Below are positions 1 through 64,000 of a stretch of 64,000 nt of DNA, piece after piece (the first letter of the stretch is position 1; every line of letters begins with the position of its first letter). A model generated the notes under the pieces. The model had not been told where the DNA came from, made no database searches, and worked only from the letters and a program-made list of their open reading frames with translations. The stretch comes from Arachis hypogaea (taxonomy: Eukaryota > Streptophyta > Magnoliopsida > Fabales > Fabaceae): assembly GCF_003086295.3 (NCBI RefSeq), contig NC_092039.1:73365649-73429648 (forward strand), written 5' to 3'. The position numbers were made by a program, and so were the translations under genes.

Positions 1-6
1 ATATTT

Positions 7-30
7 TCTTCTTCTTCTTCTTCTCTTCTT
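7..30. repeat. CTT microsatellite
   Basis: Short run of CTT/TTC units at the left edge, in the pyrimidine-rich stretch upstream of the A-element ORF3. Simple repeat, no coding role. Confidence 0.7.
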
Positions 31-37
31 TTCTTTC

Positions 38-74
38 TTGCTCGAGGGCGAGCAAAATTTTAAGTTTGGTGTGG
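38..74 (+). promoter_or_regulatory. Hairpin plus AAGTTTGGTGTG module upstream of ORF3 (element A)
   Basis: Stem TTGCTCG (38-44), loop aggg, CGAGCAA (49-55), followed by TTTAAGTTTGGTGTG. The same module, with stem TTGCTTG/CAAGCAA, borders the 3' LTR at 2271-2307. The T-A to C-G pair change between the two copies keeps the stem. Role unknown; it lies about 55 bp ahead of the ORF3 start codon. Confidence 0.6.
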
Positions 75-110
75 TAAAAGCATAAGCTTTTTGTTTTTCC
101 ATTACCATCA

Positions 111-1259
111 ATGGCACCTAAGGCCGGAGTATCCTCTAGAAAAGGGAAAGGGAAGACAAAAGCTTCCACCTCCGAGTCATGAGAGATGGAAAGATTCATC
201 TCCAAGAGCCATCAAGACCACTTCTATGATGTTGTGGCAAAGAAGAAGGTGATCCCCGAGGTCCCTTTCAAGCTCAAAAAGAATGAGTATCCGGAAATCC
301 GACATGAAATCCAAAGAAGAGGTTGGGAAGTCCTAACCAACCCCATACAACAAGTCGGAATATTGATGGTTCAAGAGTTCTATGCCAATGCATGGATCAC
401 TAGGAACCATGATCAAAGTATGAACCCGAATCCAAAGAACTATCTCACAATGGTTCGGGGGAAATACTTAGATTTTAGTCCGGAAAATGTGAGGTTGGCG
501 TTTCACTTGCCCATGATGCAAGGAGATGAACGCCCCTACACTAGAAGGGTCAACTTTAATCAAAGGTTGGACCAAGTCCTAATGGACATATGTGTGGAAG
601 GAGCTCAGTGGAGAATAGATTCCAAAGGCAAGCCAGTTCAACTAAGAAGACTGGATCTCAAGCCTGTGGCTAGAGGATGGTTGGAGTTCATTCAACGCTC
701 CACCATTCCTACTAGCAACCGATCTGAAGTCACTGTGGATCGGGCTATCATGATCCATAGCATCATGATTGGAGAGGAAGTAGAAGTTCATGAGGTCATC
801 TCCAATGAACTCTACAAAATAGCCGATAAGTCCTCCACCATGGCACGGCTAGCTTTTCCTCACCTTATTTGCCATCTATGTTACTCAGCCGGAGTTATCA
901 TAGAAGGAGACACCTCCATTGAAGAGGATAAGCCCATCACCAAGAAGAGGATGGAGCAAGCAAGAGAAACCATGCACGGTTCTCAAGAAGTGCATGAGGA
1001 AGCTCATCATCAACAAATTCCTGAGATGCCTCAAGGGATGCACTTTCCTCCTAACAACTATTGGGAGCAACTCAACACCTCCTTAGAAGATTTGAATCAC
1101 AATGTGGAACAATTAAGGGTGGAACATCATGAGCACTCCATCATTCTCCAAGAAATAAGAGAAGATCAAAGAGCAATGAGGGAGGAGCAACAAAGGCAAG
1201 GAAGGGACATAGAAGAGCTTAAGGACATTGCTGGTCCTTCAAGAAGAAGACGCCACTAA
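111..1259 (+). pseudogene. ORF3, putative plant transposon protein (element A)
   Basis: Accessory protein encoded 3' of pol in Athila-like elements; function unknown. The first plausible ATG is at 111. An in-frame TGA at 180-182 follows a short Lys/Ser-rich leader, and reading then stays open to TAA at 1257-1259 (about 358 residues after the stop). Visible features are a basic N-terminus, the KKNEYPEIRHEIQRRGWEVL segment, a central block with ARGWLEFIQRSTIPTSNRSEV, and a C-terminal coiled-coil-like Glu/Gln/Arg-rich tail ending RRRRH. The central block recurs in the ORF3 copies of C (19100-19330) and E (35280-35462), so the family call is internally supported. I see no signal peptide or membrane segment, so an envelope role is not supported. 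The single TGA is consistent with a Trp codon change. Confidence 0.75.
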
Positions 1260-2270
1260 AGGTGGATTCATTCCTTGTTCTTTATTTCTTTCTGTTTTCG
1301 GTTTTTAATTATTGTGTTTATCTATGTTTTGTGTCTCTACTTCATGATCATTAGTATGTAACCATGCCTTAAAGCTATGAATAAAATCCATTAATCCTTC
1401 ACCTCTCTTATATGAATTTCGAATTTATCATTGAATTTAATTTAGTTATATTGATGTGGTGACAATACTTTTTGTTCTCTGAATGAATGCTTGAACAGTG
1501 CATATGTCTTTTGATCTTGTTGTTTATGAGTGTTAAAATTGTTGGCTCTTGAAAGAATGATGAACAAAGAGAAATGTTATTGATGATCTGAAAAATCATG
1601 AAATTGATTCTTGAAGCAAGAAAAAGCAGTGAAAAAGCAAAAGCTTATTCGAAAAAAAAAATAATAAAAGAAGGAGCAGTAGAAAAATCCAATAGCCCTT
1701 AAAACCAAAAGGCAAGGGTAAAAAGGATCCAAGGCTTTGAGCATCAATGGATAGGAGGGCCCAAGGAAATCAAATCCAGGCCTAAGCGGCTAAATCAAGC
1801 TGTCCCTAACCATGTGCTTGTGTCATGAAGGTCCAAGTGAAAAGTTTGAGATTGAGTGGTTAAAGTCGTGATCCAAAGCAAAAAGAGTGTGCTTAAGAGC
1901 TCTGGACACCACTAACTGGGGACTCTAGCAAAGCTGAGTCACAATCTGAAAAGGTTCACCCAGTTATGTGTCTGTGGCATCTGTGTATCCGGTGGTAATA
2001 CTGGAAAACAAAATGCTTAGGGCCACGGCCAAGACTCATAAGTAGCTGTGTTCAAGAATCAACATGCTTAACTAGGAAAGTCAATAACACTATCCAAAAT
2101 TCTGAGTTCCCAGAGACGCCAATCACTCTGAACTTCAAAGGAAAAAGTGAGATGCCAAAACTATTCAGAAGCAAAAAGCTACAAGTCCCGCTCATCTAAT
2201 TATAATTAATATTCATTGATATTCTGGAATTTATAGTATATTCTCTTCTTTTATCCTATTTGATTTTCAG
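1260..2270 (+). other. 3' noncoding region of element A with purine tract
   Basis: No coding signal. A purine-rich tract (1616-1687) lies about 620 bp before the LTR. The rest (1700-2220) is closely similar to the matching part of C. Confidence 0.7.
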
Positions 2271-2307
2271 TTGCTTGGGGACAAGCAACAATTTAAATTT
2301 GGTGTTG
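2271..2307 (+). promoter_or_regulatory. 3' LTR border module, PPT position (element A)
   Basis: TTGCTTG (2271-2277), loop ggga, CAAGCAA (2282-2288), then ATTTAAATTTGGTGTTG directly against the LTR. The polypurine tract would normally be here, yet the final 13 bases are T/G rich. Confidence 0.6.
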
Positions 2308-2679
2308 TGATGAGCGGATAATTTATACGCTTTTTGGCATTGTTTTTAGGTAGTTTTTAGTAAGTTTAAGCTACTTTTAGGGATGTTTTCATTAGTTTTT
2401 ATGTTAAATTCACATTTCTGGACTTTACTATGAGTTTGTGTGTTTTTCTGTGATTTCAGGTAAATTCTGGCTGAAATTGAGGGACTTGAGCAAAACTCTG
2501 AAAAAGGCTGACAAAAGGACTGCTGATGCTGTTGGAATCTGACCTCCCTGCACTCGAAATGGATTTTCTAGAGCTACAGAACTCCAATTGGCGCGCTCTC
2601 AACGGCTTTGGAAAGTATACATCCAGAGCTTTCCAGCAATATATAATAGTCCATACTTCATTCGGAAATTGACGACGTA

Positions 2680-2790
2680 ACTTGGCGTTGAACGCCAAGT
2701 ACATGCTGCTGTCTGGAGTTAAACGCCAGAAAAACGTCATGATCCGGAGTTGAACGCCCAAAACACGTCATAACTCGGAGTTCAACTCCA
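2680..2790 (+). repeat. GGCGTT/AACGCC palindrome array in U3 (A LTR)
   Basis: Four spaced near-palindromes. The first is perfect: CTTGGCGTT-g-AACGCCAAG (2681-2699). The others are GGAGTT(a/g)AACGCC variants and a GGAGTTcAACTCC form. The same motif builds the internal array at 17831-18102. Confidence 0.8.
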
Positions 2791-2907
2791 AGAGAAGCCT
2801 CAGCTCGTGGATTGATCAAGCTCAGCCCAAGCATACACCAAGTGGGCCCCGGAAGTGGATTTATGCATCAATTACTTACACATGTAAACCCTAGTAGCTA
2901 GTTTACT

Positions 2908-2915
2908 TATAAATA
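2908..2915 (+). promoter_or_regulatory. TATA box (A LTR)
   Basis: TATAAATA about 120 bp downstream of the palindrome array. Equivalent boxes occur in G (33054-33061) and H (TATAAGTA, 36058-36065). Confidence 0.6.
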
Positions 2916-3920
2916 GGACTTTTTACCAGTGTATTAGACATCTTGGGACGATTAGTTCTCAGATCATGGGGGCTGGCCATTCGGCCATGCCTGAACCTTT
3001 TACTTATGTATTTTCAACGGTGGAGTTTCTGCACACCATAGATTAAAGGTGTGGAGCTCTGCTGTACCTCAAGTATTAATGCAATTCTATTTTCTTTTAT
3101 TCAAATCTCTCTTATTCTTATTCCAAGATATTCATTCGTACCCAAGAACATGATGAATGTAATGATTAAGTGACGCTCATTACCATTCTCACTTATGAAC
3201 GCACGTGATTGACAACCACTTCCGTTCTACATGCAACAGAGCTTGAATGTGTATCTCTTAGATTCCTCAACAGAATCTTCATGGTATAAGCTAGATAGAT
3301 GGCGGCATTTATGAGGATCCGGAAAGTCTCACCTTGTCTGTGGTATTCCGAGTAGGATCCTGGGAATCCGAAAAGTCTCACCTTGTCTGTGGTATTCCGA
3401 GTAGGATTCCGGTAATGAATGACTGTGACGTGCTTCAGACTCGCAAGTGCTGGGCGTTAGTGACAGACGCAAAAGAATCAAGGGATTCTATTCCAGTAGG
3501 AGCGGGAACCAACCAGTGATTAGCCGTGCTGTGACAGAGCGCGTGAGCGTAGTTTTCACTGCGAGGATGGGATGTAGCTTTCGGCCAGGTGATGCCTCCA
3601 GACGATTAGCCATGCGAGTGACAGCCGCAGAGGACCATTTTCCCGAGAAGATTCAAAGTAGCCATCGTCGAACAGTGAACCCCTATACACAGCTTGCCAT
3701 GGAAAGGAGTAAGAAGGATTGAGTTGAAGCAGTAGGAAAGCAGGCGTCCGTGAGCCATGCAGTATCTCCATATGCTTATCTGAAATTCCCACCAATGAAT
3801 CTGCATAAGTATCCCTTTTATTATTTCCTTTTATTATTTGATTTTCTAAATTCCATAATTTTATCTGCCTAACTGAGATTTACAAGGTGACCATAGCTTG
3901 CTTCATACCAACAATCTCTG

Positions 3921-3946
3921 TGGGATCGACCCTTACTCACGTAAGG
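3921..3946 (+). promoter_or_regulatory. GGGATCGACC hairpin near LTR 3' end (A)
   Basis: GGGATCGACC is followed by stem CCTTAC-tcac-GTAAGG (3931-3946). It is conserved in C's 3' LTR (29722-29737) and H (36976-36991), and has one mismatch in G (34032-34047). Confidence 0.6.
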
Positions 3947-4068
3947 TTTATTACTTGGACGACCCAGTACACTTGCTGGTTAGTTTAACGAAGTTGTGTC
4001 CACTCGTGCCAATTTTAAATTTCATAAAAGTACAACTTAAAGAATAGTGATCACAATTTCGTCCACCA

Positions 4069-4250
4069 AGTTTTTGGCGCCATTGCCGGGGATTGTTCGA
4101 GGATAGACAACTGACAGTTCATCTTGTTGCTCAGATTAGGTAATTTTCTTTTCAAAAACTTTTTCAAAAAAATTTTTCTTTTATTTTTCGTTTTTCCAAA
4201 AATATTTTCGAAAAAAAATAATAAAAATACAAAAAAATATCATAAAATCA
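4069..4250 (+). other. PBS and leader of an A-family element
   Basis: The PBS TGGCGCCATTGCCGGGGA (4075-4092) is complementary to the 3' end of plant tRNA-Asp with one mismatch. A T/A-rich leader follows until sequence abruptly matches the middle of the B LTR at 4251. No gag follows. Confidence 0.75.
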
Positions 4251-5176
4251 TAGAAGATCAAGATGAGTAGTATATATAGGAGTAGTTTTAAACTATAGAG
4301 AAGCTTGGCACTTTTGGGAACTACTCTCTATAGATTTACTTTTCTGCACTTTTAGCATGGATTCTTCTTTTCGGCCATTTTTCATTTCTAGAGCTATGAA
4401 CAACTAAACCCCTTTCATTGGGTTAGGGAGCTCTGTTGTAATTTGATGGATCAATTATAGTTTTCATTCTTCTTCTTCTTTCTTTTCTCTTGATCTTACT
4501 AGAAAACTTTCGATCTTAATTCAATTGGTTAGTTGTCTTGGAAAAGAAACTCTCCATAATTGGATCTCCTTTGAGCCTTGGAAAAGGGATGAGGAGATCA
4601 TGCTAGAAATGCTTTCTCATGTTGGACCAAATTGGGATTTGGGCGGATATAGTGACATGTAATCCTCCCAACACTTTGATTTGGAAATACATGTGGTATA
4701 ATAAGTGACCACACTTCATCTCTTCCCATGAGCAATTAAATCAAGGAATTGGGCAATTGTTCAAGCTTAGAGAGATTGGATTGCCAAGGAATTGGGATTC
4801 AATCACTTAAGATTTCCAAGGAGATCAATGAATGCATTGATTGAGGAAGAGATGAGAATGAACTTGATCCAGAGAATGTAACATCTCCTGAACCCAATGA
4901 TTTCCCCATTTCTAATCTTACCCATTCTCTTTACTTTCTGCCATTTAATTTCATGCTCATTACCCTAAATCCCCATTTAAGATTCTGCACTTTATTGAAA
5001 TTTCTGCATCTCAATCTAAATTCTGTTTAGCTCAACTAGCATATTTTTCTAACTAAAATTGCTTGACCAATCAATCCTTGTGGGACTCGACCTCACTCTA
5101 TTGTGAGTTTTACTTGACGACAATTCGGTATACTTGCCGAAGGAAAATTTGTTGAGAGACAAGTTTTCATGCATCA
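4251..5176 (+). repeat. Partial 5' LTR of element B
   Basis: Matches 13720-14670 of the 3' LTR with few differences and ends GCATCA. The part equivalent to 12470-13719, which holds the hairpin array, is absent. Contains TATATATA at 4271-4278 and the CGACC-hairpin CTCAC-tctatt-GTGAG (5092-5107). Confidence 0.85.
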
Positions 5177-5182
5177 AGTTTA

Positions 5183-5200
5183 TGGCGCTGTTGCCGGGGA
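5183..5200 (+). other. PBS of element B (tRNA-Asp)
   Basis: TGGCGCTGTTGCCGGGGA: one transition from a perfect complement of the tRNA-Asp 3' end, 6 bp after the LTR. Confidence 0.85.
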
Positions 5201-5474
5201 TTGATTTTGAATCAACAATGATTAAGTTTGAAGATCACTAGATTGAGCATTTTTCCTTTGTTTATTTGATTCAGTCAATTTCCTTTAGTTTGTTTTAATT
5301 TCTTCCTAACCCCCTGCACCCTCTTTTAATTTTCTGTTCTTTCTTTCTTTATTTGATTACAATTCTGCTCACTAACCCACTAACTGTTTGATAATTTATA
5401 TCACTCACACTAACAATTACTCTAACAAGAATAGTTTCTTCATTTTATCTCCTGTTGTGCAATCTGTTTGTTGT

Positions 5475-6452
5475 ATGACAGGGAGAAGAGAAAGAGTTTC
5501 AACATCCTTTGATTCAGAACCTGAAAGAACCCTTTGGAGACTAAGAAGGGAAGCAAGAGGGAAAAGCATTATTGGTGCTGAGGCAGACGAGGAAGAGTAT
5601 TTTGAACCCAACATGGAAGAGAATTTGGAGAACAATCATGAAGAAGAAGCTCATAATCATGTCAGAGAAGGCCATGCAAACCGTGCTGGGCAAGAAAGGA
5701 GAGTTTTAGGATCCTATATCAATCCTAATCCAGGAAACTGTGGAAGCAGTATTCAGAAGCCCACCATACATGCCAACAATTTCGAGCTAAAACCCCAGCT
5801 CATCACTCTTGTGCAGAATAATTGCTCATTTGGAGGGGGTGCTCAAGAAGATCCTAATCAACATTTAACCACCTTCCTGAGGATTCGTAACACGGTGAAG
5901 TCCAATGGAGTCCATCCAGATGTCTATAGGTTGCTCTTGTTCCCTTTTTCACTCAGGGACAAGGCATCCAAATGGCATGAATCCTTCCCAAAGGAAAGAT
6001 TAACTAATTGGGAAGAAGTGGTGAACAAGTTTTTAGCAAGATTTTACCCTCCTCAAAGGATCAATAGGCTAAGAGCTGAGGTGCAGACTTTTAGACAACA
6101 AGATGGTGAGACACTTTATGAAGCATGGGAGAGATTCAAAGACCTAACAAGAAGATGCCCACCAGAGATGTTTAATGAGTGGGCCCAACTTCACATCTTC
6201 TATGAAGGTCTTTCTTATGAGTCAAAGAAGGCTGTAGATCATTCATCAGGAGGCTCTCTAAACAAGAAGAAAACCATTGAAGAAGCCATAGATGTCATTG
6301 AAACAGTTGCTGAAAATGACTACTTCTATGCCTCCGAAAGAAGTAACACCAGAGGAGTAATGGAGCTGAACCACATGGATGCATTGTTAGCTCAAAACAA
6401 GATGATCACCAAGCAGCTAGCAGATCTTACTAAGAAGGTGGAGGAGAACTAA
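5475..6452 (+). pseudogene. gag: Gag polyprotein (element B), frame ends in a premature stop
   Basis: Structural protein that would form the cytoplasmic virus-like particle. ATG at 5475 is preferred over upstream non-ATG starts; 325 residues to TAA at 6450-6452. A basic N-terminus and an acidic stretch (about residues 40-70) lead into the retrotransposon gag domain (about residues 130-250), with WHESFPKERLTNWEEVVNKF and FYPPQRINRLRAEVQTFRQQ. A helical C-terminal part (DALLAQNKMITKQLADLTKK) follows. The same frame continues past the stop with an Asn/Gln/Gly-rich stretch until about 6650-6700, where coding moves to the pol frame. The normal gene is therefore probably one gag-pol frame, now broken by one stop and one frameshift. 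Confidence 0.85.
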
Positions 6453-6589
6453 GTTGCAACAGCCACCACCTCATCACCAGCTCAAGAAGGAGTAAACGTA
6501 GGAGAAGAAGGTGACTGGGAGCAAGCCAACTATGTTGGAAACTCACCTAGACAAGTCCATGATCCATACTCCAAAACTTACAACTCTGG

Positions 6590-9500
6590 ATGGAGAAATC
6601 ATCCCAACTTTGGATGGGGAAACCAACAAGACCAAGGACAAGATCAGAGACGCCACAACCTCAACTCCAACAACAATGCAACTCATCAAAACACCCACCG
6701 AGATATTACCAACATCCATCTAACCAACCTTCTCAACCACCTAATCTCAACCCACCATCATTAACAGATTATAGGCTATCTAAGATTGAGACTCTACTTG
6801 AAAACTTATGCAAGGAAATTCAAGATAGTAAAGCTTTCCGGGAAGAAGTGCAATCCAACATGCAGAATCAAGATGCTGCCATCAAGAAACTGGAAACACA
6901 GATTGAGTTCTTATTCAAGCAAGTCCTTGGACACAACAATTGTAACAATATTAACTCAATACCAAAGGAGGAATGTCAAGCTATCACCCTCAAAAGTGGG
7001 AAGAAATTGAAGGAGACCCACAAGAAACCACCAGAGAAGAAATTGGATGAAGAAAACAAAGGACATGAGGAAGCTCAACCCTCAAACTCTAAGCCACATC
7101 AAGAAGGAGAAGCACTCAAACCATGCTTCTCAAAGGCTCCACATCCCCAGCAGCTGCAATTAAAGAAGAGGGGAGAGGACAACCAATTCTCAAGATTCTT
7201 GGAAATCTTCAAGAAACTACAAATAAACATACCATTTACTGAAGCAATAGAGCAAATGCCACTCTATGCCAAGTTCTTGAAGGAATTGATGACCAAGAAG
7301 AGAAGCTGGAAGAATAATGAGACCGTGGTGCTCACGGAAGAATGCAGCGCCATCATCCAACACAAATTCTCCCAGAAATTGAAGGATCCTGGGAGTTTCC
7401 AAATCCCTTGTATCATTGGGGAAATCACTGTGGAAAAGGCTTTATGTGATCTAGGAGCCAGCATAAATCTAATGTCTCTAGCAATGATGAAAAAAATGAT
7501 GATTGGGGAAGCCAAACCAACAAGAATGGCGCTACAACTAGCAGACAGATCATTCAAATTTTCCCATGGGATAGTAGAAGATCTGTTGTTGAAGGTGGGA
7601 TACTTCATCTTTCCAGCAGATTTTGTGGTATTAGACATGGAGGAAGGAGCTAAGACTTCCATCATCCTGGGAAGACCATTCTTAGCCATTGTCCGAGCCA
7701 TTATTGATGTCCAAAAGGGTGAACTTGTCCTTAGATTACATGAGGGGAAAATGACATTCAATGTGTTTAAGGCTATGAGTTACCCACACAACTCATTGGG
7801 AGAATGTATGAGGTTGGACTCCGTAGAAGATTTGGTACAGGAAACTCTTGAAGAAGAACTTGAAGCATCAACAGAAGAAGAATTAGCAGCAAGCGAAGAA
7901 GCTGCAACCGCCGAAATACATGTTCAAGGCATGATAGAAGAAAAGGAGGAAGGAAAAGAAGTGCCTAAACTGGAGCTTAAAGCACTGCCAACCACTCTTA
8001 AATATGCATACTTGGCAGAAAATAAAAGTTATCCAGTGATCATAAATTCAGCCCTTAGCCAAGAACAAGAGGAAGAGTTGCTCCAAGTCCTACGAAAGCA
8101 TAAGGATGGCATTGGATGGACACTTGCTGACTTGAAAGGAATTAGTTCAACCATATGCATGCATAAGATACTCCTGGAAGAAGGTGCCAAACCATCCATT
8201 CAGCCCCAAAGAAGGTTGAATCCAGCAATGAAGGAAGTAGTGCAGAAAGAAGTTATGAAATTGTGGCAGGGTGGAGTAATCTATCCAATTTCAGATAGCC
8301 AATGGGTCAGTCCAGTTCAAGTGGTTCCCAAGAAAGGAGGAATCACTGGGGTGCCCAACGAAAGGAATGAGCTAATCCCTACAAGAACCATCATAGGATG
8401 GAGAATGTGTATTGACTATAGGAAACTCAATGAAGCCACTAGAAAAGATCATTTTCCACTTCCCTTCATGGATCAAATGTTGGAAAGACTTGCGGGACAT
8501 GCATATTATTATTTTTTAGATGGTTATTCAGGATATAACCAAATAGTGGTTGATCCAAGAGACCAAGAAAAAACATCATTCACATGCCCATATGGAGTGT
8601 TTTCCTACAGGCGCATGCCATTCGGGCTATGTAATGCACCAGCAACTTTTCAACGCTGCATGCTCTCCATATTTTCAGATATGATAGAGAAGTTCATTGA
8701 AGTTTTCATGGATGACTTCTCAGTATTTGGAGATTTCTTCCCTAATTGCCTAAACCATCTTGCCTTGGTATTGAAAAGATGTCAAGAAACCAATTTAGTC
8801 TTGAACTGGGAAAAATGTCATTTCATGGTGACAGAGGGAATAGTTCTTGGCCATAAAGTTTCTAATCAAGGCATTGAGGTAGACAGAGCTAAGGTGGAGC
8901 TAATTGAAAAGTTACTTCCACCAAGTGATGTCAAGGCGATTAGGAGCTTTTTAGGACATTCTGGCTTCTACAGAAGGTTTATTAAAGATTTTTCAAAGAT
9001 AGCTAAGCCCTTAAGCAATCTCCTAATGTCTGATACACCATTTATTTTTGATAAGAAATGTATGCTAGCATTTGAAAACTTGAAAAAGAGGCTATCCTCA
9101 ACTCCTATCATCACCCCTCCTGATTGGAATCTACCATTCGAACTGATGTGTGATGCATCTGATTTCGCAGTTGGGGCAGTGTTAGGACAGAGAAAAGAAA
9201 GTTTGGTGCATGTGATATACTATACCAGCAAGGTCCTTAATGATACTTAAAAGAATTATACCACTACAGAAAAGGAGTTGCAGGCAATAGTTTTTGCATT
9301 TGACAAATTTAGATCATATCTTATTGGCTCTAAAGTTATTGTTTTCACTGATCACACAGTATTCAAATATGTATTTACCAAACAAGAGTCAAAACCAAGA
9401 CTAATTAGATGGATCTTATTGTTGCAGGAGTTCAACATTGAAATTAGAGACAAAAAGGGTGTGGAGAACAAAGTGGCAGACCATCTATCCAGAATCCCTT

Positions 9501-10858
9501 GTGAGAAGGATGATGCCCATGAGACAAGTGTAAATGAATTCTTCCCAGATGAGCAGCTAATGATGATTCATAAAGCACCATGGTTTGCGGATATTGCAAA
9601 TTTTAAAGCAGCCGGTGACTTACCCCCTAGAATCAACAAATATCAAAGAAGGAAACTCATCAATGATGCCAAGTATTTCATTTGGGATGAACCCTATCTC
9701 TTTAAGAAATTCTCAGATGGAATACTTAGGAGGTGCATCTCAGAGGAAGAAGGACGAAGGGTCCAGTGGAGTTGCTATAGTGCTAGTTATGGAGGTCACT
9801 TTGGAGGAGAAAGAACTGCCGCAAAGGTGCTGCAATGTGGGTTCTTCTGGCCCACTATCTTCAAAGATGCTAAGGAATTGGTGAGAAGCTGCAACGAATG
9901 CCAAAGGGCTGGCAACCTACCCAAGAGAAATGAGATGCCACAGCAATACATTCTAGAACTTGAACTATTTGATGTATGGGGAATCGATTTCATGGGACTA
10001 TTCCCACCCTCATATTCAAACAGGTTTATCTTGGTGGCAGTAGACTATGTATCTAAGTGGGTGGAGGCAGTGGCGACCCTAACTAATGACAACAAGGTAG
10101 TCATAAACTTTCTTCGAAGGAATATCTTCACCAGGTTTGGAGTCCCACGAGCCCTCATTAGTGATAGAGGGAGCCATTTCTGCAATAGACCATTGGAAGC
10201 CCTACTCCTGCGATATGGGGTGAAGCATAAGGTTGCCACACCTTATCAGCCCCAAACAAGTGGACAAACAGATATATCTAACCGAGAGTTGAAAAGGATT
10301 TTGGAAAAGACTGTGGGGATATCAAGAAAGGACTGGGCGAAGAAGCTAGATGATGCTCTTTGGGCATATAGGATAGCCTTCAAAAAACCAATTGGGATGT
10401 CCCCATATCAACTGGTGTATGGTAAGGCTTGTCACTTGCCGTTAGAGCTGGAGCACAAGGCCTCCTGGGCCCTTAAAACACTGAACCTAGATAGCACTGC
10501 TGCTGGTGAAAAAAGGGTTCTACAGCTTCAAGAATTGGAAGAATTTAGATCTCAAGCCTATGAAAATACCAAAATCTATAAGAAAAAAGCAAAAAGGAGA
10601 CATGATCTCAATTTGGTACCCAGAAGTTTCGAAGAAGGGCAACATGTGCTTCTCTACAACTCTAGACTGAAACTCTTTCTTGGGAAACTCAAATCAAGAT
10701 GGTCGGGACCCTTCCTAGTCACAAAAGTCTCACTTTATGGACACATAGAAATAATGGAAGAAGGCTCAAAGAGAAGATTCACTGTGAATGGACAAAGACT
10801 CAAACACTACTTGGGCAGCATGGGGGAGAACCCCAAACAGAAGTACAACCTCAACTAA
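6590..10858 (+). pseudogene. pol: Pol polyprotein: protease, RT, RNase H, integrase (element B)
   Basis: One reading frame broken only by TAA at 9248-9250; the frame resumes at once and ends TAA 10856-10858. Residues before about 6690 are in the wrong frame relative to gag. Aspartic protease: D287-L-G-A-S and ILGRPFLA. Reverse transcriptase: FLDGYSGYNQ and the catalytic box F706-M-D-D709. RNase H: CDASD with Asp 855. Integrase: the zinc region has Tyr where the first His is expected (CYSASYGGH). Core Asp codons lie at 9986 and 10163, but the third position, 36 residues on (10271), is Asp and not the usual Glu. The C-terminal SRWSGPF chromatin-side motif is present. RT looks chemically intact, integrase doubtful. 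Athila-type by order and motif style. Confidence 0.9.
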
Positions 10859-10867
10859 GGAAAGAAT

Positions 10868-10916
10868 CGTCGAGCTAGCGACGCTAAAAAAGTGCTTTGT
10901 TGGGAGGCAACCCAAC
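10868..10916 (+). other. Double stem-loop downstream of pol (element B)
   Basis: SL1 CGTCG-agctag-CGACG (10868-10883) and SL2 GTTGGG-aggcaa-CCCAAC (10899-10916), starting 10 bp after the pol stop. Equivalent structures with different paired bases occur in C, D, I and K. Confidence 0.65.
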
Positions 10917-12433
10917 CTGAGGTAATTCTCTTTTCATAAGTCTTTCAATAAAAATTTCAAGTTGGATTCTCTATAGTGTGAGGAACTAAGTTTGGTGTTA
11001 CACACCAAAAATAATTCAAGGGTGAATATAGGGTCTAAGTTTGTTGCCACCAAAACTCCAGCTGAAGAGTGTATTGCAACCCTTAGTGATGAAGCATCCC
11101 TCTAGCAATTAGAGAACCTACTTGACAGAGTCTTAGCCTCTAAGATTTAGATTTTTTTTTAGCTCATAGTTGTTTCTTAATAAAAAGCACACAAGGTTCT
11201 TACATGCATCCAATTTGTCAAGTAAGTAGTTTGGTGTTCACACACCAAGTTAAGTTCTGAAGCTCACAAACATATATGCATGCTAACCCTCTTCCAAGTG
11301 CTTGGAGAACAAGCAACTTTCAATAGTGTTGCAGGAATTCAATCAATCTCAGGGAATGAGCATACCCCATCATCCAAGGAAACAGACAGGGATGCAATTA
11401 TTAGGACGAGAATACCAAGGAAGATATCATGAGGTTGTTTCAACCCATCTCGAACTGCAAAACTCTAAGTGAAAAATGATTGAATAGAACCTGCATCTTT
11501 TACTTGTTCCCCTTTATTTAAAATTTTATTGTGCTAGCTTAATGTCTTGAGTGATCACTTTCACCTTTCTTACTTGTATGCTTGTCTCTTTAAGTGATCA
11601 AAAATAAAATGTTATGAAAAGAACAAGAGTGGAGTATTTTGTGAAGTATATTCCGAATGTTTGTGTTAGGTTGATTAGTAAGCTAAGTTGGTTCACCAAA
11701 GAAGGAAAGAAAGCAACTATCTATCCTAAGTCCTTTGTTTGAGACACACCCTTTGAGACTAGCTAAACAATAAGATCCCAATAAGAAAAGAGGAAGAGCA
11801 ATAAAAGTGAAAAAGAAAGAGACATAATAAGAAACAATGCTAGGCATCAAGGGTTTCAAAATTGAGGCATGTGTCTGTGGTGTCTATGTTCAAAGGATAT
11901 ACTTGGATGAATGGGCTCTTAGGGGTGCATTACCACTTGGTAACTTGGATTAACTAATCTGGGATTATCAGCTGAAAGTCCACTATCAAGAGTAACCTTT
12001 GCTACAAAACACTTAGTAACCCAAAGAGGTACTGGACACCAAGGTCTCAAGAAAGGAAAAATAACAAACCATATGCCTGTGGTGTGTATGTATGAGGGAA
12101 AGAGACTTGAGGGAGTAAGTCCTTAGGGGTGTCTTAACACCTAGCACCTTAAAACCAACTGGTTTGGGAGTGCTGGCTGGAAGCTTATCATAAAGAGTCG
12201 CCCTCTTACAAAGCACTTAGCAAAAAGAAAAATAAACTTTGAAAAAGAAGGAAGGATCAATAAGAAAGAAGTCTCAAAGAGTGCAATCAAGAAAGTGACT
12301 AAGGATTTGATAAAGGCTTGAAACCTAAAGGGAAAGAACCTAAGTTGCTATGCATGAAACCCCCATAAACCAGGAATGCTACTTCTATTTTATCTTCTTG
12401 TTATTTCATTGCATTCTTCTTATGCTTCAGTAC
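10917..12433 (+). other. 3' noncoding region of element B
   Basis: About 1.5 kb without ORF3. It carries several copies of AAGTTTGGTGTT (near 10989, 11034 and 11230), a purine-rich tract at 11781-11834, and a stretch at 11840-12290 that matches the reverse complement of E (29830-30224 and 32220-32290). Confidence 0.75.
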
Positions 12434-12469
12434 TTGCTTAGGGACAAGCAAGCTTTAAGTTTGGTGTTG
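12434..12469 (+). promoter_or_regulatory. 3' LTR border module (element B)
   Basis: TTGCTT (12434-12439) pairs with AAGCAA (12446-12451), followed by TTTAAGTTTGGTGTTG against the LTR start. Confidence 0.6.
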
Positions 12470-14670
12470 TGATGCCAGGGCATCTAGGCCAGTTTCACTG
12501 ACCTTTTCTTTACTGTTTTAGGGTAGTTTCATGCATTTTCTTAGTGAATAAGGCAAGTTTTGGATGAAATTACACTTACACCTTGATTCAAGCAACTTTT
12601 GTGAAATTTGCATAATTTCATGAGTATTTTGCTAGAATTGCATGATAAATTGATGATGCATAATCTCATGACTTTGGCTAGAACATTGATGCACTTTAAT
12701 TGCTTGTTTTTAGAGCAAAGGAAGCAAGGAAGAACCACGTTAGTATTCACGTTAACCTAGATAACATGAACACTAAAGTGGAATGGTAAAGCTTGCAACG
12801 TTAATGAGAAAAGTGATCACCAATAACGCCTGCGAAGCCATCCAAATCTCATGTTACTTTCCACGTTAACTAAGTTAACGTGGTAGTTAACGTAGAAGAA
12901 AAAGAAACTCCAACGTTAAGAGAAAATGTGAACACCACTAACGTTGGAGAACTTGGCAATGATCCACGTTAAGAGTCATGTTAACTTAGTTAACGTAAAC
13001 TCTAACGTGGAAGAGGAAAACAAAAGCCAACGTTAGTGACACTCACTTTTGTCACTAACATTGGACCAACTAGCATTGCTTACGTTAACTTTCACGTTAA
13101 GACTATTAACGTGAAAGTTAACGTGGAGTTGAAATCAAAGAGCCAATGTTAGTGACACTCACTTTTGTCACTAACGTTGGAAGATGGCATCACTACTACG
13201 TTAAGAGCTACGTTGACTTAGTTAACGTGAGTTCCAACGTAGAGAATGTGGCATTTGGAGCGTAAGTGACAAAGGTGAGTGTCACTAACGCTCTCGAAGG
13301 TGGATCACACCTACGTTAAGAGTCACGTTAGCTATACTAACGTGGACTCTAACGTAGGAACAAAGGGGCACTAAGCAACGTTAATGGGAAAAGTGATTCC
13401 CATTAACGTTCGCGAATGGGTATAAGCCAACGTTATTGGGAAAAGTGAGTCCCAATAACGTTGGCCAAACATTGAAAAGGCAACGTTAGTGGTCACATTA
13501 AGACCAATAACGTTAGATTTAACGTGGGCATATAAGGTTGGAACGTTAGTGGAAAAAGTGAATGCCACTAACGTTCTCGAACCCATAATGGCAATCAACG
13601 TTAAATCTTACTAAATACCCAAAGCCTAATTCATATTTCTCTGTAAGTTGGGCCCACTAAAGATGAGAACTGCTTCAACTCAAGATCCAAAGCCCACATC
13701 CAAGACTTAAAGAACTCACTAGAAGATCAAGAGGAGTAGTATATATAGGAGTAGTTTTGAACTATAGAGAAGCTTGGCACTTTTGGGAACTACTCTCTAT
13801 TTATTTACTTTTCTGCACTTTTAGCATGGATTCTTCTTTTCGGCCATTTTTCATTTCTAGAGCGATGAACAACTAAACCCCTTTCATTGGGTTAGGGAGC
13901 TCTGTTGTAATTTGATGGATCAATTATAGTTGTCATTCTTCTTCTTCTTTCTTTTCTCATGATCTTACTAGAAAGCTTTCGATCTTAATTCAATTGGTTA
14001 GTTGTATTGGAAAAGAAACTCTCCATAATTGGATCTCCTTTAAGCCTTGGAAAAGGGATGAGGAGATCATGCTAGAAATGCTTTCTCATGTTGGACTAAA
14101 TTAGGGTTTGGGCGGATATAGTGACATGTAATCCTCCCAACACTTTGATTTGGAAATACATATGGTATAATCAGTGACCATACTTCATCTCTTCCCATGA
14201 GCAATTAAATCACGGAATTGGGCAATTGTTCAAGATTAGAGAGATTGGATTGCCAAGGAATTGGGATTCAATCACTTAAGATTGCCAAGGAGATCAATGA
14301 ATGCATTTATTGAGGAAGAGATGAGAATGAACTTAATCCGGAGAATGCAACATCTCCTGAACCCAATGATTTCCCCATTTCTGATCTTACCCACTCTCTT
14401 TACTTTTTGCCATTTAAATTCATGCTCATTACCCCAAATCCCCATTTAAGATTCTGCACTTTAATTTCTGTTATTTACTTTCCAGCCATTTAAATTTCTG
14501 CATCTCAATCTAAATTCTGTTTAGCTCAATTAGCATATTCTTCTAACTAAAATTGCTTGACCAATCAATCCTTGTGAGATTTGACCTCACTCTATTGTGA
14601 GTTTTACTTGACGATAATTCGGTATACTTGTCGAAGGGAAATTTGTTGAGAGACAAGTTTTCACACATCA
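12470..14670 (+). repeat. 3' LTR of element B
   Basis: 2201 bp, TGATG...CATCA (5-bp inverted ends). The U3-start hairpin is GATGCC-ag-GGCATC (12471-12484). A long hairpin array fills 12730-13625, TATATATA starts at 13740, and the stem CTCAC-tctatt-GTGAG lies at 14586-14601. Here the bases before that stem have drifted (TGAGATTTGACC versus TGGGACTCGACC in the 5' copy). Confidence 0.9.
12730..13625 (+). repeat. Array of long inverted repeats built on AACGTTA (B LTR)
   Basis: At least six hairpins with arms of 12-15 bp flanking AAAAGTGA-like or CTCACTTTT-like loops, for example arms AACGTTAGTGAC/GTCACTAACGTT near 13028-13060 and 13142-13180, and arms at 13376-13412, 13430-13462 and 13540-13577. 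They alternate with ACGTTAAC...GTTAACGT palindromes. Confidence 0.8.
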
Positions 14671-17621
14671 AATACCCATCAGGCGTGATTGAAGACATGA
14701 TTGTCAAGGTTGGGCCACCATTACCACCATTACCACCATCCATGAAATATGCATTTCTGGGAGAAGCTGATACCTTTCCTGTAATCATAAGCTCTACCTT
14801 AGAGCCACAGGAAGAGGAAGCACTAATTCAAGTGCTAAGGACACACAAGACAGCTCTTGGGTGGTCCATCAGTGATCTTAAGGGCATTAGCCCAGCCAGA
14901 TGCATGCACAAGATCCTATTGGAGGATGACGCTAAGCCAGTGGTTCAACCACAGAGGCGGTTGAATCCATCCATGAAAGAGGTGGTGCAGAAGGAGGTGG
15001 TGTAGAAGGAAGTCACTAAATTACTAGAGGCTGGGATTATTTATCCTATTTCTGATAGGCCCTGGGTAAGTCCTGTCCAAGTCATCCCTAAGAAGGGTGG
15101 CATGACAGTGGTTCATAATGAAAAAAATGAACTGGTTCCTACAAGAACAGTTAGAGGGTGGCGTATGTGTATTGATTACAGAAGGCTCAATATAGCTACC
15201 AGAAATGATTATTTTCCTTTACCATTCATAGACCAGATGCTAGAAAGACTAGCAGGTCATGAATACTTCTGCTTCCTGGATAGATATTCAGGTTATAATC
15301 AAATTGCAGTAGATCCCCAAGACCAAGAGAAAACAACATTCACATGCCCATCCGGAGTATTTGCATATAGAAGGATGCCATTTGGTCTATGCAATGCACC
15401 TGCAACCTTTCAAAGGTGCATGCTCTCTATTTTCTCTGATATGGTGGAAAAATTTCTAGAAGTCTTCATGGATGGCTTTTCAGTATTTGGAGACTCATTC
15501 AGCTCCTGTCTTGACCATCTAGCACTTGTTCTAAAGAGGTGTCAAGAGACTAACCTGGTTTTAAACTGGGAGAAATGTCACTTTATGGGGACTGAAGGAA
15601 TTTTCCTTAGACACAAAATTTCGAACAAGGGAATAGAGGTGGATCAAGCTAAGGTAGAGGTAATTGAAAAATTACCACCACCTACCAATGTTAAGGCAAT
15701 CAGAAGCTTTCTGGGGCATGCAGGATTCTATAGGAGGTTTATAAAAGATTTTTCAAAAATCGCCAAACCTCTGAGTAATCTGCTAGCTGCTGACAGGCTA
15801 TTTATTTTTGATAAGGAGTGTCTGCAGGCATTTGAGACTCTGAAAGCTAAGCTGGTCATAGCACCAGTCATCTCTGCACCAGACTGGACATTACCATTTG
15901 AACTAATGTGTAATGCCACTGACCATGCCATTAATGCAGTTTTGGGACAAAGGCATGACAAGCTTCTGCACATCATTTATTATGCCAGTCGTGTTTTAAA
16001 TGACACACAGAAAAACTACACAACCACAGAAAAAGAGTTACTTGCAGTGGTTTACGCCATTGACAAGTTCAGATCTTATTTAGTAGGATAAAAAGTGATT
16101 GTGTACACTGACCATGTTGCTCTTAAATATCTACTCACAAAGCAGGATTCAAAACCCAGACTCATAAGATGGGTGTTGATTTTGCAAGAGTTTGATATAG
16201 AAATAAGAGACAGAAAAGAGACAGAGAACCAAGTAGCAGATCACCTATCCCGAATAGAACCAGTAGAAGGGGCGTCCCTCCCTCTTACTGAAATCTCTGA
16301 AAACTTTCTAGATGAGCAACTCTTTGCCATCCAGAAAGTACCATAGTTTACAGATATTGCAAACTACAAGGCTGTGAGATTCATACCCAAAGAGTATAGT
16401 AGGCAGCAATCAAAGAAATTGATCACAGATGCAAAGTACTATCTTTGGGATGAACCATATCTCTTCAAGAGATGTGCGGACGGAGTAATCCATAGATGTG
16501 TGCCTAAAGAAGAAGCACAGAAGATTCTATGGCACTGCCATGGATCACAATATGGAGGACATTTTGGAAGTGAGCGAACAGCCACAAGAGTTCTCCAATG
16601 TGGCTTCTATTGGCCTACTCTCCATAAAGACTCCCGAGAGTTTGTACTTAATTGTGACAGTTGCCAAAGATCTGGCAATCTGCCTCACAGTTATGCCATG
16701 CCTCAACAAGGGATCTTGGAGATTGAGTTGTTTGATGTATGAGGTATTGACTTCATGGGGCCTTTCCCACCATCATACTCAAACACTTATATTCTGGTGG
16801 CAGTGGATTATGTATCCAAATGGGTGGAAGCTATTACAACACCCACTAATGATACTAAGACAGTGCTAAAATTCCTCCAGAAAGATATCTTCAGTAGATT
16901 TGGTGTCCCTAGAGTACTAATCAGTGATGGGGGCTCTCATTTCTGCAATAAATAGCTTTACTCTGCTATGGTTCGATATGGAGTCAGCCACAGGGTGGCC
17001 ACTCCATATCATCCACAGACAAATGGGCAAGCTAAAGACTTTAATAGAGAACTTAAAAGAATCCTGGAACGGACTGTGATTAACTGTAGAAGGGATTTGG
17101 CAAGAAGCTTGGATGACGCTTTGTGGGCATACAGAACAGCATTCAAGACTCCTATAGGGACCTCTCCATACCAGCTTGTGTATGGAAAAGCCTGTCACTT
17201 GCCAGTGGAATTGGAACATAAGGCCTACTGGGCAACCAGATTCCTAAACTTTGATGCCAAGTTAGCTGGAGAAAAATGATTGCTCCAGTTAAATGAGCTA
17301 GAGGAATTCAGACTCAATGCTTTCGAAAATGCAAAAATTTACAAAGAAAAAGCAAAAAGATGGCATGATAAGAAGCTGTCATCCAGAGTCTTTGAGCCAG
17401 GGCAGAAAGTTCTGCTGTTTAATTTTAGGCTCAGATTATTCCCCGGGAAATTGAAATCCCGGTGGAGAGGACCATATATGATTACAGGTGTGTCACCATA
17501 TGGATAGGTAGAGCTTCAGGATAATGATTCTAACAAAAAATTCATTGTTAATGGACAGGGAGTAAAACATTATCTTGAAAGCAATTTTGAGCAAGAATGC
17601 TCAAAACTGAGACTTGATTAA
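14671..17621 (+). pseudogene. pol: Pol fragment: PR remnant, RT, RNase H, integrase (element C)
   Basis: A single reading frame from the B border to TAA at 17619-17621, with seven in-frame stops (15003 TAG, 16089 TAA, 16344 TAG, 16740 TGA, 16953 TAG, 17277 TGA, 17505 TAG) and no frameshift. The protease region is short: the segment after MIVKVG jumps to a Pro/Leu-rich stretch and then the RT connector, so protease catalytic residues and the LGRPF region are missing. In RT the catalytic box reads F-M-D-G (second Asp lost, codon 15474) and FLDRYSGYNQ replaces the Gly form seen in B. Integrase keeps HCHGSQYGGH and CDSCQ zinc residues and core Asp codons, but has Lys (17034) at the position of the third acidic residue. 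Clearly inactive. Confidence 0.9.
14979..15008 (+). repeat. 15-bp tandem duplication carrying a stop codon
   Basis: GAGGTGGTGCAGAAG is followed at once by GAGGTGGTGTAGAAG. The one-base difference makes TAG at 15003-15005. The B pol gene has no such duplication at the equivalent place. Confidence 0.8.
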
Positions 17622-17633
17622 AGCTCAGTAATA

Positions 17634-17680
17634 GTCCAGCTAAAGACAATAAAGAAGCTGTTGCTGGGAGGCAACCCAGC
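17634..17680 (+). other. Double stem-loop downstream of pol (element C)
   Basis: SL1 GTC-cagctaaa-GAC (17634-17647, weak) and SL2 GCTGGG-aggcaa-CCCAGC (17663-17680). It lies between pol and ORF3. Confidence 0.6.
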
Positions 17681-17830
17681 CATTTTGTTAATTAATTGAA
17701 TTTTATAGGTTCATACTAATTATCTTCAAGGCAAAATAGCAATTGCATGAGTTCATAGAGTTACAGAAGAATTCAGAGGATACAACAGCAAAAAGAAGCT
17801 CACTGGTGCCAAAAAGCCAGTAAGAGCTGT

Positions 17831-18102
17831 TTTGGGCGTTAAACACCCAAAAGGAGCATCTACTGGGCATTTAATGCCAGTAGAGATAGCCATCTGGGCG
17901 TTAAATGCCAGAAAGAAGCAACTTCTGGGCGTTTTAACGCCAGATTTGCAGTATCCTGGGCGTTCAGAAAAATGCCCAGTAATAAAGGATTTTCTGGCTT
18001 TTAATGCCAGCCAGATGCTACAGCTAGGCGTTAAATGCCCACGAGAACTACAAATGGGCGTTAAACGCCCAAAACATGCAGCGTTTGGGCGTTTAACACC
18101 AG
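17831..18102 (+). repeat. Internal GGCGTT/AACGCC palindrome array (element C)
   Basis: About nine imperfect copies of a (C/T)TGGGCGTTaAACGCCCA-type palindrome spaced about 30 bp apart, between pol and ORF3. It is the same motif family as in the LTR U3 arrays (2680-2790 and 21195-21310). Confidence 0.8.
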
Positions 18103-18628
18103 GATTGTGGGGAGGAGGTAAATTTGTTTTTCACTTCAAATTTTTTCCCTTTTTAATGTTTCAATTCATGATTTCTTGCATAAACATGTTACAAACTCTC
18201 ATCTTTCAACTTCAATTCCAAAAATTTTTAATCCTAAACATGTTTCTTAATTTTTCTTCAAAATCTTTTCAAACCGTTTTCAAAACTCAATTATCTTTTT
18301 GAATTCCTTTCAAATCTTTTTAAATTCTCAAATCTTTTTTTAAACTCATCATATCTGCTTTTCAAAATTCAGATTTATCTTTTTCAAATATCTTTCATAA
18401 ATTTTCAATTTTAAATTACATCTTTTTCCTATCATACTTATCTTTTACAAATCATATCTTCTATCTTATCTTTTTCAAAATTTTCGAAAACCCATCCCCC
18501 TCCCCTTTAAATCCACGTTCGGCCTCCCTCCTCTCCTCCGCAATTCGAAATTGGCTCTCTTTATATCCCTCTCCTTTCCTTTCTTTTGCTTGAGGACAAG
18601 CAAACCTCTAAGTTTGGTGTGTTTATCC
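18103..18628 (+). promoter_or_regulatory. Region upstream of ORF3 with TATA-like box and hairpin module (element C)
   Basis: T-rich sequence with TTTATAT at 18560-18566. The hairpin TTGCTTG-agga-CAAGCAA (18586-18603) is followed by CTAAGTTTGGTGTG, as in the LTR-border module. Array, TATA and module in this order resemble the layout of the LTR and suggest an internal promoter for ORF3 (inference). Confidence 0.45.
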
Positions 18629-18658
18629 ATGATCACTAAACTAATACCCACTAAGATA

Positions 18659-19791
18659 ATGTCTCCTAAGGGAAAACAAACCACTCCAAAAGGCAAGAAA
18701 GAGAATACTTCAAAACCACTTTGGAATCAAGGAAGGTTCTTAACCAAAGAATATTCAAACCATTACTACAAAATAATGGGTCTAAGGTCAGTTATCCCGG
18801 AAGTTAAATTCGATCTGAAAGAAGACGAATATCCGGAGATCCAAGAGCAAATTCAAAACAGGAGCTGAGAAATCCTATCTAATCCTGAAACAAAGGTGGG
18901 AAGAAACATGGTTCAGGAATTTTACTCTAATATGTGGCAAACAGACAGGCAGAGAATAGCTGGAACCGCCTTCTAGGACTATCGGACTTCGGTCAGAGGG
19001 AAGATTGTTCACCTCCACCCTGACAAAATCAGGGAGATCTTTAAGCTACCTCAGCTGAAAGATGACCCAGACTCCTTTAATAGGAGAATGATGAGAACAA
19101 ATAAGGGCTTGGACAAAATTCTAGAGGACATATGCCTCCCTGGAACCAAGTAGACAACCAGCACAAAGGGTGTCCCAAATCAACTCAAGAGAGAAGATCT
19201 CAAACCAGTCACCAAAGGCTGGCTGGACTTCATTGGGCGTTCTATACTGCCCACGAGCAACCACTCTGAAGTCACCATCAAAAGAGCAGTAATGATCCAT
19301 TGCATTATGTTGGGAGAAAAAGTGGAAGTTCATGAGCTGATCTCTTGTGAACTTTACACAATTGCAAACAAGAACTCCAAAGATGCCAAATTGGCTTATC
19401 CAAGCTTAATCTCTATGCTATGTAAAGATGTTGGGGTGAAGATGGGAGTAACTGAGTATATCTCAGTTGAGCGACCAACACCAAAAAGTCAATGGAAGGA
19501 CAACAAGTGCAGGACGACCCTATCAAGAGGAAAGCACAGGAGTTCCTCCCGAAAATCCCTCAAATTGAATACTGGGAGCGTCTTGAAGCATCTATCACCA
19601 AGTTGCAAGAAGCTATGGAGCAACTAAAGGAAGAACAGAAAAATCAAAACAGCATGCTTTGCAAATTGCTTAGGGAACAAGAAGAGCAAGGGCGTGAACT
19701 GAAGCAACTGAAGCGTCAGAAGCTGTCTCTTGAAGGGCCAAGCACCCCACAGATTAAAGGAGCATCCACCTCCCAAAATAAAGGTTGTTGA
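18659..19791 (+). pseudogene. ORF3, putative plant transposon protein (element C)
   Basis: Start ATG at 18659 (an in-frame ATG at 18629 is an alternative). Lys-rich N-terminus, then DLKEDEYPEIQEQIQ, matching the KNEYPEI region of A's ORF3. The central block has KGWLDFIGRSILPTSNHSEV and CIMLGEKVEVHELISCELY. The C-terminus is a coiled-coil-like Glu/Gln/Lys-rich tail (19560-19730) ending GASTSQNKGC. In-frame stops lie at 18866 (TGA), 18975 (TAG) and 19151 (TAG), and a frameshift near 19485 is needed to reach the C-terminus. Aligned positions in the A copy suggest that at least two of the stops replaced Trp codons. Non-functional; cellular role of the family unknown. Confidence 0.75.
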
Positions 19792-20843
19792 GTCCTAATC
19801 TTAGCCTTAACTCTCTGATAGTTATTTTTATTAGGAATTTATCTTAGAAGTTATATATGAGTAGTAGTAATTAGTATATCTATTTTGATTTTGTCTCCAA
19901 TTAAGCTATAATTTATTTTTCTCATCATCATCAAACATCAATAAAAATAGCAGATTTTTAGAATAAGGAGGCAATATTTTTTCGAGTTTTTAATAAGGAA
20001 AATTCTAATTATTTATATGTGGTCACAATACTTTTTGTCTTCCGAATGAATGTCTGAACATTGCATATTTTTTATATTGAATTTTATGAATGTTAAAATT
20101 ATTGGCTCTTGAAAGAATGATGAACAAGAGAAATGTTATTGATGATCTGAAAAATCATGAAATTGATTCTTGAAGCAAGAAAAAGCAGTGAAAAAAAGAG
20201 AGAAGGAGCAGTAGAAAAAGCCAATAGCCCTTTAAACCAAAAGACAAGGGTAAAAAAGATCCAAGGCTTTGAGCATCAATGGATAGGAGGGCCCAAGGAA
20301 ATAAATCCAGGCCTAAGCGGCTAAATCAAGCTGTCCCTAACCATGTGCTTGTGGCATGCAGGTCCAAGTGAAAAGCTTGAGACTGAGTGGTTAAAGTCAT
20401 GATCCAAGGCAAAAGAGTGTACTTAAGAACTCTGGACACCTCTAATTAGTGACTTTAGCAAAGCTAAGTCACAATCTAAAAAGGTTCACCCAATTATGTG
20501 TCTGTGGCATTTATGTATCCGGTGGTAATACTGAAAAACAAAGTGCTTAGGGCCACGGCCAAGACTCATAAAGTAGCTGTGTTCATGAATCAACATACTA
20601 AAATAGGAGAATCAATAATACTATCTAAATTCTGAGTTCCTATGGATGCCAATCATTCTAAATTTCAAAGGATAAAGTGAGATGCCAAAACTGTTCGGAA
20701 GCAAAAAGCTACTAGCCCCGCTCATCTAATTAGAATCTGAGCTTCACTTGAAACTCTGAGATATTATTGCTTCTTGATTTCTTTTTATCCTATTTTATTT
20801 ATCTAGTTGCTTGTGGACAAGCAACAGTTTAAGTTTGGTGTTG
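19792..20843 (+). other. 3' noncoding region and LTR-border module (element C)
   Basis: Closely similar to 1260-2307. Purine-rich tract at 20176-20220. Border hairpin TTGCTTG-tgga-CAAGCAA (20807-20824), then TTTAAGTTTGGTGTTG against the LTR. Confidence 0.75.
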
Positions 20844-22135
20844 TGACGAGCGGATATTTTATACGCTTTTTGGGGGTAATTTCATGTAGATTTTAGTATG
20901 TTTTAGTTAGTTTTTAGGCAAAATTCATATTTCTGTACTTTACTATGAGTTTGTGTATTTTTCTATGATTTCAGGTATTTTTTTGCTGAAATTGAGGGAG
21001 CTGAGCAAAAATCTGATTCAGGCTGAAAAAGGACTACTGATGCTGTTGGATTCTGACCTCCCTGCACTCGGAATGAATTTTTTGGAGCTACAGAAGTCCA
21101 ATTGGCACGCTCTTAATTGGGTTGGAAAGTAGACATCTAGGGCTTTCTAGAAATATATAATAGTCCATACTTTGCGCGAAGATAAATGACGTAAACTGGC
21201 ATTTAACGCCAGTTATATGTTGCATTCTGGCGTTGAACGCCAGAAACATGTTGCAAGTTGGAGTTAAACGCGAGAAACAAGTTACAACCTGACGTTTAGC
21301 TCCAGAAACAGCCCAGGCACGTGAGAAGCTCAAGTCTCAAAATTTGATTTCTGCATTATCCATCTTAGTTTACTCATTTCCTGTAAACCTAGGTTACTAG
21401 TTTAGTATTTAAACAACTTTTAGAGACTTATTTTATATCTCATGACATCTTAGATCTAAACTTTGTACTCTTTGGCGGCATGAGTCTCTAAACTCCATTA
21501 TTAGGGGTGAGGAGCTCTGCAGCGTCTCGATGAATTAATGCAATTATTTCTGTTTTCTATTCAAACACGCTTGTTTCTATCTAAGATATTCATTTGCACT
21601 TCAATATGAAGAAGGTGATGATCCGTGACACTCATCACCATTCTCAACCTATGAATGCGTGCCTGACAACCACCTCCGTTCTACATTAGATTGAATGAGT
21701 ATCTCTTGGATTCCTTAATCAGAGTCTTCGTGGTATAAGCTAGAATCCATTGGCAGCATCCTTGAGAATTCGAAAAGTCTAAACCTTGTCTGTGGTATTC
21801 CGAGTAGGATTCATGAATTGGATGACTGTGACGAGCTTCAAACTCACGAGTGTTGGGCGTAGCAACAGACGCAAAAGGATCAATGGATCCTATTCCAGCA
21901 TGAGTTAGAACCGACAGATGATTAGCCGTGCGGTGACAGCACACCTGGACCATTTTTACTGAGAGGATGGATGGTAGCCATTGACAACGGTGATCCACCA
22001 ACACACAGCTTGCCATAGAAGGAACCTTGCGTGCGTGAAGAAAATGACAGTAGGAAAGCAAAGATTCAGAAGACAAAGCATCTCCAAAACTCCAACACAT
22101 TCTCCATTACTGCGTACAATTACTAATTTCATGCT
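20844..22135 (+). repeat. 3' LTR of element C, left part
   Basis: Starts TGACGAGCGG after the border module. Contains a palindrome array at about 21195-21310. Interrupted at 22135 by element D and resuming at 29617. Diverged in sequence and length (about 1490 bp in total) from the A LTR. Confidence 0.85.
22131..22135 (+). repeat. Target-site duplication ATGCT, left of D
   Basis: Identical to 29612-29616 on the other side of element D. Confidence 0.95.
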
Positions 22136-23544
22136 TGATAAACTACTATTTTATGGTTTAAAATGTGTTTAATTGTGTGGTTTTATCATGGTCTTTACCC
22201 ACTTATTCATATAATTAGCATGCATTTATATTTCCTTCCTAAAATTATTACATGATTGAAAACATGCTTCTTTGGTCTTAATTTAGCTAATCTTAATCCT
22301 CTCTTATTACCATTCGATGCCTTGATCTGTGTGTTAAGTATTTCAGGCTTTGTAGGGCATGAATGAGTGAGAGATTGGGAAGGAAGCTTGCAAAAATGGA
22401 AGAAACACAAGAAGTTGAGGAGATGACCAACGAGAAGTGACGCATACGCGTCAGCAATGCGACCGCGCGGAAGAAAGAAATCCGCAGTCACGCAGCCGCA
22501 TGGCTCATGCGACCGCGCGGATTGGAAAAGCACAAGTGACGCGGAAGCGTGGACGACGCAAACGCGTGGCATGGAAAAACGCGAATGACGCGTCCGCATG
22601 GATGACGCAAACGGGTGGCGTGCGCGATTTGTAGAATTACAAAAGTTGCTGGCAGAAATTCTGGGCCGCATTTTAACCCAGTTTTCGGCCCAGAAACACA
22701 GATTAAAGTCAGGGAACTTGCAGAGACTAATCATGCTCTCATAATTCACAATTTTAGTTTTAGATGTAGTTTTTAGTGAGAAAGGTTCTCTCCTCTCTCT
22801 TAGGATTAGGATTTAGGACTTCTCTTAGTTTTAGGAGTGACTCTCAATCCCAGGTTAAATGTTCTTTGTTTTTATTTATTTTTAATGTTCCATGTTTAGA
22901 TTGATTTTCTTAATTAATGTTATTTGAGATATTTCAGTTTATGATTGTTTTATTTATGAATACTTTTTATTTAATTTAGATAGTTTCCCTTTTGGCTTTG
23001 GTTGATTAATTGGTGACTCTAGAGTTATCAAACTCATTGTTGATTGAAAATTGGATTTCTTCATTTCATTAATTCAAGTTCCAATAACTCTGACTTTTCC
23101 CAAGGAAAGACTAGGACCTGAGGAATCAAAATTAATTCATCCACTTAACTTACCTTCATAGTTAGAGGTTAACAAAGTGGGGGAAAAATCCAATTCTCAT
23201 CACAATTGATGAGGATAACTAGGATAGGACTTCCAGTTCTTATACCTTGCCAAAGGTTTATTTTACAGTTATTATTATTTTATTTTACTTGTCATTCAAC
23301 TAACCTTTTACCTTAATCCAAAACCCCAAAACACACTTTTTCATAACCAATAATAAGAACATACCTCCCTGTAATTCCTTGAGAAGACGACCCGAGTTTT
23401 GAATACTCGGTTATCAATTTCAAAGGGGTTTGTTACTTGTTACAACCAAAACGTTTGCACGAAGGGATTTCTGTTGGTTTAGAATATATATCTACAACGC
23501 GACTATTTTTATAAAATTCTTTACTAGCAAAAATCCTAACGTCA
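22136..23544 (+). repeat. 5' LTR of element D
   Basis: Starts TGATAAAC and ends CGTCA. CpG-rich palindrome array at 22437-22640. CGACC-hairpin CCGAG-ttttgaata-CTCGG at 23392-23410. An antisense open frame (22207-22749) reflects the stop-poor array and is not called as a gene. Confidence 0.95.
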
Positions 23545-23547
23545 AAA

Positions 23548-23565
23548 TGGCGTCGTTGCTGGGGA
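23548..23565 (+). other. PBS of element D (tRNA-Asp)
   Basis: TGGCGTCGTTGCTGGGGA: two C-to-T differences from the perfect tRNA-Asp complement seen in J and K. Confidence 0.8.
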
Positions 23566-23661
23566 ATTGCAAATGTGTGCCTTATTATTGGTTATTATAA
23601 ATATTTTTCAAAAAAAAATTTCCTTTTTCATTAGTTTTTGTTTTTATTATCTCTCACTACT

Positions 23662-25251
23662 ATGAACTCTCACCCCTTTGGCTATGAGTCTGGTTATAAT
23701 TATGTTGCAGGAAAAGGAGATTATAATGACAACATGCACCATGGTTGGAACAATCAAAGATGGGAGGAGCCACAAGGATATGATCAACCCTCATGGCAAC
23801 AACCACCTCCAATGGACTATCAACAACCATTCTGTGATGCATATCAAGGCAATGGCTATGGTGAGCACTACCAACAAGACCCACCATATGCCTATGAACC
23901 CCCTCCTCCTCAACACAACTTTGGACCACCACAGTCACAAGCCAACTACAACCAAACACCACCATATGACCCTAACCCGTATCCACCATACCAACCACCT
24001 TATGAGCCAAATGAACCATACACAGAACCACCACCTTTCCAACACAACTACTCTCATGAACCACCACCTCAATGTTCACTATCTCCATATCATTATCAAG
24101 ATGAACCACATTCCTATTATGAACCCTCTCTCCCAACCAATGAATCCTCTTATCCACCCTAACCTCCAATGGATGACAGACTTCGTGTTATTCTTCAAAG
24201 GCAAGAAAGTATGAATAAGAATGTGCTAAATTTTGCGGCCGCCTTAGGCGAGTTCGTAAATATAATAGCTTCCCAATATCTGAGCACTCAAAGAACTCCC
24301 ATGGCTACATGTGGAGAATCAAAAGAAGAGCAAAGCATGAAGGAGACACTAGAAACTTCGGTGGACGACGAAGAACATGGCTTTGTATTGGAACAAGTAG
24401 AGGAAGCCATAATAGTTGCAGAGGAAGAAGTGGTTGAAGACTTAGGAGATGCTAAACCTCCATGGGAAAGTCAAGACATAGAGCCTCCTTCCGAGACGGT
24501 TGCAATTGATGTTGTGGAGGGTGTACAACCTCCAAGGCATATCATAGCTAAAGACTTTGAAGAGGTTGATCAAAAGATGGAGATTCAAGAAGAAGAAGCA
24601 CACCCTCATATGCCCTTGGTAAGCAATGAAGAGGAGATTGAATTGAAAGAAAGCTACCAAGAGGAAGAGGTTGAAATTCAAGAAGCTTGCAAGGAGGTGG
24701 TAGTTATTAGAGAATAGCACAAGGGAGTGGAGCTGGCAATTTCATTAAAAATACCTCTCCCTAAGTTGCCATCATCCTTCACAACATTCAAGTGGGTAAA
24801 ATTCATATCCCTTAGCTTTCTAATTCCACTTGAATATGGGCTACTTGAGACGGATGGCCAACTTAGAGCTCTTTGTGACATTAAGAGTAAGAGGAAGATG
24901 GCCAGTGGTAAGAATTGTCCTGCAAGGTTCATCATGGTTGGAAGCTCAAAGTTTAAACACAAAGGTTGGTGTAAAGCTCAACTGAATGGGTCTAGGAAGT
25001 TGTTTGGCCGCTTACGTGAGAATTCAAACTGCTTGCCACCCGGATGGAACAATATTGCTCAACCAAAAAACGGGTGCAAAGGCAAGGTCTGGGACCCCAG
25101 AATCCATTCTACCAATCACCACTCTTGGGGCCTTGTCACTTGCTTTAACTTGCTTGAAGGCTTTCTGCGCCTAGTTTGGGATCCCGGAGGCTATTGGAAG
25201 TACAAACATTGGTGGGGATTCCTGGATCAATACAAGCACAAGCCACCCTAG
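23662..25251 (+). pseudogene. Element D ORF, unrecognised Pro/Tyr/Gln-rich then Trp-rich protein
   Basis: Starts ATG 23662, 97 bp after the PBS. One reading frame of 530 codons with stops at 24160 (TAA) and 24715 (TAG) and no frameshift. Residues 1-165: Pro/Tyr/Gln/Asn-rich, opening MNSHPFGYESGYNY and containing QPSWQQPPPMDYQQ. Residues about 170-350: acidic, with KEEQSMKETLE and VQPPRHII. Residues about 360-530: a hydrophobic and Trp-rich part with FTTFKWVKFISLSF, PLEYGLLETDGQLRALC, KVWDP, SWGLVTC and the ending YKHKPP. The same architecture and end occur in K's ORF1, so it is a real conserved gene of these elements. No gag, protease or polymerase motif is visible; a gag-like role is possible from its position, but unproven. 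Confidence 0.75.
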
Positions 25252-25268
25252 CAGGAAACTCATCAAAT

Positions 25269-25318
25269 GTCCAACTTAAGGACTATAACTAGAAGTGCTA
25301 GGTGGGAGACAACCCACC
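25269..25318 (+). other. Double stem-loop downstream of the D ORF
   Basis: SL1 GTCC-aacttaa-GGAC (25269-25283), SL2 GGTGGG-agacaa-CCCACC (25301-25318), starting 17 bp after the ORF stop. Confidence 0.65.
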
Positions 25319-25470
25319 ATGGTATGATCGTTCATTTTGCAATTTTAATTTTATTTAGTTTTGTTTGTTTTTGAGATTTATTTTATTTTATTGAACCTAG
25401 AATCATGCATAGCATTCACATTAAGCACTGCATTTGCATCTGCATATTGCAATAAAAAAAAAGGGGACAA

Positions 25471-25975
25471 CACGCATGCGACGCGGCAGCGTCGCTGACG
25501 CGTCCGCATCACTAGTGCATTGGGAAGAAAAGAATTGAATAGAAAGTCATGTGAGAGCATGGCTGGAGGCGCGCCTTTAGCATACTTTGACCCCACGCGA
25601 CCGCGTCATGTGGAACTTTGGCCTCCCACGCGACCGCGTCACCTACGCGGCCGCGTGTCGTGAAAATCGACGTCAAAAAGGTGCATGGCCGAAAGTTGTG
25701 CTGAAATTGGGCTGGACTTGTGCTAGAAGCCCAAGCCCATCCACGCGAACGCGTCCCCCACGCGGCCGCGTTGTCTTTCAAAAATGGCCATCCACGCGAC
25801 CGCGTCACCCAGATTTTTGGCAAAATGCAATTTAAACAGAGAGTTGTGCGAATGCAAGGCTGCACTCGTGCCACTAGCACAAATCAAGTGACACGATCGC
25901 GTGACCCACGCGTCCGCGTCGCCTGACCTTATTGCGCACCACGCGGCCGCATCACCCACGCTACCGTGTCGCCAG
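25471..25975 (+). repeat. Internal CpG-rich palindrome array (element D)
   Basis: Many copies of ACGCG(A/G)CCGCGT-type units in AT-rich surroundings, matching the motif in D's own LTR U3 (22437-22640 and 28504-28700). Apparent ORFs here are by-products of the repeats. Confidence 0.8.
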
Positions 25976-28163
25976 CGTCGCACACCTTAACCTAATATGC
26001 CAAAATATTTTATCTTTTCTTCCCCAATCCTAATTTTTCCTCCATCCTTTCTTACTTACTTCTTCTTCCCTTCTTCCTCTTCTCATTCTTCTTATCTTTC
26101 ATTTTCTTTTACTTAATTGCATACTTTTATTCATTGCATTATTTTCATTGGTGTTGGAATTTTATTTGGGTCATTGTTTTTTCTATATTTTTGTAGATTA
26201 TTTGACAATTATATATTACTTTTTAAAGGGTTGCTTGCATGTTCAATTTAATACTTTCAAATAGCTTATTTATCGTGCATGCTATGTGTTTGTGGAAACG
26301 CCCGTATGGCATTGTGCACTATTTTTAAGATTTCTTTTAATCTACTACTATAAATGCCTGCTTTTCACGAATTTCCTTTACTATTTTATTAATTAAATAT
26401 AATTGTTAATATAAACGTTATTGTTAGTTTCTTACGACTAACAATACATTAAAGCTTTTGATGCTTGATCTGTGCTACTCATGCCCTTGCCAGCATGCTA
26501 ATAAACATCTTGCATCCAATACTCCACATGCCTTGCTATATTTCCATTGATGAACTGATCACATGGAATCGCGACCATGTCTTCCATTCACTATTTTCCT
26601 TACTTGGCATGATATTCACTCGAACCGCCCTCCTCTTTGCTCTACACCTTTGACTTCATATCCCTTTTTCCTCTCCTTTTTTCAGGCTGGCCACTAGAAC
26701 GGGTAAAGAGAAAGCTTCTACAACGAGCAACAGCTGAGGATCCACAACACCCACCCACCTATACATCTCAGCATACACCGAGGACGGTGCAATCTTTAAG
26801 CGTGGGGAGGTCGATACCGATCTTCACAGGTCAGTTAGCCCCTTCTTAACACCAATTTTTGTTTTTCATTGTTGCATTTGCATGTTTATTTTTTTTATGC
26901 ATATTTTACCACTTGGTTAAAGTAATATTTTCTTTTTCAAGAAATTTTTAGTATTTCACTAATTTGAATAAAACTTTTTGAAAAACTTGTTTGAAGAAAT
27001 ACTATTTTGGAACATAGTTTAGAGCTCGAACACACAAAACCAGTGAGATTTTGAGCCCATTTGATTGGTTGCATTTTATCAACCAATATTTTATTTTTGG
27101 TGTGTGTTTTTTCTCTCTAAAATTGTGATCTTTGTCTTGCTTAATTCTATATTTCTATTGTTTGATGTATGCATGCACTGATATGATTGAGGCCTTTGTT
27201 TCACTAAGCTTACATACCCATATGGCCTTACCCTTTCATTATCCTTTGCAAACCAATTTGAGCCTAATATACCCATTTGTTCTGTACTCTAGCTCATTAC
27301 TGACTTTAAGCGAAAAATAATAATGTCCTTAATTTGAATCTTTGGTTAGCTTAGACTAGTAAAAGTGCTTATGATTTAAGTGTGGAGAAGTTGGGTTTGA
27401 AAATATTTGGTTTGAATAATTAGGTGTTGTATATTTTAGTGAAAATGTGCAAAATAATGGTTGAGCACATGTTATTGTATTCAATACTTTAATTATATGC
27501 ATTGAGAAAAAAAAAGTAAAAAAGAAAAAGAAAAGAGCAATTAAAAAAAGGGGACAAAATGCCCCAAAATAAATAAGTGAAATAAATGCATATAAGCTGT
27601 ACTCAAAACTTAGAATGCATAAATATGTAGTAAACACAGTTGATGGGAAGTTAGATTTTGTATTTTAATTAAATGGATTGTCTTGAGTTAGGTGGAAAGT
27701 TTATGTTAATTAAGGATTCAGATTTTAGTCCACTTGGCCAAATACAATCCTACCTTGACCTTAACTCCATTACAACCCTTAAAAGACATCTTGATTTGTG
27801 TATTGGTGCATAAAATTTTTGTTGATTGTTAGATGAAGAGCAAGCTATAGAAAGCAAGATTAGTAGAGAATTGAGAGAATTGACCCTAGACACTTGAGAG
27901 TTAGAATGATATACACTACTAGTAAGGGTTCAGTGCTTAATTCTATGTTCCCTGCTTTTATGAGCTATCTTCTTCTTGCAAGTTATTTATATCTTATTTT
28001 GTGATTTGAATTAGTGAAATCCAGTTCATATGTATTCTTGAAAGATTTATTTACTTTTTCACCAAGTAGGTAGAATTATTTTAGCATGTAGTTGCATTCA
28101 CATTCATAGGTTGCATTGCATGAGTCTTGCCTTTCCCTACTCATTTATTTGGTCTCCTTGAGT
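25976..28163 (+). other. 3' interior of element D: ORF3 remnant and noncoding sequence
   Basis: AT-rich. Around 26640-26850 a short open stretch ends in CTTTAAGCGTGGGGAGG (about 26794-26810), an internal copy of the LTR-border motif, as at the end of ORF3 in K. A purine tract (27502-27555) runs into GGGG-acaaaatg-CCCC (27550-27565). The same order is found in K. Confidence 0.6.
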
Positions 28164-28202
28164 TTAGCATGAGGACATGCTAATGTTTAAGTGTGGGGAG
28201 CT
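28164..28202 (+). promoter_or_regulatory. 3' LTR border module (element D)
   Basis: Eight-bp stem TTAGCATG-agga-CATGCTAA (28164-28183), then GTTTAAGTGTGGGGAG and the LTR. Same loop as in the A/B/C modules but different stem bases. Confidence 0.65.
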
Positions 28203-29611
28203 TGATAAACCACTATTTGATGGTTTATAATGTGTTTAATTGTGTGGTTTTATCATAGTCTTTACCCACTTATTTATATAATTAGCATGCATTTATATTT
28301 CCTTCCTAAAATTATTAAATGATTGAAAACATGCTTCTTTGGTCTTAATTTAGCTAATCTTAATCCTCTCTTATTACCATTCGATGCCTTGATCTGTGTG
28401 TTAAGTATTTCAGGCTTTATAGGGCATGAATGAGTGAGAGATTGGGAAGGAAGCTTGCAAAAATGGAAGGAACACAAGAAGTTGAGGAGATGACCAGCGA
28501 GAAGTGACGCGTACGCGTCAGCGACGCGACCGCGCGGAAGAAAGGAATCCGCAGTGACGCGGCCGCATGGCTCATGCGACCGCGCGGATTGGAAAAGCAC
28601 AAGTGACGCGGAAGCGTGGACAACGCGAACGCGTGGCATGAAAAAACGCGAATGACGCGTCCGCATGGATGACGCGATCGCGTGGCGTGCGCGATCTGCA
28701 GAATTACAAAAGTCGCTGGCAGAGATTCTAGGACGCATTACAACCCAGTTTTTGGCCCAGAAATACAGATTAAAGTCAGGGAACTTGCAGAGACTAATCA
28801 TGCTCTCATAATTCACAATTTTAGTTTTAGATGTAGTTTTTAGTGAGAGAGGTTCTCTCTTCTCTCTTAGGATTAGGATTTAGGACTTCTCTTAGTTTTA
28901 GGAGTGACTCTCAATCCCAGGTTAAATGTTCTTTGTATTTATTTATTTTCAATGTTCCATGTTTAGATTGATTTTCTTAATTAATGTTATTTGAGATATT
29001 TCAGTTTATGATTGTTTTATTTATGAATACTTTTTATTTAATTTAGATAGTTTCCCTTTTGGCTTTGGTTGATTAATTGGTGACTCTAGAGTTATCAAAC
29101 TCATTGTTGATTGAAAATTGGATTTCTTCATTTCATTAATTCAAGTTCCAATAACTCTGACTTTTCCCAAGGAAAGACTAGGACCTAAGGAATCAAAATT
29201 AATTCATCCACTTAAGTTACCTTCATAGTTAGAGGTTAACAAAGTGGGAGAAAAATCCAACTTTCATCACAATTGATGAGGATAACTAGGATAGGACTTC
29301 CAGTTCTTATACCTTGCCAAAGGTTTATTTTACAGTTATTATTATTTTATTTTACTTGTCATTCAACTAACCTTTTACCTTAATCCAAAACCCCAAAACA
29401 CACTTTTTCATAACCAATAATAAGAACATACCTCCCTGTAATTCCTTGAGAAGACGACCCGAGGTTTTAATACTCGGTTATCAATTTCAAAGGGGTTTGT
29501 TACTTGTGACAACAAAAATGTTTGCACGAAGGGATTTCTGTTGGTTTAGAATCTATATCTACAACGCGACTATTTTTATAAAATTCTTTACTAGCAAAAA
29601 TCCTAACGTCA
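28203..29611 (+). repeat. 3' LTR of element D
   Basis: 1409 bp, TGATAAACC...CGTCA. The U3-start stem ATAAACC/GGTTTAT is intact here and disrupted in the 5' copy. CGACC-hairpin CCGAG/CTCGG at 29459-29477. Confidence 0.95.
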
Positions 29612-29616
29612 ATGCT
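29612..29616 (+). repeat. Target-site duplication ATGCT, right of D
   Basis: Matches 22131-22135. Confidence 0.95.
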
Positions 29617-29814
29617 CTTTTACTTTTTACAATTGAAACTAAAGAACCTTAATGGTATCCTGACTAAGAATAATAAGATAACCATAGCTTGCTTTAAGCC
29701 AACAATCTCCGTGGGATCGACCCTTACTCACGTAAGGTATTACTTAGACGACCCAGTGCACTTGCTGGTTAGTTGTGCGGAATTACATAGTGTGAGTGTA
29801 ATTTTCGTGCACCA
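29617..29814 (+). repeat. 3' LTR of element C, right part
   Basis: Continues the LTR broken at 22135. Carries GGGATCGACC with stem CCTTAC-tcac-GTAAGG (29722-29737) and ends TGCACCA. Confidence 0.85.
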
Positions 29815-30224
29815 CTCACTCTATTGCATTCTATGAGACTCTTATTCTTGATCCTTAACTTAGCTTTGTTTCTGTTCTCTTTTTTCTCTTTAGAAGCTTA
29901 TTGCTTTATTTAGCTAAGTGCTCTGTGTTGAGGCAACTTTTTATGATAAGCTTTCATCCAACACTCCTGAACCAGTTGGTTCAAGGTGCTAGGTGTTGAA
30001 ACACCCCTGAGGACTTGCTTACTCAAGCCTTTCCTCAGCACATACACACCACAGGTACATGGTTTGTTATTCATTCCTGAGACCTTGGTGTCCAGCACTT
30101 CTTTGGGTTACTAAATGTTTTGCGACAAGGTTGCTCTTGATAGTGGACTTTCAGTTGATAATCTTGGGTTAGTTAACCCAAGTTATCAAGTGATAAAGCA
30201 CTCCTTAGAACCTAGTCATCCAAG

Positions 30225-30229
30225 CATAT
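30225..30229 (+). repeat. Target-site duplication CATAT, left of F
   Basis: Matches 32220-32224. Confidence 0.9.
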
Positions 30230-32219
30230 TGATGAGTCCATATTTTTCGATATATTTTGGTTTGATTTGAGTGGACTTTATCACATAAACCCACATTTAT
30301 TCACCTAAATAGCATGCTTTTGAGATTTCTTCCTAAATTGTGCTTGAAAGTGAAAACCTTCTCTTTTGTGCTAAATTTAGTCAATTTTATTCACTTTAAT
30401 CCCATTTGGTGCCTTGATGTATTCGTTAAGTGATTTTAGGTCTCCAAGGCAAGTATGGGTTGAAGAAGTGAGGAAAAGAGCATGCAAAAGGGAAGAATTC
30501 AAGAAATGAAGGATTTGGAAAGCTGCCAACCTGACCTCTCTGTACTAAATTGGTCATAACTTGAGCTATAGAGGTCCAAATGAGGCTGTTTCAGTGGCAT
30601 TGGAAAGCTAACATCTGGGGCTTCAAAATGATATGCAATTTACTATAGTGGACATAAGTCTAAGTGTGTGTATGCATAGGTACTTGTACGTACGCACTTT
30701 TCAATTTTCAGCCAAGTGTGCGGACGTACACATCTGTGCGTCCGCATAGGTCCCTGCACGTGACGTCATTAATTGCAACTCGCTGGCAAAGATTTTGGGC
30801 CCCCAAAACCCAATCCAACACATTTTCTGAAGCTATTTAAGGCCAAAGTGAAGAGGAATGAATGGGGCAATTATGTTTAACTTTTTTATGTTTTTCTCTT
30901 AGTTTCTAGAGATAGAAGCTCCCCCTCTCTCTAGAATTACAGTTCTTTAGTTTAATTTCTTGTAATTTCTACCTTTAATTCTTGCTTTTCTTTACTTTTT
31001 CTTGTCATTTATTGTTATTGCATCTTTATTCTTCTTCATTTCTTTTGTTATTTTCCTTATCTTGCCATTTTCATGTTATGAACACTCTTTGTTAATTTTA
31101 CTTTCATTTAATGCAAATTTATGTTTCTATGTCATTTATTGCTTTCTCTAGTTGTTATTGTTATTTTCTTGCTTTTGGTAGTTAGCTTTTATTTTTAATG
31201 TAATTTAATGTTATTTTATTTTCATGCATACCAAGTGTTTGATAAAGTATTTGGCTTAGTTTTTACATAGTTTTTCTCCACTCTTGGATTGAAATTGATG
31301 ACTTTGTTGATCTTTGAGTCATTGATGTCCATTCTTGTTTGATACATTAGAGTAGTTAGTTGATTTGGTCTCCCTTGACACTATGTGACCCCTTAGTGTT
31401 GACATAGGACTTAGGGATTGGAATCAACTATGCCTATTTGACTTATCTTCGATGTAAGGTTGACTAAGTAGGATTAACTCTTCATAATAATAATATGTTT
31501 GTGGTCAATGTCTAGGATAGGTAACCTTAGCTCTCAATTACTTGCCAAGAGGTTTCTTGCATTTGAAGTTTTATTGCTTTGACTTTTATTGCTTTGATGT
31601 TTAATTCCTTACATGTTTAGTTTTCACACTCTTGGTTGAGAAATTGGATGTTTGGGTGGAACTGAGTTGTGGATGTCCATTTCGTATTACATGAGAATAG
31701 TTAATTGGTTTGGCTTCCATTGACGCTAGTCTTTCATTAAGTTAATTAGTGAGTTGACCAGGACTTATGGATTGAGATCAATTACACTCTTTTGACTAAT
31801 TCTCAAGGAGGATTAACTAGTTTGGATTGATTCCACACAATTGCCATGTTTGTGGTCCACAACTAGGATAGGAAACCTAAACTCCCCAATTCTCACCAAG
31901 AGCCTTTTTAGCATTTAATTTCTATTTTCATTGCCTTTACTTGCTTTCCTTTAATTCCTTGCATGCTTATTTACTCTCTTGCTATTTACATTACTTGCTT
32001 CTCTCTTGTATTCACAATTCCCCATGCTCTCTCTCATAGTCAATAAATGTACATTTCATTGCAACTCCTAGGGAAGACGACCTGAGGTTTAAATATTCTC
32101 GGTTAATTAGAATTTGTAAACATTTGATTAAGAGAATTCATTGTTGGTTTGGACCATGCTACTAACGAATTGATGCTTATATTTTGATTGATTTTAAACC
32201 GATAATAATTCTCTTGTCA
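30230..32219 (+). mobile_element. Solo LTR F
   Basis: 1990 bp, TGATGAGTCC...TTGTCA with perfect TSD CATAT and no internal sequence. U3-start arms AGTCCA/TGGACT. Small palindromic cluster with GTACGTAC and TGCGTCCGCA (30668-30770). TATTTAAGG near 30833. Hairpin after GACGACC: CTGAG...CTCGG (32082-32102). A family different from A. Confidence 0.92.
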
Positions 32220-32440
32220 CATATCCTTGCACAAAAACACCACAGACACATATCTCAGGGTTCAAACTATTGGTGCGTAGCTTTATTGCTTGTTCTTTTC
32301 CTTCTTGTTCATTTTCTTTTTCTTTCCAGGATCTTTTTATTCATCTAAGTCTCATAGAATGTACATTAAGCTAATATTTCAAGAGATACTTTAGCTCTCT
32401 ACCTTATTAATGAACCAACTTAGCTAGCAAAGACCACCAC
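32220..32440 (-). other. Element E 3' noncoding piece between F and G
   Basis: Pyrimidine-rich on the plus strand (32287-32330), i.e. a purine tract on E's own strand. ACACCACAGACACAT matches the reverse complement of B near 11870. Confidence 0.7.
32436..32440 (+). repeat. Target-site duplication ACCAC, left of G
   Basis: Matches 34129-34133. Confidence 0.9.
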
Positions 32441-34128
32441 TGATGAGCGGATAATTTATACACTTTTTGGCATTATTTTTACATAGTTTTTAATATGTTT
32501 TAGTTACTTTTTAGTATATTTTTATTAGTTTTTATGAAAAAATCACATTTCTGGACTTTACTTTGAGTTTTTGTGTTTTTCTGTGATTCAGGTATTTTCT
32601 GGCTTAAATTGAGGGACCTAAGCAAAAATCTGATTCAGAGGCTGAGAAAGGACTGAAGATGTTGCTGGATTCTAACCTCCCTACACTCGAAGTGGATTTT
32701 CTAGAGCTACAGAAGCCCAATTGGTGCGCACTCAATTGCGTTGGAATGTAGACATCTTCGGCTTTCCAGAAATGTATAATAGTCTATACTTTGCCCGAGA
32801 TTTGATGGCCCAAACTGGCGTCCAAACGCCCACCAGCGATCTTTTTCTAGCGTAAAATTCCAGAACTGGCACCAAAGCTGGAGTTAAACGCCCAAACTGG
32901 CACCAAAACTAGCGTTTAAACTCCAAGAAGAGCCTATGCACGCGAAAGCTTCAATGCTTAGCCCAAACACACACCAAGTGGGCCCCGCAAGTGAATTTCT
33001 GCACTATCTACACATAGTTACTCATTTTCTGTAAACCTAGTTTACTAGTTTAGTATAAATAGCACCTTTTACTATTGTATTCAGATATTTAGATCATTTT
33101 TGAGACTATCTTAGGATCAGTTTTGATCTCTTGATCACGTTTTGGTCGCTGGCCATTCGGCCATGCCTGGACCTTCATCACTTATGTATTTTCAACGGTG
33201 GAGTTTCTACACCTCATAGATTAAGGTATGAAGCTCTGCTGTTCCTCATGAATTAATGCAAAGTACTATTGTTCTTCTATTCAATTCAAGTTTATTATTC
33301 TTATTTTAAGATATTCACTCGCACTTCAACCTGATGAATGTGATGATTTGTGACACTCATCATCCTTCTCCCTTATGAACACATGCCTGACAACCACTTC
33401 CGTTCTACATGCAATAGCTTGAGTGTGTATCTCTTGGCCTCCTGGTTCACGATGCATGATTGCCTCTCCTGACAACAGAGCCTTCCATTCCGTGAGATCA
33501 GATTCTTCGTGGTATAAGCTAGAATCAATTGGCAGCATTCTTGAGTTCCGAAAAGTCTAAACCTTGTCTGTGGTATTCCGAGTAGGATCTGGGATGGGAT
33601 GACTGTGACGAGCTTCAAACTCGTGACTGTTGGGCGCAGTGACAGTGTGCAAAAGGATCGATGGATCTTATTCTGATACGATCGAGAACCGACAGCTGAT
33701 TAGCCATGCAGGAAACCGTAGCGGACATGTTTTCACTGAGAGGACGGATGGTAGCCATTGACAACGGTGATCCACCAACATACAGCTTGCCATGGAAGGG
33801 AGTACGCATGATTGGATGAGGACAATAGGAAAGCAGAGGCTCAGAGGGAACAAAGCATCTCCATACACTTATCTGAAATTCCCATCAATGAATTGCATAA
33901 GTATCTCTATCCTATTTTATGTTTTATTTCTTTTTTAATCATCAAAACCTCATAACCATTTGAATCCGCCTGACTGAGATTTACAAGATGACCATAGCTT
34001 GCTTCAAGCCGACAATCTTCGTGGGATCGACCCTTACTCACATAAGGTATTACTTGGACGACCCGTGCACTTGCTGGTCAGCTGCACGGAGTTGTGAGAA
34101 AAGTGTGAACTCACAATTTCGTGTACCA
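32441..34128 (+). mobile_element. Solo LTR G (A family)
   Basis: 1688 bp, TGATGAGCGG...GTACCA, perfect TSD ACCAC. Same family as the LTR at 2308. Palindrome array around 32810-32930, TATAAATA at 33054-33061, CGACC-hairpin at 34032-34047 with one mismatch. Confidence 0.93.
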
Positions 34129-34509
34129 ACCACAAACATTATGACTTTATTATGCAAACCTTGGACTTCACTCTTCTTTTTCACAACATTTTCTTACATT
34201 TTCTTTTATTGAACTCAAGAACAAAGCATACAACTTAAGCAATGATGCAGTGGCCTAAGCATCTAAGCTAGCAGGCTAAAACACATACAAGAAACTAAAT
34301 GATGCAAATAACTGAATTGAAATTCATAACTACTTATGGAAGCATGTTCTATTTCATACATGATTTTCCTTATTTAAAGCTTAAAAAGAAAAGAACTCCA
34401 CCACCTTTCTCTCTTTGGTTTGCTTTCCCTTTTTGTTCCTCTCCTCTTCTTGATTTTCTTCTTGGTTGTTTGTATCTTCTCTCTCTTTTTGTTTTTCATT
34501 CAGCTTCTT

Positions 34510-35462
34510 TCAGAGTCCAGCCTTCTCCATCCTCTTTCTCAATGCCTCTTTATGGTGTTTTTCTCTTCCCTCTTCCTTCTCTTTTAGCTCCTCATACACT
34601 GCATCATATTTTGGGATTGCTGGGTACAAATTAGGCATGTACCTAGCTAAATAATTGAGCTTAGCTTGGGTGTTCATGTCATAATCAGTCTTGTTTATGT
34701 GCCTCCCTTCATTGAGCACATTGAACTCATTGAATGCTTTCATTTGAGCTAATTGATGTTGGTTGAGTTCTTGCATACGCCTTTCTTGATGCACTTATCT
34801 TTCAGACACATGGTTGATGGCTTGAGAAAGTTGGGAGTAGTGCTCTTGTTGCTGCTCCATTAGTTGCTTGTGCAACTCTTTCTGTTGATTCATCAGCTGG
34901 AATTGGAAGTGCCTTTGTTGCTCTTGACTTTCCACATATTGCCTTATTAGCCTTCAAGAGCTTATTAGATTTGGCTCATGTTCAGGGTGGCTGGATTGTA
35001 TTGCTCTTCTTGTTGAGGTTCTTCCTGTTGTTGCTCTTCTTGTTATGCTTCTTCTTGAAGCACTCTCTTCATTCTTTGCGGTCTTCTTTGTTGTTGAGCC
35101 AATGCAACATATGACATTCTTTGGGAAGTGATTGGTTTGCCAATAATGATCCATGTTGGATCTCTATCCTTAAATACCACCTTGGCTTTCAAACATAGCC
35201 TTAGGATAGTACTCGGATAACCAAGCTAAGTATCCGGATCATTTTTTTCCGCTATCTCTTGGATACCTTTAACTATAATCTAATGAACTTTTATGTCTCC
35301 ACCCCTCATTATACAATGTACCATGGTGTCTCGAGCAATATTAACTTCTGAATTGTTTGAGGTAGGGAGGATGGATCTCCTTACGATCTCAAACCATCCC
35401 TTAGCTTCAGGGATAAGGTCTCCTCTTCTAATATACCTCAACTTTTTATCTAAGTACCTCAC
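34510..35462 (-). pseudogene. ORF3 C-terminal part (element E)
   Basis: Continuation of the ORF3 interrupted by solo LTR H. From 35462 leftwards it reads the central block with AKGWFEIVRRSILPTSNNSEV and HCIMRGGD, then decays with several stops through a Gln/Glu-rich zone. It ends in an open 94-residue stretch (34510-34794), charged and helical, with EELKEKEEGREKHHKEALRK and TGA at 34510-34512. It corresponds to the coiled-coil tail of the A and C copies. Confidence 0.7.
35458..35462 (+). repeat. Target-site duplication CTCAC, left of H
   Basis: Matches 37115-37119. Confidence 0.9.
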
Positions 35463-37114
35463 TGATGAGTGGATAATTTATACGCTTTTTGGCATTATTT
35501 TTAGTATGTTTTTAGTATGTTTTAGTTAGTTTTTATTATATTTTTATTAGTTTTTAGTTAAAATTCACTTTTCTGGACTTTACTATGAGTTTGTGTATTT
35601 TTCTGTGATTTCAGGTATTTTCTGGCTGAAATTGAGGGACCTGAGCAAAAATATGATTCAGAGGCTGAAAAGGACTGCAGATGCTGTTGGATTCTGACCT
35701 CCCTGCACTTGAAGTGAAGTTTCTAGAGCTACAGAAGCCCAATTGGAGCGCTCTCAACTGCGTTGGAAAGTAGACATCCTGGGCTTTCTAGCAATGTATA
35801 ATAGTCCATACTTTGTCCGAGATTTGATGGCCCAAACAGGCGTTCTAAGTCAGCTCAAGAATTCTCGTGTAAAACGCCAGAACTAGCACAAGAATGGGAG
35901 TTAAACACCCAAACTGGCACAAAAGCTGGCGTTTAACTCCAAGAAGAGTCTCTACACGGAAATGCTTCAATGCTCAGCCCAAGCACACACCAAGTGGGCC
36001 CAGAAGTGGATTTTTATGTCATTTACTCATTTCTATAAACCCTAGCTACTAGTTCTCTATAAGTAGGACCTGTTGCTATTGTATTTTCATCTTTTGATCA
36101 CCTTAGATATTGAAGATCATCTTTGGACATCTAGTTCATAGATTATTGGGTGCTGGCCTCTCGGCCATGCCTAGACCTTGTTCTTATGTATTTTCAACGG
36201 TAGAGTTTCTACACACCATAGATTAAGGTGTGGAGCTCTGCTGTACCTCGAGTATTAATGCAATTACTATTGTTCTTCTATTCAATTCAGCTTATTCTTG
36301 TTCTAAGATATTCATTCGCACCCAAGAACATGATGAATGTGATGATTATGTGACGCTCATCATCATTCTCACTTATGAACGCGTGCCTGACAACCACTTC
36401 CGTTCTACAAGCAAACAAGGCTTGAATTTTTATCTCTTGGATTTCTTAATCAGAATCTTCATGGTATAAGCTAGAATTGATGGCGGCATTCAAGAGAACC
36501 CGGAAGGTCTAAACTTTGTCTGTGGTATTCTGAGTAGGATTCAAGGATTGAATGACTATGACGATCTTCAAACTCGCGATTGTGGGGCGTTAGTGACAGA
36601 CGCAAAAGAATCACTGGATTCTATTCCGACATGATCAAGAACCGACAACTGAATAGCCGTGCTGTGACAGAGCGCGTTGAACATTTTCACTAAGAGGACG
36701 GGACTGTATCCATTGACAACGGTGATGCCCAACATACAGCTTGCCATGGAAAGGAGTAAGAAGGATTGGATGAAGACAGTAGGAAAGCAGAGAGATGGAA
36801 GGGACAAAGCATCTCCATACGCTTATCTGAAATTCTCACCAATGAATTACATAAGTATCTCTATCTTTATTTTATGCTTTATTCATAAATCATTCATAAC
36901 CATTTGAATCTGCCTGACTGAGATTTACAAGATGACCATAGCTTGCTTCATACCAACAATCTCCGTGGGATCGACCCTTACTCGCGTAAGGTTTATTACT
37001 TGGACGACCCAGTGCACTTGCTGGTTAGTTGTGCAAAGTTGTGATAAAGAGTTGAGATTGCAATTGAGCGTACCATGTTGATGGCACCATGGATGATCAC
37101 AATTTCGTGCACCA
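35463..37114 (+). mobile_element. Solo LTR H (A family)
   Basis: 1652 bp, TGATGAGTGG...GTGCACCA, perfect TSD CTCAC, inserted in E's ORF3. TATAAGTA at 36058-36065, CGACC-hairpin CCTTAC-tcgc-GTAAGG at 36976-36991. Confidence 0.93.
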
Positions 37115-37586
37115 CTCACCCAATCTGCCCCTACAACACATATGTCATTGACGATTTCTTCACAATCAAGGTCAGCGCTCATTCTTGAATGGTAACTAGC
37201 CTCTTCAAAGGGTCTTGCTCTTAATTGAAGAACCTTCATGATGGTGTTGGGGCTAAAATCAATTTTCATCCCTCTCACATAGCTCTTAAAAGTGGGAGCC
37301 TTCGCGGTGTCTTCTCTCACCACATTAACATAGAACTCTTGATGAGAGTTACGTTTATTTTTGTAAGTGGGTCCGTAAGCAATTGCCACCTACTTCTTTC
37401 AATCTTTCCTTTTATCTCTGGACATTCATCATCTTTACATTGGAAAGCAAGCTCGGGTAATATCTCCATGGGTTTCATCCAATTGAATTGGATTTAATGG
37501 AACACGGACTTGAACCTCCACTTATCAAAAGGGATATCCTCCACGGGCTCCTTTCCTTTTCGTCTCTTTGAACTTGATGATGCCAT
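37115..37586 (-). pseudogene. ORF3 N-terminal part (element E)
   Basis: ATG on the minus strand at 37586, followed by a Ser/Lys/Arg-rich leader (MASSSSKRRKGKEP), a stop at 37494-37496 and at least one frameshift. An open stretch then carries EFYVNVVREDTAKAPTF and MKIDFSPNTIMKVLQLRARP up to solo LTR H. The LDFSP/IDFSP motif is shared with A's ORF3. Reading resumes on the far side of H at 35462. Confidence 0.7.
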
Positions 37587-37949
37587 AGGATGAGGAATTG
37601 ACTAGAAAAGATATATAAGTGTGGAAGGTTGTGGAGAGTATAGTGTATAAAGGAGATTAACAAGTAACTTGCAAAGAAAGGGAAGCAAAGTTGAGGTGTA
37701 GAAGAGTTGAAGTATGGGAGTGAATATGAGGTTCGGTCACCTAGAGTGGGAGCTATTTATTTGCAAAGGTGGTGGGTAAATAAAGGGTAGAGATTAATCT
37801 TACATGGTGAGAATGGATGGTGTGTATGTGAAGTAGCATGGGCACAAAGATCACCACTTTTTGAGGTGGTTGGGTTCGGTCTTCAAAGGTGTAGGCTATG
37901 ACATATTCAACTATCCAACGCTTGCATGGTAGCATTTTCCAAGGAACAT
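37587..37949 (-). other. Element E sequence upstream of ORF3
   Basis: No coding signal, and no hairpin/AAGTTTGGTGT module of the kind seen ahead of ORF3 in A and C. Ends abruptly at the border of LTR I. Confidence 0.6.
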
Positions 37950-39932
37950 TGATGCTGTGAAATTAAAATTTCCACACAAACTAACCGGCAACGGATCGTG
38001 TCAAGTAGTAAAACTCACAAGAATGAGGTCGATCCCACGAAGATTGATAGATCAAGCAACTTTAGTTAGGCGATCAATTTAGTCAAGCTAACAGTGGTGA
38101 ATTGAGTGAGATTGATGAACAGAATGTAAATAACAAGGAATTTAAAGTGCAGAAAGTAAATAGCAGAAGATTAAATGAGGCTCAAAGCAATAAAAACGAG
38201 AATTGACAGAGAACAAGCTTCATTAGGGATTGGAGGTATCTCAATCCATCATGAATCAAATGGGTCTCAACTTTCTTTCTCAATCATATGAATAGATCTA
38301 TGGCGGATTGAAATTGATTGGATCCCAATTCCTTGGCAATCCAATCTCTCTAATCATAATCAATCTCGTCAATTCCTTGATCCAATTGTCATGAGAAGAT
38401 GTTAAGCATTTTCTCTCATCTATAAGTCACACAAACTCTCAAGATCTCAATTTCTCCCGAATGGTGTTGATTAAGAGAGTTGTGAGAAACAGAGCTTCAG
38501 TTCTAATTCCCATGATTCCTCTTCTGAAGCTCACATGGAAATTCACAGATTCAAACCTCCTTCCGGAGTGAATGAACCTCAATCAAAACAGAAGTTGTTT
38601 CTTAGCTATCCATATGGATTGGGAAGAAAACGATGTTCACTTAATCATGTGAATTAAAATAGAGCTCCTCCCCCTAATGATTTGGGTTTAGTGGATCATA
38701 GCTCAAAGTGCAAGTGCTTGAAATCTAAAAATTACAGAAAGTAAATTGGCAGAGAAGCAGATTTCAGGAAATATAAATTGCATAGAAATTAAACTTAGCT
38801 CAAATGTAAAATTGCAGAAGAGGAAATTTGCAGATGGAAAGAAATTGAAATTGCATAAACCAAACTGAATTCAATTACAACAGAAATGTAAAATTGCAGA
38901 AAAGAAAAAAAAAGCTAAGCTCTCTACCATAGCCTTCTACCCTACTCCTACTCCTACTGCTCTCTATTAGAGCCAGCCTCCTTTCATGAAGTGAAACTGA
39001 TGCCTTTATATATGCTTTTCTAAATGACAAATGAAATTAAAATTGAAAACAAATTATAGATAAATAAAATTCCTATTCTAACTATTTCTTGTGCCTTTGA
39101 GTGGTGTCAATGGGCTCTGCTTGCTTTGAAGTTTCAACGGGCTTGGAATGAAGTTTAATTGAATCAAAATTTGCTTCCAGGAGAGCGTAGCGTTCATTGG
39201 GAGAATGGAGCATTTTTACACCCACGCGTACGCGTGTTATACGCCTGCGCGTCCCTGGTGCGTTGGCTCATCGACGCATACACGTCATGCATGCGTACGC
39301 GTCCCTTGCAGCGTTCACTAAACGAACGCTCCTCCCACGCGTATGAGTCATCCATGCGTTTACGTGGATTACAAAATGTCACATCCACACTGCGCCTCAT
39401 TCACGCGTTTGCGTGCTTCATCCCAATTGCCACACCCACACGTACACGTCATTCACGCGTGCGCATCGATGGCTAAACTTCAAATCCAAATTCTGCGCTT
39501 TGTCGCAGGAGTTTTTTGGTAATGGACGTAGCGTTCTTGCTGAATGAACGCTGATCCTCCTTCTACGCGTATGCGTCAGGTACGCGTAAGCGTGCTTTTT
39601 CACAAACACCATTCCATACGTACGCGTCACATACGCGTACGCGTTGATGACTCTTCTCTGCTTCTTCCTTTTCTTTGCTTCTCTTCATCTATCATCAATC
39701 AAACACATAGATCAAAGCCTCGCCAAATCATAAGATATTGCATCATTCATAATATGAACTAAATCTTGCAAAAAATCTCATGATAATGCATAAAATTAAC
39801 AATGTCTAATTGAATCAAGACAAGCATGAAATTCTTATTCAAATGCTTACTTATTGCCTAAGAAATATATGAAAACTATGTAAAAATGAAGGAAAAAGGC
39901 TTGTGAAACTAGCCTAAGATGACTTGTCATCA
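37950..39932 (-). repeat. 3' LTR of element I
   Basis: 1983 bp. On its own strand it starts TGATGAC-aa-GTCATC and ends CATCA. ACGCGT-rich palindrome array at 39219-39645. TATATAAA on the minus strand at 39006-39013. CGACC-hairpin CTCA/TGAG at 38014-38027. Distantly similar to the B LTR at both ends. Confidence 0.85.
39219..39645 (-). repeat. ACGCGTACGCGT-type palindrome array (LTR I)
   Basis: About a dozen spaced (C)ACGCGT(A/T)(C/T)GCGT units. Two candidate short ORFs here are artefacts of the stop-poor repeats. Confidence 0.8.
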
Positions 39933-41714
39933 CAACATCAAACTTAAATCTTGCTTGTCCCCAAGCAAGCAAAGAATCATGCAATATAGTTTGACAATCC
40001 AAGGTGAGAAGAATAGCAACTTAATGTTCATGGTTGGCTAGTTTTCTATACATGCTACAATCACAAAAGAAATTCAAATGATTGATGCTTCTTTCTAGCT
40101 CATTTTATGAAATCTTTTCTTTATGTTCCTTCCTTGAAACAAGTTTTTAATTCTCTTATTCGCTTATCATTTTGGGTGCTTTGCACCATGAGTTGAAAAT
40201 AAAGCTACGACTCTAAATGCTTTGTTTTCAAGTATTACCACTTGATACATAAGCACCACAAGCATTAATTAGAGGACTTCTTTAAGCTCATTTGTTTCTT
40301 GTCTTACTCTCTAATCATTGATGCTCAGAGCCTTGAGCTTTGAGGGAGTGATTTTTGCACTTGAGCCTAGCCTTGACTCTAAATGTTTTGTTTTCAAGCT
40401 TTTTTCCTGATACATAAACACCAGAAGTACTTGACTAATAAATTGTCATTGGTACTCAGAGCCTTTAGCTTTCTCATTCTTTGCCTTTTTCTTTTCTTGC
40501 CTTAATTTCATTTTGCTTTTTCAAGGTTTTCATAATTTCCAAAAATTTCATAAAATGTCCTAGATGAAAACTTCAATTAAATAAATTCAAATGCAATTGA
40601 GCAATAACAATTAATCATGCTAGCCTTCCAATACTTATCTACCCATGCTAAGTTCTTCTTTAATGACCTTGTTTGTTTACGATCATGATTTCTTAATTAC
40701 TTTGACTTACAAAATTCAAGATGGTAGTCATAATGTCACAGCAACATGTTACAATTCAAAATTCAGGCTATGCTTTATTCACAAGGAGCAGCCACACATG
40801 CATAGAAAGGAATAAAAGTCAATCATGCAATTTAAAGTGCTGGAAACAAATAAGAAGAAAAAGGAACGTTACCACCTTGTAGTTCATCTTCATTGTTGTT
40901 GTCCTTTTCCTATTATTCTTCCCCTTCCCATACCAAACTTAGAATGCTTGCTTATTCTCAAGAAACAATTAAAATAGTAGTGATGGGGTCTATGATGGAT
41001 CATGAGTGTCTTACACAATAAAATGTCAGTAGTACATGTGTTTAAGCAAGCAAAATTAAAAATAATAATGAAGGCACAGGAAACAGAGACATTGTGATTG
41101 CAAAAATAAGAAGGTGTGCATGATACATTGCATAAAATATAAGTGGCATACCAAACTTAGTGTGACACTTTCACTTGGAATTGATGTAAGTATCCAGTAA
41201 AGATTGGAAACAAATTTTTGTTGCATAGCAACACCAAACTTAGAATGTAATCACATGTCAATTTATTTGAACTAAAACTAAGCAAAGGAAGCTATCATAT
41301 GTTAATAACACAATCACCAAGAGAAACAAATATCACGAGTAAAGGTTCCTTGGTGAAGCATTAACATAGATAGTTAAGGACAAAAAAAGAAAGTATAAAA
41401 ATTAAAGAGATGACTAAAACAATGATAAAGAAAAACAGAATAGAGAACTTCAAAGCAAAGGCATTATGATTGTACAAACAAGTGGTGTTGCTGGGTACAT
41501 TGCACAGTAAGTTAAGTGGCATACCCATCTTAGAAACTTAGTGTGACACTTTCATTTTAGAATGATGCAAGCATCCAGAAAGATTAAAAACAGATTGTTG
41601 CAGGGCAACACCAAACTTAGAATGCAGTTATATGCCAAATTATTGAAAATAAACAAAGCAAAGAATGGAAATGTTACCTACAGTTGGGTTGCCTCCCAAC
41701 AAGTGCTCTTTTAG
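39933..41714 (-). other. 3' noncoding interior of element I
   Basis: Border module: TTGCTTG/CAAGCAA hairpin at 39951-39968 next to CAACATCAAACTTAAAT. Purine tract on the minus strand at 40467-40525. At least three further copies of CTAAGTTTGGTGTT or close variants on the minus strand (near 40943, 41229 and 41607). Confidence 0.7.
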
Positions 41715-41730
41715 TGTCATTAGCTTGACA
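41683..41730 (-). other. Double stem-loop at the 3' end of the element I ORF
   Basis: On the minus strand SL1 is TGTCA-agctaa-TGACA (41730-41715) and SL2 GTTGGG-aggcaa-CCCAAC (41700-41683). The ORF stop codon TAA (41722-41720) lies inside SL1. Confidence 0.65.
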
Positions 41731-42104
41731 TGTTATTCTCAACTTTCTTCCTCTTCTTCCAGTTTGTTAAGAGGAATGACCTCTGGTAGAAGGAAGAGCC
41801 AGTCAGTACCCCCTTTCTTCGCCTCTTCCCAGCAAACTTCCTTTTGTAAATGGTTTGATTAAACTTTATTGCTGGTGGTTCAGGGGTGGGATTGTTTGCA
41901 GTTGAACTTTTTTTCTTCATGAATGTTGTCCTTTGTAGCTCGGTCACAATCCTCTCTTTGGTGCTCTTGTCAGTTGCCTTCACTTCTTTGATTCCAAGAC
42001 TTGGTAATTGTGTGATTGTTGGAGTGTTCTCTTCACCAAAAGCCTCATGAATTGGTGGTTCAATGAGCCCTTCATCCATCTAGCTCTCTGCTTCAATTGA
42101 GTGT
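41720..42104 (-). pseudogene. Element I ORF, C-terminal part
   Basis: Continues the frame of the part at 62633-64000 once the J insertion and one TSD copy are removed; the phase agrees exactly. Contains an in-frame TAG shortly after the J junction, then an open stretch (MDEGLIEPPIHEAFGEENTP) and a very basic end (KRKFAGKRRRKG, NWKKRKKVENN). I recognise no known domain. The basic tail could bind nucleic acid (inference). Confidence 0.65.
42100..42104 (+). repeat. Target-site duplication AGTGT, left of J
   Basis: Matches 62628-62632. Confidence 0.93.
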
Positions 42105-42645
42105 TGTTCCGAGGATTACCTGAAACCGTAGGCCGATCTCGGACGAGATCTTCTATACTGGTCGGTGCTGTTATGTCCGACTTGATGATGGTGGCCGGAG
42201 CCGCCGGTTTCGACTTGTTGGACTTGGTGGTGGTGCTGATCATTCGTCACCGGAGGGTGGGGGTACCTGCAAGTGACTCCGATGCTTAAGTTAGCAAGGG
42301 TATTAAGCAGGTTTTTAGTAGAATCAGAGTATGAGTTATACCTGGGTGCTCCAGTGTATTTATAATGGTGTGGAGTGACCTTTCTGGAGATAAGATAGTT
42401 ATCTTATCTTATCTTATCTTATCTTCGAGTGAGGTCATCTTATCTTCAAGGGAACCGCCCTTATCTCTATAGGCTTGGACTGCCTTAGGATTTGGGTCGT
42501 GTTCCTCTGTTGGGCCCTTTTTGGGCTCTTCCTGGTGATTGGGCCGAGCTCTCTGAGAAGAGGTCAGATTGTCCTGACCTAAAGAGGTCGGTCGATTTGT
42601 CAGTAGAACATCCCGGGTCGGACAACTCGACCCAGGGTATGAACA
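42105..42645 (-). repeat. 3' LTR of element J
   Basis: 541 bp. Minus-strand TATAAATA at 42364-42357. The TTATC microsatellite around 42395-42425 is two units longer than in the other LTR. The copies differ at roughly 6 percent of positions by eye. Confidence 0.93.
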
Positions 42646-43550
42646 GTGCCCCTGCTCGAGCTCGATCTTCTATTTTGAGGTTAGGTCTTCGGTTTTAGGA
42701 TTTTGATCCTTTTTATGGTGAAGCCGAACTCGAGCATTTTATAGAGTTCTCCCTTGAATGCGGAATGTTTCCTTTTGAATTTTATTCTTTTGAAAAATGC
42801 GCGTCCCTTTGCTTTGGGAATGTGCGAAGGTTTAGTAACCTCATTAATTCTTTTTAATGCTCCGTTTCTTTGTTCTTTTTTGAACTCTTCACAAAACGGT
42901 TTCTCTTCTCTGTTTCGTAACTTCCCCTTTTCTTTCTCACTTTCCGTTTTCTCCTAAATATTTGTATTTTCGCATTTTTCTCTCTGCGACATTTGTTTGG
43001 TGATCATTGGTGTTTTCTTTGCTTCTGAAAGGCAATTCTGGTTTCCTTCTTTCCATCTTCAGTTTCTTCGAGGCTTCCTCTTTTTCCAGGTTGGTTTCTT
43101 CCTTATGCTTCTCTACTTCTTTCGCCGCTTTTTCCTTTTGATTCTTGGTGAGGCTTTTGATTTTGCTTGCATGCTTGAAAGTTTGATCCTTTATGCTTTG
43201 GTTGCTATGATGTGTTTTTCTGGTATTTCTCTCGATGATTAGGGTCTCTTAGGGCTTTGCATGTTTTATTGCCCTTGCTGTTGCTTTTGTATTTTTCTGG
43301 TATAATGATTTTGGCTTCGTTTGATTCTTTTGGAGAAAAAGGTTGTGCCTTTGATATCCTTCGTTTGGGATTTTTGTTGTTTTGTTTGAACTGCTACTTT
43401 CGTTGTTCCTTTGATGACTTTTAAAGAGGGTTGTTTTCTTTGTTGGGAGATGGTGTGAGTCTTCACTCTGTTATTGTCTAATTTGTTTGTTTGATCTTGA
43501 GTAGTTTTAGTAATCCATCTTCTTTTTTTTGTTTGTAGGACTAGTTGGCC
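42646..43550 (+). promoter_or_regulatory. Upstream region of the opposite-strand accessory gene (element J)
   Basis: T-rich, without a coding frame of note. On the minus strand GAGCAGGGGCACTG borders the LTR (PPT position). A pyrimidine run ending TTTGTAG at 43532-43538 could be a splice acceptor for a 5'-UTR intron of the accessory gene (inference). Confidence 0.45.
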
Positions 43551-45477
43551 ATGTCTTCTTGCGGAAATATTGTAGAGACGTCTTCTAAGGTTCCTGAGGG
43601 GATGTCTGATTGGTTGGAATCCCTTGTTTTAATGTGTGTTTTTGTGGTGAACGCTGAGTTTTGTGTCGAGCTGAGAAAGCATCATAGGATTTGTGGTAGT
43701 GATGCGCAGGAGAGGGATTATGAGCTTGTAGCGCCTGATTCTGATGAAAGGATTTGTTTCCCGACCTCAGTCGAGGGGGAGCGTCCCTTCTTCTATGCCT
43801 ATGATTATTTCTTCAGCCAGTTGAACATTACTTTTCCCTTTACTGCCTTTGAGACCGACTTGTTATGGTCGTGTAACATTGCCTCATCCCAACTCCAACC
43901 AAATTCTTGGGGCTTTATCAAGATCTTTTAGTTGTTTTGTCAAGAGTTAAGCGTTAAACCTTTTCAGACTCTCTTTCTTTATCTCTTCGTTTCGGCCAAG
44001 CCTGGGGCTTCTTCCAAAAAGAAAGCCTCTTGGGTTTCTTTTAGATCCACCCAGGGACATAAAGTTTTTCCTATGTATGATGAGTCCTTTAAGGATTTTA
44101 AGAACTATTTCTTTAAGGTTCGAGCTGTTGAGGGAGCTCGCCCCTTTTTTCTTGATGAGAACGATGAGCCTGCTTTTCCTTTGGAGTGGCAGAAGGATGT
44201 TACAGTGTCTCATTATACATGGGAGATGCTCGACGAGGTTGAGCGGGCTTTTGTTACTGTTCTTGAAGATATATGGGGGGAACCTCCCCATCTTGACACC
44301 AAAAAATTTCTGGGGGACCCGTCCCTGGTCGAAACTGTGCTGGGTATTTGGCTGAGTTGTTTCTGACTTTGTTTTTATCTTTGCTTCCTCTTATTTTGTA
44401 TTTGTAATCCATTTCTGTGGTTAATTCTGTTTTTCAGAGATGTCTAAGAATAATGAATCCATGAGGGCTTTTAAAAGGGCGAGGAAGGCTGCCGCTGCTC
44501 AAAACATATCGGTCAAGGCGGCTGGAGAGGGGTCCTCTCAGGTTTAGACGAAGCCGTCCATGCCGAGTTCCCCTGGGCCGAAGAGGATGATCCCGACTCC
44601 CTGGGTTCGTCTGGCTGACCCTTCACAAACTTTGGTTGCTGCTTCTGGTGCTCCTCCTCCAAAAAAACAAAAGACCGTTGAGCCTTTTAACTTGGATGCC
44701 CCTGATTTTGATGCTGTGGAGTTTGTCGACCAGCAGATTGCCCCTTATGGTGGCCTTTCGATGGATGATGTGTCCATTCTTTGTCACCTAGAGTTCATCA
44801 CTAGGAATGTGAAGATGGCTCATATGGGTGTAGCTCTTTTTCAAACTTCTCAGGGTATCCCGGTTCATGCTACAAAATCTTTCATGGAGAAAGCTAAGTC
44901 CGAGTTTGATCAGATCAAGGGTTTGAAGGAGGAGCTGGAGGTGAAGTTGGCGAAGGTGGAGAAAGACCTAGAGGGTGAAAAGGCTAGTTCTGTGGCCTTG
45001 GCGGCTTCTGTAAAGTTGGCTGAAGACACAGTATTGAAGCACAAGGAGAGCTATGTTTCGGCCTACAGAGAAGTGGTGCGTCTCAGGGGTGATTTGGAGA
45101 CTGCCCGGGATGATTATACCGAGCTCCAGAGTTACCTTGTGGGCAGCTTGAATGCTGCTTATGAGAACTTGAAGGAGCAGGTTCGGGTTCTTGCACCTGA
45201 GCTCGACCTTACTCTCTTTAGTCTCGACAATGTTGTGAGGGATGGCAAGATTGTCCCTGACGATCCTGATGACGGTGATGTTGAACCTCCTCCTACGCTT
45301 GCCGCCAAAGCTTTTGTCGTGCCGACTTCTTCAGCTCCTTCAGCTGGAGTTGAGTCAGAACCTGATTGTCAAATTTTGAATTGGGAGGATGGGACAGTGG
45401 ATGTTGTGCCTTTCCAGACTCGTCCTCCTTTGCCCCGTGTTGATGCAGCTACTAGGAAATCTCTAGACCCTCTTTAA
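43551..45477 (+). pseudogene. Opposite-strand accessory gene of Tat-like element J, two exons
   Basis: Encoded against the direction of gag-pol, between pol and the 3' LTR, as known for Grande/Retand-type elements. ATG at 43551. Exon 1 43551-44343, intron 44344-44437 (GT...TTTTTCAG, phase 1), exon 2 44438-45477; together 1833 bp, exactly 611 codons. Two internal TAG stops (43929, 44545), no frameshift. Exon 1 resembles the plant 'putative gypsy type transposon' domain (FETDLLWSCNIASSQLQPNSWGF, WVSFRSTQGHKVFP, FFLDENDEPAFPLEWQ). Exon 2 has KRARKAAAA and PPPKKQKT basic patches (nuclear-localisation-like) and a long coiled coil (about 44900-45180, EELEVKLAKVEKDLEGEKA). Role unknown. Annotated as pseudogene because of the two stops. 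Confidence 0.75.
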
Positions 45478-45905
45478 TTATTTTTTATGTATTTGTGTAT
45501 GGCCCGGCCTATGGGCTTGTTGAACTTTTTAATTTTGTAAATGGTGTTTCTGACTTTTGCTACCTCTTTAGTTGCTTGTTTAGCAACTTTATTTTTGAAG
45601 AACAAAGCAGTTTCCGAGCTCTTGGGGCTGATCTTGGTAGCCTCTTGAGTTTGTTTATATCTTGTGTTTTTTCATAACATGTTTGTCTGCATCTGCCTGG
45701 CACCTTTTCAGGATTTTTGCAAATGTTGGAGCCTTGTCGACCTCTTTGGATTGCCTTTGTATTTCATACTTGTGGCTTGATTCTTTGAGGTTGTGTATGC
45801 TTGGATCCAACTTGTGTGTCGGCCTTCTTACTTTGGCCTGAAGTTATTTCGAGTAATCCATTTTGTTTGGACCTTTGTGGGGTCTCTGTTGAGGATTACT
45901 TTTAT
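45478..45905 (+). other. J spacer between accessory gene and tandem repeats
   Basis: T-rich noncoding sequence. The part from about 45790 is a diverged copy of the 106-bp unit that follows. Confidence 0.6.
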
Positions 45906-46201
45906 AAGTTATTTTTGTAATCCTCTTTCTTGGACCTTATTCAGGTCTCTTTCAGGGATTACTTTTATAACCTTTATGTTTTGGACCGACTTCATCATGT
46001 CAGACCCTTCTAAGTTATCTTTGTAATCCTCTTTCTTGGACCTTGTTCAGGTCTCTTTCAGGGATTACTTTTATAACTTTTATGTTTTGGGCCGACTTCA
46101 TCATGTCGGGCCCTTCTAAGTTATTTTTGTCATCCTCTTTCTTGGACCTTGTTCATGTCTCTTTCAGGGATTACTTTTATAACTTTTATGTTTTGGGCCG
46201 A
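45906..46201. repeat. 106-bp tandem repeats of element J, left part
   Basis: Units 45906-46011 and 46012-46117 (106 bp each) and the first 84 bp of a third, each starting AAGTTATTTTTGTAATCCTC or a near variant. The third unit is cut by element K and finishes at 56351-56372. Confidence 0.9.
46197..46201 (+). repeat. Target-site duplication GCCGA, left of K
   Basis: Matches 56346-56350. Confidence 0.95.
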
Positions 46202-47640
46202 TGATGATTGGATTTTTGATGGTTTAGAATTTCACAAATGAATTCTCGTTGCAAGTATAGTTCCTAAACCAAACAATAATCTTCTCATACAAAAATTTGT
46301 TTGTCACTAAAACAAACCCCTAAATTTATAAACTGAAGTATTCAAACCTCAGGTCGTTCTCCCTAGGAATTACAATAAAGTGTCTTGTTATTGGTTGTGA
46401 GTTATTTTGGGGTTTTGATAAGAAGCATGAAAGATAAATGGCAAGAAAGTAAACTAAGGCCTAAAAAGGTCTTGGAAAGGGTTGGTGGTCAAGGATCTCT
46501 ATCCTAATCACTAACCACAATATGAGAATTGGCAAGGATTAATCTCATTAAATCATCCTCTAACTAGTAGTAAAGGAAAGTCAAATGAGTTATATCAATC
46601 CTAATCCATAAGTCCTAACTCTCCACCAATTCAATTAGAGAGAACTAGAGTCAATGGATCCCAATCATCAATTACTTGGACAATAGCAACTCAAGAGGTC
46701 CTAAGTTACCTTTCCAAGCCAAGAGCATAAAATTCTACTCTAAAATCCAACCAAGCATTTCATCAAACACTTGGAAGGAATAAAAGGAAAACATAGTAAA
46801 ATTGCAAGGAAATTAAATTTACACTACTCAATTGCAAGGAATTAAACAACAACAAATCAAATGAACACAATTATTATGAATTATCTCTAATTGAATTGAA
46901 AGAGAATAGGAGGAACAAAAGTAGATCTACAACAAAGCATAAGAATAACATAAAAGAAATTGCAACAAAAGAATGGAAGAAGAATGAATGTAACAACAAG
47001 GAATTGAGAAGATAGAAGTAGAAGAAGGTGAATTAAAATCTAGATCTAAGAACTAAACTTAATCCTAATCCTAATCCTAGAGAGAAGTGAGAGCTTCTCT
47101 CTCTAGAAACTACTTCTAAAACTAAACTATGACTAATAGTAATTAACTTCTCATATCTTTCCCTTAAGCCTTCATCCTTTTATTCCTTTCTCCTAGCAAT
47201 TGGCACCAAAAATGGGTTCAGAAACCCTCTCAAATTGCCAGGCACGTGTTGCATTAATGAAGTCATGTGCCACCATCGGCGCGTGCGTGCACGGTACGCG
47301 TGCGCGTCCCTGGCCGATTCTGCAATGTGCGCGCGAGCGCCTTGTGCGCGTGCGCGTGCCTGTCCGAGATCAATTTTTTTGTCTTTTGTGCTTCTCTCCA
47401 TTTGCATGCTTCCTTCCTTGCTCCTTTGATCCATGCCTAGCCTATTTCAATCCTGGAATTACTAGCAAACACATCAAGGTAAATTCATCAAAATAAGGCT
47501 TAAAAAGCATGTTTTTACACTTAAGCATAAATATGGGAGAGATAACAAAACCATGCTAATTCATAGGCTAAATGTGAGAAAAGGTTATCAAAACACTCTA
47601 AATTCAATACAAGATAAACCCTAAAAATGGGGTTTATCAA
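46202..47640 (-). repeat. 3' LTR of element K
   Basis: On its own strand it opens with hairpin GATAAACCC...GGGTTTATC. CpG-rich palindromes at 47279-47363. CGACC-hairpin CTGA/TCAG (plus strand 46333-46352). Confidence 0.95.
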
Positions 47641-49398
47641 CCTCCCCACACTTAGACCTTAGCATGTCCTCATGCTAAAATAAGAAGGAATTAAGGGGTA
47701 TAACATTTATTGAATACAACTAAACTATATGAGTCCTATCTAAATGCAACTACCTAAAGTAAATGCAAATGCTTAGTTCAAATATATCAATTTCCAAGAG
47801 AACATGTGTAAGCACAATAGTTAGGGCAATAGGAGTTAAGTTCAAACCGCAATTGTATTGAGTCATCAAAAAGAACTCAAACTTGCACGAATATAGATAA
47901 TATGGGTGAATACACGTGATTGAACTTTTGAACCCTCACCAGATGTGTATCCGCTCTATTCACTCAAGTGTTTAAGGGTCAATTCACTCAATTCTCTTCT
48001 ATTCAAGCTTTTCCAAAATTTGATTTTCTTCTAACAATCAACACTCATTCAATGCATGCATACATTCATACATTCATCATGAGGTCTTTCATTTAGGTTG
48101 TAATGGGGTTAGGGTCAAGGTAGGATCATTTATGGTTAAGTGGACTAGGATTTGAATCTTTGATTAGCATAGACTTCCCCACCTAACTATATAATAGCCT
48201 ATACAAGTTCAAACTATTCTAACTACCCATTCTTTACTTTTTCTTACATACTCATGCATTCCATTCCTTAATTCATAACACTTATGCATTGATTCCTTTT
48301 TATTGACGTTCACCTTGGGGCATTTTGTCCCCTTTTTATTATTTTTTTCTTCTTTTCTTTCTTTTTCTCTTCTTTTTTTTTCTCTTCTTTTCTATTCTTT
48401 TGTTTTTCTCATTTTTTTTATTTCTTTTTCTTTTCAACTATACATAAGAGCATCAATGCATAAGGTCTTATACATTTGATCAATACATGAATATGTTCCC
48501 AATTCTAAAATATGAAAGTGTACTATCCCTTTTTTATCCCATCCAATGTTCCCAAGCCTCACCAACTTTGAATAATAAACACTCTCACTAGCCTAGGCTA
48601 ATCAAAGATCCAAACAAGGACTTTCATTGGTTTTCCGCCTTGGGCTTGTAATGTGCTAAAATGAGAATGAGTTGGTTAATCATAGGCTCAAAATTGGCTA
48701 ACAATGGGGAGTAAAAGGTAAGCTATTTGGGTAAGTAGGCTAATGAAATAATAGCCTCAATCATACAAATGCACAAATACAAGAAATAAATGGACATCTA
48801 GAATCAAGCAAATCAAGGATCACAATCATAGAAAGAGAACAATATCACACAAGAATGGAAAATAAGTGGTTATGAAATGTAACCACATCAATAGGCTCAA
48901 GTCTCACAAGCTTGTGTTCTTAATTCAATACATGCTTCACAAAGTATGAATTCAAGCAAGTTTCACCAAAAATTTTCTTTCAATCAATTGGGTTGATGCC
49001 CTATAGTTAAATTTCTTGCAAAATCTCAATATTTGACTAAGCATTTTTGTGATTAAAAAATTCAAAAATTTTCTTATTTCACCCTTTCCTTTTCCGCTTA
49101 AAATCAATTTCTTATGCGAAAAGGGTGACTACGTGTTTGCAATTCAAAGTATGATTTCTAATCACAACCACAAACTAAAAAGAAAGATATGCAAAATGTA
49201 TAAAGAAAAATCCAACTAAAAGTATGGAATGGAATCTATCATCTAAAACATCTAAAAATATCCATAAGCATCAAAATATCCAAAATCCAAAATACCAAAA
49301 TAAGTAGTAAAAGTATCCAAAGTAAACTAAAAATGCATCAAAATATATACAAAAGATATGAAAAAAAATTAAGGTAACTAGTAGAGTAGCCGAAAAGT
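47641..49398 (-). other. 3' noncoding region and LTR-border module of element K
   Basis: Border module with eight-bp stem TTAGCATG/CATGCTAA (47659-47678) and CTAAGTGTGGGGAGG. Long purine tract on the minus strand (48329-48435) running into GGGG-acaaaatg-CCCC (48317-48332). Similar in order to D 26800-28200. No coding signal. Confidence 0.7.
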
Positions 49399-50796
49399 TC
49401 ACCGGTCCCCTCCCCACACTTGAGAACAAGCATCGTCCTCGATGCTAAATCGGAGGATCAGTGGAAGGTACAACAGTGTGCTCTGGCTCTGTCTGTGGCA
49501 GTGGGACTGGCTCCTCATGAGCCTGTGTGGTCTCTGTGGTGGCAGGGGCAGCTGGAGGGGCATCCTGCTGAGTCGGCACCTCCGCATCCTCCTCCTGATG
49601 ATCCTGCTCATCGGAGGCCGGAGAATCGGGAAGCGGAGGTAGCTCGGCACCCAGAGAGATGAGCACCTGGTCCATCCGATCTAATCGGCGTCTGACATGG
49701 AGTCTCTCACGCTCTAGGAATCGAAATAAACGCTAGACCAGTAGGTAGGTGGGCTCAGGGACTAAGGTGGAGCTGTAGATGAAGATGGGGCTGCGGCTAT
49801 AGAAGAGGATGGGGCTGCTGTAGGGGCTGATGGTGAAGGTGTCCCCACGACTGCTCTAGCCCTAGAACGGCGTCTAGCAGGGGGCTTCTCATGCACCCAA
49901 CCACCCCAGGGAATAGTAACCTCCCTGTCATCTGCATCAGGGGGTGGCGGTGTCACATCATCGTCCAGCCAGGGAACCTCAGCTAGGGACGCCATACTTG
50001 TGACCAAAGTAGGAAATGGAAGTAGGCCACGAATATGCGCCCGCCACATGCACTGTCGGATAAGTCACGGAAAAGAGACATCCTTCCCCTCCATAACACA
50101 CCCGATCAGCAGAAGCATCTCTATGGGGGATCTCAGAGAAGTGAGTGGTAGGCAAGAAATAGTGGGCAAAGATCATCTGCCAAGTCCTGGCCTCTCTAGT
50201 CAAGTGAGCAAATAGCATCCCCTTAGGCTTGGTATTGTTGGCATCCATAACCCATGTGGCATCTGGTAAACCAATGACGCTCCTAAGTGCCTCATAATCA
50301 AAAGTCATTCTGGGTATGGCCAACTCGGCCTGCTGATGGGCACACAAGTCATCAGGAATATGTCGGCACTGTAATGCCTCCCCAATAGCAGTCTCAATAA
50401 TCATGATCTCTCTACCCCTCACCTGAACCGAATCTAAAGTGGGGCGGAAGAAGTTGCAGTAGAATTCCTTGACCAAGAGATGTTAATATCCCCCAAATCT
50501 CTATCAACAAAATCGAGACCCAACTCAAGTATCGGGCTAGTAATGGACCGTCGGACATCATTGGGTAGGAGCAATTTCTTCTCGATATTCAGCTTAGTCG
50601 TTCGATACTTGGAAAATCGAAGCTCACAGTAGAGATTGGGGAACTTAGTCGGATCGGTAGAAGGTAACTGCTGATTTTCTTTTTCTTCGTCGTTAAGTGG
50701 ATTCTTAGCATAGTTCTTGTAGATGGCGGGAATAGAGGGTGTAGAGTATTTTCTTTTCTTGGAGGCAGTCGCTATAGCTTTCCCTTTATCCGACAT
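49399..50796 (-). pseudogene. ORF3, putative plant transposon protein (element K)
   Basis: Start ATG at 50796: MSDKGKAIATASKKRKYSTP, a basic Ser/Lys-rich leader like those of A, C and E. Frameshifts near 50475, 50050 and 49700 join successive parts: the EFYCNFF block with MTFDYEALRSVIGLPD, then a Pro/Asp/Arg-rich stretch, then an acidic Gln/Pro-rich tail (QDAPPAAPATTETTQAHEEP). EFYCNFF corresponds to EFYANAW in A and EFYVNVV in E. The 3' end overlaps a copy of CAAGTGTGGGGAGG (about 49410-49424 on the minus strand), the LTR-border motif. The exact end is uncertain. Confidence 0.65.
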
Positions 50797-52024
50797 CCTG
50801 AAAAATGTGATAGAATATAAGCAATAAAACACTTAGCATGTAGCAAAGAAGGAACGTTCAGGATACAATTGGCTAATAACAATCATGATGTTGAAATGAA
50901 CTTGAAGAGACTTGGTGAGCAAGTAAGCATAAGTGAACAAGCAAACCAAGAATGCAATCTTACATTGAAGTCAACAACTCAAACTTATTAAGCATAAAAT
51001 TATCACACTTTAGAAAGAATGGTTAAAGAGGGTTAAAGGTGAGTAAATGTCAAATGGTTAAAGAAATTAGTAAGTTAGAGAAGTGGATTAATTGGCATGA
51101 TGATATTTTCGCTCAAAGAAGAGAGAAGTTGCGGTTCATTTTTTACAATGAATGATGCAAATCCGGGAAGTTAAAAGGAAGTGGAAATTGGCCCAAAATT
51201 GAAAGAAAGAACAAAATGAAACTAATTTTCTGGAAAATCGGGCAGCATTCCGGCTTAAAATTGGACGTTCCCGGATAGCAAACTAGCACAGATAGCATGA
51301 TCACAACATCAATCAAGTACAGCAGCAGTGGTTTAGCATGCAGGCAACACAATTTGCACAAAATAGCAACCCAAAAAGCAGCATACACACCCAAGGAAAC
51401 AAACAGCAAATATGCACGTACGGAGCACTTATCAGGCCTAGAATCCTCTATCCAGTCCTAGCTACCTAACAGCAGATATTTCTATCTAATCCTAACATGT
51501 AGAAACTACATTCTACTTAACTAATAGAGAACAAACAGAGGCTAACAGGAATGAAAAATTTATACAGAACAGAGTTGGAACCTGGGAGCAGAGAAGAAAG
51601 AGAAATGGAAGCGGAAAGCAGGGCAGGGGAGATCGCCGCCGCGGAGGGTGGCGAGCACGGCGGAGCAGCGACGGGCGGCGACGGGAGAGACTGGTGGCGA
51701 GAAGCTAGCAGTGGTGATAGAAGGAAAGTGATGGGAGAGTGTGAAATGGAGGAGGAGAGCGTCGTCGGTGGTGATGATGGAAGGGAGCGGAGCAGAGGCG
51801 AGCGGCGACGTTGCTGCTGTGGCGATTATGGGGGAGAAGAGCAGAGAGTAGAGTGAGGGGGCGAGAGAGAGAGAGAGAGCGAGAGGGGTTGATGGTTGGC
51901 CGTGCGGTGGTGGTGATGGTGCCACTGCGACGGCGGTTGAGGAATGAGGGAGAAGATAGAAATGGTGGAAGGGGTGAGGGTGTGCGACTGCGCAGTGCGC
52001 TTCGCGCATTAGGGTTATCCTATT
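50797..52024 (-). other. Noncoding interior of element K, with a GC-rich block
   Basis: 50850-51550 is AT-rich with nothing recognisable. 51570-51900 is strongly GC-rich (GCCGCCGCGG, GGCGGCGACGGG) with a GA run at 51860-51880. A 202-codon frame on the minus strand (51560-52168) is Ser/Pro/Ala-rich and has no recognisable domain. Confidence 0.5.
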
Positions 52025-52670
52025 TTTGAATCGACGCGAGCGCGCACCATGCGCGTCCGCGTACATTGAGGGAGATTTGGGATCCACGCGTGAGCGTACC
52101 GTGCGCTCAGGCGCGGATTGGCAGCATAGGCAACGACGCGTGCGCGTACAATGCGCGCACGCGTGCATGGGGTTGGGCCTGAGGCTTAGAGTGGGCTTGA
52201 GGCACGCCCAACTCTCGGGTCAGAAGCCTAGAGTGGCGGCAGCATGTAAGGGACGCGTGCGCATACCGTGCGCGTCCGCGTACGTTGGTAATCTGTGATA
52301 AGGCGCGCTGGCGCGACGCGTGCGCTCGCGTTGGTTCCATTCTGGGCATATGGGCGCGCACGCGGCAAGTGCGCGTCTGCGTAAATCGAGTTGGGCCAGG
52401 GGCTTAAAGCTGGCCCAGATCCGGCTCAACTCTCTGGGGCTTGGCTCAAAAAATTTGCAGCAGCTAATCGACGCGGGCGCGGTAAGTGCGCGTCCCCGTG
52501 AACATTCATGTTCCCATAATGTGCGCGCACGCACGTAGTGCGCGTCAGCATGGGTCATGTTGGGCTCGGGGCATAATGTTTGCCCAAGAGAGGCCCAACT
52601 CTCAGGTATGTGGGTGGTGATGCATCCGCTCAGGGACGCGTGCGCATACAGTGTGCGCGCGCGTCTACCC
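52025..52670 (-). repeat. Internal CpG-rich palindrome array (element K)
   Basis: About 15 units of GACGCGTGCGCGTAC type, the same motif as in the K LTR (47279-47363 and 55984-56071). Open frames crossing it are repeat artefacts. Confidence 0.8.
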
Positions 52671-52678
52671 CCCTTTTT

Positions 52679-52701
52679 ATATATATATATATATATATAT
52701 C
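52679..52701. repeat. TA microsatellite
   Basis: About eleven TA units directly next to the CpG-rich array in K. Confidence 0.8.
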
Positions 52702-52934
52702 AGAAAAATTATGTTGGGTGCTCCCCATTCTGTTCACAACTCTTTATTCAATCAACCATCATACAATTCAAAAAAATGCAATTTGATATTATTCATCTAC
52801 TACTAAACACAACATACATGTGACTAAGCTAACAATTAGGTTGTACAAACAAATTTATGTGAAACATCTACCTACAATGGTAACTCAAATCACTTATTAA
52901 GCAAATTTATAAGAGAGTGGAAAGAGTTTACCAT

Positions 52935-52984
52935 GGTGGGGTGCCTCCCACCTAGCACTTTTAGTTTAAGTCCTTAAGTTGGAC
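52935..52984 (-). other. Double stem-loop downstream of K ORF1
   Basis: On the minus strand SL1 GTCC-aacttaa-GGAC (52984-52970), SL2 GGTGGG-aggcac-CCCACC (52952-52935), 18 bp after the ORF1 stop. Confidence 0.65.
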
Positions 52985-53002
52985 ATTTTGAGGTGCTTAT
53001 TG

Positions 53003-54781
53003 TCATGGTGGCTTATGTTTGTACTCATCCTTGAATCTCCAAGGATCCATGCTCCTCAAGTGGTTGACAGAATTTCCAACCATTTTTATTAAGCTTGGGC
53101 AGAGTTCCACCCAAGATATGAGTCCCCATAGTTGGTCTTCATATGTCGAACCGGGACCCCATATCTTATCTTCACACCAGTCTTCAATTTGATCTTTATA
53201 CTTTTCCTTTCCGGGTGGTTGTCATATAGAATTCTCTTTACCATACCAAGCCTTCCTTCGATACCCTTGTACAGTGGCATTCCTCCAATCATCGTCCCTA
53301 TACCTTGAAGCTTTTACCTTGATGAGCCTAATTCCTAACTTGCAACCACTACACAACTCATTCTTGCTTTTAGTTCCACAAAGAGCTCTAAGTTGACCAT
53401 CATTTTCAATCAAACCATATTCAAGTGAGAAAGTAAAGCTTAGGGATAGAAATTTTACCCACTTTAATGTTGTGATGGATGGTGACTTGGGAAAGGAGAC
53501 TTCCCCACACTTAGACAATGCAAGGTCTACTTCCTTGTGCTCGTCTTTGTGTATTTCCACCTCTTTGCGAGCTTCTTCAATTTCAACCTTTTCCCCTTTT
53601 TCTCTTGGCTTGGTGTTGTCTTCAAGAGCTTCAGTTTCTTGCCCGATGAGAGGTGATTCAAAATTGGATAGGAATTCATTGATGGACAAATCCATCTCTT
53701 GACCAACCTCTTCATATTCTTCAATTTCGATATACACCATGTCATTTTTGTTTTCCTTGGGGGGTTGTGCACACTCTTTTATAGTTTCAACTTCATGTCC
53801 AATGGGAGAGGATTCCATTGTAGAGAGAAATTCATCCATGATTGAATCCATTTCTTGATAAGCCTCTTCCAAGTCTTCAACGATGATATGCCTTGGAGGT
53901 TGCGCACCCTCCTCAACATCAATATCAAGCTTCTTGGAAGGGTTCTCTATGATGCTACATTCCCATGGACTTTCAACATCTCCCAAATTTTCAACCACTT
54001 CTTCCTTTTCTTCAATGATCATAGGCTCCTCCAATTGTTCTAGCACAAAATTTGAGTCCTCCTTTTCCACCGAATTTCCCAATTTCTCCTTCATGCTTTG
54101 TTCTTCTTTTGACTTTTCAAATGGGGCTACGGAAGCACCTTGAGTAATCAAACATTGGTGGGTTAAAGTGTGCACCACCTTGGTCAAATTGGTCACAAAC
54201 TCAAGTGTATCCCGCTTCATGGCTTCTTGTCCTTGAAGTAACAAAGTGAGAGGATCGTCTATTGGGGCTTGGGGCGAATAGGAAGGTTCATTATTTTGGA
54301 GAGAGGGTTCATGGTAGGAGGGTGGTTCTTCTTCGTAGAATTGTGGAGATGGTGAGTATTGAAGTGGTTCTTGGTAATAATCATGATAGAGTTGTGGTGG
54401 TTCTAAAGGTTCTTGCTCAAAATGGTCATAAAAATATAGTATGGATGATTGGTCATATGATGGATATGGATCATAGGAAGGTGCTTGATGTGGCGAGGCT
54501 TGTGAGTATGGTTGAGATTTATGTTGAGGATATGGTTCATAGGCGTATGGTGGTGGTTCTTGAAAGTCACAAGGTGATCCACCATAGCCATTGGGTTGAT
54601 ATGCATCATGGAATGGCTTTTCTTCATAGTGCATTGGTGGAGGTTGTTGCCATGAAGATTGATCATATGCATATGGCTCCTTCCACCTGTGATTGTTCCA
54701 TCCTTGATACACATCCTCATTGAAGCTCTCATTACCTATAACATAATTAGAACCAAACTCATAGCCAAAGTGAGAATTCAT
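53003..54781 (-). pseudogene. Element K ORF1, unrecognised Pro/Tyr/Gln-rich then Trp-rich protein
   Basis: ATG at 54781, about 105 bp after the PBS. One frame of 593 codons ending TGA at 53005-53003, with a single TGA at about 53224 after residue 519. N-terminal part rich in Pro, Tyr, Gln and His (MNSHFGYEFGSNY, DQSSWQQPPPMHYEE). Then a Glu-rich middle with KEEQSMKEKLGNSVEK and AQPPRHIIVEDLEEA. Then ITTLKWVKFLSLSF, LEYGLIENDGQLRALC, KIWGPG, LWGLISW and the end YKHKPP. Order, motifs and end match D's ORF, which lies in an element with different LTRs; I know of no named family. A gag-like packaging role is one possibility, based only on position. Confidence 0.8.
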
Positions 54782-54886
54782 GGTGGAAAGGGAAAATAAA
54801 ATTCTACACTAGCAAATGAAGCAAAAAGCAAGATATTTACACTATTCACATATGTACAATAACCAATAACATAACACCATTGCAAC

Positions 54887-54904
54887 TCCCCGGCAACGGC
54901 GCCA
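54887..54904 (-). other. PBS of element K (tRNA-Asp)
   Basis: On the minus strand TGGCGCCGTTGCCGGGGA, a perfect complement of the plant tRNA-Asp 3' end, 3 bp from the LTR. Confidence 0.92.
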
Positions 54905-54907
54905 TTT

Positions 54908-56345
54908 TGATGATTGGATTTTTGATGGTTTAGAATTTCACAAATGAATTCTCGTTGCAAGTATAGTTCCTAAACCAAACAATAATCTTCTCATACAAAA
55001 ATTTGTTTGTCACTAAAACAAACCCCTAAATTTATAAATCGAAGTATTCAAACCTCGGGTCGTTCTCCCTAGGAATTACAATAAAGTGTCTTGTTATTGG
55101 TTGTGATTTATTTTGGGGTTTTGATAAGAAGCATGAAAGATAAATGGCAAGAAAGTAAACTAAGGCCTAAAAAGGTCTTGGCAAGGGTTGGTGGTCAAGG
55201 ATCTCTATCCTAATCACTAACCACAATATGAGAATTGGCAAGGATTAATCTCATTAAATCATCCTCTAACTAGTAGTAAAGGAAAGTCAAATGAGCTATA
55301 TCAATCCTAATCCATAAGTCCTAACTCTCCACCAATTCAATTAGTGAGAACTAGAGTCAATGGATCCCAATCATCAATTACTTGGACATTAGCAACTCAA
55401 GAGGTCCTAAGTTACCTTTCCAAGCCAAGAGCATAAAATTCTACTCTAAAATCCAACCAAGCATTTCATCAAACACTTGGAAGGCATAAAAGAAAAACAT
55501 AGTAAAATTGCAAGGAAAGTAAATTTACACTACTCAATTGCAAGGAATTAAACAACAACAAATCAAATGAACACAATTATTATGAATTACCTCTAATTGA
55601 ATTGAAAGAGAATAGGAGGAACAAAAGTAGATCTAAAACAAAGCATAAGAACAACATAAAAGAAATTGCAACAAAAGAATGGAAGAAGAATGAATGTAAC
55701 AACAAGGAATTGAGAAGATAGAAGTAGAAGAAGGTGAATTAAAATCTAGATCTAAGAACTAAACCTAATCCTAATCCTAATCCTAGAGAGAAGTGAGAGC
55801 TTCTCTCTCTAGAAACTACTTCTAAAACTAAACTATGACTAATAGTAACTAACTTCTCATATCTTCCCCTTAAGCCTTCATCCTTTTATTCCTTTCTCCT
55901 AGCAATTGGCGCCAAAAATGGGTTCAGAAACCCTCTCAAATCGCCAGGCACGTGTTGCATTAATGAAGTCATGTGCCACCATCGGCGCGTGCGCGCACGG
56001 TACGCGTGCGCGTCCCTGGCCAATTCTGCAATGTGCACGCGAGCGCCTTGTGCGCGTGCGCGTGCCTGGCCGAGATCAATTCTTTTGTCTTTTGTGCTTC
56101 TCTCCATTTGCATGCTTCCTTCCTTGCTCCTTTGATCCATGCCTAGCCTATTTCAATCCTGGAATTACTAGCAAACACATCAAGGTAAATTCATCAAAAT
56201 AAGGCTTAAAAAGCATGTTTTTACACTTAAGCATAAATATGGGAGAGATAACAAAACCATGCTAATTCATAGGCTAAATGTGAGAAAAGGTTATCAAAAC
56301 ACTCTAAATTCAATACAAGATAAACCCTAAAAATGGGGTTTATCA
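54908..56345 (-). repeat. 5' LTR of element K
   Basis: 1438 bp. Differs from the other LTR in both arms of the CGACC-hairpin, with pairing kept. CpG-rich palindromes at 55984-56071. Confidence 0.95.
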
Positions 56346-56350
56346 GCCGA
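56346..56350 (+). repeat. Target-site duplication GCCGA, right of K
   Basis: Matches 46197-46201. Confidence 0.95.
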
Positions 56351-56760
56351 CTTCATCATGTCGGGCCCTTCTAAGTTATTTTTGTAATCCTCTTTCTTGG
56401 ACCTTGTTCAGGTCTCTTTCAGGGATTACTTTTATAACTTTTATGTTTTGGGATCAACTTCATCATGTCGGGCCCCTCTAAGTTATTTTTGTAATCCTCT
56501 TTCTTGGACCGTGTTCAGGTCTCTTTCAGGGATTACTTTTATAACTTTTATGTTTTAGGCCGACTTCATCATGTCGGGCCCTTCTAAGTTATAGTAATCC
56601 TCTTTTATAGGGCTGACCAGACCTCTTTCCAGGGATTTACTTATAACTTTGATTTTTGCAACAAGTCTGACTTCTTTACATTGGACAATCTTTAAGTTAT
56701 TTTTTAGCAACCCATTTTTTTTAAGACCTCGTCAGGTCTTTTCTATGGATCACTTTTGAT
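56351..56760. repeat. 106-bp tandem repeats of element J, right part
   Basis: The end of the unit cut by K (56351-56372), units 56373-56479 (107 bp) and 56480-56585 (106 bp), then diverged copies fading out by about 56760. Confidence 0.88.
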
Positions 56761-57128
56761 AACTTCTTGCATTATTCTGTTTTCATCTTTGCCAATTTTG
56801 TAGAAATTGGATTTAATCCTCGTTTGGTCGACCTTTTAATGAATTTGGTTTTCATCTCTATTGGTCTTTATCGTGATCGTGCAGTGAATTTGATTTTCAC
56901 TTTCTGCCGATCTATAGCTTTATAATCGGACGATGAATGTTTCAGATTAATGCAGCTTGAGAATTTGTAGAATATCTAAACATATTTTATTCAAAAGAAA
57001 ATGCAAATATATACGTGCGGGAGTTTTATCCTTCTGAGTCGGGTGATTTGTAGGTCTTGGCTTGGCGTCTCATTAAAAAACCTTTTCAGGAAAAATAGTG
57101 CACCTTATCCTAAGATCCTTTATCATCC
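56761..57128 (-). other. J noncoding sequence downstream of integrase
   Basis: AT-rich spacer between the tandem repeats and the pol stop on the minus strand. No coding signal. Confidence 0.6.
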
Positions 57129-58360
57129 CTAACTATAGTACCTTCTTAAGTTGTAGGCGTGCCATGACCTAGGAAGCTCTCGCCCATCGAGTTCAGACAG
57201 TCTGTAGTAGCCCTTTCCAAGTACTTCTATGACTTGGTAGGGTCCTTTCCAGTTTGCTGCCAGCTTTCCTTCTCCAGGTCGAGTTGTTCCGATATCATTT
57301 TGGATTAGGATGAGGTCATTCTTAGCAAAAACTCGCTATACTACTTTTGATTGTATCTTGAAGCCATTCGACATTTTAATGCTTCTTTCCTGATCCGAGC
57401 TCTTTCTTGAACTTCCGGAAGTAGGTCGAGTTCTTCCCTTTGAAGTTGGGAGTTGGCTTATTCACTATAGTGGATCACTCTAGGCGACCCTTCTTCAATC
57501 CCTACTAGGATCATTGCCTCCATTCCGTACGCTAATTGGAAGGGTGATTCCTTTGTGGTGGAATGTGGCATTGTTTGATATGCCCATAGGACCTGTGGGA
57601 GCTCCTCAGCCTAGGCTCCCTTTGCGTCCTGTAATCTCCATTTCAGCCCAGCCAATATGACTTTGTTGGCAGCTTCGACTTGTCCGTTGGCTTGGGGGTG
57701 TTCTACAAAGGTGAATTGTTGTTTTATGTTCAAGTCGGCCACTAACTTTTTGAAGCCTGCATCTGTGAATTGGGTACCATTGTCTATGGTGATGGACTAT
57801 GGAACCCCGAACCTTGTGACAATATTTCTATATAGGAATTTTTGACTTCTTTGAGCAGTAGCATTAGCTATGGGTTCTGCCTCAATCCACTTTGTGAAAT
57901 AGTCTACCCCTACTATGAAGAATTTAACTTGTCCCGATCCCAGAGGGAAGGGTCCTAGAAGGTCGAGTCCCCATTTTGCGAATGGCCAAGGTGAGGTCAC
58001 GCTGATGAGTTCTTCTGGTGGGGCGATGTGAAAGTTGGCATGTTTCTGGCATAGTGGACATATCTTTACGAACTCTGTGGCTTCCTTTTGTAAAGTTGGC
58101 CAATAAAATCCTGCCCGGAGTACTTTTTTGGTAAGTGCTTGCGCTCCGAGATGATTGCCACAATTTTCACTGTGTACTTCTTCTAGAACTTCTTTTGTGT
58201 TGGAAGTCAGCACACATTTTAACAATGGTATTGAAATCACTCTTTTGTATAGAGTATTATTTATGATAGTGTAGTATTGTGCCTCCCATTTTAACCACTT
58301 TGCTTCCTTCTCCTCTGTGGAAAGTGTTTCTGTTTTGAGGTAATTAATTATGAGAGTCAT
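57129..58360 (-). pseudogene. pol: Integrase region of pol (element J)
   Basis: Minus-strand frame with stops at about 57796, 57615, 57475 and 57350 but recognisable throughout. The zinc region reads HSENCGNHLG...CPLCQK. Core: GLDLLGPFPLGSGQ with the first Asp, ITIDNGTQF with the second, HPQANGQVEAANK with the Glu, so the three acidic residues are all present between the stops. The C-terminal part has AANWKGPYQV and RSWHAYNLRRYY, ending TAG at 57131-57129. Typical of Tat-lineage integrases. Inactive because of the stops. Confidence 0.88.
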
Positions 58361-58479
58361 ACATTCTTGATCCTAACCTGTTGTGGCTAAGACTTTTTCT
58401 TTTTCTGAGATTGATGGGTTTTGTAGAATTTCTTTGATGAGGCTTCTATTGTTGCCCCTGGTTTGGTGATGGCTAGTTT

Positions 58480-58929
58480 TGAGAGTGCGTCAGCTTGGGC
58501 ATTCTATTCTCGAGGTATGTGACGGACCTCATATTCTCCGAGTTGTCCGAGCTGTTCCCTGGTTTTTTCCAAGTACTTTTTCATGGTGGGATCTTTGGCT
58601 TGATAGCTCCTTGCTATTTGTGAAATGACTACTTGTGAGCCGCTGAAGATGATAAGCTTTTGAGCTCCAACCTCCCTAGCCAGCTTCAAGCCAGCAAGTA
58701 GTGCCTCATATTCCGCTTGGTTGTTTTAGGCGGGGAACCAAAATTTGAGGGAGAGTTCAATTTGGGTTCCTTGGTCGCTTTCAATGATCACACCCGCGCC
58801 GCTTCCAGTTTTATTTGAGGAACCGTCCACATAGAGATTCCATTCTGCAATGAAGTTGGCCAGGTATGTGATTTGATGGCTGTCCGAGCTTCGTATTGAA
58901 GGTCGAATTCGGACAACTCGACAGCCCAT
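58480..58929 (-). pseudogene. Second (archaeal-type) RNase H domain (element J)
   Basis: WNLYVDGSSNKTGSGAGVII (first acidic residue in VDGSS), then after a TAA near 58730 QAEYEALLAGLKLAREVGAQ and SQVVISQI. The Ser in IFSGSQ stands where an Asp is usual in this fold. An extra RNase H between RT-RH and integrase is characteristic of Tat-lineage elements. Broken by stops at about 58730 and 58505. Confidence 0.8.
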
Positions 58930-60000
58930 TGCAAGATTCTGCCTGCTAGGTCCGTTATCTGCGAAATTCCTTTTATGGCCTGGTTGGTCCGAACCCTAAT
59001 GGTGTGAGCTTGGAAGTATGGACGAAGTCGCCGAGATGTTAGTATGAGAGCGTAGGCAAATTTTTCTATTTTTTGGTAGTTCAGCTCGGATCCTTGTAGT
59101 GCTTTACTGATGAAGTATACGGGTTGTTGCCTACTGCTGTCTTCTCAAACTAGTGCTGAGGCTAGAAATCTTGGAAGGCTTGCTCGCACTCTGCTATCCA
59201 TTCAAACTTCTTTCCCTTCCTTAGAGTGGCGTAGAAGGGAAGAGATCTTATTGCCGATCCGGCTAGAAATCTGGATAAGGCTGCCAACCTCTTGTTGAGT
59301 TGTTGTACCTCTTTGACATAAGTCGGACTCTTCATGTTGAGTATGGCCCGTCATTTATCCGAATTTGCCTTGATTCCTCTTTGTGTGAGCATAAAACCTA
59401 AGAATTTGCCAGCTTCTACTGCGAAGGTGCATTTTACAGGATTGAGTCGCATGCCATGCCGTCTTATAGTGTTGAATACTTGGGTCAGGTCGGACAATAG
59501 CGCCGCTTCACTTTGTGTCTTTATTAACATGTCGTCCACATAGATTTCCATGATTTTTCCGATGTGATTCGTAAAGACCTTATTCATTAATCTTTGATAA
59601 GTAGCTCCCGCATTTTTAAGACCAAAGGGCATGACGATGTAGCAGTAGTTTGCTTTTGGGGTTAAGAAGGAAGTTTTTTCTTAATCGGGTGGATACATTG
59701 GGATTTGATTGTATCCCGAATATGCGTCCATAAACGAGAGGTATTTATACTCGGAGGAGGCATCTACCAGAGCGTCGATACTTGGGAGTGGATAAGAATC
59801 TTTTGGGCAGGCTTTGTTGAGATCAGTGTAGTCGGTGCATATTTGCCACTTCCCATTTGGTTTTTTTACCAAGACGATGTTAGCTAGCCATAGTGGGTAT
59901 TTGACTTCTCTTATGAATCCTGCCTCTATTAGAGCTTGTACCTGCTCTTCCATAGCTTGGGATCATTCTGGTCTGAGCTTTCTTCGTCTCTGTTGTACTG
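58930..60000 (-). pseudogene. pol: Reverse transcriptase and first RNase H (element J)
   Basis: RT: WQICTDYTDLNKACPKDSYPLP, FMDAYSGYNQI and the catalytic IYVDDML (59545-59525 on the minus strand). After a stop near 59350 the connection region continues, then RNase H with YFISKALQGSE and a part running to the second RNase H. Stops at about 59682 and 59350 and a frameshift near 59955 break the frame. Confidence 0.88.
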
Positions 60001-60780
60001 GCCGAGATCCTGGGTAGACCGCCAACTTGTGACACATTAATTTGGGGTCTATGCCTGGCATGTCTGCAGCCAATATTGGTTGTTTTGTCCGGGATGTCTC
60101 CGATCTGGACTTTCTCTACTTCACCTTCGGGTTGTGGGTAGAGTTCTTCCCGCCTTTGAACTCTACCGAGTTCGATTGTATGGAATTCTTCTCCTATGCC
60201 TCTGAGGTTTAGACTTTCGTTGTAACAGCGGCGCGCCGTCTTCTGGTCTGCTTTTATTATAGCTATCCCTTCTGCAGTTGGAAATTTCATGCATAGATGT
60301 GGAGTCGAGACTATTGCGCCAAGCTAATTCAATGTTGTCCAACCTATTAAGGCGTTGTAGGCTGAACTCACGTCGACCACGATGTAGTCTATCTTGAGTG
60401 TTCTTGATTGGTTTTCTTTTCCGAAGGTTGTGTGTAGTGAGATGTATCCAAGTGGTTGAACCGGGGTGTTTTTCAGTCTGAACAGGTTGTTCGAATATGC
60501 TCTAAGTTTTTTTTCTTCCAGGTCGAGCTTGTCGAAGGCAGTTTTGAACAAGATGTTGGCGGAGCTCCCTTGGTCTATCAGTGTGCGGTGGAGATTTGTG
60601 TTTGGCAATATAATAGTGATGACCATGGGATCGTCGTGTCCCGAGATGATACCGGATGCGTCTTCTTTGGTGAAAGTAATTGCCGGGATGTCGGCTGCTT
60701 ACTCTTTCCCCTTAACATGATATACTTCTTTAAGATATCTTTTGCGAGATGATTTGGAAATTCCTCCTCCCGCAAATCTG
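60001..60780 (-). pseudogene. pol: Protease region of pol (element J)
   Basis: Aspartic protease with IDQGSSANILF as active-site region, then LGYISLHTTFG and YNALIGWTTLN, as in Tat elements where LIGR is usual. Downstream CYNESLNLRG links protease to RT. A stop lies near 60322, and a frameshift precedes the protease, upstream of which the frame runs into gag. Confidence 0.8.
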
Positions 60781-60821
60781 CCGTGTATCATGTGGACGTG
60801 TCATTCTGGTGTACGAAGTGA

Positions 60822-62056
60822 TCACTCGATTCGTCCAACATCTTTGTCCCTTCTTCTCTTTCTTTGCTCATCGTCCCGAGTGGCCAGGTACCGATCTAAT
60901 TTCCCTTCTCTTACTAGTTTTTCTATGACATTCTTTAAGTCAAAACATTTGTTGGTGGAATGCTCGCAGATTCGATGGTATTCACAATATTCGGTCTGAT
61001 TTCCTCCTCTTTTTTTGCATTTGAGTGGTCGAGATGGGGGTATTTTTTCAGTGTGGCAAACTTCTCTGTAGACATCCACAGGGGATACCCGAAGAGGGGT
61101 GTAATTGTGGTATTTTTTATTTTTTTTCCATGTTGATCTTCCTTCTTTTTGGACTTTTTATCCTTGTCCCGGGAGGGATAGGTGAATCTGGATTTTGAGG
61201 TCTCTCCTAGTCGAGAGTTTTCCTCCATGTTGATGTACTTCTCTGCTCATTCTTGCACTTCATTCAGAGATGTGGGGTGTTTTTTCGATATAGATTGGCT
61301 AAAAGGTCCCTCTCGCAAGCCATTGATGATGCCGATAATGGCAGCCTCTGTTGGTAGGCTTTGTATGTCCAGGCACGTTTTGTTGAATCTTTCCATAAAG
61401 TTGCGAAGACTTTCCCGTTCTCCTTGCTTGATTCCTAATAGACTTGGGGCGTGTTTAGCCTTATCTTTTTGGATGGAGAATCTGGCAAAAAACTTCTTGG
61501 CTAAATCGTCGAAACTCGAGATGGACCTAGGAGGTAGATTGTTGAACCATCTAATTGCTGCCTTTGTTAAAGTAGTCGGAAAGGTTTTGTAGCGAACTGC
61601 ATCTGAGGCGTCGGTGAGGTACATTCTACTTCTGAAATTGCTGAGATGATGGCTAGGATCTGTAGTGCCATCGTACAAAGTCATATCCGGGAGTTTAAAG
61701 TCTTTTGGGATTTTGGTCTTCATGATCTCCTTGGTGAATGGATCTTGGTCCTTGTGGGAGCTATCCTCATGAGGGAATCAGTTAGTTTTGGTCTTGAGAT
61801 CGGCTTCGAGTTTTAAGAGTTTGCCCTCTAATTTCCGGTGTCGCCTTATTTGTAGGTCTTTCTCAGCCTTTCGTTGACGTAGGGCTTCTTCTTCAAGTTG
61901 TTTTAAACGGTCTTGAAGCACCTCCATGGCTCCTGCATTTGGAGAATTCTTTTTGTTGTTAAGTTTAGGAGTATCCTTTAGTGCAGTGTCCGCGTTTTTG
62001 TGCGGCGTTCTATCCTCTAGATCTGAATTGTGGTCGTTGTCATGGTCGTCCGCCAT
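60822..62056 (-). pseudogene. gag: Gag polyprotein (element J)
   Basis: ATG at 62056, 23 bp after the PBS. An acidic His/Asp-rich start (MADDHDNDHNSDLEDR) and a coiled-coil stretch (DRLKQLEEEALRQRKAEKDL). The gag domain (61723-61247) has DPSHHLSNFRSRM, AIRWFNNLPPRSISSFDDL and GERESLRNFMERFNK. A zinc-knuckle-like part CEYHRICEHSTNKCFDLK precedes EKLVREGKLDRYL. In-frame TGA at 61775 and 61244 and a frameshift near 61090. Tat-type by the Cys/His pattern. Confidence 0.85.
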
Positions 62057-62078
62057 AGTGATGGGATGACTTCCAGGT

Positions 62079-62096
62079 TCCCCGGCAACGGCGCCA
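62079..62096 (-). other. PBS of element J (tRNA-Asp)
   Basis: Perfect TGGCGCCGTTGCCGGGGA on the minus strand, next to the LTR at 62098. Confidence 0.92.
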
Positions 62097-62097
62097 A

Positions 62098-62627
62098 TGT
62101 TCTGAGGGTTACCTGAAACTGTAGGCCGATCTCAGACGAGATCTTCTATACTGGTCGGTGCTGTTGTGTCTGACTTGATGATGGTGGCTGGAGCTGCCGT
62201 GTCCGACTTGTTGGACTTATTTGTGGTGCTGATCCTTCGTCACCAAAGGGTGGGGTACCTACAAGGGACTCCAATGCTTAATTTAGCAAGGGTATTAAGC
62301 AGGTTTTTAGTAGAATCAGAGTATGAGTTATACCTGGGTGCTCCAGTGTATTTATAATGGTGTGGATTGACCTTTCTGGAGATAAGATAGTTATCTTATC
62401 TTATCTTCGAGTGAGGTCATCTTATCTTCAAGAAAACCGCCCTTATCTCTATAGGCTTGGACTGCCTTAGGATTTAGGTCGTGTTCCTCTGTTGGGCCCT
62501 TTTTGGGCTCTTCTTAGTGATTGGGCCGAGCTCTCTGAGAAGAGGTCGGATTGTCCTTACCTGAAGAGGTCGGTCGATTTGTCAGTAGAATATCCCGGGT
62601 CGGACAGCTCGACCCAGGGTATGAACA
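62098..62627 (-). repeat. 5' LTR of element J
   Basis: 530 bp, TGTTC...GAACA. Minus-strand TATAAATA at 62356-62349. Confidence 0.93.
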
Positions 62628-62632
62628 AGTGT
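62628..62632 (+). repeat. Target-site duplication AGTGT, right of J
   Basis: Matches 42100-42104. Confidence 0.93.
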
Positions 62633-64000
62633 GAACTTCCTTGATTGACTTCCTCTCCTTCTTCTACATGATACTCCATTGAGTCCTTTGGGGGTAAAGT
62701 TTCATGTTCCTCTGTCACCTCAATTAGCTTCTATGAATATGGAGCCACAGGTTCAAATACCTCCACAACCTCCTTCTCCATTGAAGTTTCATTTGGTATT
62801 CGAGCATCATTTCCGTATTCTTCCGCTTCCTCCTGTGTACTTAACATTTGATTTAATAGAACTTTTATGGAGGAGGTTTGTTGTTCTTCCCAAGATTTCT
62901 TCATTTTCTCTTCATATCTTTCAATCACGGATTCAAGTGTTGAGAGTCTTTAGTTTAGGGAAGTATGTGGTGGTTGTAAGTTTTCATGTTCCTTTGTCAT
63001 TTTAAGTGGCCTCTGTGGATATGAAATCCTTGGCTCATACACCTCCACCACCTCATTCTTTCTTGAAATTTCACTTGATACAGGGGCCTCTTCATCTTGC
63101 TATTCCACTTCCTCCTTTACACCCACAGATTGGTCTTCATCTTCCTTCCTTAGCAGTTCTAAGTTTCTCCTCATTTTGTCTAAGTGCTCATCCATCTTCT
63201 AGAAGAGGATTTCTTGTTCTTTTCAAGATTGTTCTTGTCTTTCCAATAATTCTCTAGACTTTTGAAGATGATTCTCAACTGCTAGCCCAAGGGATGAAGG
63301 TTGAGAGTAATTTTATGGAATTGGTTGTGTTGTGGTGAAGGTGTTTTGAGGGGTATAAAATGAGTCTTGTGAGTTATGAAATGAATTTTGTGGGTGGTGA
63401 AATGGTTCGTATGGATCTTGGAAGAAACTTTGTGTTGAGGCAAAATCAAGTGATGAAGAATTTTCAATTGAGAAACTGAGAGGTGAGGTTGGACAATTTA
63501 GCATAAATGAGTTGAAGGATTGCTCAAGTGATGATGGCTCTTGATTAATGGAGTATGACACATTGAGTGCTCTTTGATTTTGATCCTCCCAAGCAAAAAT
63601 TGAAGAATTGTTGAATTCATCATAGTATGGATCATCTTATGGCATTGGGAGACAATCTTGCATGAATTTATTGAAAGCACACTCCAGTGATGATGTATTT
63701 TGATGAACAGAATATGGATCATTAAGATCTCTTTGGTTTTGACCCTCCCAGTCACAATATGAGTGGTTGTTATCACAATATAAGTCATCTTGTGGCTCTG
63801 AGAGGTGTTCATACTCTATCATTTCTTGTTGATACTCCCATCCACCATTAAAATAATGACGTGAATCATTTTGTGGTGTTGGGTAATATCCATTGAAATT
63901 TTCTTGATCTTTTCGTGGCTCTGGAGCATATCCCCACTGGGTGGATTGCTCATAATTTGTCATTTCTTGGTGATATTCCCAGCCACCATTAGGATAATGA
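62633..64000 (-). pseudogene. Element I ORF, N-terminal and middle part (open at right edge)
   Basis: One reading frame on the minus strand from the window edge to the J border, with several in-frame stops (for example near 63635, 63310, 63220 and 62730) and no frameshift. The N-terminal part is Gln/Asn/Tyr-rich with repeated WEYQQ-, NDS-HY- and EPQDDLY-like units. Then comes a Pro/Phe/His-rich stretch of HxPQNSF-type repeats (63330-63420 region), then acidic helical segments (EEKMKKSWEEQQTSS, MLSTQEEAEEYG). Continues after J at 42104. No known domain recognised. It occupies the place of gag in a non-autonomous element. Confidence 0.65.

Follow-up and report, generated by a model that had tools for sequence, protein, structure and literature searches.

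The window analysed here, a stretch of 64,000 nucleotides of the peanut (Arachis hypogaea) genome, is a nest of LTR elements: B, C and D, together with K, which lies inside J, which in turn lies inside I (Table 1). They may belong to the Athila lineage, to judge from Pfam gag-pol domains, PF20167 and a tRNA-Asp-type primer site. B, D, K and J have primer sites of the TGGCGCCGTTGCCGGGGA type, those of D and B deviating from it by one or two letters. Antisense to J there is an open frame of 309 amino acids (44548-45477, plus strand) with no Pfam match, which to us is reminiscent of the antisense ORFs of Tat/Retand elements.

Table 1. Elements, reading frames and hairpins of the window (window coordinates)
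Feature	Position	Strand	Evidence or remark
Element B, LTR-like repeats	4251-5177 and 13720-14671		gag-pol
B gag and pol frames, interrupted	5376..10858	+	Pfam domains
Stop codon TAA of B pol	10856..10858	+	9 nt 5' of SL1
SL1 of B, CGTCG-AGCTAG-CGACG	10868..10883	+	sequence, fold, covariance model
Linker of B, contains AAGTGCTT	10884..10898	+	sequence, alignment
SL2 of B, GTTGGG-AGGCAA-CCCAAC	10899..10916	+	sequence, covariance model, fold of core
Element C			pol, then hairpins, then env-like ORF
SL1 of C, GTC/GAC	17634..17647	+	3 bp, absent from lowest-energy fold; stop TAA 12 nt upstream
SL2 of C, GCTGGG-AGGCAA-CCCAGC	17663..17680	+	sequence, model, fold
Element D, LTRs	22133-23545 and 28200-29612
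ORF of D, same family as K's	23650-25251	+	without Pfam match
SL1 of D, GTCC-AACTTAA-GGAC	25269..25283	+	stop TAG 17 nt upstream
SL2 of D, GGTGGG-AGACAA-CCCACC	25301..25318	+	sequence, model, fold
Env-like (PF20167) frame downstream of I's hairpins	36925..37389	-	under Pfam cut-off
SL2 of I, GTTGGG-AGGCAA-CCCAAC	41683..41700	-	sequence, model, fold
SL1 of I, TGTCA-AGCTAA-TGACA	41715..41730	-	loop includes stop codon of I ORF, 41720-41722
Element J, LTRs	42105-42645 and 62098-62627		target duplication ACACT
Element K, LTRs	46202-47642 and 54908-56348
Env-like (PF20167) frame downstream of K's hairpins	49979..50482	-	under Pfam cut-off
SL2 of K, GGTGGG-AGGCAC-CCCACC	52935..52952	-	sequence, model, fold
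SL1 of K, GTCC-AACTTAA-GGAC	52970..52984	-	TGA matching the family's full-length frame 18 nt upstream
ORF of K	53222..54808	-	without Pfam match; Arachis relatives; family dN/dS 0.40

The elements differ in what they encode. B is a gag-pol element; the non-autonomous K and D encode an ORF of about 600 codons that gives no tblastn match to the pol of B or C, and I carries another, different ORF. Twenty-seven proteins resemble the ORF of K, and the 23 that are named are all Arachis entries. Are such ORFs merely open by chance? This is ruled out by dN/dS values of 0.40 for the K family and 0.25 for the family of repeat ORFs described below (55 pairs of 11 sequences each), which argue that the non-autonomous ORFs encode selected proteins; the values for three pol pairs are 0.06-0.12.

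What unites most of these elements is a module of two hairpins, SL1 and SL2, joined by a linker. Reading of the sequence found both hairpins, with complementary arms, at all five places where the earlier note had located them. That note had counted five element families; there are four, D and K being one family (ORFs 44% identical). It had given the SL2 loop as AGGCAA or a close variant, which is right as it stands for B, C and I, while D has AGACAA and K has AGGCAC. Of the five cores of 51-54 nt, four (B, D, I and K) form the two hairpins when folded alone; that of C forms SL2 only, the 3-bp SL1 being replaced by an alternative pairing. When stretches of 121-131 nt are folded, both hairpins appear in D, I and K, and the SL2 of B and the SL1 of C each pair elsewhere. 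With D and K withheld, a covariance model whose training set was B, C, I and an outside copy (L130) recovers both D (E 1.1e-9) and K (E 4.5e-9), and the next best match within the window has E 0.036. In J, where likeness to the pol of B is down to about 30%, the same model finds no hairpin module. A 14-mer searched at up to three mismatches is not unusual in the window: it has 8 matches, a number that 8 of 100 shuffles reach.

Some further candidates for the identity or the contacts of the module were looked at and found no support. In Rfam 15 no family reaches its gathering score for the module. The Pistol ribozyme (RF02679) gives 14.8 bits in B against a gathering score of 34.5, with much of the model missing, and no Pistol match was listed for 16 further loci, in a larger search space. 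Pairing of the SL2 loop with the primer site (GGCAAC/GTTGCC) is at odds with the relatives of K, which have AGACAC or AGGCAC, while the primer site of K is canonical. A pseudoknot between the SL1 loop and the linker is, judged by eye, inconsistent in C and in L259, a copy from outside peanut. The only Rfam match elsewhere in the window is snoR71 (6066-6173, minus strand), antisense within the gag frame of B; at 40.6 bits against a cut-off of 40, it possibly arose by chance.

How common is the module? The 12-mer GGGAGGCAACCC occurs 56,090 times in the genome (28,079 + 28,011), against 18 times (7 + 11) for the same letters reversed. The full SL1-linker-SL2 model was matched end to end by all 90 of the copies retrieved (90 of 100 listed places, all within the first 16.4 Mb of one contig), and SL1 is broken in one of them (L140). 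With the five of the window and three others, these give 98 aligned matches, of which 76 have the linker AAGCGCTT and 90 the SL1 loop AGCTA. Since a changed loop-closing G with intact GCGCTT and AGGCAA is found in just 758 genome copies, the inner stem and the loop of SL2 look nearly fixed; the changed-G copies retrieved (L226-L255) were left out of the alignment. The linker AAGCGCTT contains a CpG, and some copies read AAGTGCTT or AAGCACTT, as methylated repeats would, yet most of the aligned copies retain it. For the comparison of flanks, 27 representatives were chosen by a greedy script; because dissimilar flanks were the selection criterion, their low flank identity is partly by construction, as is the value of 0.98 for the searched 12-mer.

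The earlier note had taken the paired base changes as the sign of a selected fold, and the larger sample bears this out. Among 56 distinct sequences, 92.4% of the stem cells pair (97.9% in SL2 and a lower 85.7% in SL1), compared with 84.3% when the 3' letters are shuffled and 20-40% in controls with slid partners. The covariation score is 0.271 versus 0.129 in the shuffles, and none of 500 shuffles reaches either the score or the pairing fraction. Shuffles of the 3' letters ignore kinship, and for this reason two tree-based nulls were built: in the first, every branch retains its own substitutions, and in the second, branch lengths and the rate of each column are retained. L140, with its broken SL1, was excluded from these nulls and from the R-scape-like scoring. 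The fraction paired, 0.924, was attained in 0 of 2000 runs of each null (means 0.62 and 0.72), and the 44 cells changed on both sides in 0 of 2000 and 1 of 2000, respectively. As for the nine pair types changed on both sides, 16 of 2000 runs of the first null and 195 of 2000 of the second have as many, so that this count, taken alone, is poor evidence against the second null. Covariation is thus present in the larger alignment and its pairing exceeds both tree nulls, though no single base pair is significant by the R-scape-like score (E 0.9 to 16 for the five variable pairs); helix pairs take 5 of the 11 top ranks among 1275 column pairs.

The second pair of SL2 offers another view of the same question. 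A purine stands at its 5' side in 5,106 copies genome-wide, and 4,857 of them (95.1%) have a pyrimidine partner at the 3' side plus a purine at pair 1; among the pyrimidine-type rows of the sample, 88 of 89 have a purine partner. The two classes are opposite, as pairing demands, although the copies are not independent events. Twenty purine-type copies picked by hand (8 GTGGG, 1 ACGGG and 11 ATGGG) comprise 14 with a Watson-Crick partner and 6 with none. At the outer pair of SL2 the commonest combination is G-U (57 of 91 rows). Because G-U is a mismatch in DNA and in antisense RNA, the pairing molecule is the sense RNA.

Might a palindrome at the DNA level, or mere common ancestry, produce all of this with no selection on RNA? 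Few families are ancestral to all the copies, the E-values of single pairs are non-significant, and the pair types changed on both sides are ordinary under one of the two nulls, all of which speaks for such an origin. It is contradicted by the outer G-U pairs, by a paired fraction that neither null reproduced, and by compensatory changes in the stems of separate families and of the three Rubiaceae-type copies described below; we regard it as very improbable. We are almost certain that the module is under selection as an RNA element of the sense strand, and it is probably a control signal that its elements need.

Is the module confined to peanut? A pattern scan of bacterial genomes returned 12 matches, of which 11 look like chance. 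The exception is L130, on a contig assembled for Candidatus Burkholderia humilis, which we take to be a leaf-nodule symbiont of Psychotria, in the coffee family. The contig, which carries L130 and L257, encodes a tnp2 transposase and a Ty3-type gag and for this reason is read as host plant DNA. A bacterial species representative contains plant transposon sequence here, apparently as host contamination (one contig tested). The covariance model finds three copies in this assembly (L257-L259); a search of 57 further genomes of the genus, with stricter filters, found no copy. The test for plant genes covers the contig of L130 and L257, and the DNA upstream of L258 may be partly bacterial. The SL1 stems of these three Rubiaceae-type copies are GTCA/TGAC, GTCG/CGAC and CATCG/CGATG, and their linkers contain AGCGCTT, AAGCGCTT and AAGCGCTA; the copies stand 14-18 nt 3' of a stop codon, the own frame of L259 ending earlier. 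If the plant reading is right, the module would be common to legumes and Rubiaceae. Similar words probably occur in cereal elements too. In viral contigs, at least 120 stretches contain TGGGAGGCAACCCA, and the 19 with a longer stem or an upstream GYGCT include none that is module-like; a scan with the linker pattern gave seven contigs, six of them among the 19 already judged not module-like, and protein-guided scans of viral contigs and an 18-mer search found nothing.

The place of the module varies little in most of the families examined. SL1 starts 9-18 nt 3' of a stop codon in 15 of 16 representatives and 26 nt in the remaining one, with stops that we assigned: those of K and L259 come from relatives, their own frames breaking earlier, and those of L281 and L282 were set by the look of the tail. 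At 30 loci, the longest of the frames that end no more than 150 nt from SL1 ends 9-27 nt before it in 27 cases, and 34, 38 and 132 nt before it in the other three. The earlier claim that the hairpins stand near the stop, whether the element is gag-pol or has an unrelated ORF, is borne out by the larger sample. Two parts of it need amendment. The hairpins mostly lie 3' of the last coding stop, as had been said, and the exception is the I family, where the stop falls within the SL1 loop and 30 of 50 proteins have that tail. In K itself the ORF stops early (53222-53224), and it is the frame of its relatives that reaches the hairpins: nine of ten, picked among matches without internal stops, run to ...KHKPP and the stop directly 5' of them. 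Four protein models of the I family (P0032, P0040, P0048 and P0068) skip the hairpin stretch and continue into downstream sequence; these are either gene-model introns or copies without the module.

The proteins that end at this place are of different kinds. In B, C, L145 and L154 the hairpins adjoin the end of pol. In L136, L137 and L139 the tails, compared by eye, are integrase-like and end in ...PP and the stop; in L137 this tail directly follows the protease frame, which suggests an internal deletion. The commonest type sampled encodes a repeat protein ending ...NSKFGVGRFQHGSEHF before the stop. The ORF ends are of three kinds that we take as unrelated (the pol or integrase tail, the K/D ORF and, judged by eye, the repeat ORF), and two ORFs of Rubiaceae type come in addition, outside this comparison. 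A stimulator of readthrough was considered for this position and found no support: in the two elements looked at, the frame past the stop is open for 26 codons in B and for two in L136, and the env-like frames are not contiguous with the upstream ORF.

The window contains another motif, TAAGTTTGGTGTTG, at positions 2294 (one letter changed), 10987, 12456 and 20830 on the plus strand and at 41619 and 41242 on the minus strand. It looks like a polypurine tract because it stands directly 5' of LTR-like repeats, which begin at 2308 and 20844; other copies lie close to the hairpins of B and I. In the commonest family (L141 and relatives) there are up to three copies at a spacing of 33 nt, at -163, -130 and -97 from SL2, encoded as an NSKFGV repeat peptide. 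To judge from the sequence, this coding array looks as if it conceals copies of the polypurine tract.

What stands behind the module? In the 27 representatives, the fraction of T after SL2 is 43, 58 and 48% in the first three bins of 20 nt and 21-24% beyond 100 nt, so that a U-rich tract follows the hairpins. The transcript then has a long way to go: the downstream LTR copy is 2.8 kb away in B, 2.9 kb in D and 5.3 kb in K. At 28 of 30 loci the longest frame in the 1.5 kb after SL2 exceeds the 95th percentile of shuffles. PF20167 was matched by all eight downstream frames given to Pfam (five families, picked after inspection), five above the curated cut-off and three (K, I and L150) under it. 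The env-like frame begins about 0.4-4.4 kb past the module; in B and D no clear second ORF was found downstream.

Two of the roles that can be imagined look forward to this second frame. One is splice control: the module would regulate a 3' splice site located 30-90 nt past SL2, used to make a spliced mRNA for the env-like ORF. The PF20167 frames fit this, and so does the acceptor-like score in the 110 nt after SL2, with a mean of 7.13 in the 27 representatives against 5.31 in shuffles (sd 0.38; highest of 200 shuffles, 6.57), a comparison that leaves the clustering of T, a source of high scores, uncorrected, since mononucleotide shuffles do not preserve it. Acceptor sites are also said to be predicted for BAGY2 and Athila, in the text available from PMC2829016. 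An env-like frame 0.4-4.4 kb further on is far for an acceptor that would serve it directly, the acceptors of B, I and L192 are weak, and we consider this role unlikely. A GTAT conserved after SL2 was also tried as a splice donor and rejected; by eye it occurs in some families only, and it is missing from the commonest. The other role is that of an initiation or reinitiation element for the downstream ORF. The module does stand between two ORFs in the families examined, but no ATG has a fixed place after SL2, the second frame is as distant as stated, and B and D have no clear one, which makes this role more doubtful still.

We favour a role at the stop codon itself, and tentatively suggest that the module is a stop-coupled RNA stability element like the RSE of Rous sarcoma virus (probability about 0.4); this places it slightly ahead of the other roles that the earlier note had left open. 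The sense transcripts of Ty3/gypsy elements of the env class (PF20167-bearing), and those of their non-autonomous partners, would carry the module as a cis-acting RNA element that takes effect where translation of the first ORF ends. Kilobases of RNA would lie beyond a ribosome terminating there, a situation that would normally expose a plant transcript to nonsense-mediated decay (NMD). The front edge of that ribosome is presumably close to SL1. A host or element factor may bind SL2, whose GGG-AGGCAA-CCC core is near-fixed, together with the U-rich tract, and the bound factor would shield the RNA, as the RSE does behind the gag stop. We infer the protection from decay and the bound factor by analogy with the RSE.

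The argument has two legs. The module is tied to the stop behind different proteins, which argues for an event at termination, and it is present in non-autonomous families, as one would expect of a signal that the RNA carries in cis. A shield like the RSE satisfies both; a packaging signal satisfies the second only. The two elements also share their setting: each is cis-acting and stands directly behind the first-ORF stop (the I family excepted), with a long or second-cistron region after it. The RSE, which we take to be unrelated in sequence, is much the larger of the two. It is described as about 400 nt long, with a minimal form of 155 nt, and as binding PTBP1 (PMC5580461), whereas the peanut module has about 50 nt and a U-rich tract. 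In plants, Turnip crinkle virus is the nearest likeness: a readthrough structure and an unstructured, pyrimidine-rich stretch of 51 nt behind its stops are reported to protect from NMD (PMC6277124). The sequence and the type of virus are different there, and the frame past the stop is short in B and L136.

Several points weigh against such a shield. In the I family the stop lies in the SL1 loop, so that a terminating ribosome would open SL1. J, with a primer site of the same type, has about 4.7 kb behind its pol homology (K excluded) and no module. Presence in non-autonomous elements would be expected equally of a packaging signal. Lastly, a hairpin placed within the protective stretch of Turnip crinkle virus is reported to have abolished protection (PMC6277124).

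Could the module be a packaging or dimerisation signal instead? The Gag of the autonomous elements would then recognise the double hairpin and the self-complementary linker AAGCGCUU, and non-autonomous elements would retain the module as a passport into the particle. Primer site and LTR-end signals aside, it is the only internal feature that we noticed, rather than searched for systematically, to be common to B, C, D/K, I and the gag-protease/integrase-tail derivatives. The linker AAGCGCTT lets two copies of the peanut core pair in silico (-35.1 versus 2 x -11.3 kcal/mol), and in most peanut copies the SL1 loop (AGCUAN) resembles the SL2 loop (AGGCAA). Against this, neither I nor L139 has an intact palindrome, the dimer predicted for L258 avoids it, and a stop 9-18 nt away behind different ORFs is left unexplained. 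Known packaging and dimerisation signals are located in the 5' leader. The likeness to psi/DIS and to the pair BARE/BARE2 lies in hairpins and a self-complementary stretch kept by dependent elements; the difference is that the peanut module stands behind the first ORF. Barley BARE2 is packaged in trans and is said to retain dimerisation and packaging signals, according to the available text of PMC3735527. Packaging is a possible reading, slightly less likely than a shield at the stop codon, and sequence does not separate the two.

How new is all this? With most subscription journals outside the search, GGGAGGCAACCC occurs in one paper, on an unrelated bacterium, and no description of such hairpins was found for Athila, for plant LTR elements or for env-class splicing; the available text of PMC11963269, PMC1142308 and PMC2829016 contains none. 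The peanut elements otherwise resemble Athila, Calypso and Diaspora in gag-pol, in the tRNA-Asp-type primer site and, for most of them, in an env-like ORF behind pol; they differ in the hairpins, which the consulted portions of PMC1142308 and PMC2829016 do not mention. The latter cites an extra polypurine tract in the pol-env linker of Athila4 and Calypso, and the former gives just 128 bp from the pol stop to the polypurine tract of soybean Diaspora. A control RNA in a retroelement is of a known kind; the place, the shape, the number of copies and the use by different partners are new to us.

Collectively, the data may describe an unnamed family of structured RNA that numbers some 50,000 copies in a single plant genome, old enough to be found in legumes and the coffee family, that would serve as the common control module of a whole guild of retrotransposons. 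Autonomous elements and several sorts of parasites with unrelated proteins would all end their first ORF at it, and it could be the plant counterpart of the retroviral stop-codon shield, or a particle passport, or both; we put this whole picture somewhat below even odds. Two questions are addressed by it: how do long, apparently faulty transcripts of plant LTR elements survive, and why are gene-poor partners so successful? Since the module has only 50 nt and nature supplies tens of thousands of variants of it, both questions can be put to the test in short reporters, and it could also serve as a tag by which such elements and their partners are found and classified across plants.
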